A program made the position numbers and the translations under genes. This document shows, one piece after another, positions 1 through 64,000 of a stretch of DNA of 64,000 bases. The DNA comes from a virus. The stretch's first letter is position 1. Each line of letters opens with the position of its first letter. The notes under the pieces are model-generated. The model saw only the letters and a list, made by a program, of their open reading frames with translations, ran no database searches and was not told the DNA's origin. The DNA lies in IMG/VR virus record IMGVR_UViG_3300035180_000402, positions 17,602 through 81,601 of that record. One strand, written 5' to 3'.

Positions 1-2139
1 CGAGGAAATTATCTAGTTACTATTCCTGATGGAATAACCACTAAAAGGTTTTTATATCAAGATCAGTGTATGGATCTTATCTCATTTGTTTCTGCTAATG
101 TATTATCTGAAGGTAATACTGCAGTATTTAATTGTTTTAGACAAGGAGATCATTTAGTTAGACTTGAATATACTGGAGAAAGAGCCTCCATTAATTATAA
201 TGAAGGACAAAGATTACTAATTCAAACTAATTTTGATTATCTTAATATTCCTGAACCTATAGCAATTGTTTCTGGTAATCCTGATAGGATAACTAATAGT
301 TCTAATCTTGATGTTTCTGTATCTGGATTATACTTAATAAATTATAAGTGGAGAATAGATTTTGGAGAATGGAGTGATGAATTAGACATAATAACACCAA
401 TTAAATTAAAGGATTTACCAGAAGGTCAAAGAGTATTAGAGGTAATAGGCCAGCGTGATGATAACAAGTGGCAGATTAGACCTACTACAGTTTTTTGGAC
501 TATAGATAAAAGTTATCCTACTGCAATAATAAATTCAGATGTTCCATTTGCTACAAGAAAAAAGGACATAACGATTAGTATTGGTGATAATTCTGTATCT
601 GCTTTTAAATATAAATTAGACAATAATAATTGGAGCCAGGAGATTTTAAATTTTCCTACTACTAAAATTAAACTCACTAATTTAACTGAGAGTACTCATA
701 CTATAAAAGTTATTGGAAAAAATAGTATAGGAAATTATCAACCAGAAAATGTTGCTACTGAATTTTCTTGGGTAGTAGATACATTAACTAATGTTCCTAT
801 ATTAACTAATGTACCAAAAAGTCTTACCTATTTAACAACCACAGATATAACTATCTCTGGAAGAAATGTAAATATTTATAAATACCGTATCAATAATGGA
901 ACATGGAGTGGAGAATATTCTTCATCTCAACCCTTACAACTCTCGTCTTTACCAGATGGTCTAAATAAATTAGAAGTTCTATCTTTTGATATAATAAATC
1001 AGGTATGGCCAGCAGAATCTGAGGCAGTAACTTATTCATGGACTATAAACTCAGTAGAACCAGAAGCAATTTTAACAAATCTTCCAAAGCTTTTAACAAA
1101 TGTTACTTCTACTAATATTAATGTGACAGGACAAAATTTAGTTTTATATAAATATAAAATTGATGAAGAACCTTGGAGTATAGAATATCCACTTACACGT
1201 AGTATAGACCTATCTAATTTATCTTCAACTTCTCATACTTTACTAGTGGTGGTTAAAAACACTGCAGATAATTGGCAGGAAACAACACATCCTACAGAAT
1301 TTACTTGGACAATAGATACAGAAAAACCTGTTGCAGTTATTTCAACTACAATACAAGATTACACCAATTCTACTATTGCTATTTTTAATATTTCTGGAGA
1401 GAAAGTTGTTAGTTACACCTATAAACTAGATACAGGAGCGTGGACAAATCCAGCACCAATTTCGTCTCCAATTAGTCTTTTAGGACTTGCATCTGAAACA
1501 CATACATTGCAAGTTTGTGGAATAGATGCCTTAGGCAATATACAAGATACGTTAAATCCAACCACATTTTTATGGACAATTGACACCACTGCACCAGTTG
1601 CAACAATTTCAGGTCTTCCTACTACAGAGTACGCTTTAACTCATTCAGTAACAGATTATGATGTGGTTGTAGGAGGTACAGATGTAGTAAAATATAGATA
1701 TTCATTAGATAGAAATGCATGGAGTGGAATAAAGTCTGTCTCAGAAAAGATTCTTTTAAGAAATTTAACACAAGGCGGACATTCACTACGAGTTGTCGGA
1801 TCAGATTCTGTAGGAAACTGGCAAACTTCTGCTTCAATTTATAACTGGAATGTTTCTACAGAACCTAGAATATTTATAGACAATGTACCAAACGGTCCTG
1901 TTACTTCTCCTTATAATATTAACATCTCAGTAAAATTAGAAATGTGTTATTACTATAGTTATAGATATTACTTATCTAATGTAGAACCTGTTTGGAGTAA
2001 TTGGATTACGCAAACAAAAGATCAAAATATAGTTATTTCTGTAAATCAACCTACTACAGCTAATATACAATATTGTGGATCTACGTCTTCTGGAGAACAA
2101 CTTACTGTTTATGGATTAGTTACAATAACAATAACATAA
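1..2139 (+). CDS. Tail fibre/adhesin with Ig-like repeats (5' partial)
   Basis: The frame is open from the first base, so the N-terminus lies outside the window; the Met at base 70 is internal. The first ~75 visible residues (YLVTIPDGITTKRFLY ... ISFVSANV) match the C-terminal domain of the next two genes. After it come six to seven modules of about 90 residues, each with a Y.Y.ID...WS core and ending in a WTID-type strand (FTWTIDTEKP, FLWTIDTTAP), as in bacterial Ig-like surface repeats. The same repeat type fills the 1191-residue gene at 30 kb. Probable virion surface or adhesion protein; the receptor is unknown. I infer a virion role from context and repeat type. Confidence 0.7.
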   Translation, partial: RGNYLVTIPDGITTKRFLYQDQCMDLISFVSANVLSEGNTAVFNCFRQGDHLVRLEYTGERASINYNEGQRLLIQTNFDYLNIPEPIAIVSGNPDRITNSSNLDVSVSGLYLINYKWRIDFGEWSDELDIITPIKLKDLPEGQRVLEVIGQRDDNKWQIRPTTVFWTIDKSYPTAIINSDVPFATRKKDITISIGDNSVSAFKYKLDNNNWSQEILNFPTTKIKLTNLTESTHTIKVIGKNSIGNYQPENVATEFSWVVDTLTNVPILTNVPKSLTYLTTTDITISGRNVNIYKYRINNGTWSGEYSSSQPLQLSSLPDGLNKLEVLSFDIINQVWPAESEAVTYSWTINSVEPEAILTNLPKLLTNVTSTNINVTGQNLVLYKYKIDEEPWSIEYPLTRSIDLSNLSSTSHTLLVVVKNTADNWQETTHPTEFTWTIDTEKPVAVISTTIQDYTNSTIAIFNISGEKVVSYTYKLDTGAWTNPAPISSPISLLGLASETHTLQVCGIDALGNIQDTLNPTTFLWTIDTTAPVATISGLPTTEYALTHSVTDYDVVVGGTDVVKYRYSLDRNAWSGIKSVSEKILLRNLTQGGHSLRVVGSDSVGNWQTSASIYNWNVSTEPRIFIDNVPNGPVTSPYNINISVKLEMCYYYSYRYYLSNVEPVWSNWITQTKDQNIVISVNQPTTANIQYCGSTSSGEQLTVYGLVTITIT

Positions 2140-2178
2140 AATTTATAATTTATATAAACAATGTAAAGCGAGGTTCTT

Positions 2179-4773
2179 ATGGGATTTTCAATAAGTAGAA
2201 ATGGTATAACAGATATTTATACACTTTTTACAAATTTAGCTCAAGATCTTGTAGATGGAGGATTTGATCTTATATGGACTGAAGAAGAGCCTGAGAAAGT
2301 ATTTATTCAGACAAAGTATTTAAAAGTAAAAATAGATGGAGAATTAGTAGATCCTTCTCATTATATTGTTTCAACTTCTTCACCAAGAGATATAACCGCA
2401 ATTTGCTCTATTCAATTTGTTGAAGGTTTTTATCCATCGAAGGATTCTAAAACGATAACGGCAGACTTTTATTATCTTCGTGCATTTAAACAAGCTACGG
2501 ATATTCCTGTACTAGGTACACCAAGCTCTTTTAATAACATTTTTAAAACAACTGGTTTATCTGATACAAATATCTTAGATGAAGACTCATTTAATCTTTA
2601 TATAGACGATAATTCAGTAACAAAGGACTCTTACACTCTTAAACCAATACCTGGAGATGGAAATTACAGTATAACTGTGAATAATTATGATTTATTGCCC
2701 TCAACAGGTTTCTCAATCAAAGCTAGCTACACTACTTCTTATTTAGAAACTAGCCCTACTTATTTGCTTTCTTCTTATAGTGGTTATGATACTGTAACCA
2801 GCATTTCTTTAGCTGAAGATAAAAATAGTTTTACTATATCACTTAGAGGTAATATGGGATTTAGCATGACTGAGGTTCCAAGTAATGTACTTCAAATATA
2901 TATAACTAATATTGTTAAGAATGCTTCTAATATTGTATATGAATTAGAAACCACCTTAGGTGGTCACCCAAAACGTTTTTACTGTGATACATATGGACCT
3001 AATTCACGGTACATTAATATCCCAGAGTCGGCTGTAACTAAGATGTCTGAGAGTAAAGATCTTGCTGAGGCTGAATTTCTTGTAGATATGACTTCTTTTT
3101 CAGCACAAGATAAACAAGATACAATATTTACTATTAATAACTTAAATACCTCTATAACCTATACAGAGCTTGTTCCAACCGCAGTATATGATGAAGGAGT
3201 TACTTTAGAACAAGCTATACCGAAAGTTGTAACCTATTCAATGAACACTTCTGTTAAGAGTAATCTACGGGTATATAGATTTATAACTAACACTACTCTT
3301 AGTGGTAAGAACACAGGATACAATGATATTTTTTATACACCTAAAGATTTAGTATCAGTTGACTTATCTACTTTTGAGCTTAAGGTTAAGGATACCCCAA
3401 CTAGTACTGCTGTTATTTATTCATTAGGTCTAGACTATTTAGTAGATCCGATTCCTTCAGGGCAAGCAAAAATAACTATTGTAGATAAAACTAAAATTCC
3501 AATAGATACTGCAATAGTAACCGCTAGTTTTAAATATCAACTGCCTGGTAAAGAAGAAGTAGTAAATTGTGTTTTAAAAGGTGATATAGATGGAGAAAAT
3601 AATATTTTTGATATTGGCCCAAGATTAGTTGGAAAGAGATTTACTTTAGAAGCAAGCTCAAAAGTTGATCCTTTAGTTACTTTTCAGCCTTGGAGAATAC
3701 ACTTAGATTCTAGCTATTATATAAATTTTTTAATCAACACTTTGAGGCCTATAGGATCTAGAAATGACTTAGAGTCAGATCCTCCAGAACAAATAACAGA
3801 GTATGGCAGACTAGTAGTAGGAACCAAGTATCAGTTATTAGACGATGGAACTGTTTATGACATATTTGTACCTGAAAATGCTCCATTTCAAGATTATTTT
3901 ATTTGTATATATGATACTTCTTATGAAGACTTTAAGTCGATTGTTTACACTCAACAGACGGGTGCTCCGTCTGTTGAGGACCGTGGTGGGTTGTACTATA
4001 ATCAGATGGAATATAGTTCAGCATTTCCAAATGGTAGACTAAGATTTGATATAGATGGTATAGAGAGAAAAATGACAGTAGGTAATATAAGTCCTTTAAT
4101 AAGTGAAGTTGATTTAAACCCAAGTAGACCTGTTTCTTATGTTGTATCTATATCTGATCATGGATTTGCTTTCCATTTAAAAACTGAAGCTTATCCAGAG
4201 GGTAGACAAGGTAGTTTTGTCTGCGTTCAAAGACCAGTAAATGCTAAAACTGGAAAAGTTTCAACCGATGGATTAACACCTGTAATTGGCTTATTTAGTC
4301 AGATAGATAGAATATATCAATCAACAGCAGGTGGAAGTCCATATACCAAATTTCCAAGTTCTGGTTTAAAAACGGTGTGGCAAATAGTTGTTAGAGAAAA
4401 AGATGTATGGACACCTTCTGTACCTAAAAATATAACCTACAATCAAAATAATAATGACTTAAATCAGAGTTATAGCTCAACTTTTTGGAATGCTAAGAAA
4501 CAGATTTCTATAGCAGAAGACAATAGTTATATAATTACCGTGCCTGATGGAATTGTAACAGATAGGCATTTGTACCATAATGAAAGACTTGATATGATTG
4601 CTTTTATTTCTGCTAATGTTATTGCGGAATCAATGGTTGCAAAAGTTAATATGCATGGAGAGCTAGACTCAAATGGACAAAAATTAATGCGAGAGTATAC
4701 TGCTCAAAGATCAACAGTTGGATATCACGAAGGTAGTCGTGTAATGATTTTGACAAAAGGTGGCGGAGTATAA
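2179..4773 (+). CDS. Large tail/baseplate-associated protein, paralogue of its neighbours
   Basis: An 864-residue protein of unknown function with a GCGAGG ribosome site. The N-terminus (MGFSISRNGITDIYTLFTNL) resembles that of the next gene (MGFTVERSGFIRRPDIYNQI). From about residue 500 the two share FQPWRI..D, a TxYQLxDDG segment, FVCVQRPVNAKTGK and a final domain (YIITVPDGIVTDRHLY) ending in GGGV. The same final domain occurs near the start of the visible part of the upstream gene. The middle 400 residues are unique and look beta-rich. Tandem duplication of a tail component is visible; the role in the particle is inference. Confidence 0.65.
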   Translation: MGFSISRNGITDIYTLFTNLAQDLVDGGFDLIWTEEEPEKVFIQTKYLKVKIDGELVDPSHYIVSTSSPRDITAICSIQFVEGFYPSKDSKTITADFYYLRAFKQATDIPVLGTPSSFNNIFKTTGLSDTNILDEDSFNLYIDDNSVTKDSYTLKPIPGDGNYSITVNNYDLLPSTGFSIKASYTTSYLETSPTYLLSSYSGYDTVTSISLAEDKNSFTISLRGNMGFSMTEVPSNVLQIYITNIVKNASNIVYELETTLGGHPKRFYCDTYGPNSRYINIPESAVTKMSESKDLAEAEFLVDMTSFSAQDKQDTIFTINNLNTSITYTELVPTAVYDEGVTLEQAIPKVVTYSMNTSVKSNLRVYRFITNTTLSGKNTGYNDIFYTPKDLVSVDLSTFELKVKDTPTSTAVIYSLGLDYLVDPIPSGQAKITIVDKTKIPIDTAIVTASFKYQLPGKEEVVNCVLKGDIDGENNIFDIGPRLVGKRFTLEASSKVDPLVTFQPWRIHLDSSYYINFLINTLRPIGSRNDLESDPPEQITEYGRLVVGTKYQLLDDGTVYDIFVPENAPFQDYFICIYDTSYEDFKSIVYTQQTGAPSVEDRGGLYYNQMEYSSAFPNGRLRFDIDGIERKMTVGNISPLISEVDLNPSRPVSYVVSISDHGFAFHLKTEAYPEGRQGSFVCVQRPVNAKTGKVSTDGLTPVIGLFSQIDRIYQSTAGGSPYTKFPSSGLKTVWQIVVREKDVWTPSVPKNITYNQNNNDLNQSYSSTFWNAKKQISIAEDNSYIITVPDGIVTDRHLYHNERLDMIAFISANVIAESMVAKVNMHGELDSNGQKLMREYTAQRSTVGYHEGSRVMILTKGGGV

Positions 4774-4794
4774 ATTAAGATATAGGAGATAATC

Positions 4795-6069
4795 ATGGGG
4801 TTTACTGTTGAAAGATCAGGCTTTATTAGAAGACCAGATATATATAACCAAATCATAAAGGACTTAGTTGAAAATGGTTTTATTCCAGTCTATTATAATT
4901 TAGGTGCGTTATCTGATCCTATTGCAGATATTACTGCTACTAAAGCTACTTTAATTGCTGGTCCTTCTGTTGATATTATGAATGATCCAAGTAATGTTTA
5001 TCCATGTGGATTACAACCTTGGAGGATACAAATAGATGGCACTCTTCCTGGAGGTCAGGTTATTGTAGCTACAGAATATCAACTTCCGGATGATGGTAGC
5101 TGCTATACATTTACTGGAACTAAAATACCTGCTACTAATACTACAATAACTACTGATATAAGTGGTTGTATAGGAAGAGCAAATGAAGATGAAGACGGAC
5201 TAATAACTGAATCTACTATTCATAATGCAAATCCTTACAATTACATACTAAGTATAACTAATAGAGGTATAGCAATTGAGATTTTTCAACAAATTGCAGT
5301 TAATGGTGCCAGGCGTTATAGTTGGTTCTGTATACAAAGACTTGTTAATCCAATTACTGGAAAAATTCAGACTACTGGTAAATGTCCTGTTGCAGTATTA
5401 TATTGTTGTGAGGCTTCAGGTAAACATGCAAGAAGATTTTATGCTAGGGAGGTAGACGTATATGGTCCTACCCAATCACAAGCAGCTTATGTATATAGCG
5501 ATTATGTAAATCAAGTAATAAACGTAGAAAAACAAACGGTATTAGCAGAAACAAATCAGTACTATATTATATTCCCTGCTGGATTTAATACCAATAGACA
5601 TCTATATAATGAAGAGATGGACATGGTAGCATATACTAGTGCAGGTGTTTTATCACAGAACAATGATGCTATAGTAAATGTGTATGGTAGGGCTACAGTA
5701 GCTTTTTCAAATGGTTCTACCAAACCTCTCTCAGAAGATTTAATAAAAGATCCTATTACCGGAGCAACTGGTGTTGTTTATGAAGTAGTTTTAACTTCAG
5801 GCACCTGGTTAACTTCAACCACTGATCCTATAACAGGAACAGTTACAACTACAGGTGGAGATGCGAAAGGTTTTATAAATGTTTATAGCTGTAGTGGAAC
5901 TTTTGTTACTTCTAATCCAATAGATAACGTAACTAAGAATTTAACCAAGATTGCAGTCTCAGATTTAGATAGCCAATTAGAATACCGATCTTATCGTGGT
6001 GGATGTGCTAATATACCAGATGCAGAAGGTATGAGGATGCTATATCTAGTAAGTGGTGGCGGAATTTAA
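4795..6069 (+). CDS. Tail-associated protein, third paralogue of the tandem family
   Basis: A 424-residue protein behind a GGAG ribosome site. It keeps the start and the C-terminal half of the preceding paralogue (LQPWRIQIDG, ATEYQLPDDG, FCIQRLVNPITGKI, YYIIFPAGFNTNRHLY) but lacks its long middle. A Gly/Thr-rich insertion lies before the last 40 residues. It ends YLVSGGGI, parallel to KGGGV in the paralogue. I do not recognise the family by name. Its place ahead of the fibre and baseplate genes makes a virion protein likely. Confidence 0.65.
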   Translation: MGFTVERSGFIRRPDIYNQIIKDLVENGFIPVYYNLGALSDPIADITATKATLIAGPSVDIMNDPSNVYPCGLQPWRIQIDGTLPGGQVIVATEYQLPDDGSCYTFTGTKIPATNTTITTDISGCIGRANEDEDGLITESTIHNANPYNYILSITNRGIAIEIFQQIAVNGARRYSWFCIQRLVNPITGKIQTTGKCPVAVLYCCEASGKHARRFYAREVDVYGPTQSQAAYVYSDYVNQVINVEKQTVLAETNQYYIIFPAGFNTNRHLYNEEMDMVAYTSAGVLSQNNDAIVNVYGRATVAFSNGSTKPLSEDLIKDPITGATGVVYEVVLTSGTWLTSTTDPITGTVTTTGGDAKGFINVYSCSGTFVTSNPIDNVTKNLTKIAVSDLDSQLEYRSYRGGCANIPDAEGMRMLYLVSGGGI

Positions 6070-6090
6070 AATTCTATTATTGGAGAGAAA

Positions 6091-8121
6091 ATGATTTTAG
6101 ATCCAATAGTATATTTACCTTTAGACTCAGACTTAAAAGATTACTCAGGAGGTGGATTTGATGCCACCTCCTATGAGTTCTCTGAAATAAAATACTCCAA
6201 TATTTCATTTAGAAATTCATCTGTAGTATTAGATAGAGACTATTTATATAATCCTTCCGCCCTACCTATAGTAAACGACTTTACTATAGTCCTCGCTATT
6301 AATCCAAACAAAGATCTAGTTGGATTAATACCTTTAGTTTTCCTTGGCTCTAACTTAACCGGAATAGGCCTTAGTTTAGTATGTGGTAGACCTTATGGAG
6401 AATATCCATATGGTAAAGATCCATATGGAGGATTCTATAGTTTATCTTTACTAATAGGTACTGGTTTATCTTTAGAACAAATATTTATTGGTTATGATAT
6501 TAAATTTTCTCGTTGGACACCTATCTTTTTAAGAAGAAAGTCTAATGTTTTAACCTTACATATTGGAATGTATAAAGTATATACTGATAATAACTTTTTA
6601 TATTCTCTTAATTTAGACTCTGGATATAATATAGGGACTATACCTCCAGATAGGTCTTACTATTATACTGGCGGATTAGATGAGTTTTATATTTATAATA
6701 AAGCCTTAACTGACGAGCAGTATAAATTATTCTTTCCTATAGTTTACAGAAAATACAATCAAAAAATTACTATTTCACAAGATAGATTTATAAAGTATAA
6801 GATAGGTTCAGATCCTATTGATACAACAGAAAAAACTTATGAAAATAGTATATGCCATTGCTCCTTAGCTACTAATTCCTATGATTTTATCTCAACTTTA
6901 AAACATGTTGCAACCAATTCTGAAATAAAAATACTTGGTAATATAAACCACTCCACTCCCATAGACTTTTCGTACTCTGCTTCAACTTCTGTTGATAAAG
7001 CCACTTTATGCTTTAATACAACTAATTTTAAATCTTGGGTTTATCATAAAGACATTAATACAATAGTACCTTCTTACGTTTCAAGTATTTTAGATAGAGC
7101 TATTAATACAATAATTCCTTTATACTTAATGAATATACCACATGCTTATTTAGCATCTCTTTCAAAAATATTTTCTATAAGTTCTTTAATGGAATACTCT
7201 ATATTAACTTGTTTACCTGGAGCATTAAGTAATGAATTTAAGTATAGTCTAACTTTAAGTTCCTTAGATACAGAGACTAAAAATTTATCTAAGTATATTT
7301 TCTTTAACTTAGGATTAGATACAACTGGTACTATAGCAATTTCAAAAGAGGCAACTTTCTCGAGTGTTAAAGTACATCCAAAAGAATTATCTAAAATTAG
7401 AACATTCATAGAAAGAATAGTTAGTAATAATCTTATTAATACTGAATCCTTATGCATAGATTTACCTATGTATAATGTACATGAACTTTATTCTAATCCT
7501 TCTTATATAAACTTTTCTATAAGAAATGGTAAATCTTTTAGTGTTAATCATGTTTCATTTGTTTATAACAATAGAAAAAATGTTAGCCCTCTTTATATAA
7601 ATATAGTATACCTTAATTATAAAAAACAAAAAGAAACTAAGTGGTTTACACCAGTTCAAAAACATAGAAAAGTGATAGGTTCTGAAAAAACTATAGCTGT
7701 TGATATTAGTTATGACAACATAAAACCAACTAATGATTTGAAGTTTATAAATATAGTAAAAGATAACTATAGCAGTATCTCAAAGGAGTTTGAAAGATAT
7801 AGAAAATTAGTTAAGATAAAGTTAGACTCAACGTATGACAGGAAAGCACCTTCTAAAGGAAAAACCTGTAACTTATATGCAGTTAAAAAAATGAAACAGT
7901 CTTCAATATCTTCAGAAAAACAAGTTGCTAAAAGAGCTACAACTAAAGCCTCTATATCTTCTAAGGTAGATCTAGATTTTATTAAGAGAATTAGTGTAAA
8001 TGCTAGTGTAAAATCTAGCTTCTCTAAATACTTATTAGATAATAAAAAATCCTCTATGATATTTGGCAAGACTCGTAGGATACTAATAACTTGCCGTCCT
8101 TATCAAGAGCAAGAGAATTAA
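6091..8121 (+). CDS. LamG-like (concanavalin A-like) domain virion protein
   Basis: A 676-residue protein with a GGAG ribosome site. Residues 1-215 read as a LamG/concanavalin-A-like jelly roll: it opens VYLPLDSDLKDYSGGGFDAT and closes GGLDEFYIYNKALTDEQ, the usual ends of LamG_3-type domains, which commonly bind carbohydrate. The remaining ~460 residues are Ser/Lys/Ile-rich and unrecognised. The last 50 residues are strongly basic. The 3' end carries one copy of a 50-bp direct repeat whose second copy spans the stop codon, so the C-terminus may have been altered by a local duplication. Confidence 0.65.
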   Translation: MILDPIVYLPLDSDLKDYSGGGFDATSYEFSEIKYSNISFRNSSVVLDRDYLYNPSALPIVNDFTIVLAINPNKDLVGLIPLVFLGSNLTGIGLSLVCGRPYGEYPYGKDPYGGFYSLSLLIGTGLSLEQIFIGYDIKFSRWTPIFLRRKSNVLTLHIGMYKVYTDNNFLYSLNLDSGYNIGTIPPDRSYYYTGGLDEFYIYNKALTDEQYKLFFPIVYRKYNQKITISQDRFIKYKIGSDPIDTTEKTYENSICHCSLATNSYDFISTLKHVATNSEIKILGNINHSTPIDFSYSASTSVDKATLCFNTTNFKSWVYHKDINTIVPSYVSSILDRAINTIIPLYLMNIPHAYLASLSKIFSISSLMEYSILTCLPGALSNEFKYSLTLSSLDTETKNLSKYIFFNLGLDTTGTIAISKEATFSSVKVHPKELSKIRTFIERIVSNNLINTESLCIDLPMYNVHELYSNPSYINFSIRNGKSFSVNHVSFVYNNRKNVSPLYINIVYLNYKKQKETKWFTPVQKHRKVIGSEKTIAVDISYDNIKPTNDLKFINIVKDNYSSISKEFERYRKLVKIKLDSTYDRKAPSKGKTCNLYAVKKMKQSSISSEKQVAKRATTKASISSKVDLDFIKRISVNASVKSSFSKYLLDNKKSSMIFGKTRRILITCRPYQEQEN

Positions 8122-8160
8122 TGTAAATGCTAGTGTAAAATCTAGCTTCTCTAAATACTT
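7984..8160 (+). repeat. 50-bp direct repeat pair at the gene end, 127 bp apart
   Basis: Bases 7984-8033 and 8111-8160 are identical except for one G/A difference. The first copy codes for the last part of the LamG-like protein (VNASVKSSFSKY). The second begins inside the last sense codons and contains the stop. The offset of 127 is not a multiple of three, so the copies are in different frames. This looks like a partial tandem duplication, or an assembly error, at the gene end. Confidence 0.85.
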
Positions 8161-8198
8161 GATGAATACTATGACGGAGATGTGATAGGAAAACTATT

Positions 8199-9338
8199 AT
8201 GGCTATTTATGATCTTACACCTAATATTGGATTAAAAAATATAAAAATTGGTGAACGTCCTTGGGGTAATGAAGAACGAGAGAATAAAATAATCTTAGAT
8301 AGTGTTATATCTAACATATCTAACAGCGGGAAATTAAAGATAAGTTTAAAACCACAAAATGCAATTAAACTAGTAGTTTCTAGTGCTGTTATAGAAACAT
8401 TAGCTCATAATGAACCAGTTGTATCATTTGAACCTATAACTGAAATTGGGTGGTTAATTACAGCCGCTGAAACCTATGAATATTCACCAAGAGCAATACC
8501 ATTTGTATCAAAAAGTTTAGTTACAACTAATATAGGAAAAACTTTTTTATATGGTGACACTGATAGTAATTTTATCAATGAAATAATGCCTAATGATGAA
8601 ATAAAAGTAGGAGAACTTACCTGTATTGTTAAAAATGTTACTGCAAGTGTATTAGAGGTAGATAAAACTTTCTCTGAACAGCTTAATGGTGTTCAGATGA
8701 TAGTAAATCCTTCTGGATCAGATAGAGTAAAACTTGAAGTTAAATGGGTAGCACCTAGTGCATGTACTAATGTGGCTTGGGGTTTTAACCTAAATACTTT
8801 ACTTGATGGTGAAGAGTATGACATTCAAGATATTCTGGTAAAAAAGATTCATTCATTTGTGGACTTTACTTCTACTGAAGCAAATAAAGTAACTACTTCA
8901 ACTTACATTTTTTCACCAGAAGTATTTGAAATAAATCCAGGTAAGCCAAGTATATTTAAATTATCTTATACTACAAGTTCACCAGAAACAACAATTAAAG
9001 TATTAAGTGTAGACTTTACACTAGCTAGAGAAAAGAACGTACCTTGCTTTTTAAATAATATTTATAATATAAATGTCGAAGAATTAGATACAGTAACTAC
9101 TGAGTATACTTATGATTCCGATGGAAATATTATAGAGAGCTCAGAAATTTTAGTAGGAGGTTTAACTAGAATTACTAATTTTGTTTATGATGCAGAGTTT
9201 AATATAATACAGCAAAGAATTGACTTCGATAACTCAATTACAACAGAAGACTATACTTATGATACACTCGGTAATATAATTAGAATAGATAAAAGTATAG
9301 TACCTTCATATAAACCTAATACAGTAATTTTTCCATAA
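8199..9338 (+). CDS. Virion protein with YD-type repeats at the C-terminus
   Basis: A 379-residue protein started behind AGGAAAAC. The first ~290 residues are beta-rich and unrecognised. The last 75 residues hold three short repeats of the Rhs/YD type (YTYDSDGNIIE, FVYDAEFNIIQ, YTYDTLGNIIR). Such repeats occur in Rhs proteins and in some phage fibre proteins. It sits between adhesin-like genes, so a tail-fibre or fibre-connector role is inferred. Confidence 0.55.
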   Translation: MAIYDLTPNIGLKNIKIGERPWGNEERENKIILDSVISNISNSGKLKISLKPQNAIKLVVSSAVIETLAHNEPVVSFEPITEIGWLITAAETYEYSPRAIPFVSKSLVTTNIGKTFLYGDTDSNFINEIMPNDEIKVGELTCIVKNVTASVLEVDKTFSEQLNGVQMIVNPSGSDRVKLEVKWVAPSACTNVAWGFNLNTLLDGEEYDIQDILVKKIHSFVDFTSTEANKVTTSTYIFSPEVFEINPGKPSIFKLSYTTSSPETTIKVLSVDFTLAREKNVPCFLNNIYNINVEELDTVTTEYTYDSDGNIIESSEILVGGLTRITNFVYDAEFNIIQQRIDFDNSITTEDYTYDTLGNIIRIDKSIVPSYKPNTVIFP

Positions 9339-9356
9339 TTTATGTAGGAGCAAGTT

Positions 9357-10466
9357 ATGTCGCTTTCCTTACCTGTTGTTCTTACTTTTGTTAAGAACAA
9401 GTTAAAAGCTTATTATACTAAAATCCAAATAGATTCTCTTCTTAAACGTACAAAACAGAGTTGTATAGTAGACTTTACTTTACCTGCACATTCTTTTACT
9501 GTAGGTAACTGGGTTATTCAAACATCTAGTGGATTAGAAAAAGGTATAGCTACAGCTCCAGAGACTTCTGATGTTATAGGAGTAATAGTAGCTACAACTT
9601 TAGATACTATTTCAGTGTGCACTTCAGGATATATACAAGAATTAACAGGATTGATTCCAGGCTCAGTGTATTTTTTATCGGACGTTACTCCAGGAGAAAT
9701 GATTATTAATGGTCCAACAGATTTAGATCATGTTAGTAAACCTGTATTTTTAGCAGTGTCTACAACTTCAGGTGTAATTTTAAATCAGAGGGGTATAGTT
9801 TTAACTAACACTGATCTTGATTTAGGAATAAAAATTGCTAAAGACGGAACAGAATTTACTGATACTGTAAAAGTTTTAAATTTTGAAAAAATGTTATGTA
9901 CTGAGACTGATCCTGGAAAATTTACACTATCAGTAGATGATTCTCCATTAGATAAAAAAGAAGATAAAATAAACAAAAACGTAGCAAATGGTTATTTAGG
10001 ACTAGATACTGATGCTAAGGTTCCACCAGATTATTTAAGTAAACTTTTAAATGATTTAGACACAACAGGATCTACTAATAGAGCGTGGAGTTCATCATAT
10101 ACCTTAAGTAGAATAAATAGTCCAAGTTTAAAGAACTATAAAGAAGTTTTAGTAAATTTAGGAAATATATCTGGAAACGTAACGTTAGATCTTACTCAAG
10201 GTAATGTTTTTGTAGCTACACTTACAGGAAACGTGGTATTAAATCTTTCTGGAGCAACTTCTGGCTATGCACATAGTTGTACCTTTATACTGACAAATGA
10301 CTCAGTGGCAAATAGGACATTAAATTTCTCTTCAACAGTAAAATATCAGAAAGGTATTGTACCATCTAGGACACTTACTGCTAATGCTACAGATATATGG
10401 ACATTTTATACTTGGTCTGCAGGAGCTACATGGTTGGCATCTATATCTATTCTGGATTTAAAGTGA
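9357..10466 (+). CDS. Tail fibre protein
   Basis: A 369-residue protein behind AGGAG. Residues 60-150 carry a pattern common in phage fibres: a SGYIQELTGLIPGSVYFLSD stretch followed by SKPVFLAVSTTSGVILNQRG. The last ~100 residues form another common fibre tip pattern (GNVTLDLTQGNVFVATLTGN ... TWLASISILDL), predicted beta-helical. A long polar segment lies between. No chaperone or peptidase motif is visible. The virion fibre role is well supported by these two patterns; the receptor is unknown. Confidence 0.75.
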   Translation: MSLSLPVVLTFVKNKLKAYYTKIQIDSLLKRTKQSCIVDFTLPAHSFTVGNWVIQTSSGLEKGIATAPETSDVIGVIVATTLDTISVCTSGYIQELTGLIPGSVYFLSDVTPGEMIINGPTDLDHVSKPVFLAVSTTSGVILNQRGIVLTNTDLDLGIKIAKDGTEFTDTVKVLNFEKMLCTETDPGKFTLSVDDSPLDKKEDKINKNVANGYLGLDTDAKVPPDYLSKLLNDLDTTGSTNRAWSSSYTLSRINSPSLKNYKEVLVNLGNISGNVTLDLTQGNVFVATLTGNVVLNLSGATSGYAHSCTFILTNDSVANRTLNFSSTVKYQKGIVPSRTLTANATDIWTFYTWSAGATWLASISILDLK

Positions 10467-10473
10467 GATCCTT

Positions 10474-11412
10474 ATGTTCTTTGATAGATTTTTTTGGAGT
10501 TCAAATAGTGCTCCTAGTTATACAATATTAAAAGCAACAAACATAGCTACAACAAGTTGCACTTTATCTTGGAGTGCTGCTACAGATATAAACAATGATC
10601 CTGTTACTTATTTTTTATATAGAGATGATATACTGATAGCCTCAAATTTACAAGTGTTGACTTATTCTGTTACTGGAATGACTCCAGGATCATCTGTTAC
10701 CTTTTCTATTGAAACTTATGATGGAAAAGTATATGGACCAAGAACTTCTATTGTAGTAACTTTCGTAAAAACATGGGCTCAAGTATATGAAAAATGGTAT
10801 AGATTCTCTCATGATACTACAACGAATCAACCTGCCAATGCTTCAGAATTGACTACATGGACATATGATGCCACTGGTGATTATATTCAGAATAACACTA
10901 ATAGCGTTACCTACATTGGATTTATAAGTACTGAATACTACGAAAACTACTATTTTCAGATACAATTAACTGCAAACTCTGATGATGATGACTGTATCTC
11001 TGTAGTTTTAGCTTTTGCAGTAGATGAAAAAGGTTTTGAGCATACACTATCAGCTGTACGATTAAGAAACAATAATCAATTCTATCCAAAATTACAATGG
11101 GCAATTGTTTATGACTATAATAGATCAACTCAAGCATTACTAGCTAATGGTGATAGTAAGATTGCTATTTCTGTTGGTAGTTGGAATACAGTACCTAATG
11201 GAACTACTGTAAGAGTGGAGAGAACTGGTGATATTTTTGTTGCTAAATGCTCACCATTTAATAGTACCGTTGTATCTGATGCTTCAGCTTTAACTATTGA
11301 CTTAAATTCAGATGCAAGATTAGCTGTTTTTAAAGGCCCTCAAAGATATGGAATAGGTTGTTTAAGTCAGCAATATTCTCGTTATTCAAATCTAATTTTT
11401 AATTATAGCTAA
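10474..11412 (+). CDS. Fibronectin III plus beta-sandwich adhesin, copy 1
   Basis: A 312-residue protein. Residues 15-95 form a fibronectin type III-like domain (ATTSCTLSWSAATDINNDPV ... VTGMTPGSSVTFSI). A KTWAQVYEKWYRFSH linker leads to a ~200-residue domain with YIGFISTEYYENYYFQIQL and DDDDCISVVLAFAVDEKG, which looks like a concanavalin-like beta-sandwich (inference). The gene after the next one encodes a clear paralogue with the same layout. Probable receptor-contact or decoration protein of the tail. Confidence 0.6.
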   Translation: MFFDRFFWSSNSAPSYTILKATNIATTSCTLSWSAATDINNDPVTYFLYRDDILIASNLQVLTYSVTGMTPGSSVTFSIETYDGKVYGPRTSIVVTFVKTWAQVYEKWYRFSHDTTTNQPANASELTTWTYDATGDYIQNNTNSVTYIGFISTEYYENYYFQIQLTANSDDDDCISVVLAFAVDEKGFEHTLSAVRLRNNNQFYPKLQWAIVYDYNRSTQALLANGDSKIAISVGSWNTVPNGTTVRVERTGDIFVAKCSPFNSTVVSDASALTIDLNSDARLAVFKGPQRYGIGCLSQQYSRYSNLIFNYS

Positions 11413-11423
11413 CTGGAGACATT

Positions 11424-12902
11424 ATGTCTAAACCAAGTACAATAATTTTATCTTCTTACTTTGCAAATTCAGGAGTAGATTCGAATTTAGTTTGGAAGAA
11501 TCCTATTAGTAATAGAGGTCTATCAGACATAGATGCTTTAACTTTGACTTTTTTAAATCCAGTAGATGGAACTACTTCTTCTATTATAGAAACTGGAAAA
11601 ATATATAGATATAGTTCTGTGTCTTCTACTTGGATAGACATTTCTAGCTCACATGGATTTTCTGGACATGAAATAATTGATGCCAAGACAAATTGTACTT
11701 TAAAACTAAACAGAGGACTAGATGCAGATAAACCTGTAACACTAGAGGAAGGTGAGCCATATTTCTCTTTAGATACAAATGCTTTATACATAGGAAATTC
11801 TGCTAAAAATTTAATTGAGATAAAAGATATTTATTTACAGAGTACAGAACCTATAAATAAGAATAAGTTATGGCTAGATCCAATACTTGGAACTTTTTAT
11901 TTTTATGATTTTTCTGATTCTACTTGGAAAGATATTATACATTCAAAATTAGGTTCTTCTGATATAACTGCACTACTTTCACAAAAAGCAGATAAAGCAA
12001 CTACCTTATCTGGTTATGCTATTACAGATGCTTATACTAAGTCAGAAGTTAATTCAAGCCTGGACTTAAAATTTGATAAAACTGGTGGTAAAATATCAGG
12101 AGCAGTTGAATTAGGATCATATCTTTTTAGAACTACTCAAGATGGTACTTCATATTTTATGCAGCAAGATGGCACAGGTAACTTACACTGGTATTGGAAT
12201 ACTATTGGTGGTACTTCTCCAGTTTTTGAAAGATCCAATACTGGTGCCTCTGATATAATGCAAGATATAACATCTAATGGATTAGCATACTTTAAGTATA
12301 GATACTCTGATGGTTCAACTAAGTCGGCTGGTGATTCAATAAAATGGACTGATATACTTTACGCTGATTCAAATAATGTCTTTAAGTTTTTAGATAAGGA
12401 TGTTTGGCACAAAGGCAATTTAGAATCTGCTTATACTAAGGCAGAGACTGATACACTACTATTAGAAAAAGAAAATAAATTACCTACTCCTACAAGTATA
12501 AGTCTTATACAAAAAAGTCCTGAAGGTGTTTACTCATTTGCTAAATATCCAAAAGAGTCTTTTGGTATAGCCTTGAGTGATGAAGTTACACCTTTAGTAG
12601 CAGGATCGAATAAACTTATTTTTAGGATGCCGTATGCTTTTAATCTATTAGAAATAAGAGCATCAGTAAGTTATGAGTCCACTTCTGGAAATATAACCCT
12701 AGATATAAAACATAATGGAGTAAGCGTAACAAATTCTTATGTAGTAATAGACGCAGGGTCTAAGACTAGTTTAAATTCTAGTAGTAGCTTTGTTATAACA
12801 ACTACCAGTCTATTAGATGACTCTGAGATAACTATAGACTTAGTTTCAGCAGGTACGAATAGTACAGGACTCAAATTATGGTTAATAGGTAGACAGCTAT
12901 GA
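11424..12902 (+). CDS. Tail fibre protein with YTKSE/YTKAE repeats
   Basis: A 492-residue protein behind GGAG. Near residues 95-130, LKLNRGLDADKPVTLEEGEP followed by YFSLDTNALYIGN matches the N-terminal attachment pattern of many phage fibres (Mtd_N-like). YTKSEVNSSLDLKFDKTGG and YTKAETDTLL are classical short fibre repeats. The last ~110 residues (GIALSDEVTPLVAGSNKLIF to the LIGRQL end) form a C-terminal domain often found on fibre tips. It lies between two copies of the FN3-type adhesin and overlaps the second by ATGA. Function: host recognition (family knowledge). Confidence 0.8.
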   Translation: MSKPSTIILSSYFANSGVDSNLVWKNPISNRGLSDIDALTLTFLNPVDGTTSSIIETGKIYRYSSVSSTWIDISSSHGFSGHEIIDAKTNCTLKLNRGLDADKPVTLEEGEPYFSLDTNALYIGNSAKNLIEIKDIYLQSTEPINKNKLWLDPILGTFYFYDFSDSTWKDIIHSKLGSSDITALLSQKADKATTLSGYAITDAYTKSEVNSSLDLKFDKTGGKISGAVELGSYLFRTTQDGTSYFMQQDGTGNLHWYWNTIGGTSPVFERSNTGASDIMQDITSNGLAYFKYRYSDGSTKSAGDSIKWTDILYADSNNVFKFLDKDVWHKGNLESAYTKAETDTLLLEKENKLPTPTSISLIQKSPEGVYSFAKYPKESFGIALSDEVTPLVAGSNKLIFRMPYAFNLLEIRASVSYESTSGNITLDIKHNGVSVTNSYVVIDAGSKTSLNSSSSFVITTTSLLDDSEITIDLVSAGTNSTGLKLWLIGRQL

Positions 12903-13831
12903 GTTTTATTTTAAATCCTTATACTTTTCAAACCGTGGCTCCTGAACCTTATTTAGTTTTAGATGTAACCAATATTACAGATGTTAGTTGTACTTTAAAT
13001 TTTAACTTATACAATTTTTCTTCTCCTGTAACTTATACAATTTTAAGAGGCTCTGAAATATTAGCTCAAAATTATTCAGGAACATCGTTTAATGTAACGG
13101 AAAGCACTGCAGGATTAACTGTAAATTATACTATAGTGGCGTATAGTGGCTCCTTAGAAAAAGCTACAACAAATAAAACTGTATCGTATGTTAAGACATG
13201 GGCTCAAGTATTTAATGACTGGAGAAGATTCTCTCATAATACTACTACTGAAAATCAACCTGCTAGTGCTACAGAAATATCTAGTTGGACCTATTCTTCT
13301 TCTACTAATAGTTTAAGTTGTCCAATTAATAGTTTAACTTATCTAGGATTAGTAAGCAATGAATTATATACTTCTTATATACATAAAGCCCGGCTTACTT
13401 CTACAGCTTCCGATGATGACTTAATAGGTGTTATTATATCTTTTGCTGTAGACGGAAACGGAAGAGAGCATACATTATCTGCAGTCAGGACAAGAGGAGG
13501 TTTACAACCACGATGGGGTATTTATAAAAACTATAGAAGATCAGATCAGATACTTCTTATTGATGGCAACTCTAAAATAACTTCTCAGACTGGAGGATGG
13601 AATGCAGTATCTACAGGTACTACGGTTAAAATAACGAAGACAGACAATCTTATTGATGCACGTTGTTCTGTCTTTAATAGTACTTCTGTGCTATCTAGCT
13701 CCTCATTATTGCTAGACTTGTCTGCGGATCCAAACTTGTCTATTTTTAGGCAACCATGTGCATATGGATATTCTGTATTTTCACAACCTAATACTACATA
13801 CTCTAATATAGTTTTCTCTTATTCAGAATAA
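12899..13831 (+). CDS. Fibronectin III plus beta-sandwich adhesin, copy 2
   Basis: A 310-residue paralogue of the gene two places upstream. It keeps the FN3-like N-domain (TDVSCTLNF), the KTWAQVFNDWRRFSHN linker and the C-domain (DDDLIGVIISFAVDGNGREH, EHTLSAVRTR). Sequence divergence is substantial, so the duplication is old or diversifying. Its ATG overlaps the TGA of the fibre gene, indicating coupled translation. The role as a fibre-tip partner is inferred. Confidence 0.6.
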   Translation: MSFILNPYTFQTVAPEPYLVLDVTNITDVSCTLNFNLYNFSSPVTYTILRGSEILAQNYSGTSFNVTESTAGLTVNYTIVAYSGSLEKATTNKTVSYVKTWAQVFNDWRRFSHNTTTENQPASATEISSWTYSSSTNSLSCPINSLTYLGLVSNELYTSYIHKARLTSTASDDDLIGVIISFAVDGNGREHTLSAVRTRGGLQPRWGIYKNYRRSDQILLIDGNSKITSQTGGWNAVSTGTTVKITKTDNLIDARCSVFNSTSVLSSSSLLLDLSADPNLSIFRQPCAYGYSVFSQPNTTYSNIVFSYSE

Positions 13832-13869
13832 TAATATTATATTAATTAGGAAGAGGAAGGTATAATTTT

Positions 13870-14631
13870 ATGGGACTAATAAATTCTACAAGAGATATTT
13901 TAAGGGTAGGTTTAAGAGAAGGTGTTAGATATAGAGCTATAGTTACAGATAATAAAGACCCGAAGCAACTAGGAAGAATAAAATTTAAGATACCAAAATT
14001 CTTTGAGTTAGAATTAAAAGATTCTCCTTGGGCTATCTGTGCAAATGCTGGCATAGATGGTGGAACAAAAGAATCTGGAAGTCTTGATATTCCTAGAATA
14101 GACTCTTTTGTAGAGATAATGTTTATGCATGGTAGTCCATATCATCCAAAGTATTTCTCAACAACTTTATTTAAACCAAATCAATTAAAACAAGCACAGG
14201 TTAACTATCCTGATAGAAAAATAATAAGACTAAGTAATAAAGCCTTCCTTGTAGTTGACCTACATAATAATCTTATTCAAGTTTATAATCCTGGTGATGT
14301 ATCTATTGAGATAAATGGGAGTTGTGGAATAAACGTGCAAGGAACGACTACTTTATCTTCAGTAGGTGATACGACTATCTCAGTTAGTAAAGGTAACTTA
14401 AATGCAACTGTATTAAAAGGTGATGCTAATGTAGTAACAGAGAAAGGGGATATTATAGCTTCAAGTGCAAATGATGTCTCAGTTATAGCATCACATAATA
14501 TTTATTTAACTGGTGGAAGTGGTGATGGTGACTTAGCTGGAGTAGTTACCGGAGCTTGTACTTGTGCGTTTACTGGTGGACCACATCCTGACTATTCTAA
14601 TAATGTATTTGCAACTACAGGAGGAAGTTAG
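13870..14631 (+). CDS. Baseplate spike protein, gp5/gpV OB-fold type
   Basis: A 253-residue protein with a strong AGGAAGAGGAAGG ribosome site. Residues 15-110 form the gp5/gpV-type OB fold (RYRAIVTDNKDPKQLGRIKF ... SFVEIMFMHGSPYHPKYF). Residues 130-225 are repetitive beta-strands with alternating V/I/G (triple beta-helix spike). No lysozyme insertion is present, unlike T4 gp5. The end carries CTCAFTGGPHPDYSN, a pattern seen at tips of similar spikes. It forms the central membrane-piercing spike of the baseplate. Confidence 0.85.
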   Translation: MGLINSTRDILRVGLREGVRYRAIVTDNKDPKQLGRIKFKIPKFFELELKDSPWAICANAGIDGGTKESGSLDIPRIDSFVEIMFMHGSPYHPKYFSTTLFKPNQLKQAQVNYPDRKIIRLSNKAFLVVDLHNNLIQVYNPGDVSIEINGSCGINVQGTTTLSSVGDTTISVSKGNLNATVLKGDANVVTEKGDIIASSANDVSVIASHNIYLTGGSGDGDLAGVVTGACTCAFTGGPHPDYSNNVFATTGGS

Positions 14632-14632
14632 T

Positions 14633-14899
14633 ATGCCTTCAGACATGACAGGTCTAAATTCAGAACGCCTAACACTAGTTTTACAAGAAGCTATGCAAAA
14701 GAAAGTTATGCAGTCACAGACTATAATGTTCAGTCTTGGATTAGATGGTACTGCTGCATTATATGACTTTTGTAACATCATAGCTGAAGCTGTTTCTGAA
14801 GAAGTAATTAAAGAAATAACAATGCATAGTAAATTAGAAGCAATGTCTAGAGATGCCGGAATTGCTGGTTCTGGTATTATAACCGGTTCAGTTAGTTAG
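14633..14899 (+). CDS. Small baseplate-associated protein
   Basis: An 88-residue protein. I chose the ATG directly behind AGGAGG, two bases after the spike stop; longer in-frame starts lie inside the spike gene. It is helical (EAMQKKVMQSQTIMF; FCNIIAEAVSEEVIKEITM) and resembles the short protein commonly encoded next to gp5-type spikes in myoviruses. The exact function is unknown. Confidence 0.6.
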   Translation: MPSDMTGLNSERLTLVLQEAMQKKVMQSQTIMFSLGLDGTAALYDFCNIIAEAVSEEVIKEITMHSKLEAMSRDAGIAGSGIITGSVS

Positions 14900-14908
14900 G
14901 AGTGAAGT

Positions 14909-17218
14909 ATGCCCTGGAGATCTGCAACGTTAGCTCAAATATTAGGACCAGCAAATGCTATGGTAGCAGCAGCTTTGGCTGCTGCTGAACTAGCCTTAGC
15001 TAAAGCACAGCTAGTATTAGCTTTATTGCAAGCTGCACTTAGTGCAATTTTAGATCAAATAAATAAGATACTAAGAATAGTAGAAATACTCGAAGCAACT
15101 GGTGCTTATGTTATTGTACTTAGTGGGGCTAAAGGATCATGGAATTCTCGAATGAGATTAGCTCCTAATGCTCCTCCAGAAGGAACCGATTGGTGCACTA
15201 CAGGTGTAGCTTTAGTAGCGGTAGGTCCAGATCTTGCTGGTAATATTGCAGCTTTTAAACAAGCTATGGATACGGTGAATAAAGGAATTAAAGAACTTTT
15301 TATTAAAAGAGACCAAAACCTTCCACCGCAAATTGCTCCAAAGCCACCTCAGCCACCACCTCAGTTTAATGTCTGGTATTCAATGACTTTAGGTGACATG
15401 TTTCCTGGATATTTTGCATTAGCTAAGAACGTTCTTAATACGGCTAAAGGATTTATAGGTAATTTAAAACATGATATAGCTAACGCTAGCAATGTTATAA
15501 ATTCTGCAAATGGTGTATTATCTAGTATAGCTTCCTTTATGTCTGATCTAAATCAGACAGGAGCTTATGGTATAGTATTACCACCTAAAGCACTTGGTAT
15601 AATGCAAAGATTAGAAACAGAAGCTAATGCTCCGCCCATGACTTCTCAATTTTACTCTATAGGTTTGTGCTTTTGTTTTTATTATCCTAATTGGAAAGCC
15701 TGTGATGATAAATATGCTTCATTGTGTCAAATTTTTGATCCTAATCCAAAAGAGATAACTATATCTAGACCTTCTGATCCTTTTAGACCGACAGATATAT
15801 TTGAAATAGAAATACCAATAAAATCATGGGCTGTACCAAAAGGTGGTTATTATGATAAACAGGTAAGTGTACAGTTAAAGTGTAATGTAGCTAATGCAAC
15901 TATTTTTTATACTATAAATGCAGAAAAACCTAGAACTAATCCTTTTAGACGTATTTATAGTGATCCAATTCTAGTTACTAAAAATAATACCGTAATAAGA
16001 TTTTATGCAAAAACTTATTTACAAGAAGAAAAAAGAGATAGAGAAGAAGTTTATAAAATAATTGAATATGCTCCTAATGCTAATTATTACTATGACTTAA
16101 ATTATGGTTTATTACCAGGATTTCCTGTTGATGAACCACCTGATTGGTGGTTAGGAAAAACTCTGAATGAGTGTATTCAAGCAAGACATCAAGATGCTAC
16201 TGATTTAGTATTAGATCCAGGTAATGCTACTAGAGACATTGATACATGTCCAGAGTATTATAATCCTGTAATACCTGATGATCCTACTTTAAAGGATTTA
16301 AAGATAGTAGCAAAAGTTCAGGATTCTCAAGCTGGAACTACTACTCCAAATAATCATGCTCTAACTGCCTGTGACGCCTATGTAGATAGTGGCGGATTAT
16401 CAGGATGGGCAGAGAGCAGTTTAATAGCTAGCTTTGGATTTGGTCCGTGGGGAGCTTACTCCGCTTTTCCTGATCCTACTGCTTATTGGATATGGAATGA
16501 AGCTGGTGCTTCAACAACAGCTTTAGTTAATACTTTCGTTGTATTTAAATATTGGTATAATAATACTACTGGGCAGGATTTTACTTGTAATATTTGTTTT
16601 ATGTGTGATAACACTGCAATGTTATTTAGTGATAATGCATATATAGTTGGTACAAATCCACTTACAGTAGGAGAAAAAAGGTTATTAGATACTGACTCAG
16701 GATGGGATAGCATTAGCGGTACTGCAAAAGGTTCATGGGAGACTGAATACGGTTATAGAAATATAGAAATTATAATGCCTCAAGGTATTACTGAGTTTTC
16801 TTGGATAGGAACTAATTGGGGTGGTCCTGCAGGTTTAATATTTACTTGTATGGATTTATCTTCAGGTACTGTTTATTTTCATTCCGATGCTACTATAAAA
16901 ACCATTGGAGCCTCGGACGATTGGTATACTAATTATATAGTAAACTATGTAGATAAAGGTTATGCTATAAATGGAAGTATCTCACAAACAGTAAGACCTG
17001 TAGTTGGAGAATACTTTTATATACCTGTTGTTTTAGGTGATTCTAAAATAACAGAAGCTTTAACTGATTTACACGGATTTGAAATACAATCTAACAAAAA
17101 AGGATTATATGGTAAAGTTGATGATCCATATCCTTTTAGCATTACGTTACTTGTAGATAACTCTGTACATTTTACTATAATTATTTCACCTAAGAATGAT
17201 TTAGACACGTTAAGTTAA
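14909..17218 (+). CDS. Large baseplate/tail protein with a chitobiase-C-like domain
   Basis: A 769-residue protein. The N-terminal ~60 residues are Ala/Leu-rich helix (ALAAAELALAKAQLVLALLQ), followed by two similar blocks (TGAYVIVLSGAKG...LAPNAPP and TGAYGIVLPPKAL...EANAPP), suggesting an internal duplication. A Pro-rich linker (KPPQPPPQ) lies between them. Around residues 310-370 VSVQLKCNVANATIFYTINA ... IRFYAKT matches the chitobiase/hexosaminidase C-terminal-type domain. The C-terminal 300 residues are unrecognised. Position between spike and gp25 genes argues for a baseplate component. Confidence 0.6.
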   Translation: MPWRSATLAQILGPANAMVAAALAAAELALAKAQLVLALLQAALSAILDQINKILRIVEILEATGAYVIVLSGAKGSWNSRMRLAPNAPPEGTDWCTTGVALVAVGPDLAGNIAAFKQAMDTVNKGIKELFIKRDQNLPPQIAPKPPQPPPQFNVWYSMTLGDMFPGYFALAKNVLNTAKGFIGNLKHDIANASNVINSANGVLSSIASFMSDLNQTGAYGIVLPPKALGIMQRLETEANAPPMTSQFYSIGLCFCFYYPNWKACDDKYASLCQIFDPNPKEITISRPSDPFRPTDIFEIEIPIKSWAVPKGGYYDKQVSVQLKCNVANATIFYTINAEKPRTNPFRRIYSDPILVTKNNTVIRFYAKTYLQEEKRDREEVYKIIEYAPNANYYYDLNYGLLPGFPVDEPPDWWLGKTLNECIQARHQDATDLVLDPGNATRDIDTCPEYYNPVIPDDPTLKDLKIVAKVQDSQAGTTTPNNHALTACDAYVDSGGLSGWAESSLIASFGFGPWGAYSAFPDPTAYWIWNEAGASTTALVNTFVVFKYWYNNTTGQDFTCNICFMCDNTAMLFSDNAYIVGTNPLTVGEKRLLDTDSGWDSISGTAKGSWETEYGYRNIEIIMPQGITEFSWIGTNWGGPAGLIFTCMDLSSGTVYFHSDATIKTIGASDDWYTNYIVNYVDKGYAINGSISQTVRPVVGEYFYIPVVLGDSKITEALTDLHGFEIQSNKKGLYGKVDDPYPFSITLLVDNSVHFTIIISPKNDLDTLS

Positions 17219-17256
17219 TAATTTATATTACATGAAGAAGTTATATGAGGTTAGAA

Positions 17257-17649
17257 ATGGCAGACTTATACGTTGATATAAATTCAAATTACACTGCAGA
17301 TTATTCTTCCAATATCTTGTGTACTGGTGCACAAGCCTTATTAAACTCCCTTATAAACTTAATAAACACAATAAAAGATGAAAATGGGATAAGTGAGAGA
17401 CTTTTTAAACCATATTTAGGAACAGGTCTATATAGACTTCTTTTTGAACCTATTGATTCTATAACTGCATATAAGATACGAATTTATATAGATCAATTAG
17501 TAGAACAAGAACCTAGAGTAATGCTAGTAAATAATGAGACTAGTATAATTGAAGATATTGAGAATCAGTGCTACTATATTACATTAACTATTATTGATAA
17601 AGCTACACAGGAAAAGGCATCTTCAAATTTAATTTTAAGCAAGCCTTGA
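17257..17649 (+). CDS. Baseplate wedge protein, gp25/GPW family
   Basis: 130 residues from the ATG that has GAGG six bases upstream; an in-frame ATG at 17245 would add four residues (MRLE). The core ENGISERLFKPYLGTGLYRL followed by LFEPID and a late EPRV is the gp25/GPW signature. In T4 this protein sits in the inner baseplate wedge and starts sheath assembly. It is followed within a few bases by the gpJ/gp6-like gene, the usual order. Confidence 0.88.
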   Translation: MADLYVDINSNYTADYSSNILCTGAQALLNSLINLINTIKDENGISERLFKPYLGTGLYRLLFEPIDSITAYKIRIYIDQLVEQEPRVMLVNNETSIIEDIENQCYYITLTIIDKATQEKASSNLILSKP

Positions 17650-17654
17650 GGTGA

Positions 17655-19508
17655 ATGATGATAAGAAAACCTGTAGACTTAAGTACAGTCGTTCCAAATT
17701 TTTCAGATTTTGTTGCAGCTTTACAGCAAGATCTTAGAGCACGAGACTCTTGGAAGGACCTTGTTGATGGTAGTACCGGAGAAACCTTAATAGAACATAA
17801 TGCTGCTATTGGGACATTTCTACAGCAATCTTTAGAGACTGCCTTTAAAGAGTGTTTTACAGATACAGCCTCCAGAGATAGTTCTATTTATGCAATAACT
17901 AGAATGTTGGGTATTAGAGTATCCAGAAAATTACCTGGAGTGCAAAGTTGTAACATTCAAAGATCCAATATGCTTAACTTGCCTATAAGTAATTCATTGG
18001 TTATTCCAGAATTTTCACAGTTTACTGTTGGTGATGATATTCCTTTTTATAATAGATCTACCTTGAACTTTGTAGAATCTAGTGCAACATTAAATAATGT
18101 TCTTTTATATCAAGGTAAAATTTATACTAAAAAGTATGTAAGCTCTGGAGAACCATTTCAGAGAATAATAATTCAATCATCCTCACCAATGTCTATATCA
18201 GATATAGATATAATTGTTTATGTTGGAGATGAAAAATGGACTGTCGTTTATGATGGTTTATGGAATTATGGAATAGATGATAAAGTTGTAGCAGATTCTA
18301 CTTTAGGTACTGGTGACGTTATTCTTCAGTTTGGAAATGGCTATAATGGAGCATTACCTGCAACTAATCAAGATATAACCGTACAGTATGTAGAGACTTA
18401 TGGTGCAAAATTAAGTATGATAGGTTCAGGTGCAAACGTTCAATTAAATAATCAACTTAATGGATACTCTATATCTGGTAATATTATACGACTACCAGAT
18501 GTTACCCAAATTTTTACTACCTTAGGTGGTTTGAGTTTAACACTAAGTAGTTTAACTAATCCTACTCCAGTAGTTTATTTACCTTCTGGAAATAGTTGGG
18601 ACATAACTAATGTTGGTTTTCAATTAGAAGAGAGTAATGGAGGACTTGCTTTAATAACAGGAGTAAATGGAAATGAAGCAACCTTATCTGTAGTGTCTCC
18701 TTTTACGACAAAAAATTTATCTGCTGGATCCTGGTTTATGTCAGTACCAACTACGGGTCAAGATGAAAAACCTAGTTATTATTATAAGGTTCTATCACCT
18801 AACATGAGCAAGGCAATGGGAAGAGCTGTTACTACTCAAGACCACTCTGCTGTTATAATGCAATACAGCGGAATAAGTGATGTTTTGGTAAGAACAGAAA
18901 AAGATATAATAAAAGCTTTGACGCAAAAAATACAGAAAAGTGCAGAGGTTATAGCTAGAGAACAGTCTCTCAATATTTATAACGGTGTGGATTACTATGA
19001 AATAGTTCCAGATATACATCCTGCACTTCAAAATGTGATATGGGTTTCATTTTTAACATCTAGTGGATTAAGTTTTAATTCACTTCAGAATACCGAATTT
19101 TTAAACTGGTTTAGATCTAAGCAATTTGATGGAACTACTATTAAACTTCAGGTTCCTACTAAAAACATGGTAGATTTATCAATTTCTTTATATTGCAATT
19201 CTGGAAAAGATCTTCTGGTAGCACAATCATTGGCAGAGACTGCAATAAGAAAGATGTTTGCAACAGACAAGCCTATGTTGAGCAAAAAGATTGTAATGAA
19301 TGATATTTATGATACTTTAAGTAATAGCCTTGATGACTTTTTAGATTATTCTTCTATAGAGGCTAAGTTAGATGGAGTAGCAACCTTTGAGTTAGTTCCA
19401 AAGAATGCAGCTATAGATGACTTCGGTTTTCCTGTACCACCTGGATACTTATATTTGCAGAATTTATCTATAACAGCCAAAACTACAGATAGAAGAAGTA
19501 AAAGGTAG
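17655..19508 (+). CDS. Baseplate wedge protein, gpJ/gp6 type
   Basis: A 617-residue protein. The N-terminus (DLVDGSTGETLIEHNAAIGT) and the central NMSKAMGRAVTTQDHSAVIM are typical of the baseplate J / T4 gp6 family. A second ATG one codon later is better spaced from GAGGTG and may be the true start. The family forms the ring of dimers at the inner baseplate. The stop leaves only a few bases before the next baseplate gene. Confidence 0.85.
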   Translation: MMIRKPVDLSTVVPNFSDFVAALQQDLRARDSWKDLVDGSTGETLIEHNAAIGTFLQQSLETAFKECFTDTASRDSSIYAITRMLGIRVSRKLPGVQSCNIQRSNMLNLPISNSLVIPEFSQFTVGDDIPFYNRSTLNFVESSATLNNVLLYQGKIYTKKYVSSGEPFQRIIIQSSSPMSISDIDIIVYVGDEKWTVVYDGLWNYGIDDKVVADSTLGTGDVILQFGNGYNGALPATNQDITVQYVETYGAKLSMIGSGANVQLNNQLNGYSISGNIIRLPDVTQIFTTLGGLSLTLSSLTNPTPVVYLPSGNSWDITNVGFQLEESNGGLALITGVNGNEATLSVVSPFTTKNLSAGSWFMSVPTTGQDEKPSYYYKVLSPNMSKAMGRAVTTQDHSAVIMQYSGISDVLVRTEKDIIKALTQKIQKSAEVIAREQSLNIYNGVDYYEIVPDIHPALQNVIWVSFLTSSGLSFNSLQNTEFLNWFRSKQFDGTTIKLQVPTKNMVDLSISLYCNSGKDLLVAQSLAETAIRKMFATDKPMLSKKIVMNDIYDTLSNSLDDFLDYSSIEAKLDGVATFELVPKNAAIDDFGFPVPPGYLYLQNLSITAKTTDRRSKR

Positions 19509-19514
19509 GATGTT

Positions 19515-21683
19515 ATGATTCCGACTAAAGCTAGCAATTGGGAATATATCTATTTAGATACTAATACTAACTTGTATGTTCCACATTACTATAACATAAC
19601 TGATAGAGTAATGTTTGAAGATAATGAGTACATAGCTCAAGTAAGTCATTATGCTACTAGTTCTTTCACGCAAGACTACTTAAATGGATATTGGAAACGT
19701 TGGAATCTTATAAAGACTAGAGAATGGCTTCCAGGAACAATTTATGCATCAGGAGATAAAATTAAGTATGGTCATATAACATATATATGTAAATATGGTC
19801 ATTTATCTCAAGACTTATTTAGTAAAGATCTTAGTGTAAATTTAGATAACTTAAACTTCGATTTTTTATATAAGAGAAATGATTATAACAAAGTTTCAAA
19901 ATCTTTTCCTTGGGCAGGCATAAAAGTATATACCAAAGATGAATTAGTAATAGATAGAGATATAACATATAAGTGTTTACAAGATCACACAGTCAACACT
20001 CTTGCTGACATATATTCAACTAGACCTTTATATGGTGTAAATTGGAAAAGCTATTGGACTTTTACTATTGAAGAACCTAAAGATTTAAACACTCGTTGGG
20101 CGCAAGGTCGTATCTTTAATATTAATGATCTGGTAGAAAATAATGGTAAGTTATATCTTTGTAAGAGCGCCTATAATGGATTATCTCCTGAGTATATAGA
20201 TAATAATGAACCTGGAATGGGTTCTACTTGGAAAGATTTTTGGGATGAATTTGTACTATGGGATGTAGAACTAACCAGATGTGATTATGTCAACTGGATG
20301 AGTGATGTACCATTTCTTCGTGATTATTTAGAAGTTATTGATCTATTGCAAATAACTAATATAGATCATCCAATAGTCAAATTGACAAAATTGAGATCAT
20401 TAGATACAGAAACAGAGCAGGAGATATTAAAACTAACCACTAGCTTTTTAGGTTTTTCTTTCCTAGCCGAGTCTTCTTTAATAGATCCATCCTCATATTA
20501 TCAATACATAAATTATTTGTCTATGTATAAGAGTGAGTCTGGAACTGAATCTTACTTAAAATTTTTAAACTTTATAGTAAGACATGATTTAGATATACCT
20601 TCAAACGATACTCCTCTATCTCAGTATATAGATAAAACTACAAAAGTTCCACTTTGGAAAATTAAAGAACTATATACTCATAATTATAAATCTTTTTGGA
20701 CTAAAGAAGAAGTTATTTGTAAGTTAGGACTGAGCAAAAAATACTTTAAAACTACTTTCTTTAGATCTAATGGACAAACAGTATATAATATGTTTGAAAC
20801 AGTTGAATATATGGGTTGGGTTTGGAGTAGTCTTGTTGATAATAATGAAGACTTACCTACTTTAACTTCTCCTTATTGGACCAGAGTTTCTGCTCTACCT
20901 GAATCTGAATTTGTAGATAGTTCATTACTTTCAAATTTTGATGATAGTGAGGTTTTGTATTTAAATTTTCCTATGACATTTAGAGGAACTTGGTTCAAGC
21001 TAGAGTCTTATTATTTGAATGATACAGTAATATATAATGGTAAAATATGGAACTGTATTAAAGCTGGTGCTAAAGGATATATACCTTATGATGGAAGTTC
21101 TTACTGGAGTAAGGTTTCAGATATAAATCTTTTTGAAGTGTATAATAGTTATAAAACATACTATGTAGATGATAAAGTAATGTACAACAATGAAATTTGG
21201 CAGTGTACTAAAGCCAGAATAAAAGGTCAAGAACCATCTGACTCCAGTAGTTCTTGGAACAAGCTCTCTGACTCCAGTTCTGTAGCTAGTTCTGAATTTA
21301 AGAATTATGGTTATTATAGAACCAATAGAGTATATTTATATAGATCTGATGATATGCGTAAGATGGGTTCTGACTTAGAAAAGTATCCTGAATATGCAGG
21401 TATAACTAAAATATTTTATGAATTATCAATTGCAGCTAAAGTAATTTATATAAAGGAGATTGGATATGATTATGTATTATCTAACTTACCAAGACTTGTT
21501 CAGATAAATCCAGATAATAGTGAATTTGAAGAAGCTCACTATATACCATTTATTTGTAATAAAAAAATTACATATCCTACACCTGTAAGAGTAGGCAATT
21601 GGGTACCAGATGACCTTAGATCTTGTGTAACTTGTCCACAAAAATTATTTACACCTAATATTACCGAAAGTCAACAACTGTAA
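19515..21683 (+). CDS. Baseplate/tail protein with chitin-binding-like (CBM5/12) repeats
   Basis: A 722-residue protein. At least four repeats follow the W...Y..GD.V.Y.G..Y.C.......P......W pattern of CBM5/12 (ChtBD3-like) modules: REWLPGTIYASGDKIKYG; WAQGRIFNINDLVENNGKLY; WFKLESYYLNDTVIYNGKIW; YNSYKTYYVDDKVMYNNEIW. The region from about residue 250 to 400 between them is a different, helical domain and may be the baseplate-docking part. Its position after gpJ/gp6 is where T4 gp7-like or tail-protein-I genes usually lie. Glycan binding is inferred from the repeats. Confidence 0.6.
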   Translation: MIPTKASNWEYIYLDTNTNLYVPHYYNITDRVMFEDNEYIAQVSHYATSSFTQDYLNGYWKRWNLIKTREWLPGTIYASGDKIKYGHITYICKYGHLSQDLFSKDLSVNLDNLNFDFLYKRNDYNKVSKSFPWAGIKVYTKDELVIDRDITYKCLQDHTVNTLADIYSTRPLYGVNWKSYWTFTIEEPKDLNTRWAQGRIFNINDLVENNGKLYLCKSAYNGLSPEYIDNNEPGMGSTWKDFWDEFVLWDVELTRCDYVNWMSDVPFLRDYLEVIDLLQITNIDHPIVKLTKLRSLDTETEQEILKLTTSFLGFSFLAESSLIDPSSYYQYINYLSMYKSESGTESYLKFLNFIVRHDLDIPSNDTPLSQYIDKTTKVPLWKIKELYTHNYKSFWTKEEVICKLGLSKKYFKTTFFRSNGQTVYNMFETVEYMGWVWSSLVDNNEDLPTLTSPYWTRVSALPESEFVDSSLLSNFDDSEVLYLNFPMTFRGTWFKLESYYLNDTVIYNGKIWNCIKAGAKGYIPYDGSSYWSKVSDINLFEVYNSYKTYYVDDKVMYNNEIWQCTKARIKGQEPSDSSSSWNKLSDSSSVASSEFKNYGYYRTNRVYLYRSDDMRKMGSDLEKYPEYAGITKIFYELSIAAKVIYIKEIGYDYVLSNLPRLVQINPDNSEFEEAHYIPFICNKKITYPTPVRVGNWVPDDLRSCVTCPQKLFTPNITESQQL

Positions 21684-21713
21684 ATATAATATAATATAAT
21701 AGGAGGTTTTACT

Positions 21714-24278
21714 ATGGCTACAATGCAAATAACTAAAGTCGGTTATGAGCAAATAACCGATGCACTACAAAGTGGTTATACTTTAAAGATTACTAAAGTT
21801 AAATTTGGTACTGGATCAGATTATGTTCCAACAGCAGGAGATGTTGAACTTCATGGTCATATTCTATATGAAGGCCCAATTAGTAATGTGGATGTAGTAA
21901 ATGATGATATAATTGATTTTCTTTGTATTTGCCCTGAGAACTTAGGTGTAGACACAGTCACTATTGGTGAAGTTGGATTATATATAGAAAATACTGATGG
22001 AACCGATACTCTATTTGCATTAGCTTGTTATCCTTATCCTTTCAGTAAAGCACCAAATATGCGGTATAAAACACACTGCTTAGTTTTGAATCCATATATA
22101 AGCAATGCAGTAGATTTAACTTTAACTTGGACTATGAGTTTACCACGAGTTAATTATTATGGAGATTTACCTAATCCGGAAAGAACTGGAGATAATGCTT
22201 ATATAGTAAACCACGGATTTACAGATAGTGGTGTTTTAAAACCTTCTTTAGTTACACGATACGCAATGTCTGATACAGGCCCACTAGCGTGGGGGCTCTT
22301 AAATGGAGATTTATATTATGATGGCTATGTTACTCCAGTTGAAGGGGATCCAGCCAGTTTTAAATTAGCTGGTTTACCATTGTCTAACTTTCCTGCCATA
22401 AATATTAAATTTGCTTTTGTTTATGTTTGTGAAGGTACAGGAAGAACTCAGTGTAGAGCATTATCTTATAATGCATCACTAGATTGCTTTACTACTTTGT
22501 ATGAAGACTTTTCCTTAACTGTTAAGGGATCTGGAACTCCTTCCTATGAAGGAGCTTGTAATACAGGTAACACTGCAGGTACTGTGTTGCATATAACTAA
22601 TCTAGATTCAAGCTCAAGAGTATTGATTTGGACAGCGGTAAGGATGGAAGCTACTGGTCTTGTTTTTAGAGGTCGTTGGGATGCAGCAGCAGGATATCCA
22701 TCTAGTCCTATTCCAGGATCATACTGGGTAGTATCTGGTAATGGTATTATAAATGGAACCTGTTATCAAGTTGGAGACTGGATGGTATTTTCTGGTGATG
22801 AACAGTGGGATAAGATTGATAACACTGAACTACCTTACTTACTATATCGTGGTGATTGGGATGCTTCTACCGGTCAAGCTCCACCGCCACAACCAATACA
22901 ATATTATTGGCAGAATATTCGTCAAGGACATTATTGGGTAATAAGTACTGCTGGAGTTATAGCAGGAGTATGGTTTGATGTTGATGATTGGATAGTATGG
23001 AATGGAACAAAGTGGCAAAAAGTAGATAATAAAGGTGGTCTAAAATTTAGAGGGTATCATGCTATAGTATCTGATAATCATGTGCCTACTGTTTTAACTG
23101 ATGGTGACTATTGGATTGTGTCCCAAAAAGGAACTATTAATGGTATTCGTTATGATGTTAAAGATATCCTAGTATGGACAGGTTCAACCTTTATGCGGTT
23201 GATAAATCAAGAAGGCTTAGTTTATCAAGGTCTTTATGACCCAAGCATAACTGGTGAATATCCAGTGCCTTTCAAATCTGGTGATCTTTGGATTGTTAAA
23301 AAGAATGGTGAAGTAACTAATCAAGATGATCCTACAGTTAAAGATAACTTATATGTAGATGATTTTTTAGTAGCTATTCCAACTACTAGTACTACTTTTA
23401 CCTGTGATACTAATAGTAATAGTACCATTTTAAATACTACTGGTAATATGCGTTGGAAAGTAATTTCAGCAGGAGGATTAACCTATCGTGGTACTCATGA
23501 TGCATCTACTGGTATTATGCCAATTCCCCTGCATAAAGGAGACTATTGGGTTATTACTAATCCAGGTTATTTAAATGGTGTATATTATGAAACAAATGAT
23601 TGGATTACATTTAATGGATCTTCTTTTAATAAAGTTAGTAATAGAGAAGGTCTTAAATATCAAGGACTGTGGGAAATTGGTACCAACGGATCTGTACCTC
23701 CAACTCATCCAGTAGAAGGTGACTTTTGGATTGTTAGCTCTCCTGGATCTGTACAAGGCACTGGATATAGTATAGGTGATTGGTTAGTTTGGACAAATTC
23801 TGGATGGACTAACGTTGATAATAGACCTGGATTCTATTATAGAGGAGACTGGAATCCAACTTCAGGAACAAATCCAGTTGCATTAAAAGAAGGCGATTTG
23901 TATCGTATTAACGCTGCTGGTACATTCAATGGCGAGCATGTAGCTCCTGGAGACTTCATTGTTTGGACAACAGCAGGATGGCTCCTGATCTTAGGAACTC
24001 TTGACCGTATAGATATTCCTAGATATAACATAACCACTAATGATTACATGCTCCGTGAGTATGAATATGCAGATGCTTCTACTGGTAAAGTATATAACTC
24101 AGCTAAAAACCTTAAGATAGGATTTGCATTAGAGATTTTATTTAAAGATAGAACTAATCCAGTGTATGTACCATATCTTGAACAATTGAACGAATTAGAG
24201 TTTTGTGGTTGTACTTGTACTTGTACTTGCCAATGTACGGCACCTTGTAACTGTTGTAAAGGCGCAGGTCCAGTTTAA
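21714..24278 (+). CDS. Tail-collar fibre with repeated modules and a Cys-rich tail
   Basis: An 854-residue protein with a strong AGGAGG site. Residues 1-150 match phage tail-collar fibre N-termini (QITKVGYEQITDALQSGYTL, IGEVGLYIENTDG), which dock fibres on the baseplate. From about residue 313 come six to seven modules of ~60-75 residues: a LxYRGxWDAxxG start, then GDYWVVSxxGxINGxxYxVG and DWxVWNGxxWxKVDN. The last 24 residues hold nine cysteines in the order CGCTCTCTCQCTAPCNCC. Alternating CxC is unusual for a fibre and suggests metal binding or modification. One gene separates it from four radical-SAM genes. Confidence 0.8.
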   Translation: MATMQITKVGYEQITDALQSGYTLKITKVKFGTGSDYVPTAGDVELHGHILYEGPISNVDVVNDDIIDFLCICPENLGVDTVTIGEVGLYIENTDGTDTLFALACYPYPFSKAPNMRYKTHCLVLNPYISNAVDLTLTWTMSLPRVNYYGDLPNPERTGDNAYIVNHGFTDSGVLKPSLVTRYAMSDTGPLAWGLLNGDLYYDGYVTPVEGDPASFKLAGLPLSNFPAINIKFAFVYVCEGTGRTQCRALSYNASLDCFTTLYEDFSLTVKGSGTPSYEGACNTGNTAGTVLHITNLDSSSRVLIWTAVRMEATGLVFRGRWDAAAGYPSSPIPGSYWVVSGNGIINGTCYQVGDWMVFSGDEQWDKIDNTELPYLLYRGDWDASTGQAPPPQPIQYYWQNIRQGHYWVISTAGVIAGVWFDVDDWIVWNGTKWQKVDNKGGLKFRGYHAIVSDNHVPTVLTDGDYWIVSQKGTINGIRYDVKDILVWTGSTFMRLINQEGLVYQGLYDPSITGEYPVPFKSGDLWIVKKNGEVTNQDDPTVKDNLYVDDFLVAIPTTSTTFTCDTNSNSTILNTTGNMRWKVISAGGLTYRGTHDASTGIMPIPLHKGDYWVITNPGYLNGVYYETNDWITFNGSSFNKVSNREGLKYQGLWEIGTNGSVPPTHPVEGDFWIVSSPGSVQGTGYSIGDWLVWTNSGWTNVDNRPGFYYRGDWNPTSGTNPVALKEGDLYRINAAGTFNGEHVAPGDFIVWTTAGWLLILGTLDRIDIPRYNITTNDYMLREYEYADASTGKVYNSAKNLKIGFALEILFKDRTNPVYVPYLEQLNELEFCGCTCTCTCQCTAPCNCCKGAGPV
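22650..24000 (+). repeat. Coding tandem modules of the collar fibre
   Basis: Six to seven diverged in-frame modules, each encoding G(L/F)xYRG ... GDxWxV ... NGxxY ... DWxVW. They are recognisable in protein but too diverged to align as simple DNA repeats. One module, around 23,290-23,450, has a longer Ser/Thr-rich insertion. Confidence 0.7.
24204..24260 (+). other. Cysteine-rich C-terminal tail of the collar fibre
   Basis: Cysteines are at residues 831, 833, 835, 837, 839, 841, 845, 847 and 848 of 854. The DNA contains three perfect TGTACT hexamers from 24210 to 24227, encoding Cys-Thr units, so the stretch may have grown by slippage. Alternating CxC cysteines followed by a Gly-rich end are unlike the rest of the protein. 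Confidence 0.8.
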
Positions 24279-24295
24279 ATTAAAGTGAGGATAAT

Positions 24296-25033
24296 ATGTC
24301 AAGAGTATATTTTTGTGTTAAAAACAGTTATTCTTCTACCACTCCTAAACCTGCGAATATTACGTCTGTAGGAGATGTAACTATAACAGTATCTAATTCA
24401 AACATAATAATAAATCAACCCGATGTTCTTATAGACTCAGATAGAGATATACATTTAATAGTTGCTTCAGATTTTACATTTAATACTCCTGGTCTAGTTC
24501 AGACTTCGCATGTTTTTGGTTCAAAGGATTATTTTGATAAAGTACAGGTTTATTATTATAATAATACCTATTTCTATTATTTTGAAAGTGTAGAACATTA
24601 CTGTGCCGTATATGAGCGTCACTTTTCTACAGTTTATTTTAGACATGATCCTACTAAAATATTCTGTGAAGTAACATCTAATGCGATAGCTATTCAAGGA
24701 GCAGGTAAATTTGTTTTTCTAATCAGAGGTCTTTTTGTTTCAGAAAATGTAGTTACCTTGAAAATGCAAGATGAAGAAAAAACTGAAATACCAATATCTT
24801 TAATATCAGATAGTAATACACAAACTACGTTAAACTCTATAAATACTTCTTTCAATACGTTAGAAAATGGTACTATAGTAGATTCCTTTATTCAAAGTCG
24901 TGGATTCTTTTTAGAGCTAGACCCCGATGTTTTAAAAGGTGAAGGTTATCTAATAATAGAGAATGAATTACCTACAAGTTTTGCAATAACCGGTGTATCT
25001 AAGACTAGAAGTAAAATGATGTTCTTTATTTAA
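24296..25033 (+). CDS. Unknown virion-type protein between the fibre and radical-SAM genes
   Basis: A 245-residue protein behind GAGG. I do not recognise it. It is mostly beta-prone, with alternating polar/hydrophobic stretches (VTITVSNSNIIINQPDVLID) and a Tyr-rich part (VQVYYYNNTYFYYFESVEHY). No signal peptide or membrane segment is seen. Cysteines are few. It could be a second fibre tip, or a partner or substrate of the radical-SAM enzymes that start 34 bases later. Confidence 0.55.
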   Translation: MSRVYFCVKNSYSSTTPKPANITSVGDVTITVSNSNIIINQPDVLIDSDRDIHLIVASDFTFNTPGLVQTSHVFGSKDYFDKVQVYYYNNTYFYYFESVEHYCAVYERHFSTVYFRHDPTKIFCEVTSNAIAIQGAGKFVFLIRGLFVSENVVTLKMQDEEKTEIPISLISDSNTQTTLNSINTSFNTLENGTIVDSFIQSRGFFLELDPDVLKGEGYLIIENELPTSFAITGVSKTRSKMMFFI

Positions 25034-25067
25034 AATAATAACTGATTACTGGTAAAGGAAAAATAAA

Positions 25068-26432
25068 ATGATAACTAAACATGATTTAGAAGATGATATT
25101 TTAACCTTTTCTAAAGATAGGTCTTTTAGGTATTTTAAAACAAAAGGCGGATTATTAGTAAAGAGCTTTCTTAATACAAATAGATACTATATAGAAAGTG
25201 CTGATGATGATTTACCTATTGCCTCTGTTTGTTTTGGAGAAGAAATATTTACTAATGATGAATTAGATCAACTATATGATATTATAAATCAAGATAAAAA
25301 ACAGTTACGCCAAGATATATTTAGTTTAGGAATATTCAATTCTACCTGTAATGTTAGTTGTGAATATTGTACTAATGGCGATAGAACTAAAATGCTCCAG
25401 AAGCTACCAAGTATAGAACAACTACAAGAGGTCTTTAATACTTATAACATCAAATATGTAAGTGTAGCTGGAGGAGAACCATTAGTAGAATGGCCCCAAC
25501 TAAAAAATATTCTGACATTTTTAGATGAACAACCTGGTATAAAAACAATGGAAATCTTATCAAATGGAAGATTACTTAAGCCTGAGATACTTGAGTTTAT
25601 ATCTAGTTTAACACGAGACGTTAAGTTATTTTTAACTGTTACTACAAAAGAAGACTCAAAAGATCACATGAATATACAAGAGCTTTATGAGTTATATCCG
25701 AAGTTGGTAGGACACCCTGTTGAAATAAATATTGTTATAGACCACTATAAATTTGATGTAGATAGATTTTTATCTTTAATTGTAGAAATGGTTAAAAAAG
25801 GAAATTTTGGAGTAACCTTAAATGCAATACGCAGAGAAGACGCAACAGAAGAAGGACTATTGCAATTAATAAATAATGTAAAAGCAATGATCCGAAGTCC
25901 TCATATTCGTGATTTGTCTTGCCCCGAAGACGATAATCCAACAACACCTTTTTATTATGCAACCGGAAGTTGTAGTAGTGGGATGATTTGTGCTTCATCT
26001 AAAGGTTATTCCTTTTGTTTGGCCTCTATGCCACAATATATAGAACAAACTGTAGAAGGTGTAAAGAATATAAGATATATGCAGTCTAAGCATGGATGTG
26101 AATCTTGTGATGCTTATTTTGATGATGTCTTATGTAAGAATAATATTTTCTCTGGTAGTTGTTATAAACTAGAAAGATTCAACTGTTTAACTTGTCCTAA
26201 TTTATGCCAATGCCAATATCAGAAGTGTTATTATCTTTCAGTGAAAAAAATAACAAATCCAGTTGCAGATTATAATAGAGACTTAAGATGTATAGCTTAT
26301 GTTTTAATTTTCAATCTTATTGACTATATAAAACATCAACATATAGATTATTCTGATAGTAATAGTGTGTATAAAATAGACTCAAATAAAATACCGGAGA
26401 AATTAGTAAATGAATATTTTTCTACTAAATAA
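25068..26432 (+). CDS. Radical-SAM enzyme with a Cys-rich C-terminal (SPASM-like) domain
   Basis: A 454-residue protein behind AAGGA. The cluster motif is C94-NVS-C98-EY-C101 (CX3CX2C) and the SAM-binding loop is VAGGEP (135-138). The first ~85 residues form a separate N-domain that could bind a peptide (inference). The C-terminal part has many cysteines (344, 347, 356, 365, 373, 376, 380, 382, 387), enough for one or two auxiliary Fe-S clusters as in SPASM/twitch maturases. Such enzymes usually modify peptides or proteins. It overlaps the next radical-SAM gene by 23 bases. The substrate is unknown. Confidence 0.85.
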   Translation: MITKHDLEDDILTFSKDRSFRYFKTKGGLLVKSFLNTNRYYIESADDDLPIASVCFGEEIFTNDELDQLYDIINQDKKQLRQDIFSLGIFNSTCNVSCEYCTNGDRTKMLQKLPSIEQLQEVFNTYNIKYVSVAGGEPLVEWPQLKNILTFLDEQPGIKTMEILSNGRLLKPEILEFISSLTRDVKLFLTVTTKEDSKDHMNIQELYELYPKLVGHPVEINIVIDHYKFDVDRFLSLIVEMVKKGNFGVTLNAIRREDATEEGLLQLINNVKAMIRSPHIRDLSCPEDDNPTTPFYYATGSCSSGMICASSKGYSFCLASMPQYIEQTVEGVKNIRYMQSKHGCESCDAYFDDVLCKNNIFSGSCYKLERFNCLTCPNLCQCQYQKCYYLSVKKITNPVADYNRDLRCIAYVLIFNLIDYIKHQHIDYSDSNSVYKIDSNKIPEKLVNEYFSTK

Positions 26433-27528
26433 ACATCACACTTGCTACCTATCAAATTCTGAGTTAAACTTTCTTAGGTTCTGTGCAGAGAAGCTTAAAG
26501 GTCTTGAATATGTAGAACAACCAGAGCTAGCAGATTTAATTGTTTATTCCGGATGTTCTGTTTCTGACGATTATATCATGAGGAATAATAAAGAGCTGGA
26601 TAAACTTATAGCGCTATATCCAGAAAAGAAATTTATGTTATTTGGATGTGCTGCACCTTATGGTGAGCACTCAAATGTAATTAGTATTGTACATCTAGAA
26701 CATTCTAAATTAGATGATCTCTTTAATTTACCTTCTGGTTCAATAAAGCAACTTCACTCTTATTATTTCACCTATGAGAAAATTTTTGAAGATCAGAAAG
26801 CTATTTTTATATCTAGTGGTTGTGCTAGTAATTGTACTTATTGTAATATTAAGTTATCTAGACCTAAATTAAAATCAATGCCTTTAGAAGATATTCTTGA
26901 AAGAGTGAATCAGTTTTATGCAACTAATCATCATTATGTCTTATGCTCAGATGACTGTGGTTCATATGGATTAGATATAGGGACTAATTTTGCAGTTTTA
27001 CTAGAAACTTTAGTTTTAAATTTTCCTGATATACTTATAAATATAAAGTGGGTTAATCCACAATGGTTTATAAAGTATTATGATGTTATAAAGAAATATG
27101 TGGATACAGGTAATGTTATAGGTATAGAATGTCCTATTCAGTCAGGATCAGATAGAATATTAAAGTTAATGAATCGTCCATATACTGTAGAAGAAGTCAT
27201 TGATAAATGGACCAAGATAAAAGGAAAGTTACTATCTTCTAAAGGTACAGTCATAGTAAACTTTCCTGGAGAAACTTGGGAAGAATTTTTAGCTTCTATG
27301 TCTTTACGTAAACATTATGAAATTTTTATAGTATATATTTTCAAACTAAACAAAAATACAGCTAGTGCAAATCTTCCAGATAGACGAACAGAGGAGGATG
27401 CTAAGAGACGACTTGAATATCTAAAAGAACATTATCCAGACATATACTATGGTGGAGATCTTATAGATAATAACTTAGACCGCTGTATAGACAAACCTTA
27501 TATGGTAGATAACTTAGAATATGATTGA
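26410..27528 (+). CDS. Radical-SAM methylthiotransferase-like protein (RimO/MiaB type)
   Basis: 372 residues; the ATG has GGAG upstream inside the previous gene. Three N-domain cysteines (C12, C49, C80) are placed as in the UPF0004 domain. C138-ASN-C142-TY-C145 is the radical-SAM motif, and PIQSGSDRILKLMNRPY (242-258) with NFPGET (284-289) are hallmarks of MiaB/RimO/MtaB. These enzymes attach methylthio groups to tRNA or, for RimO, to an Asp of ribosomal protein S12. The C-terminal TRAM domain is not evident and the protein is ~60 residues shorter than usual. The target could be a phage tail protein or the ribosome; the sequence does not decide. Confidence 0.82.
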   Translation: MNIFLLNKHHTCYLSNSELNFLRFCAEKLKGLEYVEQPELADLIVYSGCSVSDDYIMRNNKELDKLIALYPEKKFMLFGCAAPYGEHSNVISIVHLEHSKLDDLFNLPSGSIKQLHSYYFTYEKIFEDQKAIFISSGCASNCTYCNIKLSRPKLKSMPLEDILERVNQFYATNHHYVLCSDDCGSYGLDIGTNFAVLLETLVLNFPDILINIKWVNPQWFIKYYDVIKKYVDTGNVIGIECPIQSGSDRILKLMNRPYTVEEVIDKWTKIKGKLLSSKGTVIVNFPGETWEEFLASMSLRKHYEIFIVYIFKLNKNTASANLPDRRTEEDAKRRLEYLKEHYPDIYYGGDLIDNNLDRCIDKPYMVDNLEYD

Positions 27529-28741
27529 TACTTTATCCATAAAAATGGTAGATATTCCAGGTGTTCTTGAATATCATTCTTCGACGCATTCTTTCAATTA
27601 TTGTCCTGAAGTTATACAGACTGAAAGAATAAAATTTGAAGATAGAAATGAAATACAACAAGACTTCTCGAAAGAATATCTTAATAAACAAAAAGAAGAA
27701 TCAGATAAAGTACCAATTATAGGTACAGTAACCATTACTAATGAATGTAACATGGGATGTTCTTTTTGTTATGCTCATAAAAATGAGCAACTAGGAAAAA
27801 TAAATTTAGACTATCTTATACGATTAAAGGAAAAGCTTCCTAAAGAATGTTTTGATCATCTTATTTTATCTGGTGGTGAACCATTATTATATTTTGATAC
27901 GGTTAAGTCAGTAAGAAAGTTATACTCAAAGGTTGTAATATATACTAATGGTAGTCTTTTAACAGAAGATATTATTAAATGGTGTATAGATACAAAGACA
28001 TGGTTATACATAACGTTAGATTTTGATATTCCAGATTTTATTGGTCATCACTCTAGTCCTGTAAGAGATTTACTAGAAAAGTACATTTATAAGTATCCTA
28101 AATTGTTAGATATAATATCTTTTGGGACAGTTCTTCCAATAGAAGAACTTATAAATTTGCCTAAGCTTAGGCAACAACAAAAACCTTTTGAGTCAGGTAT
28201 ATGGAGACTATACAATTTTTTAGATCCAAAAGATAAAAATTATGTAGTTAGTTCTGAAGGTTTTGATCTTGAAATGAGTAATATAGAAACTGGTTCTATT
28301 AGTCTTCAAGAATCAATATTTTTTAGATATTTGAACTATGTACAAACAGCTTCTACTAATGAATACAACTATAGTTGTTGTGGAAATTCATTAGCCCTAA
28401 CACCCAGTGGAAACTTAACTATCTGTAATGAGTTATCAAGTTTACCTGAGTCTCGTTTAAAAAATACAAAAGTATGGTCAATAGATTCATTAGATTTAGA
28501 AGAAGTTAAACAAGAACAATTAAGAGTAGGTAAATACGGTATTAAAAGTTTTTGTGGTTCATGTATTATGAAATATTTTTGTTCAGGATTGTGTTGGCAG
28601 AAAAAGGGTAATCTTAAACATCAATGTCAAATGGCACGCTTCGGAATAGCATATAGTATGTATTATAAGTTTAACTATTTGAATACTAATTCAATACTAA
28701 ATCCGAATACAAAGTTATCAGAAATCTTAAGAGATAGGTAA
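27521..28741 (+). CDS. Radical-SAM/SPASM maturase-like enzyme
   Basis: A 406-residue protein; its ATG lies inside the previous gene (8-base overlap). The motif is C76-NMG-C80-SF-C83 and the loop is LSGGEP (118-121). The C-terminal SPASM-like set CGSCIMKYFCSGLCW ... HQC (from 345) should hold auxiliary clusters. The closest relative in the window is the next gene. In known families this layout belongs to peptide or protein maturases such as sulfatase maturases and RiPP enzymes. The ~70-residue N-terminal extension before the barrel is also shared with the next gene. Confidence 0.85.
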   Translation: MIDTLSIKMVDIPGVLEYHSSTHSFNYCPEVIQTERIKFEDRNEIQQDFSKEYLNKQKEESDKVPIIGTVTITNECNMGCSFCYAHKNEQLGKINLDYLIRLKEKLPKECFDHLILSGGEPLLYFDTVKSVRKLYSKVVIYTNGSLLTEDIIKWCIDTKTWLYITLDFDIPDFIGHHSSPVRDLLEKYIYKYPKLLDIISFGTVLPIEELINLPKLRQQQKPFESGIWRLYNFLDPKDKNYVVSSEGFDLEMSNIETGSISLQESIFFRYLNYVQTASTNEYNYSCCGNSLALTPSGNLTICNELSSLPESRLKNTKVWSIDSLDLEEVKQEQLRVGKYGIKSFCGSCIMKYFCSGLCWQKKGNLKHQCQMARFGIAYSMYYKFNYLNTNSILNPNTKLSEILRDR

Positions 28742-28748
28742 TATATTT

Positions 28749-30017
28749 ATGTCTTCATCAAAAATTTTAGTAAATGCTATTGGTATAAAAGATAATTCTA
28801 CGGGATTTGCTATCTTATATGTTCCAGAATTTCATTTATTTTTAAAGTCTGAAATACGTCAAAATAAACCTGTAGAATTTTATACTAATTATTCAATGCC
28901 TGTACTTTGTACTCATCAAAATGAGATATATGAAGAGTACAATAAACTAGAAACTCAGGCAGTAAATAAAATTCCTAACATAGGTTATGTAATAGTTAAT
29001 AATGTCTGTAATATGAATTGTACCTTTTGTTATGCTGCGGCTAATACTAATCATAAAAGAGTAGACATTTCTGATCTAGAGCACCTGTCTAAGATATTGC
29101 CCAAAAATTCGTTTAGAAAAGTAATTATTTCTGGAGGAGAACCTTTATTAGACTTTGATCTTGTAAAACAAATAAGAACATTTTTTGATGAAATGACTAT
29201 AAACTCTAATGGAATGCTTCTTACAGAAGATATAGCTAATTGGTTAGTAGAAACAAAGACAAAAATGTATATCGCCTTAGATTATGAGATTAAAGATTTT
29301 GAAGGACATGACTTTAATGCTAAAGCGCATGTAGAAAGTATAATCGCTAAAGTTCCAGAAGTTCTTCCATTTATAGAAGTCGCTGTAACTTACCCTAGTG
29401 ATAAACTAGATGAGTTAAAAGATATTAGAACTCAAAATCTTCCATTTGAAAAAGAACTGACCCACGATTTTAATTACATTAAAGGAAAGGATCCTTTAGT
29501 TTTAACTAAATCTATATTTGAAAAAGAAATAGAAAGAATAGAAAGAGATGAAATTTCATTACAAGAATCTATCTTTCATAAACCTCTTAAATATATACGA
29601 AATACTTATAACTGGAGACTTAATATAGAGTCATGCTCTCCAGCCGTACATTTAAATCATCTTGGAGATTTACATCTATGTCAGGTTAGAGCCTCCAATA
29701 CAAATAGACCTGAAGAGTATGAGAAAGATGTTATCTGTAAAGCTAAAGATTTTAATTTAGACATATATAGACAAAGATCCAACAAAGATAAAAAGATTGG
29801 AGTTTGCACAATAGATAAAAATTGTAACTGTAGATGGTTTTGTGGAAATATATGTTGGGCTAATATAAAACATAATAAACATAATTGTGAAGTTCTTAAA
29901 TACTCGTTATTCTATTCTATGTATTTAGTTCATAATTATCTTTCTATGGAAGGTTTTAGTTTATTAAATTTAGATAGATTTTTCAATTCAAAACTAAAAG
30001 GATTGAACTATGTCTGA
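28749..30017 (+). CDS. Radical-SAM/SPASM maturase-like enzyme, paralogue of its neighbour
   Basis: A 422-residue protein. The motif is C87-NMN-C91-TF-C94 with ISGGEP (128-132). The SPASM-like end reads NCNCRWFCGNICWANIK ... HNC. Shared with the upstream gene are the N-extension, FCYA after the cluster motif, EISLQESIF and a C-terminal YSMY..(F/H)NYL. The paralogues probably act on related residues or together as a heterodimer (inference). The end overlaps the start of the Ig-repeat gene by eight bases, tying enzyme and virion genes into one translational unit. Confidence 0.85.
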   Translation: MSSSKILVNAIGIKDNSTGFAILYVPEFHLFLKSEIRQNKPVEFYTNYSMPVLCTHQNEIYEEYNKLETQAVNKIPNIGYVIVNNVCNMNCTFCYAAANTNHKRVDISDLEHLSKILPKNSFRKVIISGGEPLLDFDLVKQIRTFFDEMTINSNGMLLTEDIANWLVETKTKMYIALDYEIKDFEGHDFNAKAHVESIIAKVPEVLPFIEVAVTYPSDKLDELKDIRTQNLPFEKELTHDFNYIKGKDPLVLTKSIFEKEIERIERDEISLQESIFHKPLKYIRNTYNWRLNIESCSPAVHLNHLGDLHLCQVRASNTNRPEEYEKDVICKAKDFNLDIYRQRSNKDKKIGVCTIDKNCNCRWFCGNICWANIKHNKHNCEVLKYSLFYSMYLVHNYLSMEGFSLLNLDRFFNSKLKGLNYV

Positions 30018-33000
30018 TATTCGTCCTGTACTAAGTATTTTAGAAAAACCTGAAACCTTAAATAAAAGTAAGCAATGTTCTTTTACCTTTAAGTCATCTA
30101 AACCTTTGAAATATGTCTGGTGTGTTTTGGATAATAATCCAAGTTTTAAACTATATCCATCAAAAGATTATCCAGAAGGTGATATTGCTATTTTATCTTT
30201 AACCTATGATGATTCTGATGATAGAGTTAAACACGAGCTAACAGTTCAAGCAGTAGATACAGATGATAATCTTGAGATATATAAAAATGTAATAGTTTGG
30301 ACTAATGTTTTTATACCTATACAGTCTACATTAGTAGAACATCCTTCTGATCCAGATTTAGACTTAGCAAGTTATTTTCTAATTACTACAAATAAAACTG
30401 TATTGGGAGTAAGATATTCCTTAAATAATAATCCTTATGTTTTTGTCAAACCTTCAGATAGAGTTTCTGATAACAAGACAGTAGATATTTCATTATATGA
30501 TCTTTCTGATAGATCATATACGATAAGATATAAAGCTGTAGATGAATTTGGATTCGAAGAATTAACTGAACATGAATTTACTTGGAATAAAGTAGTACGT
30601 CCTATTACTACAATAGTAAATATATCTGAAACAAACGATCCAAAAGTAATAGAGTTATCTGTAAATAAACAAGTTGCATATATTGAAAGTTATCATTATT
30701 ACGGTGAAGATAAAGAATCTTTTAGCGAAATTTGTTCAGAAGTAAACTCCTCTGGACAAGAAAGATTCTACTTTAGAATACCACAACCTTTTGAAGGTAA
30801 AAATGAAGTACAATTTACAGCTGTAGATACTAAAGGTTACAGAGAATTAGAACCCGTTGTTTATACTTGGTATGAAGATAAAACAGTTTTATATTCTACC
30901 TTTATTGAGACACCAGCAAAAGTATCACAGATTACAGATTCTAAATTTACTATTGTAACTAATAAACCAGTCGATCATATAGAATATACTTTAGACGATC
31001 AACCGGAGAATAAAATATACCCTTGGCCTGAAGATGTAACTAATAAAACGTTCAAGATAACATTTACATCTATGCAAGAAGGGTTTCATAATCTATCTAT
31101 AAGAGCAGTAGATGGGTCTGGATATTTGGAGGATGAGGCACGTGTTTATTCATGGAAAGTAGAAGATCCACCAGTTTCAAATATAATAAAGTACCCAATT
31201 AGTCCTAGTACAGAATCAACTGCTACCTTTAAAATTGTTGCTAACAAACCATTGAGTCATGCATTATACTCGTTGAACGGATCGTCTTGGAAAGTATTTA
31301 ATATAGATCCTAATGACTCAACTAAGACAAGTGCAAGTATAACAATATCTAATTTAAAAAATGGCGATTATACTATACAGATAAAAGCAGTAGATTTATT
31401 TGGAGCTGTGGAGAGAGAATCAACTGAAAAATCTTGGAGTGTAGAAGGTATTGAAGTTGTTTATCCAAATGTAGGATATGGTTCATCTAAAACAATCTTA
31501 CCAGATGGAGTTACAGAAGCATTTAGATTTCACCCATCTCCAGGTGTATATTTTCCAGAGAGCTTACTTGAGTTACCATCTGTTAGATCAATAATATATC
31601 CAGATACATTTATTGTAACATTTCCCGAAAAGTTTTCTAATCAAACTTCAGGAGTATTTACATTTTCATCTACTAGAATTGGAGCAACCTACCAGATTAG
31701 TTTAGATGGTTCTGAGTGGAAAGATGTAGGTAATCTATATAAATTTAATGATCTAGTTTTAGGCTCTCATTTACTTAAAGTTAGATCTATAGATAGAGCT
31801 GGGAATATTGATCCATCACCAGCAGAGTATTCTTGGAGTATAGACACTAAAAAACCAGTTTCTACCTTTGTAGAAACTCCACCTAATATATCTATCTCAC
31901 AGGAAGCATCTATAAGAATAGAGGTAGATAAACCAGTTCAGTACGAGTTGTACTCTTTAGATAATTCTATATGGTTAAAGTCTTATCCTTTAGAGTCAGA
32001 TCCAGATAATAGAACGATATTAGTAGAATTATATAATCTAAATTCTGGACCGCATAATTTTAGAGTAAAGGCTTGTGATATATATGGTAATATAGAAGTA
32101 CCAGAAAAGTATTATAACTGGTTTGTAAATACAGATAGGACTCCACCTGATACTATTATAACTACTATAATTCCTGAATATACTAATAAAGTTAACTGGG
32201 ATATAGACTTTATGTCACCTAAACTTGGTTGCACTTTTGAAGTAGCTTTAGACGTAACATTATCTAATACAGATATACGATATGGTGAATGGGTGTCTGC
32301 GAAAAGTCCTTATATTCTTTCTGATTTAGCTGATGGACATTATGTGATAAAGGTTAGAGCGATTGATCTATTTGGAGATATAGATGTTACACCTGCTCAA
32401 TTAGCTTGGAATATAGATACAGTTCCACCAAAATTATTTTTTGTTACAAAGCCGACAGGACCAAATGGAACATTTGAAGTTGTCTCAAATAAAACAAATT
32501 GCAGCTATCATTTTATTTATAATGATAGTGATACAGAAAACGTAGTATACAGTCCTATCATACCATATAGCAATTTACCTGAAGGAGTTAATATTGTAAA
32601 AATTTATGCTAAAGATATGGCAGGAAATTCTGGAGATGTTATTTCTTATACTTGGACTATTGATTCAGTAACACCTAATACCTTTATTGATACTTATCCA
32701 ATAGATAATAGCTCAAGTGGGCAGTTTACTTATCACGCAGATAAACCTAATTGTGTCTTTGAAGTTACTTTGGACTCAGTTACAAGTTTTAAAGAAAGTC
32801 CTTTTACTTTCACTAATTTATCTTCAGGTTTTCATACCTTTTCAGTTAGAGCAAAGGACTTAAATGGAAATTTTGATGTTAATCCCAAAACATATACTTG
32901 GGAAGTAAAGATTTTAAGTACGATAACTGTTACAGTTTTTAATGCAATTAATGCTAAAGCTATCTCAGGTGCACTTGTATCTATAGACACTGGAGAATCT

Positions 33001-33585
33001 AGTAATACAAATACTTCTGGTGAAGCTAAGTTTACTAGTATAAAGGCAGGACTTAGAACAGTCACAATCGCTAAAGATCAATTTGTTACAGAAACCGTAA
33101 CAGTTACTTTAACTGAAGCTGCGATAGCAATAACTGTTTTATTATCGCCCTCTCTATGGGATGGTGCCTATCGTGCTGTATTACGTTGGGGTTACAAACC
33201 TTCTGACTTAGATATCCATATGTATGTACCATCAGGATCAACTTACATAGACCGTAACTGGGCTAATAAAGGAAGTGAAATTTCCACACCATCTGGATGG
33301 CTAGACATAGATGATACTGATGGTTATGGTCCAGAAACTGTTACTGCTAAAACTCCAAATATAGGTATTTATCAAATATGGGTGTACAATTATTCTCAAA
33401 CACCAGATATAACATCTTCAAATGCTGAAGTTAGTATATACTCAGACCAAGGAAAACAGCGTACTTATAAAGTACCTTTAAACTTAGGTACAGGATATAA
33501 AGCTTGGCATGTATGTGATATCGACTGTGTAAACAAAATTATAACTGATGTAAATTTATTAAGAACAAATCTACCAAATATATAG
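30010..33585 (+). CDS. Giant Ig-repeat virion protein with a DUF2135-like C-terminus
   Basis: A 1191-residue protein. Residues 1-967 hold about ten ~95-residue Ig-like modules, each with a Y.LD...W....P core and a strand like YSWSIDTKKP. A short non-repeat piece lies near 480-535. Residues 968-1045 match a carboxypeptidase-regulatory-like domain (GALVSIDTGESSNTNTSGEA). The C-terminus (LRWGYKPSDLDIHMYVPSG, LDIDDTDGYGPETVT) is a DUF2135/YfaP-like domain. No signal peptide is visible, consistent with assembly into a particle. It is translationally coupled to the radical-SAM genes, so it is itself a possible substrate. Confidence 0.75.
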   Translation: MSDIRPVLSILEKPETLNKSKQCSFTFKSSKPLKYVWCVLDNNPSFKLYPSKDYPEGDIAILSLTYDDSDDRVKHELTVQAVDTDDNLEIYKNVIVWTNVFIPIQSTLVEHPSDPDLDLASYFLITTNKTVLGVRYSLNNNPYVFVKPSDRVSDNKTVDISLYDLSDRSYTIRYKAVDEFGFEELTEHEFTWNKVVRPITTIVNISETNDPKVIELSVNKQVAYIESYHYYGEDKESFSEICSEVNSSGQERFYFRIPQPFEGKNEVQFTAVDTKGYRELEPVVYTWYEDKTVLYSTFIETPAKVSQITDSKFTIVTNKPVDHIEYTLDDQPENKIYPWPEDVTNKTFKITFTSMQEGFHNLSIRAVDGSGYLEDEARVYSWKVEDPPVSNIIKYPISPSTESTATFKIVANKPLSHALYSLNGSSWKVFNIDPNDSTKTSASITISNLKNGDYTIQIKAVDLFGAVERESTEKSWSVEGIEVVYPNVGYGSSKTILPDGVTEAFRFHPSPGVYFPESLLELPSVRSIIYPDTFIVTFPEKFSNQTSGVFTFSSTRIGATYQISLDGSEWKDVGNLYKFNDLVLGSHLLKVRSIDRAGNIDPSPAEYSWSIDTKKPVSTFVETPPNISISQEASIRIEVDKPVQYELYSLDNSIWLKSYPLESDPDNRTILVELYNLNSGPHNFRVKACDIYGNIEVPEKYYNWFVNTDRTPPDTIITTIIPEYTNKVNWDIDFMSPKLGCTFEVALDVTLSNTDIRYGEWVSAKSPYILSDLADGHYVIKVRAIDLFGDIDVTPAQLAWNIDTVPPKLFFVTKPTGPNGTFEVVSNKTNCSYHFIYNDSDTENVVYSPIIPYSNLPEGVNIVKIYAKDMAGNSGDVISYTWTIDSVTPNTFIDTYPIDNSSSGQFTYHADKPNCVFEVTLDSVTSFKESPFTFTNLSSGFHTFSVRAKDLNGNFDVNPKTYTWEVKILSTITVTVFNAINAKAISGALVSIDTGESSNTNTSGEAKFTSIKAGLRTVTIAKDQFVTETVTVTLTEAAIAITVLLSPSLWDGAYRAVLRWGYKPSDLDIHMYVPSGSTYIDRNWANKGSEISTPSGWLDIDDTDGYGPETVTAKTPNIGIYQIWVYNYSQTPDITSSNAEVSIYSDQGKQRTYKVPLNLGTGYKAWHVCDIDCVNKIITDVNLLRTNLPNI

Positions 33586-33605
33586 TAGTATAATACGAGG
33601 ACTTT

Positions 33606-33824
33606 ATGACAACTATTTTAGATCCTTATTACACTTTATTAAGTCAATATTACAATAATTATGATCTATTCATATCTAAGTGTAAAGATAGTGGTTTAAC
33701 AGTCTTAACCATAGTAGAGTTTAAAGATAAAATAAATACTTTATTTCCTAAAACTAGTAACGTTCATAGAACACCTGTTACTCGTTCTCCACGAAGTTGC
33801 TGTGGAGGTGGAGCATCTCGTTGA
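33606..33824 (+). CDS. 72-residue protein ending in SCCGGGASR
   Basis: Small protein behind ACGAGG, 20 bases after the Ig-repeat gene. The N-terminal 50 residues are an ordinary soluble helical segment (LVLTIVEFKDKINTLF-like content); the tail is basic and ends RSPRSCCGGGASR with C65 and C66. A leader-like body plus a short Cys/Gly core resembles the layout of ribosomally made, modified peptides. It could also be a small virion or chaperone protein. I do not recognise a family. Confidence 0.6.
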   Translation: MTTILDPYYTLLSQYYNNYDLFISKCKDSGLTVLTIVEFKDKINTLFPKTSNVHRTPVTRSPRSCCGGGASR

Positions 33825-33873
33825 ACTATGTAATTTATTATGTAGTTAATATATTAACAAAAGGAGAATGGAA

Positions 33874-34251
33874 ATGGAAGACAATACTACTAAAACTGAA
33901 GAAAACGTAACTGCAAGTGAGGAAAAGCCAAGTGAGGAAAAGAAGAAACAACCATTTATTAACCATAATACTTTTGCATTAGCTTTTGTTATTATAACGG
34001 TAGTATATATTACACTAGTGTTTAAGTATTTTAATCCTACTACTGGTCCTGAGTACGGAACTGCACTTAGGATAAGTGCAAGTTCTATGCAGTCTACAGC
34101 TTTATGGTTTATCTCTGCATTAGGTTTTGTGATTACTCTAAATGGTCTTAAATTCGATGTTTATAAAGAAATAGTAGATGAGCATAATATAGCATTAGCT
34201 CTTTTAGTTGGTTTTGCATGGTTAGCTCTTGCTTTAGTTATAGCACTATAA
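33874..34251 (+). CDS. Three-helix membrane protein, candidate holin
   Basis: 125 residues from the second ATG; the first ATG (33868) is only one base from GGAG, whereas this one is seven away. A charged, Glu/Lys-rich N-terminus (~30 residues) is followed by three hydrophobic segments at about 34-53, 73-91 and 105-125. It lies directly ahead of an exported cell-wall hydrolase. Class I-like holin is the obvious reading from size, topology and neighbour, but no family signature is seen. Confidence 0.5.
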   Translation: MEDNTTKTEENVTASEEKPSEEKKKQPFINHNTFALAFVIITVVYITLVFKYFNPTTGPEYGTALRISASSMQSTALWFISALGFVITLNGLKFDVYKEIVDEHNIALALLVGFAWLALALVIAL

Positions 34252-34263
34252 TTGGAATTAAAG

Positions 34264-34914
34264 ATGAAGAAGTTAATCTTGTTAATTTTAACTTTCTTGT
34301 TTTTATTTTCAGTACCTAACGTAGTATTTTCTGGACCTTATGATCTAGAGGTCTTAAAGAAAGCAGAATCTTACTTATATGTAAGAGAGCTTAATCCTAT
34401 TAATGGTAATAGAAGTCCAGAGATAGATATGTGGCTTAAGTATGTAGGGCTACCACCTGGATTATCTTATTGTGTTACTTTCAATGTCTATTGTGTTGGT
34501 AGTGTCTATGAAGCACATGGCAAAAGAAATCCTTTACCAAAAATTGGAAGAGTATCAACATTGCTAAAAATAGTAAAAAAAGATAAGTATGCTTTTACTG
34601 TAGTACCTGCAAAAGATGTAGAATATGGTTCGTATATTCTAAAACCTGGGATGATAGCTATTTGGTCTAACAATAAAAAATTAGATGGTTCTGGTTTAGA
34701 TAAGTATGATTGGGCCGGTCATGCAGAGTTTGTAACAAGTCCGCTGGTTAAATCTAAATTTGGTTCTATTGGGGCTAACACTATAGGTGTAGATGACATA
34801 CGTTCACAAAGAGAGCAAGCTAAGACTGGACCTGTAGGTGGAGTTTATAGAAAAAGTAGAAACATAAGTAAACTTAAATCTTTTAATACAGAAGCATTTA
34901 TTAAAATAAATTAA
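34264..34914 (+). CDS. Exported CHAP/NlpC-like peptidoglycan hydrolase
   Basis: 216 residues from the ATG of MKKLILLILTFLFLFSVP, a classic signal peptide ending near residue 23. A catalytic Cys is probable at C70 (GLSYCVTFNVYC), His at H153 (WAGHAEFV) and a polar GANT at 170-173, followed by GGVYRKSR. This order (G..YC.TF ... GH.EFV ... GNT ... V.RK.R) is that of CHAP-type endopeptidases or amidases. It is the probable endolysin; a signal peptide means export may be Sec-dependent. A TTG start 12 bases upstream is possible but unneeded. Confidence 0.68.
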   Translation: MKKLILLILTFLFLFSVPNVVFSGPYDLEVLKKAESYLYVRELNPINGNRSPEIDMWLKYVGLPPGLSYCVTFNVYCVGSVYEAHGKRNPLPKIGRVSTLLKIVKKDKYAFTVVPAKDVEYGSYILKPGMIAIWSNNKKLDGSGLDKYDWAGHAEFVTSPLVKSKFGSIGANTIGVDDIRSQREQAKTGPVGGVYRKSRNISKLKSFNTEAFIKIN

Positions 34915-34926
34915 CATAAGAGGTGT

Positions 34927-35358
34927 ATGATGCCCGAAGCAAGTAGAATTTTTATATCTGGACCAATGATGTTCCAAGTAGACCAATATCTTATGACTCG
35001 GTATAAACTAGATCCAGTAGCTGCATCTACTACTCAAAGTTTTAGATTAGATTTAACTAGTACAAAAGGCGTTTTAATTTCTGTTAAAGTTCAGTGTTTA
35101 TCTACTTCTTATGATGTTTATATCATGCCTTTTGAAAATGTAGACATAGATTCTTTAATGACAATTTATAGAAAAACTGACATAAATAAACTATTAGAAG
35201 ATACAAATTTATCTTCATTTTGGGCTAAGTTTAATCCTTTTCATTCACAGAAGTATGGAGAATTAGATACAGATAAGTGTCTATACTTTAAGATTGAAAA
35301 TAAAGCTGAAGATACTGGAGATATTTATGTAGAACTTATTTATAGAGTAGCATTATAA
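34927..35358 (+). CDS. Unknown protein
   Basis: A 143-residue protein behind AGAGGTG; two adjacent ATGs compete as start. The sequence is soluble and beta-rich (FRLDLTSTKGVLISVKVQCL, LYFKIENKAEDTGDIYVELI) with no known motif. The pattern of a compact beta-sandwich and the neighbourhood suggest a small virion protein, but this is weak inference. Confidence 0.5.
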   Translation: MMPEASRIFISGPMMFQVDQYLMTRYKLDPVAASTTQSFRLDLTSTKGVLISVKVQCLSTSYDVYIMPFENVDIDSLMTIYRKTDINKLLEDTNLSSFWAKFNPFHSQKYGELDTDKCLYFKIENKAEDTGDIYVELIYRVAL

Positions 35359-35670
35359 ATGACTTCTTCTTGTTCAATAATACTTTTATTTGTTAAACAG
35401 GTTTTTGAAGTATATGCTATTACTTTGATTTTAGCTAGTAGTTCTATCTTAGAACCTTTTAGATATGTTATTATAAAAAGATACCCAGGTCTTTACAGTC
35501 CGTTAAACTCATGGATAAAAGCTCCATTAGTTTATGAAAAACACTTTATCGAGTGTAGGATGTGTATGGGATTCTGGGTATCTTTGTTTAGTTGTATTTA
35601 TTATAACAATCTAAGCTATTTTGTAGTTGTTTTTGGTATAAGCTATTTTATTTGTACTCAAGAAAGGTAG
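35359..35670 (+). CDS. Small membrane protein with an ECRMCMGFW motif
   Basis: A 103-residue protein that starts one base after the previous stop. Hydrophobic segments lie at about 5-30 and 73-98. The central ECRMCMGFWVSLF resembles the conserved C..C.GFW of DUF1360-type phage and bacterial membrane proteins. The function of that family is unknown to me; a role in lysis timing or the envelope is only suggested by location. Confidence 0.5.
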   Translation: MTSSCSIILLFVKQVFEVYAITLILASSSILEPFRYVIIKRYPGLYSPLNSWIKAPLVYEKHFIECRMCMGFWVSLFSCIYYNNLSYFVVVFGISYFICTQER

Positions 35671-35680
35671 GTAGACAAAG

Positions 35681-38128
35681 ATGATTTTATTAAAAGATAT
35701 GAAGACTAGTCTTTTTAAAAATGCTGATGCCTATTGGAAGAGTAATAGAAAAGATCATATCCAACTTGAAAGTTATGATCTATATATAGGTGCTAGATTC
35801 AGATGTAAAGTACGAACAGGATCAACTTTAAAGTATTTATACTTTACTATAATATCTTTAGATCCTGCAGTTATAGCTTATTGGATTCAGGATGAATTTG
35901 CAATTTATCTAGCACCTGTAGATTTTGAGCAACTATTTATAAGAAGGATACTCAATAGACGTAACCTTATAGAAAAAATGTTACATCCACAAGATATTCG
36001 AATTATACCCGTCAAAGTATTAAACTCCATACAGACTAGAAAAATGCTTTGGATGATACCTAGATTAACACAGAAAGATGTTCAATCAGCGCCTTATAGC
36101 TTGAACATTATTTCTCCTAAACTGATTTACAACTTTAGTACCTACATTAGTGCAGGTAAAGAAGATATCTTCGGGTGGTTACTTAATCTAGTAACACAAG
36201 CCAATTCTGATTATCATACAGGTAAAAAACAATCAAGTCTTACTGATGATCAATATGACGAACTAAAAGAACTGTTGCTATCTATAGATCCTAAAAAAGC
36301 TAAGATTTTAGAATCAGTTGGGGCACCAGTAATAGAAGAAAAAGATGTTAGGAAAAAGGTAGAACTTGAATATAAAATGGGTTCATTACGTAAGATTAAA
36401 CCAGATGGTTCTACTACAAATAAATTTATAAAAGATACAAAAGATGATGAGTATATAGTCTCTGATAAGTTAGATGGATTAAGTCTGAGTTTAACTTATA
36501 GAAATTCAAATTTAGTAAAAGCTACAACTAGAGGTGATGGTTATATTGGACAAGATGTAACTAGGCATATACTTCAAGTTCCTTCTGTACCTAAGAAACT
36601 TAATTCTAAATATGCTAAAGAGAATCTAACTATACGAGCTGAAGGAATTTTAGCAAACTCTGATTTTGAGATGTTTAACAAACTCTTGGTTAAAGAAGGT
36701 AACTCGGAATTTGCTAATCCACGCAATATGATAGCTGGTGTATTTAATAGATTATCACCTAATAAAAAAGTTTTAGCTAAGTTAAATGTTGTAACTTATG
36801 CTATAATGAGTAGAGAAAAAGACTTAGATAAAAAGCAACAACTTAAACAACTTGAAGATATGGGTTTTCATGTAGTTCCTTACAAAGTATTTAAAGCTAA
36901 AGATATTTCAGAAGAGAAGTTAACAAAGTATATTTCTGATAGAAAGCTAATGGGTGACTTTGATTTAGATGGGGCTGTAATAGAAGTAAATAATGCTAAG
37001 ATCAGACAATCCCTTGGTAATGAAACTAATTCAATAAATCCTAAATATGCTAAAGCATTTAAGACTGGTGATACTGAAAAAGTTGAAGCTAAAGTACTAG
37101 AAGTTGTATGGGCTGTATCTAAACATGGATATTTAAAACCACGGATTCGTATTTTTCCTGTAAAATTAGGTGGTGTTACTGTATCATATGCTACAGCTTT
37201 TAATGCCTCTTTTGTTTATGAAAATAAATTAGGTCCTGGAGCTAAGGTATTATTAACACGTTCTGGCGATGTAATTCCACATATACTTAAAGTAATAGAT
37301 AAAGCTAAGAAACCTCAAATGCCAGATAAAGATGTAGTAGGTAATTATGAATGGAATGATACAAAAGTTGATTTAGTATTATCTGAACCACATGAGAATG
37401 ATACTGTAAAGATAAAACAAATATCCGGATTCTTTAGTCGGATAGGAGTAGATTATCTTGGACGTGGCTTAATAACACGTTTTTATGAACACGGCTTTGA
37501 CTCTATAGATAAAGTAATTCACATTACTGTAAAAGATTTATTATCTATTGATGGTATTCAAAAGAAAAGTGCAGAAAAATTATATGAAGGTATTACTAAA
37601 GCATTACAGACTGTAGACTTACCTACTCTAGCTTCTGCTACTCCATACTTTGGAGTAAACTTTGGAGAAACAAGACTAGATAAAATATACGAAGTTTATA
37701 AAGATGAAATGTTTAGTAGATGGAAAGGTTATACAGTAAGAACTGTAGCAGAAGAAATTTCTAAAATACCTGGATTTAGTTCTAACACTGCAATTCAATT
37801 TGCAAAAGGTATTAAACCTTTTAATTCATTTTTGAAAAGAAATTCTGATGTATTAAAAATAAACAAGAAGAAGGAACAAAAGAAATTAAGTAATGTATTT
37901 TCAAATGTATCTATTTGTTGGACTGGCATTAGACAAAGAGACTTAGAAGAACTACTTATAGCAAATGGCGGTAAAGTAGAATCATCTGTTAAAAATGGAT
38001 TGACCTATCTTGTAGCAAAAGATCCGAATAGTACTAGTGCTAAAATGCAGAAAGCTAGAGATTTGAAGATAAAGATAATATCTCCAGACCAAGCAATAAA
38101 ATTGTTTAAAGATAAAGGTGTTTTATAA
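35681..38128 (+). CDS. ligA: NAD-dependent DNA ligase with an extra N-terminal domain
   Basis: 815 residues. The nucleotidyltransferase core spans ~225-465: K263 in SDKLDG is the AMP-accepting lysine, followed by TTRGDG (283-287), RAEG (319-322), DLDGAVIEVN (428-437) and YAKAFK (456-461). An OB fold (470-545), HhH repeats (575-720) and a BRCT domain (740-815) follow. The four-Cys zinc finger of bacterial LigA is absent. The first ~160 residues are not ligase-like (YIGARFRCKVRTGSTLKYLY) and I do not recognise them. It seals nicks during phage DNA replication and repair. Confidence 0.88.
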   Translation: MILLKDMKTSLFKNADAYWKSNRKDHIQLESYDLYIGARFRCKVRTGSTLKYLYFTIISLDPAVIAYWIQDEFAIYLAPVDFEQLFIRRILNRRNLIEKMLHPQDIRIIPVKVLNSIQTRKMLWMIPRLTQKDVQSAPYSLNIISPKLIYNFSTYISAGKEDIFGWLLNLVTQANSDYHTGKKQSSLTDDQYDELKELLLSIDPKKAKILESVGAPVIEEKDVRKKVELEYKMGSLRKIKPDGSTTNKFIKDTKDDEYIVSDKLDGLSLSLTYRNSNLVKATTRGDGYIGQDVTRHILQVPSVPKKLNSKYAKENLTIRAEGILANSDFEMFNKLLVKEGNSEFANPRNMIAGVFNRLSPNKKVLAKLNVVTYAIMSREKDLDKKQQLKQLEDMGFHVVPYKVFKAKDISEEKLTKYISDRKLMGDFDLDGAVIEVNNAKIRQSLGNETNSINPKYAKAFKTGDTEKVEAKVLEVVWAVSKHGYLKPRIRIFPVKLGGVTVSYATAFNASFVYENKLGPGAKVLLTRSGDVIPHILKVIDKAKKPQMPDKDVVGNYEWNDTKVDLVLSEPHENDTVKIKQISGFFSRIGVDYLGRGLITRFYEHGFDSIDKVIHITVKDLLSIDGIQKKSAEKLYEGITKALQTVDLPTLASATPYFGVNFGETRLDKIYEVYKDEMFSRWKGYTVRTVAEEISKIPGFSSNTAIQFAKGIKPFNSFLKRNSDVLKINKKKEQKKLSNVFSNVSICWTGIRQRDLEELLIANGGKVESSVKNGLTYLVAKDPNSTSAKMQKARDLKIKIISPDQAIKLFKDKGVL

Positions 38129-38140
38129 AAGGAGAATTAG

Positions 38141-38281
38141 ATGTTAAATTTTACTAAAAACTATATGTTAAAAACAAAGGTAATAGTATACATTTGCATA
38201 GTGTTTATTTTATTCAGCTCTATAGGTTCAACTGTATTCATTGAAGAAGTAAAAGAATCTGTTTCGGTATTTAGGATATGA
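38141..38281 (+). CDS. 46-residue single-pass membrane peptide
   Basis: ATG eight bases after GGAG; the TGA overlaps the next ATG (ATGA). One hydrophobic segment (VIVYICIVFILFSSIG) follows a basic N-terminus, giving an N-in topology. It resembles small lysis or inhibitor peptides of phages only in shape. Confidence 0.55.
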   Translation: MLNFTKNYMLKTKVIVYICIVFILFSSIGSTVFIEEVKESVSVFRI

Positions 38282-39441
38282 GAAAAGTATCTATAGCTGC
38301 TAGAAAAAATCCTACTCAAAATAAGAAAATATCTGCTGTTGATTATTTAAGGCAGTGGAAAAATGATCCAAATGCCTATATTAGTTTCACTGAGATAAAC
38401 AAGATAGGTATAAATCCTAAAAGTAAATATAATACCCCTTTAGGTATTTATACCTATCCATTAGCTACAGTATGGGTAGAATACGATTTAGACTATGCAT
38501 CTTCACTTAACAAATTGCCTTTTGCAGCTAATTTACCTCATATTTGGATAATAACCCCAAAGTCTAACTCAAATATCTTTATAGATGATTTATACTCTGA
38601 TTATACTTCTAAAAACTATGATAAGGATTCAGAACTTTTAAAAGATCTGTTTATAGAAGAATCTTTAAAAAACATGGAAGTAGATTTATCTTATACTAAT
38701 ACTCATGATGTAGCTTTTATAGAACGCTGGAAGAAAGAGTATAAACAAAAAGTGTATGATAAATGGGCAAATATTTATGCTAAGAATATAATAACTACAA
38801 AAGTAAAAAATCCTGGTGGTTTCTTTTGGAATTTATGCAGATTAATATCTATGAATTTAGCTGTCCCTTCAGAGGATAGTACTACACCAATTTTAAGTAT
38901 AAATTCCTTTACAGATGTTGAAAGAAGAATAGCTTCTATCAAATGGAATTGGCTTTTGAGAAAATGTGGTTATTCTGGTTTTGCAGACAAACACGGACAA
39001 GGTATTATACATGAGTCAGAACCAATTCAAGCTGTATTTTTATCAACAAGTTCTTTTAAAGTAATAGGAAACTGCAATAACATTTCACCTGTGTATAAAG
39101 ATAAAAGAAAATATATAAAAACTGCATCAGATCTGTTTCCTATTTTATCTAATGCTAAATATCATCCAAGCAATTTAAATCAAGATGAAGATAGAGCTTT
39201 TGATAAATTACTATTAGGTTATTTGATTGGATTCTATAATGAATCAGTTTTAAAGGAACTACCTTTTAAGGTTGTTGTAGATAAAAACGTATTGTGGAAT
39301 TCTTTTAATAAAATACAATATGAAGTTCTTTTGGACTATTGTAAAGAACATTCTTATGAAAATTTAAAGGAAAAGAAATGGTGGAGAAACACTGCAGTAA
39401 CTTATTTAGAGTTGATAAAAGAAAAGCATGATTGGAGATAA
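38278..39441 (+). CDS. Conserved-type large-phage protein, unknown function
   Basis: A 387-residue protein coupled to the small membrane peptide. It contains NKIGINPKSKYNTPLGIYTY and, later, ESEPIQAVFLSTSSFKVIGN. I have an impression of similar motifs in other large-phage proteins but cannot name a function. The N-terminal MRKVSIAARK is similar in style to the start of the charged protein downstream (MKLTIAAIK). The middle region is helical with many aromatic residues. No catalytic motif can be pointed to. Confidence 0.55.
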   Translation: MRKVSIAARKNPTQNKKISAVDYLRQWKNDPNAYISFTEINKIGINPKSKYNTPLGIYTYPLATVWVEYDLDYASSLNKLPFAANLPHIWIITPKSNSNIFIDDLYSDYTSKNYDKDSELLKDLFIEESLKNMEVDLSYTNTHDVAFIERWKKEYKQKVYDKWANIYAKNIITTKVKNPGGFFWNLCRLISMNLAVPSEDSTTPILSINSFTDVERRIASIKWNWLLRKCGYSGFADKHGQGIIHESEPIQAVFLSTSSFKVIGNCNNISPVYKDKRKYIKTASDLFPILSNAKYHPSNLNQDEDRAFDKLLLGYLIGFYNESVLKELPFKVVVDKNVLWNSFNKIQYEVLLDYCKEHSYENLKEKKWWRNTAVTYLELIKEKHDWR

Positions 39442-39442
39442 G

Positions 39443-39679
39443 ATGAGACAGAGTGTATTGAGTGCTTCAAATTTAAAACTTAATAAAGTGTCAGTTAAAG
39501 ATATAGTCGTATATTTAGATAAAACTATAGATGAAAAAGATGATTTCATGAGAAGTACAAAGTCGCATATCTCCAATCCTTCTATTAAAGAAAGCTATTT
39601 AAAAGCAGAATCAGTTAAAGATTTTGCTGAATATTTAAAAATGGCTATAAAAACTAATTCTCCACATTACTTAAAATAA
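39443..39679 (+). CDS. Small unknown protein
   Basis: 78 residues from the ATG five bases after GGAG; an in-frame ATG 15 bases upstream lies inside the previous gene and has no ribosome site. It is helical, charged and Lys/Glu/Ser-rich (VKDIVVYLDKTIDEKDDF). It may be a regulator or structural accessory; nothing in the sequence decides. Confidence 0.5.
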   Translation: MRQSVLSASNLKLNKVSVKDIVVYLDKTIDEKDDFMRSTKSHISNPSIKESYLKAESVKDFAEYLKMAIKTNSPHYLK

Positions 39680-39699
39680 CACTATAGTAGGAGGGGTTA

Positions 39700-40080
39700 A
39701 TGATGAATAAGCATCTACAACAACTTGTAGATATAGCTAGAGGGCTTGGAACTGAAGTTATTTTTATAGATAATATTTCTGTTTTAGGTCGGTGCGATTA
39801 TCAAAACAAGAAGATTTATGTTTCAAAAAATGAAAAACTAAGAAAGAAAATAATTATACTTGCTCATGAACTAGGACACTGGCATTCATACTTATATAAT
39901 AAAAAGAATACTAATATATCAAGAAATGATAGAGAAAAATTAGCGTATGAGTATGGTTGGAGAATACTTATAAATTTAAAACTTCATACTGTCTTTAATA
40001 TTACGCCAGAAGATTGGTATAAAATAAATATGTATAATTTTACAAATACCGATCCAGATACAAAGGTGGCATGGACATGA
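39700..40080 (+). CDS. ImmA/IrrE-like zinc metallopeptidase
   Basis: 126 residues behind a strong AGGAGGGG site. The motif H56-ELG-H60 within IIILAHELGHWHSYLY is a gluzincin-type zinc site, with a likely third ligand in the following helix. The size and the REKLAYEYGWRILI helix after the motif fit the single-domain ImmA/IrrE (COG2856) family. Such peptidases cut repressors or regulators; in a phage the target could be a host regulator or the charged protein encoded next, with which it overlaps by ATGA. Confidence 0.7.
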   Translation: MMNKHLQQLVDIARGLGTEVIFIDNISVLGRCDYQNKKIYVSKNEKLRKKIIILAHELGHWHSYLYNKKNTNISRNDREKLAYEYGWRILINLKLHTVFNITPEDWYKINMYNFTNTDPDTKVAWT

Positions 40081-41828
40081 AACTAACTATTGCAGCAATT
40101 AAACTGTCAGATCTTAAAAAAGCTAATCAGAAATATGATTCAAGTAAAGATGATAAACCATCTAAAACTTGGTTAAAGATGTCAGATCAAGAGAAAGAAA
40201 ACCTTGCGAATAAAGAGAAACAACGTAGATTAGAAAATGAACGTAAAATTGGTGAAAAAATAGAACCATACAAAGCAGAACGTTTGTGGGAAAAAGAAAA
40301 GAAAGGTTCTGCGAATAAGAAGTCTAAAGCACCTGATAATACTAAAAATGAAGATAATGAAAAAGCTCCTGATAATGAAAAAAATGAAGATAATGAAAAA
40401 GCTCCTGATAATGAAAAAACATCAGATAATGAAAAAGAACCAGATAATACTAAAAAGGAAGATGTAGATGTAAAAACAGAGGAACAAAAAGAACAAGAAC
40501 AAAAAGAGCCAGATAATATTTATTCAGAAGAAAAAGTTAAAAAGGACGCAGCAAAAATAACAGAAGAAGTAAAAGAAGAAATAAAGAAATTGCCTAGAGA
40601 AAAACGAAAAAAGATGGCAGAGGATATAGTAGCAAATAGATCAACCTATGTAAAAGACGGTAAAATTTTCTTAACCGATACTTATAGAAAGATAGGTGAA
40701 TCTACCTTTGCTAAATTAGCTTTGTTTTCAGCGGCTTTTATAATATTAGGTCCATTTGCTGCGGTATTAGGTAGAGAAGCACTTGAAATAACAGATGACG
40801 TTCTTGAAGAAAGAAAAAGAAAACATCTTGAAAAGTTAGAAAGAGAAAGAGAAGAGCAAATAGAAAAACAGAGAAAGTATATAGAATCTATTACACCTAA
40901 GTCATTATCAATAGAAGATAAAGATACTTTCAGATCAGACTATGGTAATTTATCTAAAAAAGAATTGTGGTCTAAATATAAGAAAGCAGGTTTAAATAAG
41001 AATGATCTTATTGGATATTTAACATATGAAGAACAACTAGAAAAACTTAAATCTGCAAAAGCAGACAAAGATGGTATATACCATATTAAGTTATCTAAGA
41101 ATATGCAATTTACTGGAAATGAAGATCAACTTAGGCAGTATATAGAAATGCTAGAATTGAAACGAGACAGTACAGGACAACCTGATACTTATTATCAAGA
41201 TGATACTAATAGTAAAAGTAAAAAGAAGAAGATTAATAGTAAAAGAAAATCTAACAATAAGAAAAAGGTCGTGTCTGCTGATGACAATAAAAATGAGCTT
41301 GCGGAAAACTCCGACATTGAAGAAGTTACAGAAGATGAAGTCAATAGCAAAAAAGAATCCAATGACCCGATTGAAGAGCTTAAAAACGTTACAGCCAAGA
41401 AAAAAGAAATAGAGGATAAAGATATAGAAGGTATTCCAGATGTTTTGAAGAAGAAATTGAAACAAGCTTTTGAAGATGCACCAGATAAGCTAGATGTTAA
41501 GTACATAGACACTGAAGATGAAGATGAATATGAAGATATTGATGATGAGAACGGAGAAAAGACAGAGGTTAGAGAACCTAAAAGTACAACTAAATACGGA
41601 GAAGAAATAGAAGATACTGAACCAATAGATGATGAAGAAGAGGAAAGTAAAGATGATAAGATTATTGAGGATAAAATCTCTGAGGTAGTAAACTTTTATT
41701 TGAAGCGTGACCCAGTTAAACTAAAAGAATTCTTTGAGAAAAAGTATCCATCATTAGTTAATAAGAAGAAACAAGAAAAAACTGAGGCAGCAGATTATAT
41801 AAATTCTTTAGAAGAAGTAGACATTTAG
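40077..41828 (+). CDS. Highly charged Lys/Glu/Asp-rich protein with a PDN-EK repeat
   Basis: 583 residues from the ATG overlapping the previous stop; a Met two codons upstream is also in frame. The region at residues 85-150 has APDNEKNEDNEK-type 12-residue repeats. One hydrophobic stretch (FAKLALFSAAFIILGPFAAV, ~213-235) may insert in a membrane. The rest is coiled, acidic and Lys-rich, ending with a folded-looking helix (VVNFYLKRDPVKLKEFFEKK). The function is unknown; a scaffold or internal protein is possible. Confidence 0.6.
   Translation: MKLTIAAIKLSDLKKANQKYDSSKDDKPSKTWLKMSDQEKENLANKEKQRRLENERKIGEKIEPYKAERLWEKEKKGSANKKSKAPDNTKNEDNEKAPDNEKNEDNEKAPDNEKTSDNEKEPDNTKKEDVDVKTEEQKEQEQKEPDNIYSEEKVKKDAAKITEEVKEEIKKLPREKRKKMAEDIVANRSTYVKDGKIFLTDTYRKIGESTFAKLALFSAAFIILGPFAAVLGREALEITDDVLEERKRKHLEKLEREREEQIEKQRKYIESITPKSLSIEDKDTFRSDYGNLSKKELWSKYKKAGLNKNDLIGYLTYEEQLEKLKSAKADKDGIYHIKLSKNMQFTGNEDQLRQYIEMLELKRDSTGQPDTYYQDDTNSKSKKKKINSKRKSNNKKKVVSADDNKNELAENSDIEEVTEDEVNSKKESNDPIEELKNVTAKKKEIEDKDIEGIPDVLKKKLKQAFEDAPDKLDVKYIDTEDEDEYEDIDDENGEKTEVREPKSTTKYGEEIEDTEPIDDEEEESKDDKIIEDKISEVVNFYLKRDPVKLKEFFEKKYPSLVNKKKQEKTEAADYINSLEEVDI
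40329..40460 (+). repeat. 36-bp coding tandem repeat
   Basis: The unit beginning GC(A/T)CCTGATAAT recurs at 40329, 40365 and 40401, then becomes degenerate. It encodes APDN(T/E)KNEDNEK. The unit is a multiple of three and stays in frame, typical of a length-variable low-complexity region. Confidence 0.8.
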
Positions 41829-41833
41829 GTTAT

Positions 41834-41871
41834 AGAGAAAGCCTGTGTAAAATTTTACACAGGCTCTTTCT
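41834..41871. terminator. Bidirectional intrinsic terminator between convergent operons
   Basis: A 24-base perfect inverted repeat (GCCTGTGTAAAA/TTTTACACAGGC) is flanked by an A-rich left side and a CTTTCTTT right side, so both strands form a GC-based hairpin followed by U-rich RNA. It sits six bases after the last plus-strand stop and about 20 bases before the minus-strand stop of the spanin gene. Confidence 0.88.
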
Positions 41872-41889
41872 TTATCTTCATCTTCATCT

Positions 41890-42225
41890 TTATTTGTTGA
41901 CAACCGGAACTTTTGATGATGATAGTTTATTTATTTCTAATAATGTATTATAGTTTTTATCTCCCCATAATAGAATCCTATTTAAGTTTTCTTGTAACAG
42001 TTCTAAATCTTTTCTACTTAAACCTCCTATTACTTCAGGATCATCTAAGCGTCTAGCTTTCACTTCTATTAATGAAGGTCTTTCTGAAACTGGCCATACT
42101 TTATACTGACAATTAATTGGTTCCGGTACTGGTGGGCAAACTATCGGTTTTTGGCACGCCGAAAGGAATAATAACAACAGGCTCAAGAATAGAATTTTTA
42201 GTGACATTACATTTAGTACCTTCAT
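41890..42225 (-). CDS. Outer-membrane spanin subunit (Rz1-like lipoprotein)
   Basis: A lipoprotein signal (LKILFLSLLLLFLSAC) has a lipobox LSAC followed by a Pro-rich stretch (QKPIVCPPVPEPI), typical of Rz1. The start may be the second Met (MSLKIL, 42207). It overlaps the upstream membrane-anchored coiled-coil gene by 113 bases in another frame, the classical Rz/Rz1 architecture. With its partner it fuses inner and outer membranes in the last step of lysis, which implies a Gram-negative host. The C-terminal half is longer than in lambda Rz1. Confidence 0.78.
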   Translation of the reverse strand: MKVLNVMSLKILFLSLLLLFLSACQKPIVCPPVPEPINCQYKVWPVSERPSLIEVKARRLDDPEVIGGLSRKDLELLQENLNRILLWGDKNYNTLLEINKLSSSKVPVVNK

Positions 42226-42601
42226 CTGTTAATCCTCCCAATTTTATTTCGCCTTGTGGAATTGACTTTAAATACTTAATATAATTTGCATATAGATTAT
42301 TATATTTAGTTTCTAGCTTTGAGTTCTTTTCTTGTATAACTTTAGTTGTATCTATATACTTTTTAAGATCTGCGGATAACAAGTCATTAGATTTACTCAA
42401 ACGATCTACCGATATTTTTTCTCTTGTTATATCTTCATTTAGACTCTGAATCTTTACATCTTTGGCTCTATTATCTGCTAATACTTTCTTGAAATAATAT
42501 CCAAATCCTATCAATATTAATACTAAAATTCCTATTATTATCTCTTTTTTATACTCCCATAAAATGGACAGAATTTTAGCTCCAGTGAATACAAAAACCA
42601 T
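42113..42601 (-). CDS. Inner-membrane spanin subunit (Rz-like)
   Basis: 162 residues behind GGAGG. A single N-terminal membrane helix (IIIGILVLILIGFGYYF, ~21-38) is followed by a long periplasmic coiled coil (residues ~45-115, e.g. LNEDITREKISVDRLSKSND). This is the i-spanin layout. The downstream lipoprotein gene begins inside its 3' end. It is the first pair after the terminator, far from the holin and hydrolase on the other strand. Confidence 0.78.
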   Translation of the reverse strand: MVFVFTGAKILSILWEYKKEIIIGILVLILIGFGYYFKKVLADNRAKDVKIQSLNEDITREKISVDRLSKSNDLLSADLKKYIDTTKVIQEKNSKLETKYNNLYANYIKYLKSIPQGEIKLGGLTDEGTKCNVTKNSILEPVVIIPFGVPKTDSLPTSTGTN

Positions 42602-42602
42602 T

Positions 42603-43028
42603 TTAGTTTTCCTCCTTCATTCTTGATAACAACCACTTTGTTTCATACATAAGTTCTAACATCCATATACCTTTAAATTTTTTACCTTTTAATTTAAAAA
42701 TAAGTTTTTTGTTTGTAACTTCTAGTGGTATATATACACCACTGTCATATACTTTAACAATTCCTGCACCATACTCACCTTTAGGGATAACACCTTCAAA
42801 AGAAATCCAGGACATACTATGATCTTCAGTTCTAATAGCTAACCTTTTTACTTCAGGTTTTTTGGGAATACCTTTAGGTACAGCCCAGCTAAATAAAACC
42901 GTTCCAACTTGAAGTCTTAAATCATAATGTAATCCAGCTTTAAGTGCATTATGTTCTTGAACTACAAATTTAGGAGCAAATTTCTCATTATCCTTATCAA
43001 GTGTATCTAGTTTAAACTTCATAGTCAT
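42603..43028 (-). CDS. Standalone LigD-type 3'-phosphoesterase domain
   Basis: A 141-residue protein that matches the phosphoesterase domain of bacterial DNA ligase D almost end to end: FVVQEHNALKAGLHYDLRLQ, SWAVPKG, RLAIRTEDHSMSW, FEGVIPKGEYGAGIV and a final LKGKKFKGIWML. In LigD it is a Mn-dependent enzyme that trims 3'-phosphates or ribonucleotides at DNA ends using the His of QEH and HYD. Here it is separate from any ATP-ligase or polymerase domain. It could clean 3' ends for the NAD-ligase on the opposite strand. Confidence 0.85.
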   Translation of the reverse strand: MTMKFKLDTLDKDNEKFAPKFVVQEHNALKAGLHYDLRLQVGTVLFSWAVPKGIPKKPEVKRLAIRTEDHSMSWISFEGVIPKGEYGAGIVKVYDSGVYIPLEVTNKKLIFKLKGKKFKGIWMLELMYETKWLLSRMKEEN

Positions 43029-43034
43029 TTCTTT

Positions 43035-43253
43035 CTATTCATATACTAAACGAGGATATTTTTCATTTACTATAGTTTTTGAATTTGTACACTTTGTGCA
43101 TACGTGTTCATAGAGAGTAATATACTTAGATGTATCTTTAATATCTTTTTGAGACTCTACCTTACCTGTAAATTCTAAGTATCCATCGCAGTTTTTCTCT
43201 TCACATTTTAAAACTTCTTTAAAGGTTTTAACTTCATACTTTTCAATTTTCAT
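43035..43253 (-). CDS. Small zinc-ribbon protein
   Basis: 72 residues. CEEKNCDG and, ~35 residues later, CTKC give four cysteines in a zinc-ribbon-like arrangement. The start overlaps the end of the upstream gene. I do not recognise a family; such proteins are common in phage early regions. Confidence 0.55.
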   Translation of the reverse strand: MKIEKYEVKTFKEVLKCEEKNCDGYLEFTGKVESQKDIKDTSKYITLYEHVCTKCTNSKTIVNEKYPRLVYE

Positions 43254-43698
43254 TGGATTGCCAATTAACTGAAATTGAATATTTAAGATCTAAAAATTTA
43301 AGCCAAACAGGAATTCCTTTTATTATATGTGATCTAAGCTGATCACAGCTTATTGTCTCAATATCTTCTATAGAATACTCTACTATTGATCCTGCAATTA
43401 AAACTATCTTTTTTACATGCTGTTTCTTTTTAATCTGGCTCTTTTCATATACATCTAGCATTAAAGATACGAAAGTATAATATTGTTTATTATTGCAGTT
43501 AAAACAACCTATATCTAACATGCTAAATACTTTATCTTGAATAGGATTATATTTAAAATATACTTCTCCACAAGATTCACACTTAACCATTGAAGTTAAA
43601 CCTTGTGCAACTACATACTGATAATTGTCATTTTCCAAATTTTCAGTTTTTGTTTGTCTAATTGTTAAGAGATCTTTTATCTTATTTTTTATGCTCAT
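43243..43698 (-). CDS. Unknown protein with a CxxC...CxxC zinc site
   Basis: 151 residues from the ATG five bases after GGAGG (the ATG 12 bases upstream overlaps the ribosome site). CESCGEVYF and CFNCNNKQ are about 25 residues apart, a rubredoxin-like or zinc-ribbon knuckle. The rest is a mix of helices and strands with no recognised motif. Confidence 0.55.
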   Translation of the reverse strand: MSIKNKIKDLLTIRQTKTENLENDNYQYVVAQGLTSMVKCESCGEVYFKYNPIQDKVFSMLDIGCFNCNNKQYYTFVSLMLDVYEKSQIKKKQHVKKIVLIAGSIVEYSIEDIETISCDQLRSHIIKGIPVWLKFLDLKYSISVNWQSNEN

Positions 43699-43730
43699 GA
43701 TTTCCTCCATTTTTTATATATTATAAATTA

Positions 43731-44507
43731 TTAAATATCAGTTTTGTGAGGGCGTAGCCCACAGTGCTTTGCTTTAGCTTCAGGGCAGTATCCTAGTTTA
43801 ATACACTTAGGTCCAGCATTTTCAAATACTACAGGATCTAGTTCTTTACAGATTCTAAGCATTTCTCTAGCCATACCTCGGATTTCCCATTGAGCGCAAC
43901 TGCAGGTACGTTCAGCAAAGAAATCAAGAAGAGCATGACTATTCATCTGAATCATTATCTTTGTTTTTGATGCTTCTAGGAGACCAAAGCGACTGTCTTC
44001 ATTAGGCACAGACTTAGCCTGCATTCCTTCGTACCATTGATGAGATATATCCGCTAATTCTTCTAAAGATACTTGTATATCCATACCTTTCTTAAATTCA
44101 GGACTCTCTTGTAAATTACCAGGTAAACAATTAAAAGGTATACGAATAGTAGCAGTTTTACCTTCAAGACTCTTAGGTACAATTATCTGATATTCCCCAT
44201 CTTGACTTGTGTAGCGCATACTTTCTTGGGCGTAACTAGCAATCCTTTTTCTTACAAGTTGATGAGTCAATGTTCTTGATACTCCCTCTACACCAAAAAT
44301 CCAATTATCAAACTCTAGTACAGATAAATGGCCGTAGCCTACTACTCGTTTAAGAATAGCTTCATCATCACTATCGTCATTCATTATTTCAGTTATAGAC
44401 TTCGGGCTGGTACAGAACTTAGCGGCCTTTGCACTCAAGCGTTCTTGGCTACGGATAGTAGGTGCTTGCAGACAAACAACCTTACACTCAACGACCTTTA
44501 CACTCAC
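43731..44507 (-). CDS. thyX: Flavin-dependent thymidylate synthase ThyX
   Basis: 258 residues. RKRIASYAQESMRY (86-99) is the ThyX signature (RHRxxSxNxxSxR) with Lys for His and Ala-Gln at the Asn-Glu positions. The N-terminal GYGHLSVLEFDNWIFGVEGV and the C-terminal SCAQWEIRGMAREML also fit ThyX. It makes dTMP from dUMP with FAD, NADPH and methylene-folate, without needing dihydrofolate reductase. It works with the ribonucleotide reductase and thymidylate kinase in this operon block. The C-terminal Cys-rich end (CIKLGYCPEAKAKHC) is common in this subfamily. Confidence 0.92.
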   Translation of the reverse strand: MSVKVVECKVVCLQAPTIRSQERLSAKAAKFCTSPKSITEIMNDDSDDEAILKRVVGYGHLSVLEFDNWIFGVEGVSRTLTHQLVRKRIASYAQESMRYTSQDGEYQIIVPKSLEGKTATIRIPFNCLPGNLQESPEFKKGMDIQVSLEELADISHQWYEGMQAKSVPNEDSRFGLLEASKTKIMIQMNSHALLDFFAERTCSCAQWEIRGMAREMLRICKELDPVVFENAGPKCIKLGYCPEAKAKHCGLRPHKTDI

Positions 44508-44757
44508 AATTATTCTCCTTACCTAGTCTTAGTTCAATTAAATTATCTATTACTAATATTAGTTCTTCAACAGTTACACCCTCGCTAATCTTTTGCTCTA
44601 AATGTTCAATAGTTAAACCACTAGCCTTATGTAGTAGTTCTAAAAAATTAAATTCCTCATCTGTGATACTTTCAAAGTCTGTACTAACTAGATACTCAAC
44701 AAATTTTTTAATTTGTACTGCATATTTACTACATTCAATCTGATCTTTAAAAGTCAT
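44488..44757 (-). CDS. Small helical protein ahead of thyX
   Basis: 89 residues behind GAGGG; the end overlaps the start of thyX by 20 bases, so translation is probably coupled. It is entirely helical and acidic (ITDEEFNFLELLHKASGLTI). No recognised motif; it ends CECKGR. Confidence 0.5.
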   Translation of the reverse strand: MTFKDQIECSKYAVQIKKFVEYLVSTDFESITDEEFNFLELLHKASGLTIEHLEQKISEGVTVEELILVIDNLIELRLGKENNCECKGR

Positions 44758-44767
44758 TTTAACCCTC

Positions 44768-45181
44768 TTAAATTAGAATCAAGGCTTCCCTAGTATTTTT
44801 AGTCAAAAACTTTTTAATTGTATCCTCAGTTCCTCCTTCACGATTACTACTAACTAAGGCAATAAGAATATTAGCTTTATCCGCTATTTTAGTATTTCGT
44901 GCATAAGCAACTTGGGCATAAGCTGCTTTACCATTTATTTCAGCTAAATTTTTATCAATGTTCCATATCTGAGGATAATAAATAAGAATGGGTAATCCTA
45001 GTTCTCTTGCTAGTTCTTCCGCAAAATGATCTCCACCAGTAAGACAACCTCCAGAGACTATTCTTATTTTAGAGAAGTTATTTCCTAATCTAGCTATCTC
45101 TTCTAACAGGGTTTTCTTTAATACCTTTTTATCATGATCCGAATTTCTAGTACGGCTTCCAATTATACCTATATAAGTCAT
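44768..45181 (-). CDS. SLOG/DUF2493-like nucleotide-binding protein
   Basis: 137 residues. IGIIGSRTRNSDHD at the start, VSGGCLTGGDHFAEELAREL in the middle and YARNTKIADKANILIALVSS with EGGTEDTIKKF at the end fit the SLOG (DUF2493/YspA-like) Rossmann fold. SLOG domains bind or cleave nucleotide ligands, including NAD- and ADP-ribose-derived molecules. It sits three bases downstream of the DarG-like macrodomain gene, so a shared role in ADP-ribose or NAD chemistry is plausible (inference). Confidence 0.72.
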   Translation of the reverse strand: MTYIGIIGSRTRNSDHDKKVLKKTLLEEIARLGNNFSKIRIVSGGCLTGGDHFAEELARELGLPILIYYPQIWNIDKNLAEINGKAAYAQVAYARNTKIADKANILIALVSSNREGGTEDTIKKFLTKNTREALILI

Positions 45182-45184
45182 CGC

Positions 45185-45682
45185 TTAATCCTCATGAGGT
45201 TTATAAATCTCAATAATTATTTCATCTGAAATAGGTGTAAGTACTTTGTTCATTAGTGAACTTACTTGCATCCAATCTAATCCTCCATTTGAACACCCTA
45301 ATGCAGGAATAGCTATTGAAAGTTTAGTATGGTCTTTAACTGTTGTTAACCGACCATTCAACTCTCCTAGTTTGAATACTAAGTCAATTAGTCCTTGTTC
45401 AATATATTCAAGCTTAGAACTATTTCTCCATAGAACTTTGGTGGGGAAGTTAAAGATATATTTAGGATTATCTAGCAAGCTATAGGTCTTGTGTACACCT
45501 ATTTTTCCTACTCGCACTTCATTATTTTTACAAGACACCTTATACTCTTTAAACATCTCCGGAAATCGTTTCTTAAATTCAAGAGCAATACCTTTACCCA
45601 TTACACCTTCACAATTAACGGTATTAACCCATATCATGCATCCACTATCAAATAGATTACCATCAATAAACTTAATGGCCAT
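45185..45682 (-). CDS. DarG-like macrodomain ADP-ribosyl hydrolase
   Basis: 165 residues, macrodomain only. VNTVNCEGVMGKGIALEFKK (19-38) is the ADP-ribose loop. FNFPTKVLWRNSS has a lysine (K82) placed like the catalytic Lys of the DarG/TARG class. IAIPALGCSNGGLDW is the second loop. DarG removes ADP-ribose from thymidine bases of DNA placed there by the DarT toxin, a known anti-phage system. A lone phage copy could therefore be an anti-defence enzyme; a tRNA or protein substrate is also possible. Confidence 0.8.
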   Translation of the reverse strand: MAIKFIDGNLFDSGCMIWVNTVNCEGVMGKGIALEFKKRFPEMFKEYKVSCKNNEVRVGKIGVHKTYSLLDNPKYIFNFPTKVLWRNSSKLEYIEQGLIDLVFKLGELNGRLTTVKDHTKLSIAIPALGCSNGGLDWMQVSSLMNKVLTPISDEIIIEIYKPHED

Positions 45683-45715
45683 AACTAGTATTCCTTAGGT
45701 GTAACGTTATCTAGT

Positions 45716-45890
45716 CTACCTTGTCCATAGGTATCTGTATATTATTTGTAAGTATTCTCGGCCTATTTGCACACATCCTAAACAAGCGCAAGGACCCAAC
45801 TCTCATCCACACCAGTGAGACTCCATTTTTTTTTCAGGGATAGTTTCCATAAATTTCATCAATAAGAGCATCTGATTTTACATTACTCAT
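45716..45890 (-). pseudogene. Broken small Cys-rich protein gene
   Basis: A GGAG-led ATG at 45890 overlaps the stop of the upstream gene, but its frame ends after 17 residues (MSNVKSDALIDEIYGNYP). Another frame through the same DNA gives METIPEKKMESHWCG, then an in-frame TGA, then ELGPCACLGCVQIG to a TAG. The HWCG.ELGPCACLGC pattern looks like a genuine small metal-binding phage protein. The gene therefore seems broken by one frameshift and one nonsense change near an A9 run. A sequencing error or decoding event cannot be excluded. Confidence 0.45.
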
Positions 45891-46108
45891 AAAGCTCTCC
45901 AATTATGCAGCACTTCATCTACTCCATATGGTATAAAAGTCTCATTCTGTCCGATGTATACTTCTTCACAATTCTCACATTGGTATGCTGACCCGTCATA
46001 AGATAGAAGTTTAGTAAAACCTATGTATCCACATTCTGCACAACAGTAAGTACATCCATTTATCCAAACACTACCTTTTTCATTAGTGGAAATTAAACCT
46101 TTACTCAT
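45887..46108 (-). CDS. Zinc-ribbon protein
   Basis: 73 residues from the ATG five bases after GGGGG; a longer start would overlap the upstream gene further. CTYCCAECGYIGF and CENCEEVYIGQ form a zinc ribbon of the type that reads C-CGY...C..CEEVY. It is probably a small DNA- or RNA-associated protein. Its stop overlaps the next (broken) gene by ATGA. Confidence 0.6.
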   Translation of the reverse strand: MSKGLISTNEKGSVWINGCTYCCAECGYIGFTKLLSYDGSAYQCENCEEVYIGQNETFIPYGVDEVLHNWRAL

Positions 46109-46748
46109 TGTTGCCCCCATTTAGTTTATTCAATACATTCTGTAGAGAATACTGCATAGAAGGCATCAAGGCATTCATGTTATTTAACTGATTTGCCATT
46201 CCATTCATATTAGCAATAAAATAAGATACTAAGGCATGTTGAGCCATTTCAGGGAAGGCTCTAACTACTTCTTGCAGTGCAGTATTCTTTATTTCTTCCA
46301 TTTGAGGATCTTCTTTTACAAAGGTAGAAACGTGAGTATTGAATACCTTTCGAGCTTCCTCTATTACTATCTGTACCATCATATCTCTAGTAGACGTAAA
46401 ATTTTGTACCATATATTTTTGGAACTCAGCGCTAAACATTATTTCTTCATCTGTGGCGATTCCTTTTTCAATCTTACTTTTTAAGGTCCAGTCGAGATTA
46501 AAACTCTTAAACTTTTCAGGTACACTCGGACTCCAATAATCATTACCGCAGGGTTTTGTCCAAGTCTTTTTAATATCCATAATTTCTTGCTGAATCCAAT
46601 TAGCTTTTTCAAAATCAATAGGATCAGCAAACCATTGTTTCATCATTGACATTGCAAGTTCTGATCTTTGTTCAGTAGTAAGATTTTTAAAAATATCTAG
46701 AACTGTATCGCCCATTTGTGATGCGTCTATGTTTAGTGTTACTTGCAT
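46101..46748 (-). CDS. Unknown phage protein
   Basis: 215 residues behind GGAGAAACAAT. Helical, with an Asn/Met-rich C-terminus (ANMNGMANQLNNMNALMPSM). The N-terminus (MQVTLNIDASQMGDTVLDIF) and LTTEQRSELAMSMMKQWF resemble small phage early proteins that I cannot name. It overlaps the upstream gene by 62 bases in another frame, yet has its own good ribosome site. Confidence 0.5.
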   Translation of the reverse strand: MQVTLNIDASQMGDTVLDIFKNLTTEQRSELAMSMMKQWFADPIDFEKANWIQQEIMDIKKTWTKPCGNDYWSPSVPEKFKSFNLDWTLKSKIEKGIATDEEIMFSAEFQKYMVQNFTSTRDMMVQIVIEEARKVFNTHVSTFVKEDPQMEEIKNTALQEVVRAFPEMAQHALVSYFIANMNGMANQLNNMNALMPSMQYSLQNVLNKLNGGNNE

Positions 46749-46992
46749 ATTGTTTCTCCTTTATTGTGTTTTTAGCTTCTTCATAAGTCATTGTAAACTG
46801 ATAGTATGGTTTAATACCTGCGTCTAATTTACCAATAATAATATCTAAAATGTTTTTTATTTTAGCTTTTTCTTCTTCAATATAAAATATTTCTAGTTCT
46901 TCCCGTGTACAATTTTCAATAATAAAAGAATTAGTATTTGAACTAAATACAGCGTATTTACCATTAGGCTGTTTAATTATCTGTCTTGACAT
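46687..46992 (-). CDS. Small phage protein (PNGKYAVFSS type)
   Basis: 101 residues. The opening RQIIKQPNGKYAVFSSNTNS and a later ENCTREELEIFYIEEEK follow a pattern I associate with short conserved phage proteins of unknown function. The last ~20 residues are encoded by the overlap with the next gene and are basic. Confidence 0.55.
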   Translation of the reverse strand: MSRQIIKQPNGKYAVFSSNTNSFIIENCTREELEIFYIEEEKAKIKNILDIIIGKLDAGIKPYYQFTMTYEEAKNTIKEKQYASNTKHRRITNGRYSSRYF

Positions 46993-47482
46993 TTTGAGTC
47001 CTTACAATCTCAAGATCAACATTAGTGCTTGAACAGGATAAGGTAACTACTCCAGAAGCACATTCAATACAGAATGATATAAGCACTTCCGTAATAGGCA
47101 TAAAGGTAAGAATATCATAATGTTTATCCAGTTTTCTATTATGTATTGATATGCCATTAGCTATTAAATATTTATGATCTAAGGGTGTTGTAAGATAGTC
47201 ACCATAAAAGCATTTATTGAATGTAATCTCATATTTTTTATTTTTTGCTTCTACTATAATGGTATAATCTACTGAATCCTTTATTTCACTTAGCTTGAGC
47301 TTTGTCTTTTTAAGTTCAGAGACAGTATCCATAAATTCTTTACATGACTTTATGGTATGTTCAATATTAAGCCATTGTAAATTATGAGCTTGCTTCTTTT
47401 GTTTAGATTCAAGCCTCTTTACTTTGGCTTTAAAAGATTTAATAAGTTTATTAGACTCAGTAATTATTAGTTTAATTTTCAT
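46973..47482 (-). CDS. Unknown coiled-coil protein
   Basis: 169 residues. The N-terminal half is a Lys/Glu coiled coil (KSFKAKVKRLESKQKKQAHN); the second half is beta-rich (TTPLDHKYLIANGISIHNRK). The start overlaps the stop of the HNH gene by ATGA, so they are co-translated. No family recognised. Confidence 0.5.
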   Translation of the reverse strand: MKIKLIITESNKLIKSFKAKVKRLESKQKKQAHNLQWLNIEHTIKSCKEFMDTVSELKKTKLKLSEIKDSVDYTIIVEAKNKKYEITFNKCFYGDYLTTPLDHKYLIANGISIHNRKLDKHYDILTFMPITEVLISFCIECASGVVTLSCSSTNVDLEIVRTQNVKTDN

Positions 47483-48087
47483 CCTAGATCCTTATTTTCC
47501 TTTACTATAGAAAATTCTTTACCACACTCAGGGCACGTAACTTGATAATATTTTATTAGTCCTTCTTCTCTACATATTCGCTTACCATCAGCTTGTTCCC
47601 ATATTACTTCAATTCTTTCTTTAGGTTTCTTATTCATTTGACAAGCACAATATGGGCTTTTTTCTGTAGCTTTATATTTTCTTTTCTTTGTCTGTTGTGT
47701 ACCAAATATACCACCAAGGTCTTTTTCAAGTAAGTATATTGCTCTAAATCTATCCATTTCTTTTATCAATGGAGCATCATTATCTTTTCCTTTGTTGCAT
47801 GTTCTACAAGCGAGTACCATATTTGATTCCAAAGGGTTATTAAACATTTTTGGATAAAAATGATCCCTTGTCCAACCATCCAAATACTTTTTAGAGTAAG
47901 GTGCAGGAGACATAGGATTAAAACAATAAAAACAGCAGCCATTTTGACGTACATACAATTCCCTTTCTGACAAAACGATATTTTTACCATTCAAAATATC
48001 CTCATGTCTTTTGTGTTGTCTTTTTAGTGTTTTATTTTTTGTTTTAGACATAAGTATAGGGATTCCATTTTTAAGTTCTTTACACAT
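47479..48087 (-). CDS. HNH endonuclease with a C-terminal zinc ribbon
   Basis: 202 residues. QNGCCFYCFNPM, then GWTRDHFYPKMFNNPLESNM and LACRTCNKGKDN form an HNH fold with two zinc-holding CxxC pairs and the catalytic DH (RDH). The C-terminus adds CAC...CPECGKEF, a second zinc ribbon. The start used here (MCKELK) may be upstream of the true one (MSKTKN). It could be a homing-type free HNH gene or a DNA-processing nuclease. Confidence 0.8.
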   Translation of the reverse strand: MCKELKNGIPILMSKTKNKTLKRQHKRHEDILNGKNIVLSERELYVRQNGCCFYCFNPMSPAPYSKKYLDGWTRDHFYPKMFNNPLESNMVLACRTCNKGKDNDAPLIKEMDRFRAIYLLEKDLGGIFGTQQTKKRKYKATEKSPYCACQMNKKPKERIEVIWEQADGKRICREEGLIKYYQVTCPECGKEFSIVKENKDLG

Positions 48088-48117
48088 AACTTATTTAATC
48101 CTCCTTAACAAGAAATA

Positions 48118-48146
48118 GGGTAGCCAGCACTTGGCTAACTACCCTT
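48118..48146 (-). terminator. Intrinsic terminator
   Basis: Downstream of the MazG-like gene on the minus strand, GGGTAGTTAGCCA and TGGCTACCC can pair with a small bulge, leaving an AGTGC loop, followed by CTATTTCTTG. It would stop transcripts coming from the tmk side before the HNH gene. Confidence 0.65.
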
Positions 48147-48152
48147 TTATGA

Positions 48153-48683
48153 TTATTCAAATCTAAGTTTATGCTGAATAGCACCATAACCAAGTTCATC
48201 TCGTAAGTGATCTGGATTATCAGGACTATACTTATCACGAATAAGCTTAACAGCTTTCATGGTCTTTAATACTTTCTCTGTAGACATACGTCCATCTGTC
48301 ATCTCATCCTTAGTGAAGGTTAAATTACACAACAAGGCAATTTCAGTAAAGGACTCTGCTATATCTCCATATTTAGCTTGACGACTTTCAACAATATCAT
48401 TAGCTTCAAGAAGAACTGATTTAATATTAGCTTTTGTTTCGTTACTAGATTTAGGCTGATACACAAAAAGTAAGATACTCTTAGTAGAAGCCTTAGGCAT
48501 AGCAGAAAGTATAATGTGTTCTTTACCTATACAATTTTTTGGGACAATTTCTCCATCACATAATACCATATAATTCTCTAAAGGTTCAGCCAAACACGTA
48601 TAAGGAATAATAACTTTTTCTTTTACTACTTTCAAGGATACTACACAAACCTCATAATTTACATCTACAATTTGTGCTCGCAT
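48153..48683 (-). CDS. MazG-like/DUF6378-type nucleotide pyrophosphohydrolase candidate
   Basis: 176 residues from the ATG seven bases after AGGA. The C-terminal ~90 residues (LLEANDIVESRQAKYGDIAE ... LKTMKAVKLIRDKYSPD ... DELGYGAI) follow the all-alpha MazG-like pattern: an R..KYGD loop and a late (R/K)D..GY helix. The N-terminal ~80 residues are a separate beta-rich domain. Such enzymes clean up non-canonical or excess dNTPs in phages. The catalytic acidic set is not fully obvious, so the activity is unproven. Confidence 0.6.
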   Translation of the reverse strand: MRAQIVDVNYEVCVVSLKVVKEKVIIPYTCLAEPLENYMVLCDGEIVPKNCIGKEHIILSAMPKASTKSILLFVYQPKSSNETKANIKSVLLEANDIVESRQAKYGDIAESFTEIALLCNLTFTKDEMTDGRMSTEKVLKTMKAVKLIRDKYSPDNPDHLRDELGYGAIQHKLRFE

Positions 48684-48696
48684 GTTTAAGTCCTTT

Positions 48697-49119
48697 CTAT
48701 ATTTCAAAATATTCTGAAATCATTGCTAAAGTAATGCTACCAAAAATTGCATCTTTTGCTCTTACTTGTGGTGGTAGCTTTGAATACTCTAGCAAGTAAG
48801 GATGTGTCTTTAAATCCTCATCTTTAACTTCACCATAACTCCATCCTTCTGACATTCTTTGTTTCATCCATTGATTATGATTTTCTTCATCTGAAATATT
48901 TGGATTACTAAGTCTTGCTATAACACCTTGTCTCATTGAATTTAATACTTCTGGATTGGCATTTTCATACTCAGGAAAAGAAAAGTCACCGATAACATAA
49001 CTATACTGCTTATTAGCGTAATAACAGACTTTTACTATCTGATCAATCAGACTATTTAAGAAATCAGAGTTTAAAGCTAAAGCTATTCCTTCTCTTTGTT
49101 GTTGTTGACTTTCACTCAT
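48697..49119 (-). CDS. RyR-domain protein
   Basis: 140 residues from the ATG seven bases after GGAG. ENHNQWMKQRMSEGWSYGEV followed by KTHPYLLEYSKLPPQVRAKD is the RyR (ryanodine receptor repeat) domain. Bacterial and phage RyR domains are found with nucleotide-metabolism and conflict genes and may bind nucleotides. It lies between tmk and the MazG-like gene, consistent with a nucleotide-pool role. Confidence 0.78.
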   Translation of the reverse strand: MSESQQQQREGIALALNSDFLNSLIDQIVKVCYYANKQYSYVIGDFSFPEYENANPEVLNSMRQGVIARLSNPNISDEENHNQWMKQRMSEGWSYGEVKDEDLKTHPYLLEYSKLPPQVRAKDAIFGSITLAMISEYFEI

Positions 49120-49160
49120 GTAAGTTCTCCTTTTTTTAATTATAACCCAAGCATCCACTG

Positions 49161-49895
49161 TTATTTTTGAGCTAGTGATAAATAATTAGTTATAACTTTA
49201 ACAACATCTAAGTATACTTCCCGTAGCGGTTTGTTAGCATCTATGTGGACTAAATTCTTTACATAAAAATTGGGTCGTAATTGTGAATATTCTTTATTCA
49301 CAGTTTTATGAAATTCTAGGGTTTCATTATCTAGTCGTACTTGCTGATTATTTTGGTCTACATTTCTCTTAGTAGAACGACTTAAACCTGTTTCCGTGTC
49401 TACATCAAATACTAATACTAAACCTGGATGATATGCTACTTTATCCACCGAAATAGCTTTAGTATTTAGATCATCAAAATCACGCTCATTGACACATTTA
49501 CGGGTACGGCATTGATAGATATAGGTACTATGATAATACCTATCACATAGTACAAGTTTATTATCCTTCAAAGCAGGTATAACTGTATCTACTAAATGTT
49601 GCTGACGTGCTGCACAAAACAAAAAGAACTCAGTTACTCCATTCATTGTAATATTATCACGATGAAGAATAACATTCCTAATCTGTTCTGCTATTTGACA
49701 ACCACCAGGTTCACGAGTCAGTATAGCACCTTTAGCATCTGTAAGGTATGCTTTTAAAAATTCATTTTCTTCCTTGCATGTTTCCCTATTATAGATATCT
49801 CTACACTCAATCTCTCTTATAAGTGCATCTACTTTTTTAATAATAGTAGTCTTACCACTCCCTTCTCCACCTTCAAATGTAATAAAGTTTTTCAT
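49161..49895 (-). CDS. tmk: Thymidylate kinase
   Basis: 244 residues. The P-loop EGGEGSGKTT (8-17), a TREPGGCQIAEQIRNVIL DR(E)PG-type motif, and DRYYHSTYIYQ are the dTMP kinase landmarks. It phosphorylates dTMP to dTDP, the next step after ThyX. The protein is ~30 residues longer than typical bacterial Tmk; the insertion (IRE IECRD IYNRETCKEENE region) follows the P-loop. Confidence 0.92.
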   Translation of the reverse strand: MKNFITFEGGEGSGKTTIIKKVDALIREIECRDIYNRETCKEENEFLKAYLTDAKGAILTREPGGCQIAEQIRNVILHRDNITMNGVTEFFLFCAARQQHLVDTVIPALKDNKLVLCDRYYHSTYIYQCRTRKCVNERDFDDLNTKAISVDKVAYHPGLVLVFDVDTETGLSRSTKRNVDQNNQQVRLDNETLEFHKTVNKEYSQLRPNFYVKNLVHIDANKPLREVYLDVVKVITNYLSLAQK

Positions 49896-49993
49896 TACAA
49901 TCTATCCTCCACAAGTTTTCTTCCAACATTATTAATTTCACAGGCTTTTACACTTGTTATGTCTAATTACTTGGCGTTCATAAATTTCTCCTT

Positions 49994-50410
49994 TTAGTAA
50001 TGAGGCTTTACTGCATCTAGTAATCTCTTAACAACATCTTGCGAGGTATGTCCATCCCATTCAGGAGCATTTTCTAGTTCTTTAATACCTGCAACTTTTA
50101 GATACTCGATATACATATTTTTAAAATGGTATGTAATCATTCCAGTAGGTAATTGAATACCTGCAATAACATAACCTTCAAACATTGTTCCATCATAATG
50201 TAAACGACTCCACCAGCTAATTTTAGTATTACAACTCATTAATGCTATAAAGAGTGCAATACGGTGTTTGTACAATTCATCAATGGTATGGTATCCATCA
50301 CTAATTTGCTGAATATCATGGATAAGAAGTTCACCACAATTCTGACAATATACTTGATCTTGATAAATATCTACTTTAAACACTTGCTTTTTCTCCACTA
50401 GCTTGTTCAT
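49994..50410 (-). CDS. Phage protein of the WDGHTSxDVV type
   Basis: 138 residues. SDGYHTIDELYKHRIALFIA, SWWSRLHYDGTMFEGYVIAG, LPTGMITYHF and NAPEWDGHTSQDVVKRLL form a series of motifs that, from memory, recurs in phage genomes of many hosts. The function is unknown. CQNCGE near the start adds a possible metal site. Confidence 0.68.
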   Translation of the reverse strand: MNKLVEKKQVFKVDIYQDQVYCQNCGELLIHDIQQISDGYHTIDELYKHRIALFIALMSCNTKISWWSRLHYDGTMFEGYVIAGIQLPTGMITYHFKNMYIEYLKVAGIKELENAPEWDGHTSQDVVKRLLDAVKPHY

Positions 50411-50771
50411 CTTTTTCTAATATTAGTTTATATCCCTGAGATTGTGCCCATAAACTGAATCCAGTAAAAATAACACTTCTAATAAAGTCCTTATTATCCT
50501 GTAGATTAAAAGGAGGACTATCATAGACTAAACTATCTACATTCCCATCATGGTCTTGAAAAGTTATACTAAATTTACAAGAAGTCAAATCCTGTCGTTT
50601 ATGGTATTCTTTAGTAATAAGAAACAAATTTTTCTTATTGCGCTTATTTAATAAACGATATAGTTTCCTGCACGTATTAATTAAGCTCATAATTATTAGT
50701 TCTATAGTTCTACTTTTATTTATATTTGGTAAGTCTTCTTCTATCTGATCTAGTTCTTTAACTTTATACAT
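50376..50771 (-). CDS. Unknown protein
   Basis: 131 residues, overlapping the next gene by 35 bases. Basic N-terminal half (RKLYRLLNKRNKKNLFLITK), then a beta-rich part (FSITFQDHDGNVDSLVYDSP). No motif recognised. It ends where the zinc-binding gene upstream begins to hand over translation (TAATG-type junction). Confidence 0.45.
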   Translation of the reverse strand: MYKVKELDQIEEDLPNINKSRTIELIIMSLINTCRKLYRLLNKRNKKNLFLITKEYHKRQDLTSCKFSITFQDHDGNVDSLVYDSPPFNLQDNKDFIRSVIFTGFSLWAQSQGYKLILEKDEQASGEKASV

Positions 50772-51013
50772 TAAGGTTTACCCTTCCTTGAAAAGTGTTC
50801 ACATCCTATACTATGCTCTCCTGTAAGCATACACTCGCCTTTGTTATCTTTATCTGCTATACAAACATAAATCCCAGTATGTTTACTAATACTTTGTTTA
50901 TTAAACCACGGATGTCCCATTAATCTTTTTCTATTGATGCATACACAACAACATTGGTGTGCTTTAGATTCAAGATAACATTTATTATGTGGTAGATACT
51001 CTAACCTAAGCAT
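50771..51013 (-). CDS. Small Cys/His-rich protein
   Basis: 80 residues with a CCCVC cluster, GHPWFNK, YVCIADKDNKGECML and GCEHF. The C.C ... HPW ... C ... CE.F order occurs in short phage zinc-binding proteins. It is likely a metal-binding accessory factor. Confidence 0.55.
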   Translation of the reverse strand: MLRLEYLPHNKCYLESKAHQCCCVCINRKRLMGHPWFNKQSISKHTGIYVCIADKDNKGECMLTGEHSIGCEHFSRKGKP

Positions 51014-51022
51014 ACATACTCC

Positions 51023-52018
51023 CTATTTATATTTTCCTGATTTAACTGCAAGATAAGTATCTTCAACAAAGCCATTCCATATATCTTTATTTGGCTCTTC
51101 TGGAAGTCCACTATTATCTTTTAATTCTAGTACTTCTTGAATCAACTCTTCTAGTTTTGTTTCAAGTTCAGAATAATCTAATATACCTAATTTAATTTGA
51201 ATTAGCTCTTGTGCTTCTTTTAATGGAAATGTAATAGTGCCTTTAGTAAATAGCTCTCGTACTTGGTAGGCTGCTCTAAAGGCATGACTGATTGCTTTCC
51301 AATCAATATTAGCGTTATCCTTTGCCTGTCTGGCTCTTACTCCATATTCTGAATCATATTTAACCAGTGGTGCTAGTATAAAATTAAGCGGCGTAGTAAC
51401 AGTAAATGTTTTTTCACATATTTTTACACTTGGAATTATTTGTAGATCAGGATGTGCAGTGCTAGAGTCTGGTGCTTCCAACCATTTAATATAATCTCCT
51501 TTAGGAAAGGTATCTAAATCAGCATCCCTTAATTTAGTACGTGGACCATATTTTGATATTTGCTGCTCCATCCACTGTATTACTTCTTGAACATTAGCTA
51601 GTCTACTTCCTTTTAGGCCATACTTTGCTGCTTGCCTACGAGCATACCCAATAAAGGAATGAAGATTTTTAGAATAAAAGGATGAACGATTGCTATAGAT
51701 ATAATACCAAAGTAGATGATGTAACATCCAAAATTCTTTTGGTGCATGTAGCATGTCTAAGGCTACCGTTTGACCTTCTAACGCAAGTTCAATAAAGTAT
51801 TTTAAACTATAGATTTCAGTATCAACATCTTCACTAGTATTTTTATTATTATTTTTACCAGTTGAATGTCGATAGATTATCTTCATCTTTTTTCCTGTTT
51901 TTTCCTCATGTAATATCTGGTCAATAGTGGGAAGTCCAATACCTTTAAGATCAAGATCACTTTTATCTGTATTAGTACCGTATAAATGTGATCCAAATAT
52001 TGTTTTAAAGATTTCCAT
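51023..52018 (-). CDS. Nucleotidyltransferase, COG3541-like
   Basis: 331 residues. FGSHLYGTNTDKSDLDLKGI is a GS...G...SD.D metal site of the DNA polymerase beta superfamily, with the third acidic residue probably in DVDTEIYSLKYF. The layout fits COG3541-like (YcgL-type) enzymes, often linked to RNA repair, where the exact reaction is unsettled. Its start overlaps the metallophosphoesterase gene by 14 bases, so the two are probably co-translated and may handle nucleic-acid ends together. Confidence 0.78.
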   Translation of the reverse strand: MEIFKTIFGSHLYGTNTDKSDLDLKGIGLPTIDQILHEEKTGKKMKIIYRHSTGKNNNKNTSEDVDTEIYSLKYFIELALEGQTVALDMLHAPKEFWMLHHLLWYYIYSNRSSFYSKNLHSFIGYARRQAAKYGLKGSRLANVQEVIQWMEQQISKYGPRTKLRDADLDTFPKGDYIKWLEAPDSSTAHPDLQIIPSVKICEKTFTVTTPLNFILAPLVKYDSEYGVRARQAKDNANIDWKAISHAFRAAYQVRELFTKGTITFPLKEAQELIQIKLGILDYSELETKLEELIQEVLELKDNSGLPEEPNKDIWNGFVEDTYLAVKSGKYK

Positions 52019-52538
52019 ATTCGCTATATATCCCTTCTTGCTTACGACTAATCATTTCCATTAGATCATCAAAAAGAATCGGCATGTACTCATGAAACTC
52101 ACAGTTGATATTAAAGTAATTAACATCATGGATAAACAGCAAAGGTTCATTCCTATGAATATGACCATGTATATTTACATGATCTAAGTATCTATGTTTT
52201 AGTTGAGAAGGATGTATAGGTATATGAGTAAGAACCAACTTGTTAGCATAAGTAAGAAGACTGGAAATTTTATTAAAAAAGTTTTGATACCTGGATACAG
52301 AAGTATGTTCATGATTACCTAAAACTAAATGTTTTATACCATTTAATTCAGACAAAATATTAAGATTATTTGTTTGAAAACAAACGTCTCCAGTAATTAT
52401 TACTTTATCTTTATCTCGTACTCTTGAGTTCCAGTTATCTATAATAAATTCATCATGCTCATCTAAAGATGAAAATCCTCTCCACTCTGCACAATTTTTG
52501 TGTTGTAAATGAAGATCAGAAATAAAAAATGTACGCAT
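52005..52538 (-). CDS. Calcineurin-like metallophosphoesterase
   Basis: 177 residues. All family blocks are present: FISDLHLQH, TGDVCF, LGNHEHT, LTHIPIHP and HGHIHRNEP. The compact form without extra domains matches the phage/bacterial DHL family acting on nucleic-acid ends or small phosphoesters. It directly precedes the nucleotidyltransferase. Confidence 0.85.
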   Translation of the reverse strand: MRTFFISDLHLQHKNCAEWRGFSSLDEHDEFIIDNWNSRVRDKDKVIITGDVCFQTNNLNILSELNGIKHLVLGNHEHTSVSRYQNFFNKISSLLTYANKLVLTHIPIHPSQLKHRYLDHVNIHGHIHRNEPLLFIHDVNYFNINCEFHEYMPILFDDLMEMISRKQEGIYSEYGNL

Positions 52539-52555
52539 ATATTCCTCTTGAAATT

Positions 52556-52581
52556 AAGAGAGGTGTATATACACCTCTCTT
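52556..52581 (-). terminator. Perfect palindrome after nrdJ, terminator or processing hairpin
   Basis: AAGAGAGGTGTAT is followed directly by its reverse complement, a 26-base perfect inverted repeat lying between the ribonucleotide reductase stop and the metallophosphoesterase start. The flanking AATT and TTAATT extend the stem with a small bulge. The following U-tract on the minus strand is weak, so it may only attenuate. Confidence 0.65.
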
Positions 52582-52592
52582 CTTAATTACTA

Positions 52593-55500
52593 TCAGGCAC
52601 ATTCAGAATATCCACATACGTGGCATATATTACATCCACCTTCATGCTCTACAATTCCACCGCACTCAGGACAGGCACCACGTTCAATAGTAGCTTTGTG
52701 AACTTTGTCAATATGTCCTACCTCAAGTAGATGCAGTTGAATAGCCTTAGCAACTGCATCGGAACAGGATAGAATACGATTATCGCCAAATCCACTAGGG
52801 ATGTGACAAGATATACCAAGTAATTGTTTAACTACTTGTTTGGCTTGCACACCTGTTCGCCAGTTAAGACTAATCATGCGTCCCAAGGCTTCAGCTTGAG
52901 AAGCTGCACATCCTCCAGCCTTACCCATAGTAGTAAACAGTTCAAAAAGCCCATCTTTATCTTCATTTATTGTAACATAAAGTGGACCGCAGCCTGTTTG
53001 CATTTGGTAAGTAGCACCTTTTAGAGCTTTAGGCCGTTCTTTTACTCCGCTATCTACTTTTTCTTCTGGTGTATTTTCTACTTTAGTTATAGTAGATAAT
53101 ACTTGTTCATCTCTTGATCCATCACGATAAATCGTAACTCCTTTACAGCCTGTTTTATACGCCAGCATGTATACTTCTTCTACATCTTTAATAGTGGCAC
53201 TATTACAGAAGTTTACTGTTTTAGAAACAGCATTATCAGTGTACATCTGAAAAGCTGCTTGCATACGCACATGATACTCAGGGCTAATATCATGAGATGT
53301 TACAAATACTTTACGAACATCTTCTGGAATTTCAAGAATGTTCTGAATAGTACCATGTTCTGCAATTTTTTCCATTAGCTGTGGTGAATAGAATCCACGT
53401 GACTTAGCTATATATTCAAACATAGGATTTACTTCAATTAGACGGGTTCCATCCATTACTGTTTTTACATAAGATACTGCAAATAATGGCTCAATACCTG
53501 ATGATGCATTTGCTATCATGGATATTGTTCCAGTGGGAGCAATAGTTGTAACAGTAGCATTTCTCATGTTCTTGTCAAAGATAGAACCTTTAATGTTAGG
53601 GAATGATCCACGTATTTTTGCTAGTTCTAATGATTTTAAAATAGCGTGATCTTGAATAAACCGCATCACATCTTTTGCGAGATTTATAGCTTCTTCAGAG
53701 TTGTATGGGATACCTAACAAGATAAGCATGTCTGCCCATCCCATTACACCTAAGCCAATTTTTCTATTTGCTTTAGTCATTTCATCAATTTGCTTTAAAG
53801 GATACTTATTTACTTCAATAACGTTATCTAAAAATTCTACAGATAAATTTACTATTTCTTTTAATCCTTCATAATCAATAGTAGAATTTACTACAAATTT
53901 GGATAGATTAATAGAACCTAAGTTACAACTTTCATAAGGTAGCAACGGCTGCTCACCGCACTGTCCAGTCATAATGCCATTAAAGATACCTGTATGCTTT
54001 TTAGGCTCAGTAAAGCAATAAACTGTATTTTCTTTTTTATTTCTTTTTATAATGCTTGTAATAGTTATAAACCTAGAGGCATCCCTATTAGGCTCTTTAT
54101 CTTCAATTTTGACCCGATTAAGCTTGAGTCCCAAATCTAACAATTTAAAAGTATTAAACTTGTTAATAGCAAGTCTATAACAATCTTGTACGTTATATTT
54201 TTTAGGCTCTCCATTAGTATCTGGTAGATAAGAAATACCTGCTTCTTTTCCAAGACTTAGCGTTGAGAAACAACCTAAAGTAGAAAGCATCAACTTTACG
54301 TCAGACAAAAATGCCCTATCTACTGACCAAATAGTAAGCCCATTCTCATTCTGATAGGAGCCATCACTATCAACTAACCCAGCAAACCAACTAAGACGAG
54401 TATCAACTGTATATTTACTTGATGGAACCCAACATTTATCTCGTACAGAGAATGCCGTTTCTACCATAAGTCTATTCTGGCGGTCATTACTACAGTCGAT
54501 ACATTTTTTTATTAGAAGCTTGTCTTTAAGTTTAATCTTGTCTTCATATAACCAAATATCATTATGACCTTTACTTCCATCTCCACTATAAAAACCTTGA
54601 GTATAGGCTTTCTTAGATTTTATTTGCTTAATACCCTTAATGATGGGAAAACTCCACTTTTGAAGTTTTGCACCTTCTTCTAATTCTTGAGCTTCACGTT
54701 TAGACCCATCAGCTAATACAAATTTATGCTTTGGGGTACAAGATAAACAGGAGCCATCTGAAAATTGAATTTTAAGAATATTTTGGTTATATCCTGTAAT
54801 CTCAGGTATAGTCGTAGACCATTCTTCTCCATTCCAGATCTTTGTTTTCTTGCCTACTCTGGAAGCAATTTTCTTATAGCCCTTCTTGGTAAGAATAAGA
54901 GTGTCACCTGTAACACATGGATTTGTAGACTCAATCTCACCAATATGTGGAGTAGGATTATCTTTATTTATTCTATCTAAAAATACTATTCCAGGTTCAC
55001 CGTTTCTCCATGCTTGTTTCACAATAAGGTCAAATACTTCTTTTGCATTGAGTACTCCTACTTCTTTTTTATCTCTCGGATTATATAGTTTATACGTTTT
55101 ATTAGTCTCTACAGCTTCCATAAATTTTTCTGTTATCCCAATAGAGATATTAAAGTTATTTAAAACCTTCATATCATCTTTACATTTAATGAAACTCATA
55201 ATATCGGGATGATCTACTCTAAGTATACCCATATTAGCACCACGTCTTGTGCCACCCTGTTTGATACATTCAGTAGCCTTATCAAAAACACTCATAAAAG
55301 ATATAGGCCCACTCGACACACCACTTGTAGTTTTTACTAAGTCATTAGCTGGGCGTAGACGAGAAAATGAAAATCCTGTCCCTCCTCCACTCTTATGGAT
55401 CATAGCCGTATGTTTAATAGTTTCAAATATCTCTTCAATAGAATCACCTACAGGTAGAACAAAGCAAGCGCTTAACTGGCCCAATTCACGCCCTGCATTC

Positions 55501-55721
55501 ATTAATGTCGGGCTATTAGGCAAAAATTTTAAAGAAGTCATCATATTATAAAATGCATTTGTTTTCGCCGTAATTTCTTTTTTAGGACTAACACTAGCAA
55601 TTGTTGAAGCTACTCTACTAAACATATCTTCAGGTTTTTCAATTACTTTACCTGTCGCATCTTTAATAAGATAGCGTTTCTCAAGTACAGTCCTAGCATT
55701 TTGTGTAAGTTCCAGTTTCAT
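52593..55721 (-). CDS. nrdJ: Class II (cobalamin-dependent) ribonucleotide reductase, intein-containing
   Basis: 1042 residues; 723 after removal of a 319-residue intein. Landmarks: C86 in [24 protein letters not shown], the active-site [12 protein letters not shown] (the Cys forms the thiyl radical), APTGTIS (728-734), [15 protein letters not shown], and a C-terminal zinc-ribbon-like CPECGG...[13 protein letters not shown]. The single-chain layout and C-terminus match NrdJ; no NrdB is nearby. It makes deoxynucleotides with adenosylcobalamin, independent of oxygen. Activity requires intein splicing because the catalytic Cys lies at the junction. Confidence 0.93.
53961..54917 (-). other. LAGLIDADG intein in nrdJ
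   Basis: 319 residues (269-587 of the precursor). It begins [17 protein letters not shown] (block A) and contains [14 protein letters not shown] (block B-like). Two endonuclease motifs follow, QGFYSGDGS (375-383) and [10 protein letters not shown] (446-455). It ends FNGIMTGQ before the +1 Cys. The last two residues are Gly-Gln rather than the usual His-Asn. The insertion point, directly before the catalytic Cys of NPCGEQ, is a known hot spot for reductase inteins. Confidence 0.93.
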
Positions 55722-55756
55722 TTACATCTCCCTTTGGTAGTAGTGTTAGAAGCTTT

Positions 55757-55993
55757 TTACTTCAAGTAAGTTTTTACATGTTCTTTTTGTTTTCCAACAT
55801 TTTTAATATCTCTATGAGTTAATCCTGCTTTAGCTAAAGCAAAACGTATATCAGTTCCACAGTCAATAAGTAAATTAAACTCAGGACGTACTTCATCCAG
55901 AAGAAGCATATTAGTCTGGTAGCCTTTCATGGTAAAAGCACTACCCGTTCCTAAAAACTTAATATACTTTGTATTAAAGTTATCTGCTTTCAT
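55757..55993 (-). pseudogene. Truncated metallo-beta-lactamase-fold protein
   Basis: 78 residues. IKFLGTGSAFTMKGYQTNML followed by LLIDCGTDIRFALAKAGLTH is the beginning of an RNase Z/PhnP-type MBL fold. The frame then changes character (KQKEHVKTYLK) and stops before any HxHxDH zinc motif. Only 35 bases remain before nrdJ, so the catalytic part is absent. It may be a remnant left by deletion. Confidence 0.6.
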
Positions 55994-56052
55994 TTTAACT
56001 CTTTCTTTATCTATGAAGTGGAGTACTTAACCAAACATTTGATTTAACCTCA

Positions 56053-56102
56053 ACTCTAGGTTACTCTAAGCTTTTCTCTTGTTCAGTAGAATAACCTGGA
56101 GT
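56053..56102 (-). other. Intergenic inverted repeat
   Basis: An 11-base stem (ACTCTAGGTTA with TAACCTGGAGT, one G-U pair) around a 28-base loop lies in the ~145-base gap between the truncated MBL gene and the next small gene. It could be a weak terminator or an RNA-processing site. Nothing else is recognisable in this gap. Confidence 0.45.
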
Positions 56103-56138
56103 CAATAATCGAATGTAGTTTACCTCCATGTAGTACTA

Positions 56139-56312
56139 CTATATTGCCAATTTCATACTGAAAATATCTTTTAGTTTTTGTAGATCATCTTCTGTAGGTT
56201 CTCCTACTACTGATAGATATATTGTATTCTTTTTTAGTGGTTCTGGTGTTACTTTGGATTCTGTAGCACAGGTGGGTTGAATAAAATTTTGAGAGGGTAC
56301 TGATATTTCCAT
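56139..56312 (-). CDS. Small acidic protein
   Basis: 57 residues (MEISVPSQNF ... FSMKLAI) behind AGGAG with good spacing. This frame, not the longer overlapping one with a spurious hydrophobic N-terminus, carries the ribosome site and a natural composition (SVVGEPTEDDLQKLKDIF). Function unknown. Confidence 0.6.
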   Translation of the reverse strand: MEISVPSQNFIQPTCATESKVTPEPLKKNTIYLSVVGEPTEDDLQKLKDIFSMKLAI

Positions 56313-56439
56313 TAGCTTCTCCTTTAAAAAGAATATTAGATAAAAAGAATATTAGGAAGCTGTTTAAAAATATCAATAATATATTGGCAGGATATTTATA
56401 AACAAACTTCAATACTTCCGATATTACTTATTTACAGTT

Positions 56440-56811
56440 TTAACTTCTTATTACTTTTGGTAGTTCACTCATTGATCTTTGCATTTGATTAATATCATTA
56501 GTCAGTGTCCTAACTTCTGATAACACCAATTTTAGACTTTTATTAAAAAAAGTAGTCATTTTCTCAACATTATTATTTATTTCTGATAACTTTGAGATAA
56601 GTTCGTCTGGATGTGATTCTTGTACATCCTTTATTAAATCTTTTAATTTAGTTACTTCTAAATCTACTTGATCCTGCTTTTCTTCTATATCATTTTTATA
56701 TTGATCTAGTAACCACTCTATAAATTCATCTTTATCTTTTATCAAACCTAATTTCCAATAGCTATATATGGTTTCAAAAGTATAGTCTTCTGTATTTAAA
56801 AGTACACTCAT
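56440..56811 (-). CDS. Coiled-coil protein, unknown
   Basis: 123 residues. A short N-domain (TFETIYSYWKLGLI) is followed by a coiled coil over most of the length (DLEVTKLKDLIKDVQE, ISKLSEINNNVEKM, LTNDINQMQRSM). The start overlaps the stop of the upstream gene by ATGA. Likely an oligomeric accessory protein. Confidence 0.5.
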   Translation of the reverse strand: MSVLLNTEDYTFETIYSYWKLGLIKDKDEFIEWLLDQYKNDIEEKQDQVDLEVTKLKDLIKDVQESHPDELISKLSEINNNVEKMTTFFNKSLKLVLSEVRTLTNDINQMQRSMSELPKVIRS

Positions 56812-57032
56812 TTATAGTCTCCTGTTTCATCATAATACTGGTCTGGTTTATCAGCTACTCTGATACATACTTTATCTCCACTAATTATTTCTAGTTCATT
56901 ATCAGTTATTGAAAATACCATTGAGGGTGCATAAAAGATAAAGCTAACTATAACTTCTGTATCGGTAACATTTTGTACTTTTCCTAATCCTAATCGTTTA
57001 TGCCAAACTAATAAATCCTTAATTAAGCTCAT
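56808..57032 (-). CDS. Small beta-rich protein (CarD-like start)
   Basis: 74 residues from the ATG nine bases after AAGGAGG. SLIKDLLVWHKRLGLGKVQN resembles the first strand of RNA-polymerase-interacting or SH3-like domains (V.H...G.G.V), followed by VIVSFIFYAPSMVFSI. This is only a weak fold resemblance. Confidence 0.45.
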   Translation of the reverse strand: MSLIKDLLVWHKRLGLGKVQNVTDTEVIVSFIFYAPSMVFSITDNELEIISGDKVCIRVADKPDQYYDETGDYK

Positions 57033-57246
57033 TGCAGTCAACCTCCTTATAGTCTTCTGGATATAATGCAGCCTGTGCAACTATACAAATATAGTCTCTT
57101 TGTCTTTTTACATCTACTGAACTGATAGTACATAAGATAATTAAATTTAGAGCTTTTCGCATACGCAAATTACTGTCTTCTATGTTTGCTATCTCTAAAA
57201 TTTTATTTGATAAGTCCTCCTTTTGATTAGTGCTAGTACTCCACAT
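57019..57246 (-). CDS. Small unknown protein
   Basis: 75 residues. Helical, with NLRMRKALNLIILCTISSVD in the centre. It overlaps both neighbours slightly and appears to belong to one co-translated set of small genes. No motif recognised. Confidence 0.42.
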   Translation of the reverse strand: MWSTSTNQKEDLSNKILEIANIEDSNLRMRKALNLIILCTISSVDVKRQRDYICIVAQAALYPEDYKEVDCNELN

Positions 57247-57428
57247 TATATTCTCACTTTTCTAGGAGGCTTATTCTTAAATACCTCTTTAATATCTGGA
57301 GTTATATCATATTTCTTTAATATTTGATAAGGAATACTATTTAGAACTATATTAATATGTGCTCTTGCATCTGCATCATCTAATGCATTAAGATTTAATC
57401 TTAGGACTGCATTATACTCTGGTTTCAT
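57246..57428 (-). CDS. Small unknown protein
   Basis: 60 residues from the ATG behind GAGGACTAAT; longer starts overlap the upstream gene without a ribosome site. The sequence NAVLRLNLNALDDADARAHI is amphipathic and followed by a basic end (NKPPRKVRI). Confidence 0.48.
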   Translation of the reverse strand: MKPEYNAVLRLNLNALDDADARAHINIVLNSIPYQILKKYDITPDIKEVFKNKPPRKVRI

Positions 57429-57429
57429 A

Positions 57430-57978
57430 TTAGTCCTCTTCTGTTTTAGAATTTTTAGTGAAGTATTCAGAAGATAAATTTTTAGCAATGTCTACTACAG
57501 ATTTGGCATCAGAATTAAAATAATAAGGATTAGATACTAAAGAACAAAGTAGATTTCTAGTAAAAAATTCTTTTTGTTCTTTGGAACTTGATAGCCTACT
57601 TTGCATATCATTTAAAGCTTCCTGTAGCATAATTCCTGCTTGTTTCAAATTGTTAATGTCTTTAGTCATAGACTCAATATTTAACCTAAGTTGTTTATTC
57701 TCCTGTTCATAAAAATCTTTTGAAGTTTTAAAACCTGCCTTGCACTCTGTACAATATACTTCATTTCCTAAGTTATGGACATTAAAGGATCTCGATCCAC
57801 AAGTACAAGACATGATATTAAGTTTATTTAAAGCCCCATCATTAGATACTAAAGATTCATCTTTTGTATATCTAGCTTCAATTAATTCTTGAATTAACTG
57901 CATATCTTCTTTATGCAATACTTCTGATTCTGACCATTTCTTAAATTCTTCTAAAGTAATATTAGATGGGTTGCTCAT
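57430..57978 (-). CDS. Zinc-ribbon coiled-coil protein
   Basis: 182 residues. A CTCGSRSF...CTECKAGF zinc ribbon (residues ~58-83) lies between an N-terminal helix and a long coiled coil (ENKQLRLNIESMTKDINNLK). The type recalls phage early proteins that couple a zinc knuckle to oligomerisation. Function unknown. Confidence 0.55.
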   Translation of the reverse strand: MSNPSNITLEEFKKWSESEVLHKEDMQLIQELIEARYTKDESLVSNDGALNKLNIMSCTCGSRSFNVHNLGNEVYCTECKAGFKTSKDFYEQENKQLRLNIESMTKDINNLKQAGIMLQEALNDMQSRLSSSKEQKEFFTRNLLCSLVSNPYYFNSDAKSVVDIAKNLSSEYFTKNSKTEED

Positions 57979-58064
57979 TAGAATGCTCCTTTTTTGGCTA
58001 TTCCTTCTTGGATTCTTTGTTCTAGTGTTCCTCTTCTTTTAGCTTATCCCATATACTATCCTTT

Positions 58065-58246
58065 TTAGTCCAAAATATAACTTTTTGCTAGAGGACAATC
58101 CTCTGGTATAATTATCTCACCACGTTCATTTATACGGCTTTTGAAAGATCAACACCTTCATGACAATAGCTACCAATTTCATCTCGTCCAGTTGGATACT
58201 CAAGACACTCTTGACAATATTCTACTTGAGTTACACAGATTCTCAT
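58065..58246 (-). pseudogene. Frameshifted small Cys-rich protein gene
   Basis: The ATG overlaps the upstream stop (ATGA). The first frame runs MRICVTQVEYCQECLEYPTG ... CHEGVDLSKAV and stops. In the -1 frame from the CAAAAG stretch it continues SRINERGEIIIPEDCPLAKS to a TAA. Joined, this gives a ~60-residue protein with C..C ... C ... IP..CPL, a pattern I associate with small phage proteins. Either an indel in the A-run or a programmed -1 slip would explain it. Confidence 0.6.
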
Positions 58247-58797
58247 TTAGTATTCTCTATTACAGTAGGTATCTCTTTCCACTCTCCACCTCCACCATTA
58301 CTGCTGTGCCATGCAAAGTATCCTTGAAGTACTGTATATCCATCTAATGTTTTAAACAGTCTATAGTCCTCAGGCTTATTACTACAAATACGAATATCTC
58401 CTATACTACTTGCAATTTGTGTTGGATAACCTATTTGTGAGGTCACATTTGAAGAAGTGAAAATTGGTTTACCTTGTTCTGCTTCAATATAATTATGATA
58501 GTCAACTAAGTCCTCACTTGTTTTAAACCAAGTTTTTCCTTTTCTCCAAACACCTATACTTTTCTTTTTGGTGCTAGGATTGTTCACTTTCCATATTAGT
58601 AATGGAATACCTTCTAAATCTTGAGGAGGTTCTTTAACTGGAAGATTAATAACTACATCAATATGAGTATAAGTATATCCTAGCTGTTCTGCAGATTTTT
58701 CACTACAACAACAGTCACGTTCTCGTTCACTACAATAAATACAGTATCCATGTCCATCATTTATAAATTTTTTATACTTCATTATCCTCGTCATCAT
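58243..58797 (-). CDS. Unknown protein with a C-terminal EYRLF..LDG..VLQG domain
   Basis: 184 residues; possible starts are the tandem Mets or MKYKKF five codons in. The N-part has CIYCSERERDCCCSEK. The C-terminal ~50 residues (EDYRLFKTLDGYTVLQGYFA ... GEWKEIPTV) are similar to the product of the frameshifted gene immediately upstream, indicating a local duplication of that domain. Confidence 0.55.
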   Translation of the reverse strand: MMTRIMKYKKFINDGHGYCIYCSERERDCCCSEKSAEQLGYTYTHIDVVINLPVKEPPQDLEGIPLLIWKVNNPSTKKKSIGVWRKGKTWFKTSEDLVDYHNYIEAEQGKPIFTSSNVTSQIGYPTQIASSIGDIRICSNKPEDYRLFKTLDGYTVLQGYFAWHSSNGGGGEWKEIPTVIENTK

Positions 58798-58809
58798 AAT
58801 AAAGTTCTC

Positions 58810-59027
58810 CTACTCTTCTTTTACATTAGGTAATTCTTTCCAATAAGAACCATAACTATATTGTTCACGCCAATTAAATAAGCCCTCTAAAACAAAGGTA
58901 CCATCTTTTTCTCTTTAAGTCTATACTCTTTAGGTACAGTATCTCCTATCCTATAAGTACTTCCTGAAGTTAAAAAATTTGCTTTCAAAATTCTAAATTC
59001 TTTCTTCTGTATAACACCATCTGACAT
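58810..59027 (-). pseudogene. Frameshifted paralogue of the neighbouring gene's C-domain
   Basis: The first frame reads MSDGVIQKKEFRILKANFLT ... PKEYRLKEK and ends early. A -1 shift at GAGAAAAAG gives KDGTFVLEGLFNWREQYSYG ... WKELPNVKEE. The combined protein (~72 residues) parallels the C-terminus of the downstream gene (YRL..K.DG..VLEG.F.W......WKE.P.V). AAAAAG is a known slippery type, but one missing A would have the same effect. Confidence 0.6.
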
Positions 59028-59031
59028 ATAG

Positions 59032-59553
59032 TTATCCTTTATCTAATTTAGTTTCCCAAAAGTAATCTATCCAAATATTTGAGTCTACTTCATTTTTTGA
59101 TACATTAATGATGTATGCATCTAGTTCTTTAGAAAGATCTTTAACAAAATTGGTTGATTTATGTAAGGTTATCCAACATATTACTTTTGGAGTTTTTGAC
59201 TTTACCATGCGTAGATAACGTTTAGTTATTTCTACTAAAGTATCTCCAGTATCTAGTATATCATCTACTATAAACACTGTATCCAACTTAGGCATACCCA
59301 ACATTGTAAATTCAGGTTTTCTTTGATTGTTAAACCACATTAGTGGTACAGGAGATGTTTTTGAATAGTAACTTACTAACCTATCGGTTAACATCTTTCC
59401 ACCATTTTTTATTCCTACAATTATGTTTGGATTAAGATTTAAACTATCTAAAGTCTTTATCAGATCTTCACAGTCTTTTTCAAAAGAAGCTGAGTCATAA
59501 AATAAGTGTTGTTGATTATCAGTAGAATTGTGTACAATCATTTTAGTATCCAT
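59032..59553 (-). CDS. Purine-type phosphoribosyltransferase
   Basis: 173 residues. VFIVDDILDTGDTLVEI is the PRPP-binding loop; IIVGIKNGGKMLTDRL and the late IDYFWE fit hypoxanthine/xanthine-type enzymes. It would salvage a purine base (or a related base) onto PRPP. The start may be the second Met (MIVHNST). It adds to the nucleotide-supply set of this strand. Confidence 0.78.
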   Translation of the reverse strand: MDTKMIVHNSTDNQQHLFYDSASFEKDCEDLIKTLDSLNLNPNIIVGIKNGGKMLTDRLVSYYSKTSPVPLMWFNNQRKPEFTMLGMPKLDTVFIVDDILDTGDTLVEITKRYLRMVKSKTPKVICWITLHKSTNFVKDLSKELDAYIINVSKNEVDSNIWIDYFWETKLDKG

Positions 59554-59616
59554 CCCTTAGGCTCATGTAAAGTTTATATTTTAGTCTCTTGTATAAATCA
59601 TATCTACTTCGATTTT

Positions 59617-60162
59617 TTAAATTGGTACTTTTGGAACAATGTCTATGTCTACATTTATGTAATAGTTCGTGTGAGGTTTTATCAAACATGCACTAACGTA
59701 CACTTTTTTAAGTGTTTCAGAATACATAATCACTAGTTTATATGGAAATAAAAGGTGATACCATTTTAATGGGATATCTTTATTATCCATGATGTACGCA
59801 TCTACTGGTTTAAAAATTTTAAAACCCTCAAGCAAGTCTGCAAGCTGTGCCATCCATCTTTTAGGAAAATCAGGATATAGATCAAACCAGTCTAAACGTT
59901 CTCTAGTTGTATTACACTTTGTAGCAGATGATATTGTTTTACTTTCCAATAAACGTTCAATATAGCTATCACAGCAATCAGACATTTGAGACTCTATTGG
60001 TTCTTGGGAGTCACCAAATATTCGATTTAAATTAGTATCATCTACTATTTTAGATCTAATTGTATCTATCACCCTCTTCTTATATGTTGGACTTTCAACT
60101 TTTAAAGTTTTATTTCCCCATACCAATATACCAGAGTCTTTTACAGTAAATTTCTCGGACAT
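59617..60162 (-). CDS. Unknown protein
   Basis: 181 residues behind GGAG. Residues 65-130 hold CCDSYIERLLESKTISSATK and LADLLEGFKIFKPVDAYIMD; the end is beta-rich (YYINVDIDIVPKVPI). No motif recognised. The ~220-base gap on its promoter-distal side is described with the dCMP deaminase remnant. Confidence 0.5.
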   Translation of the reverse strand: MSEKFTVKDSGILVWGNKTLKVESPTYKKRVIDTIRSKIVDDTNLNRIFGDSQEPIESQMSDCCDSYIERLLESKTISSATKCNTTRERLDWFDLYPDFPKRWMAQLADLLEGFKIFKPVDAYIMDNKDIPLKWYHLLFPYKLVIMYSETLKKVYVSACLIKPHTNYYINVDIDIVPKVPI

Positions 60163-60280
60163 AATTTTTTCTCCTAATCCTTACATTCGCCTAGCATCTG
60201 GATTATATAGTATGATTTATAATCAGACAGCCATTTATATAATGAGTCTAATCATTGTTTTCATTCTTTATCAAAAAGTC

Positions 60281-60379
60281 CTACTGTATCCTTGCACCAA
60301 TAGATAGCCTATTACAAGTTGACCTAGTAGCAATATCTTTTGTTATCTTAATAAAATACTCATCCCACATTGGTCGCAT
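60281..60379 (-). pseudogene. Truncated dCMP deaminase
   Basis: The 32 codons read MRPMWDEYF ... ATRSTCNRLSIGARIQ and stop. M.RP.WDEYF and RSTCNR..(V/I)GA are the opening signature of deoxycytidylate deaminases, but the HAE and PCxxC zinc motifs are missing. Downstream up to 60,163 other frames give unrelated pieces (LYKWLSDYKSYYIIQMLGEC). A deaminase would have supplied dUMP to ThyX. It is a deletion remnant or a badly damaged gene. Confidence 0.65.
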
Positions 60380-60384
60380 ATTTA

Positions 60385-60642
60385 TCACCATTCAATACAA
60401 TAGTTTTTCATGTTTACTAAAGAACAAGTGCTACCACTACGGGTAATTACATATCCCAAATTCGTTAATGTATCTACTTCTGTTTGGGTCATAGTTCTTT
60501 CTATTCTTCGTAGTCCATTAGCACAAGCTTCTCTGATTTCTTTATATACATAAAGATTATCATTGACAATTGATCTTGCTTGTTCCGCAGTTAAAGGTCG
60601 TAAATTATTAGAATCATTTGAAGCAAGTGGTTTATCACACAT
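60385..60642 (-). CDS. Small helical phage protein
   Basis: 85 residues. LTAEQARSIVNDNLYVYKEI, EACANGLRRIERTMT and LTNLGYVITRSGSTC follow a pattern I associate with short phage proteins (AR.....L..I...I..A...G ... L..LGY.V). The ribosome site GAGG lies inside the tiny frame upstream. Function unknown. Confidence 0.55.
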   Translation of the reverse strand: MCDKPLASNDSNNLRPLTAEQARSIVNDNLYVYKEIREACANGLRRIERTMTQTEVDTLTNLGYVITRSGSTCSLVNMKNYCIEW

Positions 60643-60644
60643 AT

Positions 60645-60746
60645 TTATTTATCCTCTACTTTGCTTAAAGTTATTCCCATATTAATAATGCTTCCACCAA
60701 AAGTCTCTGATAAAATATTTGTATTATTTGTAATAGGTTTACTCAT
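60645..60746 (-). CDS. Possible 33-residue protein
   Basis: MSKPITNNTNILSETF ... KVEDK lies exactly between two genes, with its stop just ahead of the next start. The composition is polar and natural, but no clear ribosome site precedes the ATG. Confidence 0.3.
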   Translation of the reverse strand: MSKPITNNTNILSETFGGSIINMGITLSKVEDK

Positions 60747-60764
60747 ATTAGTATCTAAAGGATA

Positions 60765-61748
60765 CTAAGGAATATGTGGATTAGTTTTTGATTTAATTAC
60801 GGCATAAACAAAGGTTGGAATTGGTTCAGTTCTTACAGGTAATGAAGGTTCAGAAAGTTTAATCCTGTCTATTAAATCTTGTCTGTTTATTGGAGTCTCC
60901 ATACACTTAGTAATATCTTTACAGCATACAAATTCTTTGCATCTAAACTCCGAAAAATTATATACCCAATTATCCTCTAATGACTTTTGTAGAATGTTTC
61001 CTATTATAGGGAGTTCTCTATAATAGCTTCTCATTGATAAACATGGTACAATATCTCCATTAGCTAAAATACCAATAGACTTTAATCCAGCAGTACACGG
61101 TCCGCTATTCATATTATCTGCACATATAATAGTAGCTTTAGAAGTATAGACATATTGCATCAACAACTTCTGCGCTTCTTCATTTTGATATACCGCATTT
61201 TCAGATTTATCTTCATCCTCATACATAGTGTACTGTATTTGCCATGTCAAGTTATTAGCTAATACAAATTCTTCAATCTTCTTAAATTGAAAAATATTTT
61301 TAATATTAAAGTTTGAAATAATGGTACATTTATAAATTAAAGATTTAAAACACTTTGTAGTTTTAAATCTTTTAAGTTCAGCCAGAGTATTTATTGATAC
61401 TCCAATCCAATCGTATAGTTCTAAAACACTTTGACTATCATCCATACTACAAGTGTTATAGGTACAAATGTTATAAGGATTAATAAGTATCTTACATACT
61501 ACATCTTTTTGCTCTAACTTATTGATCAAGTGTTCATGGCTTATATATGGTACTATAAGAGGATTACCTCCAGAAATACTAATTTCTTTGGGAGGATAAT
61601 CGTATATAGCATCAACAATACTGGCAATAGATTCTTTATCTATCTTAGTTTTGTTTAAAGAATCTTTTGATCCGCAGTAAGTACAACCTGCTTCACAATT
61701 ATCAGTTATCTCCCAAATAATTTCTTCTAGTTTAATGTGAGATTTCAT
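60765..61748 (-). CDS. Fifth radical-SAM enzyme, SPASM-like
   Basis: 327 residues. C18-EAG-C22-TY-C25 is the radical-SAM motif and ISGGNP (58-63) the SAM loop. GPCTAGLKSIGILANGDIVP and later FRCKEFVCCKDITKC give SPASM-type auxiliary cysteines. The ending differs from the three tail-operon enzymes, and this gene lies in the early-type minus block, so it may serve a different substrate. Its ATG overlaps the stop of the fragment upstream. Confidence 0.8.
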   Translation of the reverse strand: MKSHIKLEEIIWEITDNCEAGCTYCGSKDSLNKTKIDKESIASIVDAIYDYPPKEISISGGNPLIVPYISHEHLINKLEQKDVVCKILINPYNICTYNTCSMDDSQSVLELYDWIGVSINTLAELKRFKTTKCFKSLIYKCTIISNFNIKNIFQFKKIEEFVLANNLTWQIQYTMYEDEDKSENAVYQNEEAQKLLMQYVYTSKATIICADNMNSGPCTAGLKSIGILANGDIVPCLSMRSYYRELPIIGNILQKSLEDNWVYNFSEFRCKEFVCCKDITKCMETPINRQDLIDRIKLSEPSLPVRTEPIPTFVYAVIKSKTNPHIP

Positions 61749-61903
61749 GTTGTCTCCAGTTGTTCTCTAGTCATTTCAACTTGTTGTTTATTGTCTTTAA
61801 ACCAAATGATATTTTCTTCATCTACGAACATCAATTTGACGTTTGCTATGTTTATCCATATACTAGAATAATGCGTAGTGGTATCTACTTCCTGAATAAG
61901 TAT
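61745..61903 (-). pseudogene. Start-less frame before the radical-SAM gene
   Basis: A 52-codon frame (ILIQEVDTTTHYSSIWINIA ... FKDNKQQVEMTREQLETT) ends in a TGA that overlaps the radical-SAM ATG. It has protein-like composition and resembles short phage proteins with an IANVK...V/I core, but no ATG/GTG/TTG begins it. It directly continues the frame of the broken gene upstream after a TGA. Confidence 0.4.
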
Positions 61904-62114
61904 TCAGGCTTTCACTAAATGTTCCTCGAGCACTATAACTCCTTTAACGGCGCTGTCTCTTTCTTCAAAATACGTGTAGATCACGTTACCTATCTTATTT
62001 CCATCTTGGTCCAAAAAATGGAATGTTATCTGAAATCTTAAGACCCTCTGAGGAGAATATCTCTCCATTTTGATTACACTTATTCATGTTTAAGATAGGA
62101 ACTGTTATTTGCAT
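61904..62114 (-). pseudogene. Frameshifted small phage protein gene
   Basis: MQITVPILNMNKCNQNGEIF ... SEGLKISDNIPFF is in one frame. After a T6 run it continues one base out as LDQDGNKIGNVIYTYFEERD ... VIVLEEHLVKA. The order N..G..(F/Y)S.EGLK....IP..LD..G..IG matches a short protein type I associate with phages. One extra T in the run accounts for the break. Confidence 0.62.
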
Positions 62115-62139
62115 ATTGAACACTTACCTTTTAGTATGA

Positions 62140-62235
62140 CTACCTTTTTGTATTAAATGAAAAATCTCTGAACTTCATTCTATCTAATTCTTTATGAACC
62201 TTTGGATCAAGAACAACTAGAGTATCATCAGGCAT
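62140..62235 (-). pseudogene. Small frame in a degraded stretch
   Basis: A 31-codon frame (MPDDTLVVLDPKVHKELDRM ... FNTKR) with natural composition. Upstream to 62,350 other frames give further plausible but interrupted pieces (VNKTISITDKERSEVF, YYEVGQNCK). The segment seems to be the remnant of one or two genes; nothing else is recognisable in it. Confidence 0.3.
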
Positions 62236-62355
62236 CTTGTGGTGAATACCTCACTTCTCTCTTTATCTGTAATGGAAATAGTTTTATTAACATGTTTGTT
62301 CTATTTACAGTTTTGACCTACCTCATAATACTACACGTTTATTTGTAAGAATATC

Positions 62356-62532
62356 TTAGGACTTACAGTAACATACGCAGTTCTTTTGTGACTTAGAGAA
62401 CATGCGACAGAATACTTTTGGGTTATGATTTAGTGGAAGTTTATAGATACAGGTGTAGCAAGTATTACTATTACTCCACCAAACCTTGAGCCTATTTACC
62501 TGTTCTATATGCTTTTGATACAAGCTCTTCAT
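62356..62532 (-). CDS. Small Cys-rich zinc-binding type protein
   Basis: 58 residues behind AAGGA. VWWSNSNTCYTCIYKL, VFCRMFSK and NCVCYCKS give seven cysteines in a CxxC ... C ... CxCxC layout. Probably metal-binding; no family name. Confidence 0.58.
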   Translation of the reverse strand: MKSLYQKHIEQVNRLKVWWSNSNTCYTCIYKLPLNHNPKVFCRMFSKSQKNCVCYCKS

Positions 62533-62541
62533 GGTTAATCC

Positions 62542-62760
62542 TTAAATTATTTCTGTCCAATAGTCATAAATAATATCCATAGAGGTTTCTAACTGATTTA
62601 TTAGTGTGCATGGTTTAGTATTTATGTCAAAAGGTTTTATCCATAATCCAAAATAACGTCGTCCATGTAGATCTGCATCTACTTTACGCTCAGTAGTTCT
62701 CTTTCTTATATTTTTGAATCCGGCATGTTTTAAAACAGTAACTATGTCACTCTGTGTCAT
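62542..62760 (-). CDS. Small unknown protein
   Basis: 72 residues from the ATG behind AGAGGCTATT; a longer frame would overlap the upstream gene out of frame. The start TQSDIVTVLKHAGFKNIRKR is helical; the later part (RRYFGLWIKPFDINTKPC) is beta-like. No family recognised. Confidence 0.5.
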   Translation of the reverse strand: MTQSDIVTVLKHAGFKNIRKRTTERKVDADLHGRRYFGLWIKPFDINTKPCTLINQLETSMDIIYDYWTEII

Positions 62761-62983
62761 AATAGCCTCTATTGATTTGATGAAAAGCTTCCTGTTTAAA
62801 CCAGGATCTTTTAACAATATTACGAGAGGCAATTAAGGTATTACCTAAACCTCGTCTGCCCATCTGTTCACCTTTATGATAAAAATGAACAGTATTATTT
62901 ATGGCATCTTGCTCAGGTATTCCTTGCTCTATTTGAAGTAATAAATAGTCTTCCCAATTATATGGTAGCAGTATCTTATTCAT
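62747..62983 (-). CDS. Small unknown protein
   Basis: 78 residues. ILLPYNWEDYLLLQIEQGIP followed by QMGRRGLGNTLIASRNIV; basic centre. It overlaps the next gene by 14 bases, so translation is probably coupled. No motif recognised. Confidence 0.5.
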   Translation of the reverse strand: MNKILLPYNWEDYLLLQIEQGIPEQDAINNTVHFYHKGEQMGRRGLGNTLIASRNIVKRSWFKQEAFHQINRGYYDTE

Positions 62984-62985
62984 AT

Positions 62986-63405
62986 TTATCCCAATCCAAA
63001 ATTACAAGTACATTCAATCCCTATATCTTGTGGTTTATCACAAGTTACATAGCATATATATCCACCTTGTTCTACAAGTCTATACCATTGACACTCTTCA
63101 CAATAATAAACAAATGGACCTTCGTGTATTTCTTCAATTAATGCGTACTCATTGGTTTTACCTTCAGATATATCACCAGCATCTTCTTTTACCCATCTAT
63201 CTGCTTGTTCAAAAGACATTGAAAAGCCATGAGCTCTATGTTTTACTTCATTATAATAATGTATACCCATAAATAGCAAATGTCTTAACGACCCGATTCC
63301 ATATCCAGGTTTACTAAATAGCTTAAGAAGCTTATAAAGAATACCCCATTGCTTATTTTTATACTTTCTTGTATCAAATGTGGATATAACAAATATAGAG
63401 TTCAT
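62986..63405 (-). CDS. Phage protein with an ALIEEIHEG motif and zinc site
   Basis: 139 residues. HRAHGFSMSFEQADRWVKED, AGDISEGKTNEYALIEEIHE and YYCEECQWYRL parallel a phage protein type I recall having a ..F..A...V..N..DI.E....YA(V/L)IEEI..G core. The C-terminal Cys pairs could hold zinc. Function unknown. Confidence 0.6.
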   Translation of the reverse strand: MNSIFVISTFDTRKYKNKQWGILYKLLKLFSKPGYGIGSLRHLLFMGIHYYNEVKHRAHGFSMSFEQADRWVKEDAGDISEGKTNEYALIEEIHEGPFVYYCEECQWYRLVEQGGYICYVTCDKPQDIGIECTCNFGLG

Positions 63406-63407
63406 GA

Positions 63408-64000
63408 TTAGTTCTTTGTAGACAATGATTTAAACTGATCACAGTATTTGCCATTAAAATCCTTGAATAGCTCACACCAGTTGTTTAACTTGTTATTAAA
63501 TTTTCGCCATTCACAATTATCACACATATCAAAATGATGTTCTACAAAGAGAGTAGGATCATAAAAATAAGCATAAGTCTTTGAAGCCTTATATCCTTCT
63601 TTTGTAATAAGAAAATCTATACTTTCTTTTAACTTATCAAATGCTCTTGTACAAACATCGAAGCGAATTGGACAGTTTGTCCATTTATCAAATAGCTTAC
63701 AGTGGTCAATAACCAGATGTTGGTTAATATAGGAATAGCAATCCTTACTCTTTGTACTGTATCCACCTTGTAGTTTACTTGTCTTAATACTTAAAAACAA
63801 ACTATTTTTATATCTATGAACAGAATATTTGATAGAATGCTGACGTAAAAAATTTGTAATTAAAAGCCACTTCTCTTGTTGTTCATTGTCTAGTTGTACA
63901 AATTCTTTATTTAACCCAATTGGAAACACTCTATACTCATTATCATTAGTCCAAACTTTTGTCCAATATTTCTTATCACTGTAAGTTTGAAAGCATTTAA
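63408..64000 (-). CDS. Unknown zinc-site protein (5' partial)
   Basis: The frame stays open to the right window edge (KCFQTYSDKKYWTKVWTNDN precedes the internal GTG), so the real start lies outside. The C-terminus has FDMCDNCEWRKF and WCELFKDFNGKYCDQF, a four-Cys metal site. The rest is a mixed alpha/beta region. No family recognised. Confidence 0.55.
   Translation of the reverse strand, partial: KCFQTYSDKKYWTKVWTNDNEYRVFPIGLNKEFVQLDNEQQEKWLLITNFLRQHSIKYSVHRYKNSLFLSIKTSKLQGGYSTKSKDCYSYINQHLVIDHCKLFDKWTNCPIRFDVCTRAFDKLKESIDFLITKEGYKASKTYAYFYDPTLFVEHHFDMCDNCEWRKFNNKLNNWCELFKDFNGKYCDQFKSLSTKN

Follow-up and report, generated by a model that had tools for sequence, protein, structure and literature searches.

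In this work, four radical SAM (rSAM) enzyme genes were found as one unbroken run (25068-30017) in the tail operon of a viral DNA stretch of 64,000 nucleotides (the window), and they probably form a system by which the phage matures one of its own virion proteins, with the cysteine tail of the collar fibre as its target. Radical-SAM maturases have been described for peptide antibiotics and cofactors. Of the candidate substrates, this cysteine tail is the best supported. The features concerned are listed below; L030 is a divergent 81.9-kb phage contig, and BC' is its B/C-type enzyme.

21714..24278, + strand: collar/tail fibre, likeliest substrate; 854 aa; PF12571; PHROG tail-fibre families; 45% identical to the L030 fibre
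24204..24275, + strand: nine-cysteine C-terminal tail of the fibre, CGCTCTCTCQCTAPCNCCKGAGPV, proposed modified segment; cysteines invariant against L030; shuffle test
24296..25033, + strand: 245-aa protein between fibre and enzymes; no family match
25068..26432, + strand: rSAM enzyme A, Cys-rich C-terminal region; 454 aa; PF04055 39.8 bits
26410..27528, + strand: rSAM enzyme M, methylthiotransferase-like core, no TRAM match; 372 aa; PF04055 69.4 bits; TIGR00089
27521..28741, + strand: rSAM enzyme B, SPASM-like; 406 aa; PF04055 49.2 bits; 35% identical to C
28749..30017, + strand: rSAM enzyme C, SPASM-like, paralogue of B; 422 aa; PF04055 45.8 bits; 33% identical to L030 BC'
30010..33585, + strand: Ig-repeat protein; 1191 aa; Y_Y_Y, Ig_J, and Big_13 above cut-off; overlaps C by 8 bp
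33606..33824, + strand: 72-aa protein ending SCCGGGASR, possible second substrate; no family match; absent from L030

The rSAM block and its neighbours

All four enzymes scored above the PF04055 cut-off (29.5 bits) and kept the CxxxCxxC motif, which places them in the radical SAM superfamily. According to the ORF coordinates, A and M overlap by 23 bp, M and B by 8 bp, and C and the Ig-repeat gene by 8 bp, with a gap of 7 bp between B and C. The sequence-only reading that preceded this analysis had described the quartet as contiguous, mostly overlapping, and translationally coupled to the Ig gene, and three of the four junctions are overlaps. B and C are tandem paralogues (35% identity over 345 aligned residues). 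The fibre matched PF12571 with 22.6 bits, just below the cut-off of 23 bits, and its C-terminal end was FCGCTCTCTCQCTAPCNCCKGAGPV. The nine C-terminal cysteines noticed earlier were confirmed within 24 residues, a density reached by none of 5000 protein shuffles. The 245-aa protein had no family match above cut-off or with E under 0.05 in Pfam, NCBIfam, and PHROG. The Ig-repeat protein was without a cysteine cluster (9 Cys in 1191 aa, at most two per 30 residues). The 72-residue protein was found downstream with the SCCGGGASR ending previously reported, and no family match with E under 0.1 was obtained for it in the same three collections.

Enzyme families

The earlier description of A, B, and C as SPASM-like held only in part. 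The SPASM auxiliary-cluster consensus has seven cysteines (CX9-15GX4C..CX2CX5CX3C..C), and B appears to follow it by cysteine pattern (positions 287, 302, 345, 348, 354, 358, and 369). On the other hand, the Pfam SPASM model (PF13186) matched none of A, B, and C at E up to 1. C departs from the seven-cysteine pattern, as one cysteine present in B is missing, and the ten C-terminal cysteines of A that lie beyond CxxxCxxC and are conserved in its L030 counterpart (A') have a spacing other than the consensus. None of the three enzymes reached a cut-off among the NCBIfam models, and the matches covered the radical-SAM core only, in which MoaA and viperin models scored about equal to peptide-maturase models. 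Among the models listed, A, B, and C were far under the cut-offs for PapB, SCIFF, and CXXX-repeat maturases. Judged by these profiles, none of the three enzymes can be placed in a described subfamily. The top-scoring model for BC' was viperin. The B/C profile matched 16 solved structures, the best being the unnamed rSAM proteins 9dfn and 9dfu, and the others including viperins, 5wgg (which we take to be CteB), 6efn (SkfB), and 5v1q (presumably SuiB). Structure predictions were of poor quality (mean pLDDT 42 for C with B and BC', and 40 for A with A') and were not used for fold searches.

M resembles the methylthiotransferase family, in line with the RimO/MiaB-like label given earlier to one enzyme. 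M matched TIGR00089 with an E of 1.5e-43 and 149.2 bits, under the 251-bit cut-off, over residues 28-341 and ending at profile position 358 of 429. Its nearest solved structures were TM_1862, RimO, and MiaB. Two cysteine triads for two Fe-S clusters are present (12/49/80 and 138/142/145), the first of which presumably corresponds to the N-terminal triad of RimO. The match of M to PF00919 was weak (22 bits against a cut-off of 27), and no TRAM domain was matched in the 372-aa protein at E up to 1.

Conservation of the fibre tail with the enzymes

Two longer assemblies carry the same rSAM block, and the block is no artefact of a single assembly. One of them, the 170-kb record G001, has the same DNA as the window in the genes of the fibre, A, M, B, C, and the 72-aa protein. 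In the other, the 147-kb record G002, the DNA is the same for the fibre, B, and C, A and the 72-aa protein are identical as proteins, and M shows slight differences (a rounded 100% in tblastn, though not letter-identical). A fourth record includes the fibre and breaks off after residue 328 of A. Single-sequence scans of viral contigs with M and C returned only the two near-identical records, and a B/C profile scan of bacterial and archaeal genomes gave 80 stretches with no confirmed relatives.

The direct relative with both fibre tail and enzymes is one phage, L030, which keeps the window order of wedge, tail protein, fibre, a 250-aa protein, A', and BC'. The two fibres share 45% identity across about the first 480 residues and do not align in the middle, and the L030 tail FCSCTCTCTCTCPCTCQFYSPHSCCQGMM keeps all nine of the window's tail cysteines in the alignment. 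The 250-aa protein stands at the place of the 245-aa protein with unconvincing similarity (E 0.029). A' and BC' are the two rSAM matches in the L030 record, the former being a distant relative of A (22% identity, E 2e-11) and the latter 33% identical to C. An A-type and a B/C-type enzyme accompany the fibre in L030, and M and the second B/C enzyme are missing there. L030 also lacks the Ig and 72-residue proteins.

The sequence-only reading had proposed that the late-placed enzymes act on virion parts made at the same time. Because L030 keeps the fibre tail and two enzymes without the Ig and 72-residue proteins, this idea is supported for the fibre, together with the pairings described below, and is unproven for the other two, of which the Ig protein also has no cysteine cluster. 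We hypothesize that the collar fibre is made first from the late operon, with the enzymes following shortly afterwards, and that enzyme A and a B/C-type enzyme would act on the C-terminal cysteine tail CGCTCTCTCQCTAPCNCC. The most likely product would be cysteine-sulphur-to-carbon (thioether) cross-links, a chemistry inferred from PapB- and SCIFF-class SPASM maturases, which could give a stapled fibre tip resistant to oxidation and proteases. M and the second B/C copy would be accessory and lineage-specific, and may add a further change, e.g., methylthiolation, to the same fibre tail or to the neighbouring 72-residue protein.

A possible but doubtful refinement, compatible with fibre maturation, is a division of labour in which A and one B/C enzyme serve the fibre, and M and the other B/C enzyme serve the Ig or the 72-residue protein. 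The window has M, the extra B/C copy, and the Ig and 72-aa genes, and L030 lacks all four; in addition, C and the Ig gene have 8 bp in common. However, this is a single comparison in which the co-absence may be coincidence, and the Ig protein is poor in cysteine. It is very improbable that the 72-residue protein is instead the precursor, with SCCGGGASR as core, from which the enzymes produce a small RiPP-like toxin, signal, or anti-competitor agent, and that the fibre is not a target. RiPP operons place precursor and maturase together, and the 72-aa protein is precursor-shaped, resembling a leader with a short Cys/Gly core, while the fibre tail is part of an 854-aa protein. Moreover, the rSAM enzyme of another locus (L031, from the B/C scan), which carries the sole Cys tail there, itself ends in SSSSCGGSSSSRC. 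Against this, L030 has the A-type and B/C-type enzymes and the fibre tail in the absence of the 72-aa protein, and family searches of the eight genes from the fibre to the 72-aa gene gave no exporter or protease.

Cysteine-dense proteins beside rSAM enzymes in unrelated phages

The fibre tail is preferred as the substrate because its nine cysteines are conserved together with A-type and B/C-type enzymes in L030, and because a cysteine-dense late protein is paired with a SPASM-type maturase in unrelated phages too. In L096, the gene of a 191-aa (CT)n-tailed protein with the C-terminal end VCCECECTCTCTCTCTCTCTCTCTEQCCSECDCGD overlaps that of a PapB-like rSAM enzyme (full-length match, 208.7 bits), which is followed by a B12-type rSAM gene. 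The Cys-tail gene lies a few genes downstream of minor tail proteins and a homologue of central tail fibre J (507 bits); its product had no tblastn match in phages. In the enzyme-A scan, L300 and L297 each had a J-like protein (phrog_31) with a Cys block at its beginning or in its interior, and an rSAM gene after it. In L301, an 848-aa protein encoded soon after the tape measure had a C-terminal Cys block; a 115-aa Cys protein was also present, and an rSAM gene came next. The enzymes of L300 and L301 were PapB-like (223 and 192 bits). Furthermore, all six tested rSAM enzymes beside Cys/Gly/Ser repeat proteins exceeded the TIGR04115 cut-off of 350 bits (L195, 434.4; L165, 388.5; L190, 352.5; L210, 460.9; L189, 415.4; L214, 503.2). 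No Cys-dense neighbour was found beside the rSAM genes of L298, L299, and L294 (enzyme-A scan), of L032-L035 (B/C scan), or beside any of the six rSAM genes of pPa_SNUABM_DT01; L031, with its Cys tail on the enzyme itself, belongs with these cases.

The association was also seen in motif scans. Among 120 loci with CSGxCSGxC, rSAM was present in 6 of the 9 with a strict Cys-repeat ORF and in none of the 111 others (p 2e-8); by the looser criterion the counts were 6/35 and 0/85 (p 4e-4). The strict criterion was set after the first 80 loci had been viewed and the looser one earlier, and L167 cannot be taken as independent of the SPN3US-type phages. Three strict loci had no rSAM: L177 and L236, which look spurious, and L255, a short locus. 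L189 falls outside the strict definition, but in its record an rSAM gene lies directly upstream of the Cys ORF. At record level, within the first 80 loci, an rSAM match was found for six of seven candidates (L231 had none) against two of 43 controls, which were drawn from 54 loci without a dense Cys ORF; two of the six candidate matches and both control matches were below the Pfam cut-off, and both control matches lay about 15 kb away from the locus. Among 120 CTCTCTC loci, rSAM was present in two, L096 with its Cys tail and L065 without a matching Cys ORF. L096 does not pass the strict definition, and the three loci that do (L083, L110, and L133) are without rSAM and look like repeat DNA. A sample chosen by rSAM first comprised nine faecal scaffolds named 'Bacteriophage sp.' and labelled UNVERIFIED (H144-H151 and H153; H152 was skipped). 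L306 and L311 show what is presumably a bacterial SCIFF peptide, so these scaffolds are possibly bacterial and were counted neither for nor against, and in the other seven no Cys-repeat protein was seen by eye.

The recurring pairing points to a chemical remodelling of cysteine-rich tail parts by the viruses themselves. It is unlikely, albeit less so than a free RiPP-like product, that the cysteine tail stays unmodified and forms a metal- or disulphide-bonded tip, comparable to metal-tipped spikes, and that the rSAM enzymes act elsewhere (nucleotides, cofactors, or host metabolism) from an incidental place in the tail operon. The similar scores of A, B, and C with MoaA, viperin, and peptide maturases would fit such a tip, as would the phage rSAM genes without Cys proteins and the metabolic or DNA repair functions assigned to phage rSAM genes in excerpts of published accounts (PMC2853527, PMC8541153). 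However, the pairing recurs in unrelated phages with full-length PapB/CXXX-type maturases, and the Cys tail persists in the lineage while the rest of the fibre changes. Enzymatic maturation of the fibre is the reading we consider probable. Whether it extends more widely we regard as evenly balanced: many unrelated phage lineages may independently have provided their tail proteins with cysteine tips or needles stapled by enzymes, i.e., virion-borne RiPP-like segments made in place by phage rSAM maturases, with interchangeable accessory enzymes (a methylthiotransferase here, a B12-type enzyme in L096). If so, some of the 'CXXX-repeat' maturases would belong to a viral system for structural proteins.

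Comparison with described phages and known systems

Contrary to the initial impression that no described phage has this arrangement, SPN3US, Phobos, CR5, and Asesino each have a pair of annotated rSAM genes in the vicinity of genes annotated as virion genes, and the excerpted text on Aeromonas phage 332-Vera reports eight rSAM genes in a structural cluster, proposing neither function nor substrate (PMC12390700). In the open-licence literature, we found no published function for rSAM genes among phage structural genes and no report of rSAM maturases acting on viral structural proteins. Among SPN3US-type phages, the Phobos Cys-repeat protein (its N-terminal part) was matched in 61 records and the gp163-type rSAM also in 61 (at least 60% identity), with equal genus counts. 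In the four loci opened, Cys-repeat ORFs lie one to two genes upstream of the two rSAM genes, and six of these eight ORFs lack annotation. Phobos gp163 scored 113.7 bits with TIGR04115, under the cut-off. The SPN3US/Derbicus/Erskine-type jumbo cassette thus resembles the window in its two rSAM genes near virion genes with Cys-repeat proteins upstream, but its candidate substrates are separate small proteins and its enzymes are not closely related to A, B, and C. If fibre maturation is true, phage tail tips would bear covalent chemistry missed by sequence-based and structure-prediction work, and a likely role would follow for the puzzling rSAM genes in Salmonella, Erwinia, and perhaps Campylobacter phages.

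The PapB-family ranthipeptide (NF047865) and SCIFF (TIGR03974) maturases are alike in that a SPASM rSAM enzyme stands beside a Cys-dense substrate, although theirs is a small peptide and the one proposed here forms part of a large virion protein. The enzymes of L096, L300, and L301 match PapB over full length (192-223 bits), all below the 340-bit cut-off, whereas A, B, and C match it in part. The CXXX-repeat target maturase model (TIGR04115) takes in the six enzymes above that stand beside Cys/Gly/Ser repeats, but it does not occur in the listed matches of A and M, nor in the best 25 families for B and C. M resembles MiaB/RimO in its radical-SAM motif, three N-terminal cysteines, and model match, and differs in its score below cut-off, the lack of a TRAM match, and its place in a tail operon. 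Apart from the quartet, the window contains a fifth rSAM gene, distant from the block, at 60765-61748 on the minus strand.

The radical-SAM block and its tail genes

In the window, four contiguous radical-SAM (rSAM) genes, here termed A, M, B and C, were found among the tail genes at 25068-30017, as the sequence-only reading had stated. The genes of this region are, in order:

upstream of A: baseplate wedge protein (phrog_219, 1.5e-38)
after the wedge gene: tail protein
21714-24278: collar fibre, 854 aa, nine C-terminal Cys
directly upstream of A: 245-aa protein
25068-30017: A (454 aa), M (372 aa), B (406 aa) and C (422 aa), each with PF04055 above cut-off and CxxxCxxC present
30010-33585: Ig-repeat protein
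33606-33824: 72-aa protein

A and M overlap by 23 bp, M and B by 8 bp, and C and the Ig-repeat gene by 8 bp, with a gap of 7 bp between B and C, which are paralogues with 35% identity. The virus record containing the window has 81,601 bases. The block was also recovered from a 170-kb record, where its DNA is identical to the window, and from a 147-kb record, where it encodes the same proteins with M slightly different. A fifth rSAM gene of the window (60765-61748, minus strand) is distant from the tail genes and matches Pfam SPASM at 5.5e-07, and the 147-kb record has a sixth rSAM match at 133309-133716. The minus strand of the 170-kb record contains CGPCGPCGP frames (locus L018, 8045-9022), which may be a collagen-like repeat gene read in antisense.

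The family nearest to M is MiaB/RimO, as proposed earlier (1.5e-43; 149 bits, where the cut-off is 251). Both Cys triads are present in M and a profile search gave no TRAM domain match, which would fit a target that is neither tRNA nor S12. Against a maturase role, none of A, B and C matches Pfam SPASM or belongs by score to a described maturase family, MoaA and viperin models scoring about as well as peptide maturases. The top matches of a B/C profile among solved structures were rSAM proteins without a named function; the 16 structures matched include CteB-, SkfB- and SuiB-type maturases and viperins.

A divergent relative of the block

The B/C profile also found an 81.9-kb contig (L030) with the same gene order from wedge to enzymes as the window. 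Its rSAM genes number only two: A', with 22% identity to A over the aligned part, and BC', with 33% identity to C and 36% to B (best segment). L030 lacks M and the second B/C paralogue, as well as genes for the Ig protein and the 72-aa protein. The fibres share 45% identity across approximately the first 480 residues and cannot be aligned in the middle, and the L030 fibre end, FCSCTCTCTCTCPCTCQFYSPHSCCQGMM, aligns to all nine Cys of the window tail, with TGT/TGC differences in part of the Cys codons. An aligned tail behind an unalignable middle argues that, within a changing fibre, the Cys tail has been kept along with enzymes of the A type and the B/C type, judged from a single comparison that does not by itself exclude chance.

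Cys-rich proteins and rSAM enzymes in other phages

Scanning for CSGxCSGxC returned 120 loci. By a strict Cys-repeat ORF criterion, set after part of the data had been seen, rSAM was present at 6 of 9 loci versus 0 of the remaining 111 (p 2e-8), and by a looser criterion at 6/35 versus 0/85 (p 4e-4). At record level, rSAM matches occurred in six of seven chosen candidates versus 2/43 controls, both control matches lying about 15 kb from the locus. In six contigs (L165, L189, L190, L195, L210, L214) every adjacent enzyme scores above the cut-off for TIGR04115, a model that bears the name 'radical SAM peptide maturase, CXXX-repeat target family'. Telling neighbours were seen in three of the six, namely a tail-fibre gene upstream (L165) and an endolysin gene downstream (L210, L214).

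A DNA scan for CTCTCTC likewise gave 120 loci, among them L096, which encodes a 191-aa protein without a Pfam match, ending in VCCECECTCTCTCTCTCTCTCTCTEQCCSECDCGD, a few genes downstream of minor tail proteins and a homologue of central tail fibre J (507 bits). An rSAM gene that overlaps the gene of this protein has a full-length match to the PapB ranthipeptide maturase model, at 208.7 bits where 340 bits is the cut-off, and is followed by an rSAM gene of the B12-binding type. Beyond its own copies and L030, the A profile found three contigs with a tail-region Cys block shortly upstream of an rSAM gene. In L300 and L297 the block is on J-like proteins (phrog_31); in L301 it is the C-terminus of an 848-aa protein with no function assigned, shortly after the tape measure and followed by a 115-aa Cys protein. 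The enzymes of L300 (223 bits) and L301 (192 bits) are PapB-like, and that of L297 is interrupted by the contig end. The same scan also gave L298, L299 and L294, which carry an rSAM gene but lack a Cys protein of this kind; L295 and L296 were left out of the mapping. Seven consecutive genes with an rSAM-like motif occupy 3414-13457 of L298, where a Cys-dense protein is absent.

In Erwinia phage Phobos, two unannotated Cys-repeat ORFs, each with an N-terminal part of about 45 residues followed by CSGTCTGSC-like repeats, lie upstream of two rSAM genes, separated from them by an ORF of 69 aa and a gene of 327 aa. The Phobos record annotates antisense Pro/Gln/Glu-rich gp167 and gp168 at their site (locus L012, 10001-10807). 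The N-terminal part, and not the repeats, aligns in 61 phage records, and enzymes like the Phobos rSAM enzyme gp163 with at least 60% identity also occur in 61. Both sets comprise 34 Erwinia, 22 Salmonella, 2 Cronobacter and one each of Enterobacteria, Escherichia and Proteus, an agreement at the level of genus totals. For the enzyme, these counts assume that the 21 records below 60% are those of Campylobacter (15) together with the unnamed ones (6). ORFs and rSAM genes are co-present in all four loci opened (Phobos, SPN3US, CR5, Asesino), where six of the eight Cys-repeat ORFs are unannotated. The gp163 enzyme scores about 114 bits with both the PapB and CXXX-repeat maturase models, below both cut-offs.

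Other pairings are less convincing. A weaker case is Campylobacter phage CPt10, whose tail-region gp145 (L161 6050-7651; a hypothetical protein of 534 aa whose six CDCNYCT-like repeats are annotated as repeat regions x.1-x.6) lies 2.3 kb upstream of the rSAM gene gp141. Little weight is given to phage Phass-1, which has a changed genetic code and a small Cys-rich ORF directly after an rSAM gene, since the read-through translation made at this site was out of frame with the enzyme. Some loci count against the pairing. Pseudomonas phage pPa_SNUABM_DT01 has six rSAM genes (L302 2237-12624) close to a spike gene, and the 20 kb scanned there contain no Cys-repeat ORF; next to these genes are two for a putative 2OG-Fe(II) oxygenase, one so annotated and one so noted, perhaps another modification system. 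Among the B/C-profile finds, L032-L035 carry rSAM genes but no Cys-repeat protein, and in L031 the sole Cys-ending protein is the rSAM enzyme itself (7923-8864, end SVSSSSCGGSSSSRC), possibly its own substrate.

Proposed function

We hypothesize that A plus B/C act on the Cys tail of the collar fibre. Because of the analogy with PapB and SCIFF maturases, thioether formation would be the most likely chemistry there, at about an even chance. The absence of M from L030 and the B12-type enzyme adjoining the maturase in L096 suggest that such enzymes are accessory, exchangeable steps. Of the virion proteins earlier proposed as substrates, the collar fibre gains strong circumstantial support and the Ig and 72-residue proteins gain no specific support, so that the earlier interpretation is supported in part. 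Peptide-maturase chemistry is probably used on virus structural proteins.

Assignment of phage rSAM enzymes to virion proteins was not found in the open-licence papers searched, PMC3322345, PMC5468394, PMC10783043 and PMC10072058 included. The 11 and 12 rSAM proteins of Campylobacter phages were interpreted as metabolic (PMC2853527), and six rSAM genes as serving DNA repair and host metabolism (PMC8541153). Two pelagimyophages differ by rSAM gene cassettes in the HRC region, discussed alongside tail fibres (PMC7029224), and in 332-Vera the structural cluster contains eight rSAM genes, which were termed 'highly unusual' (PMC12390700).
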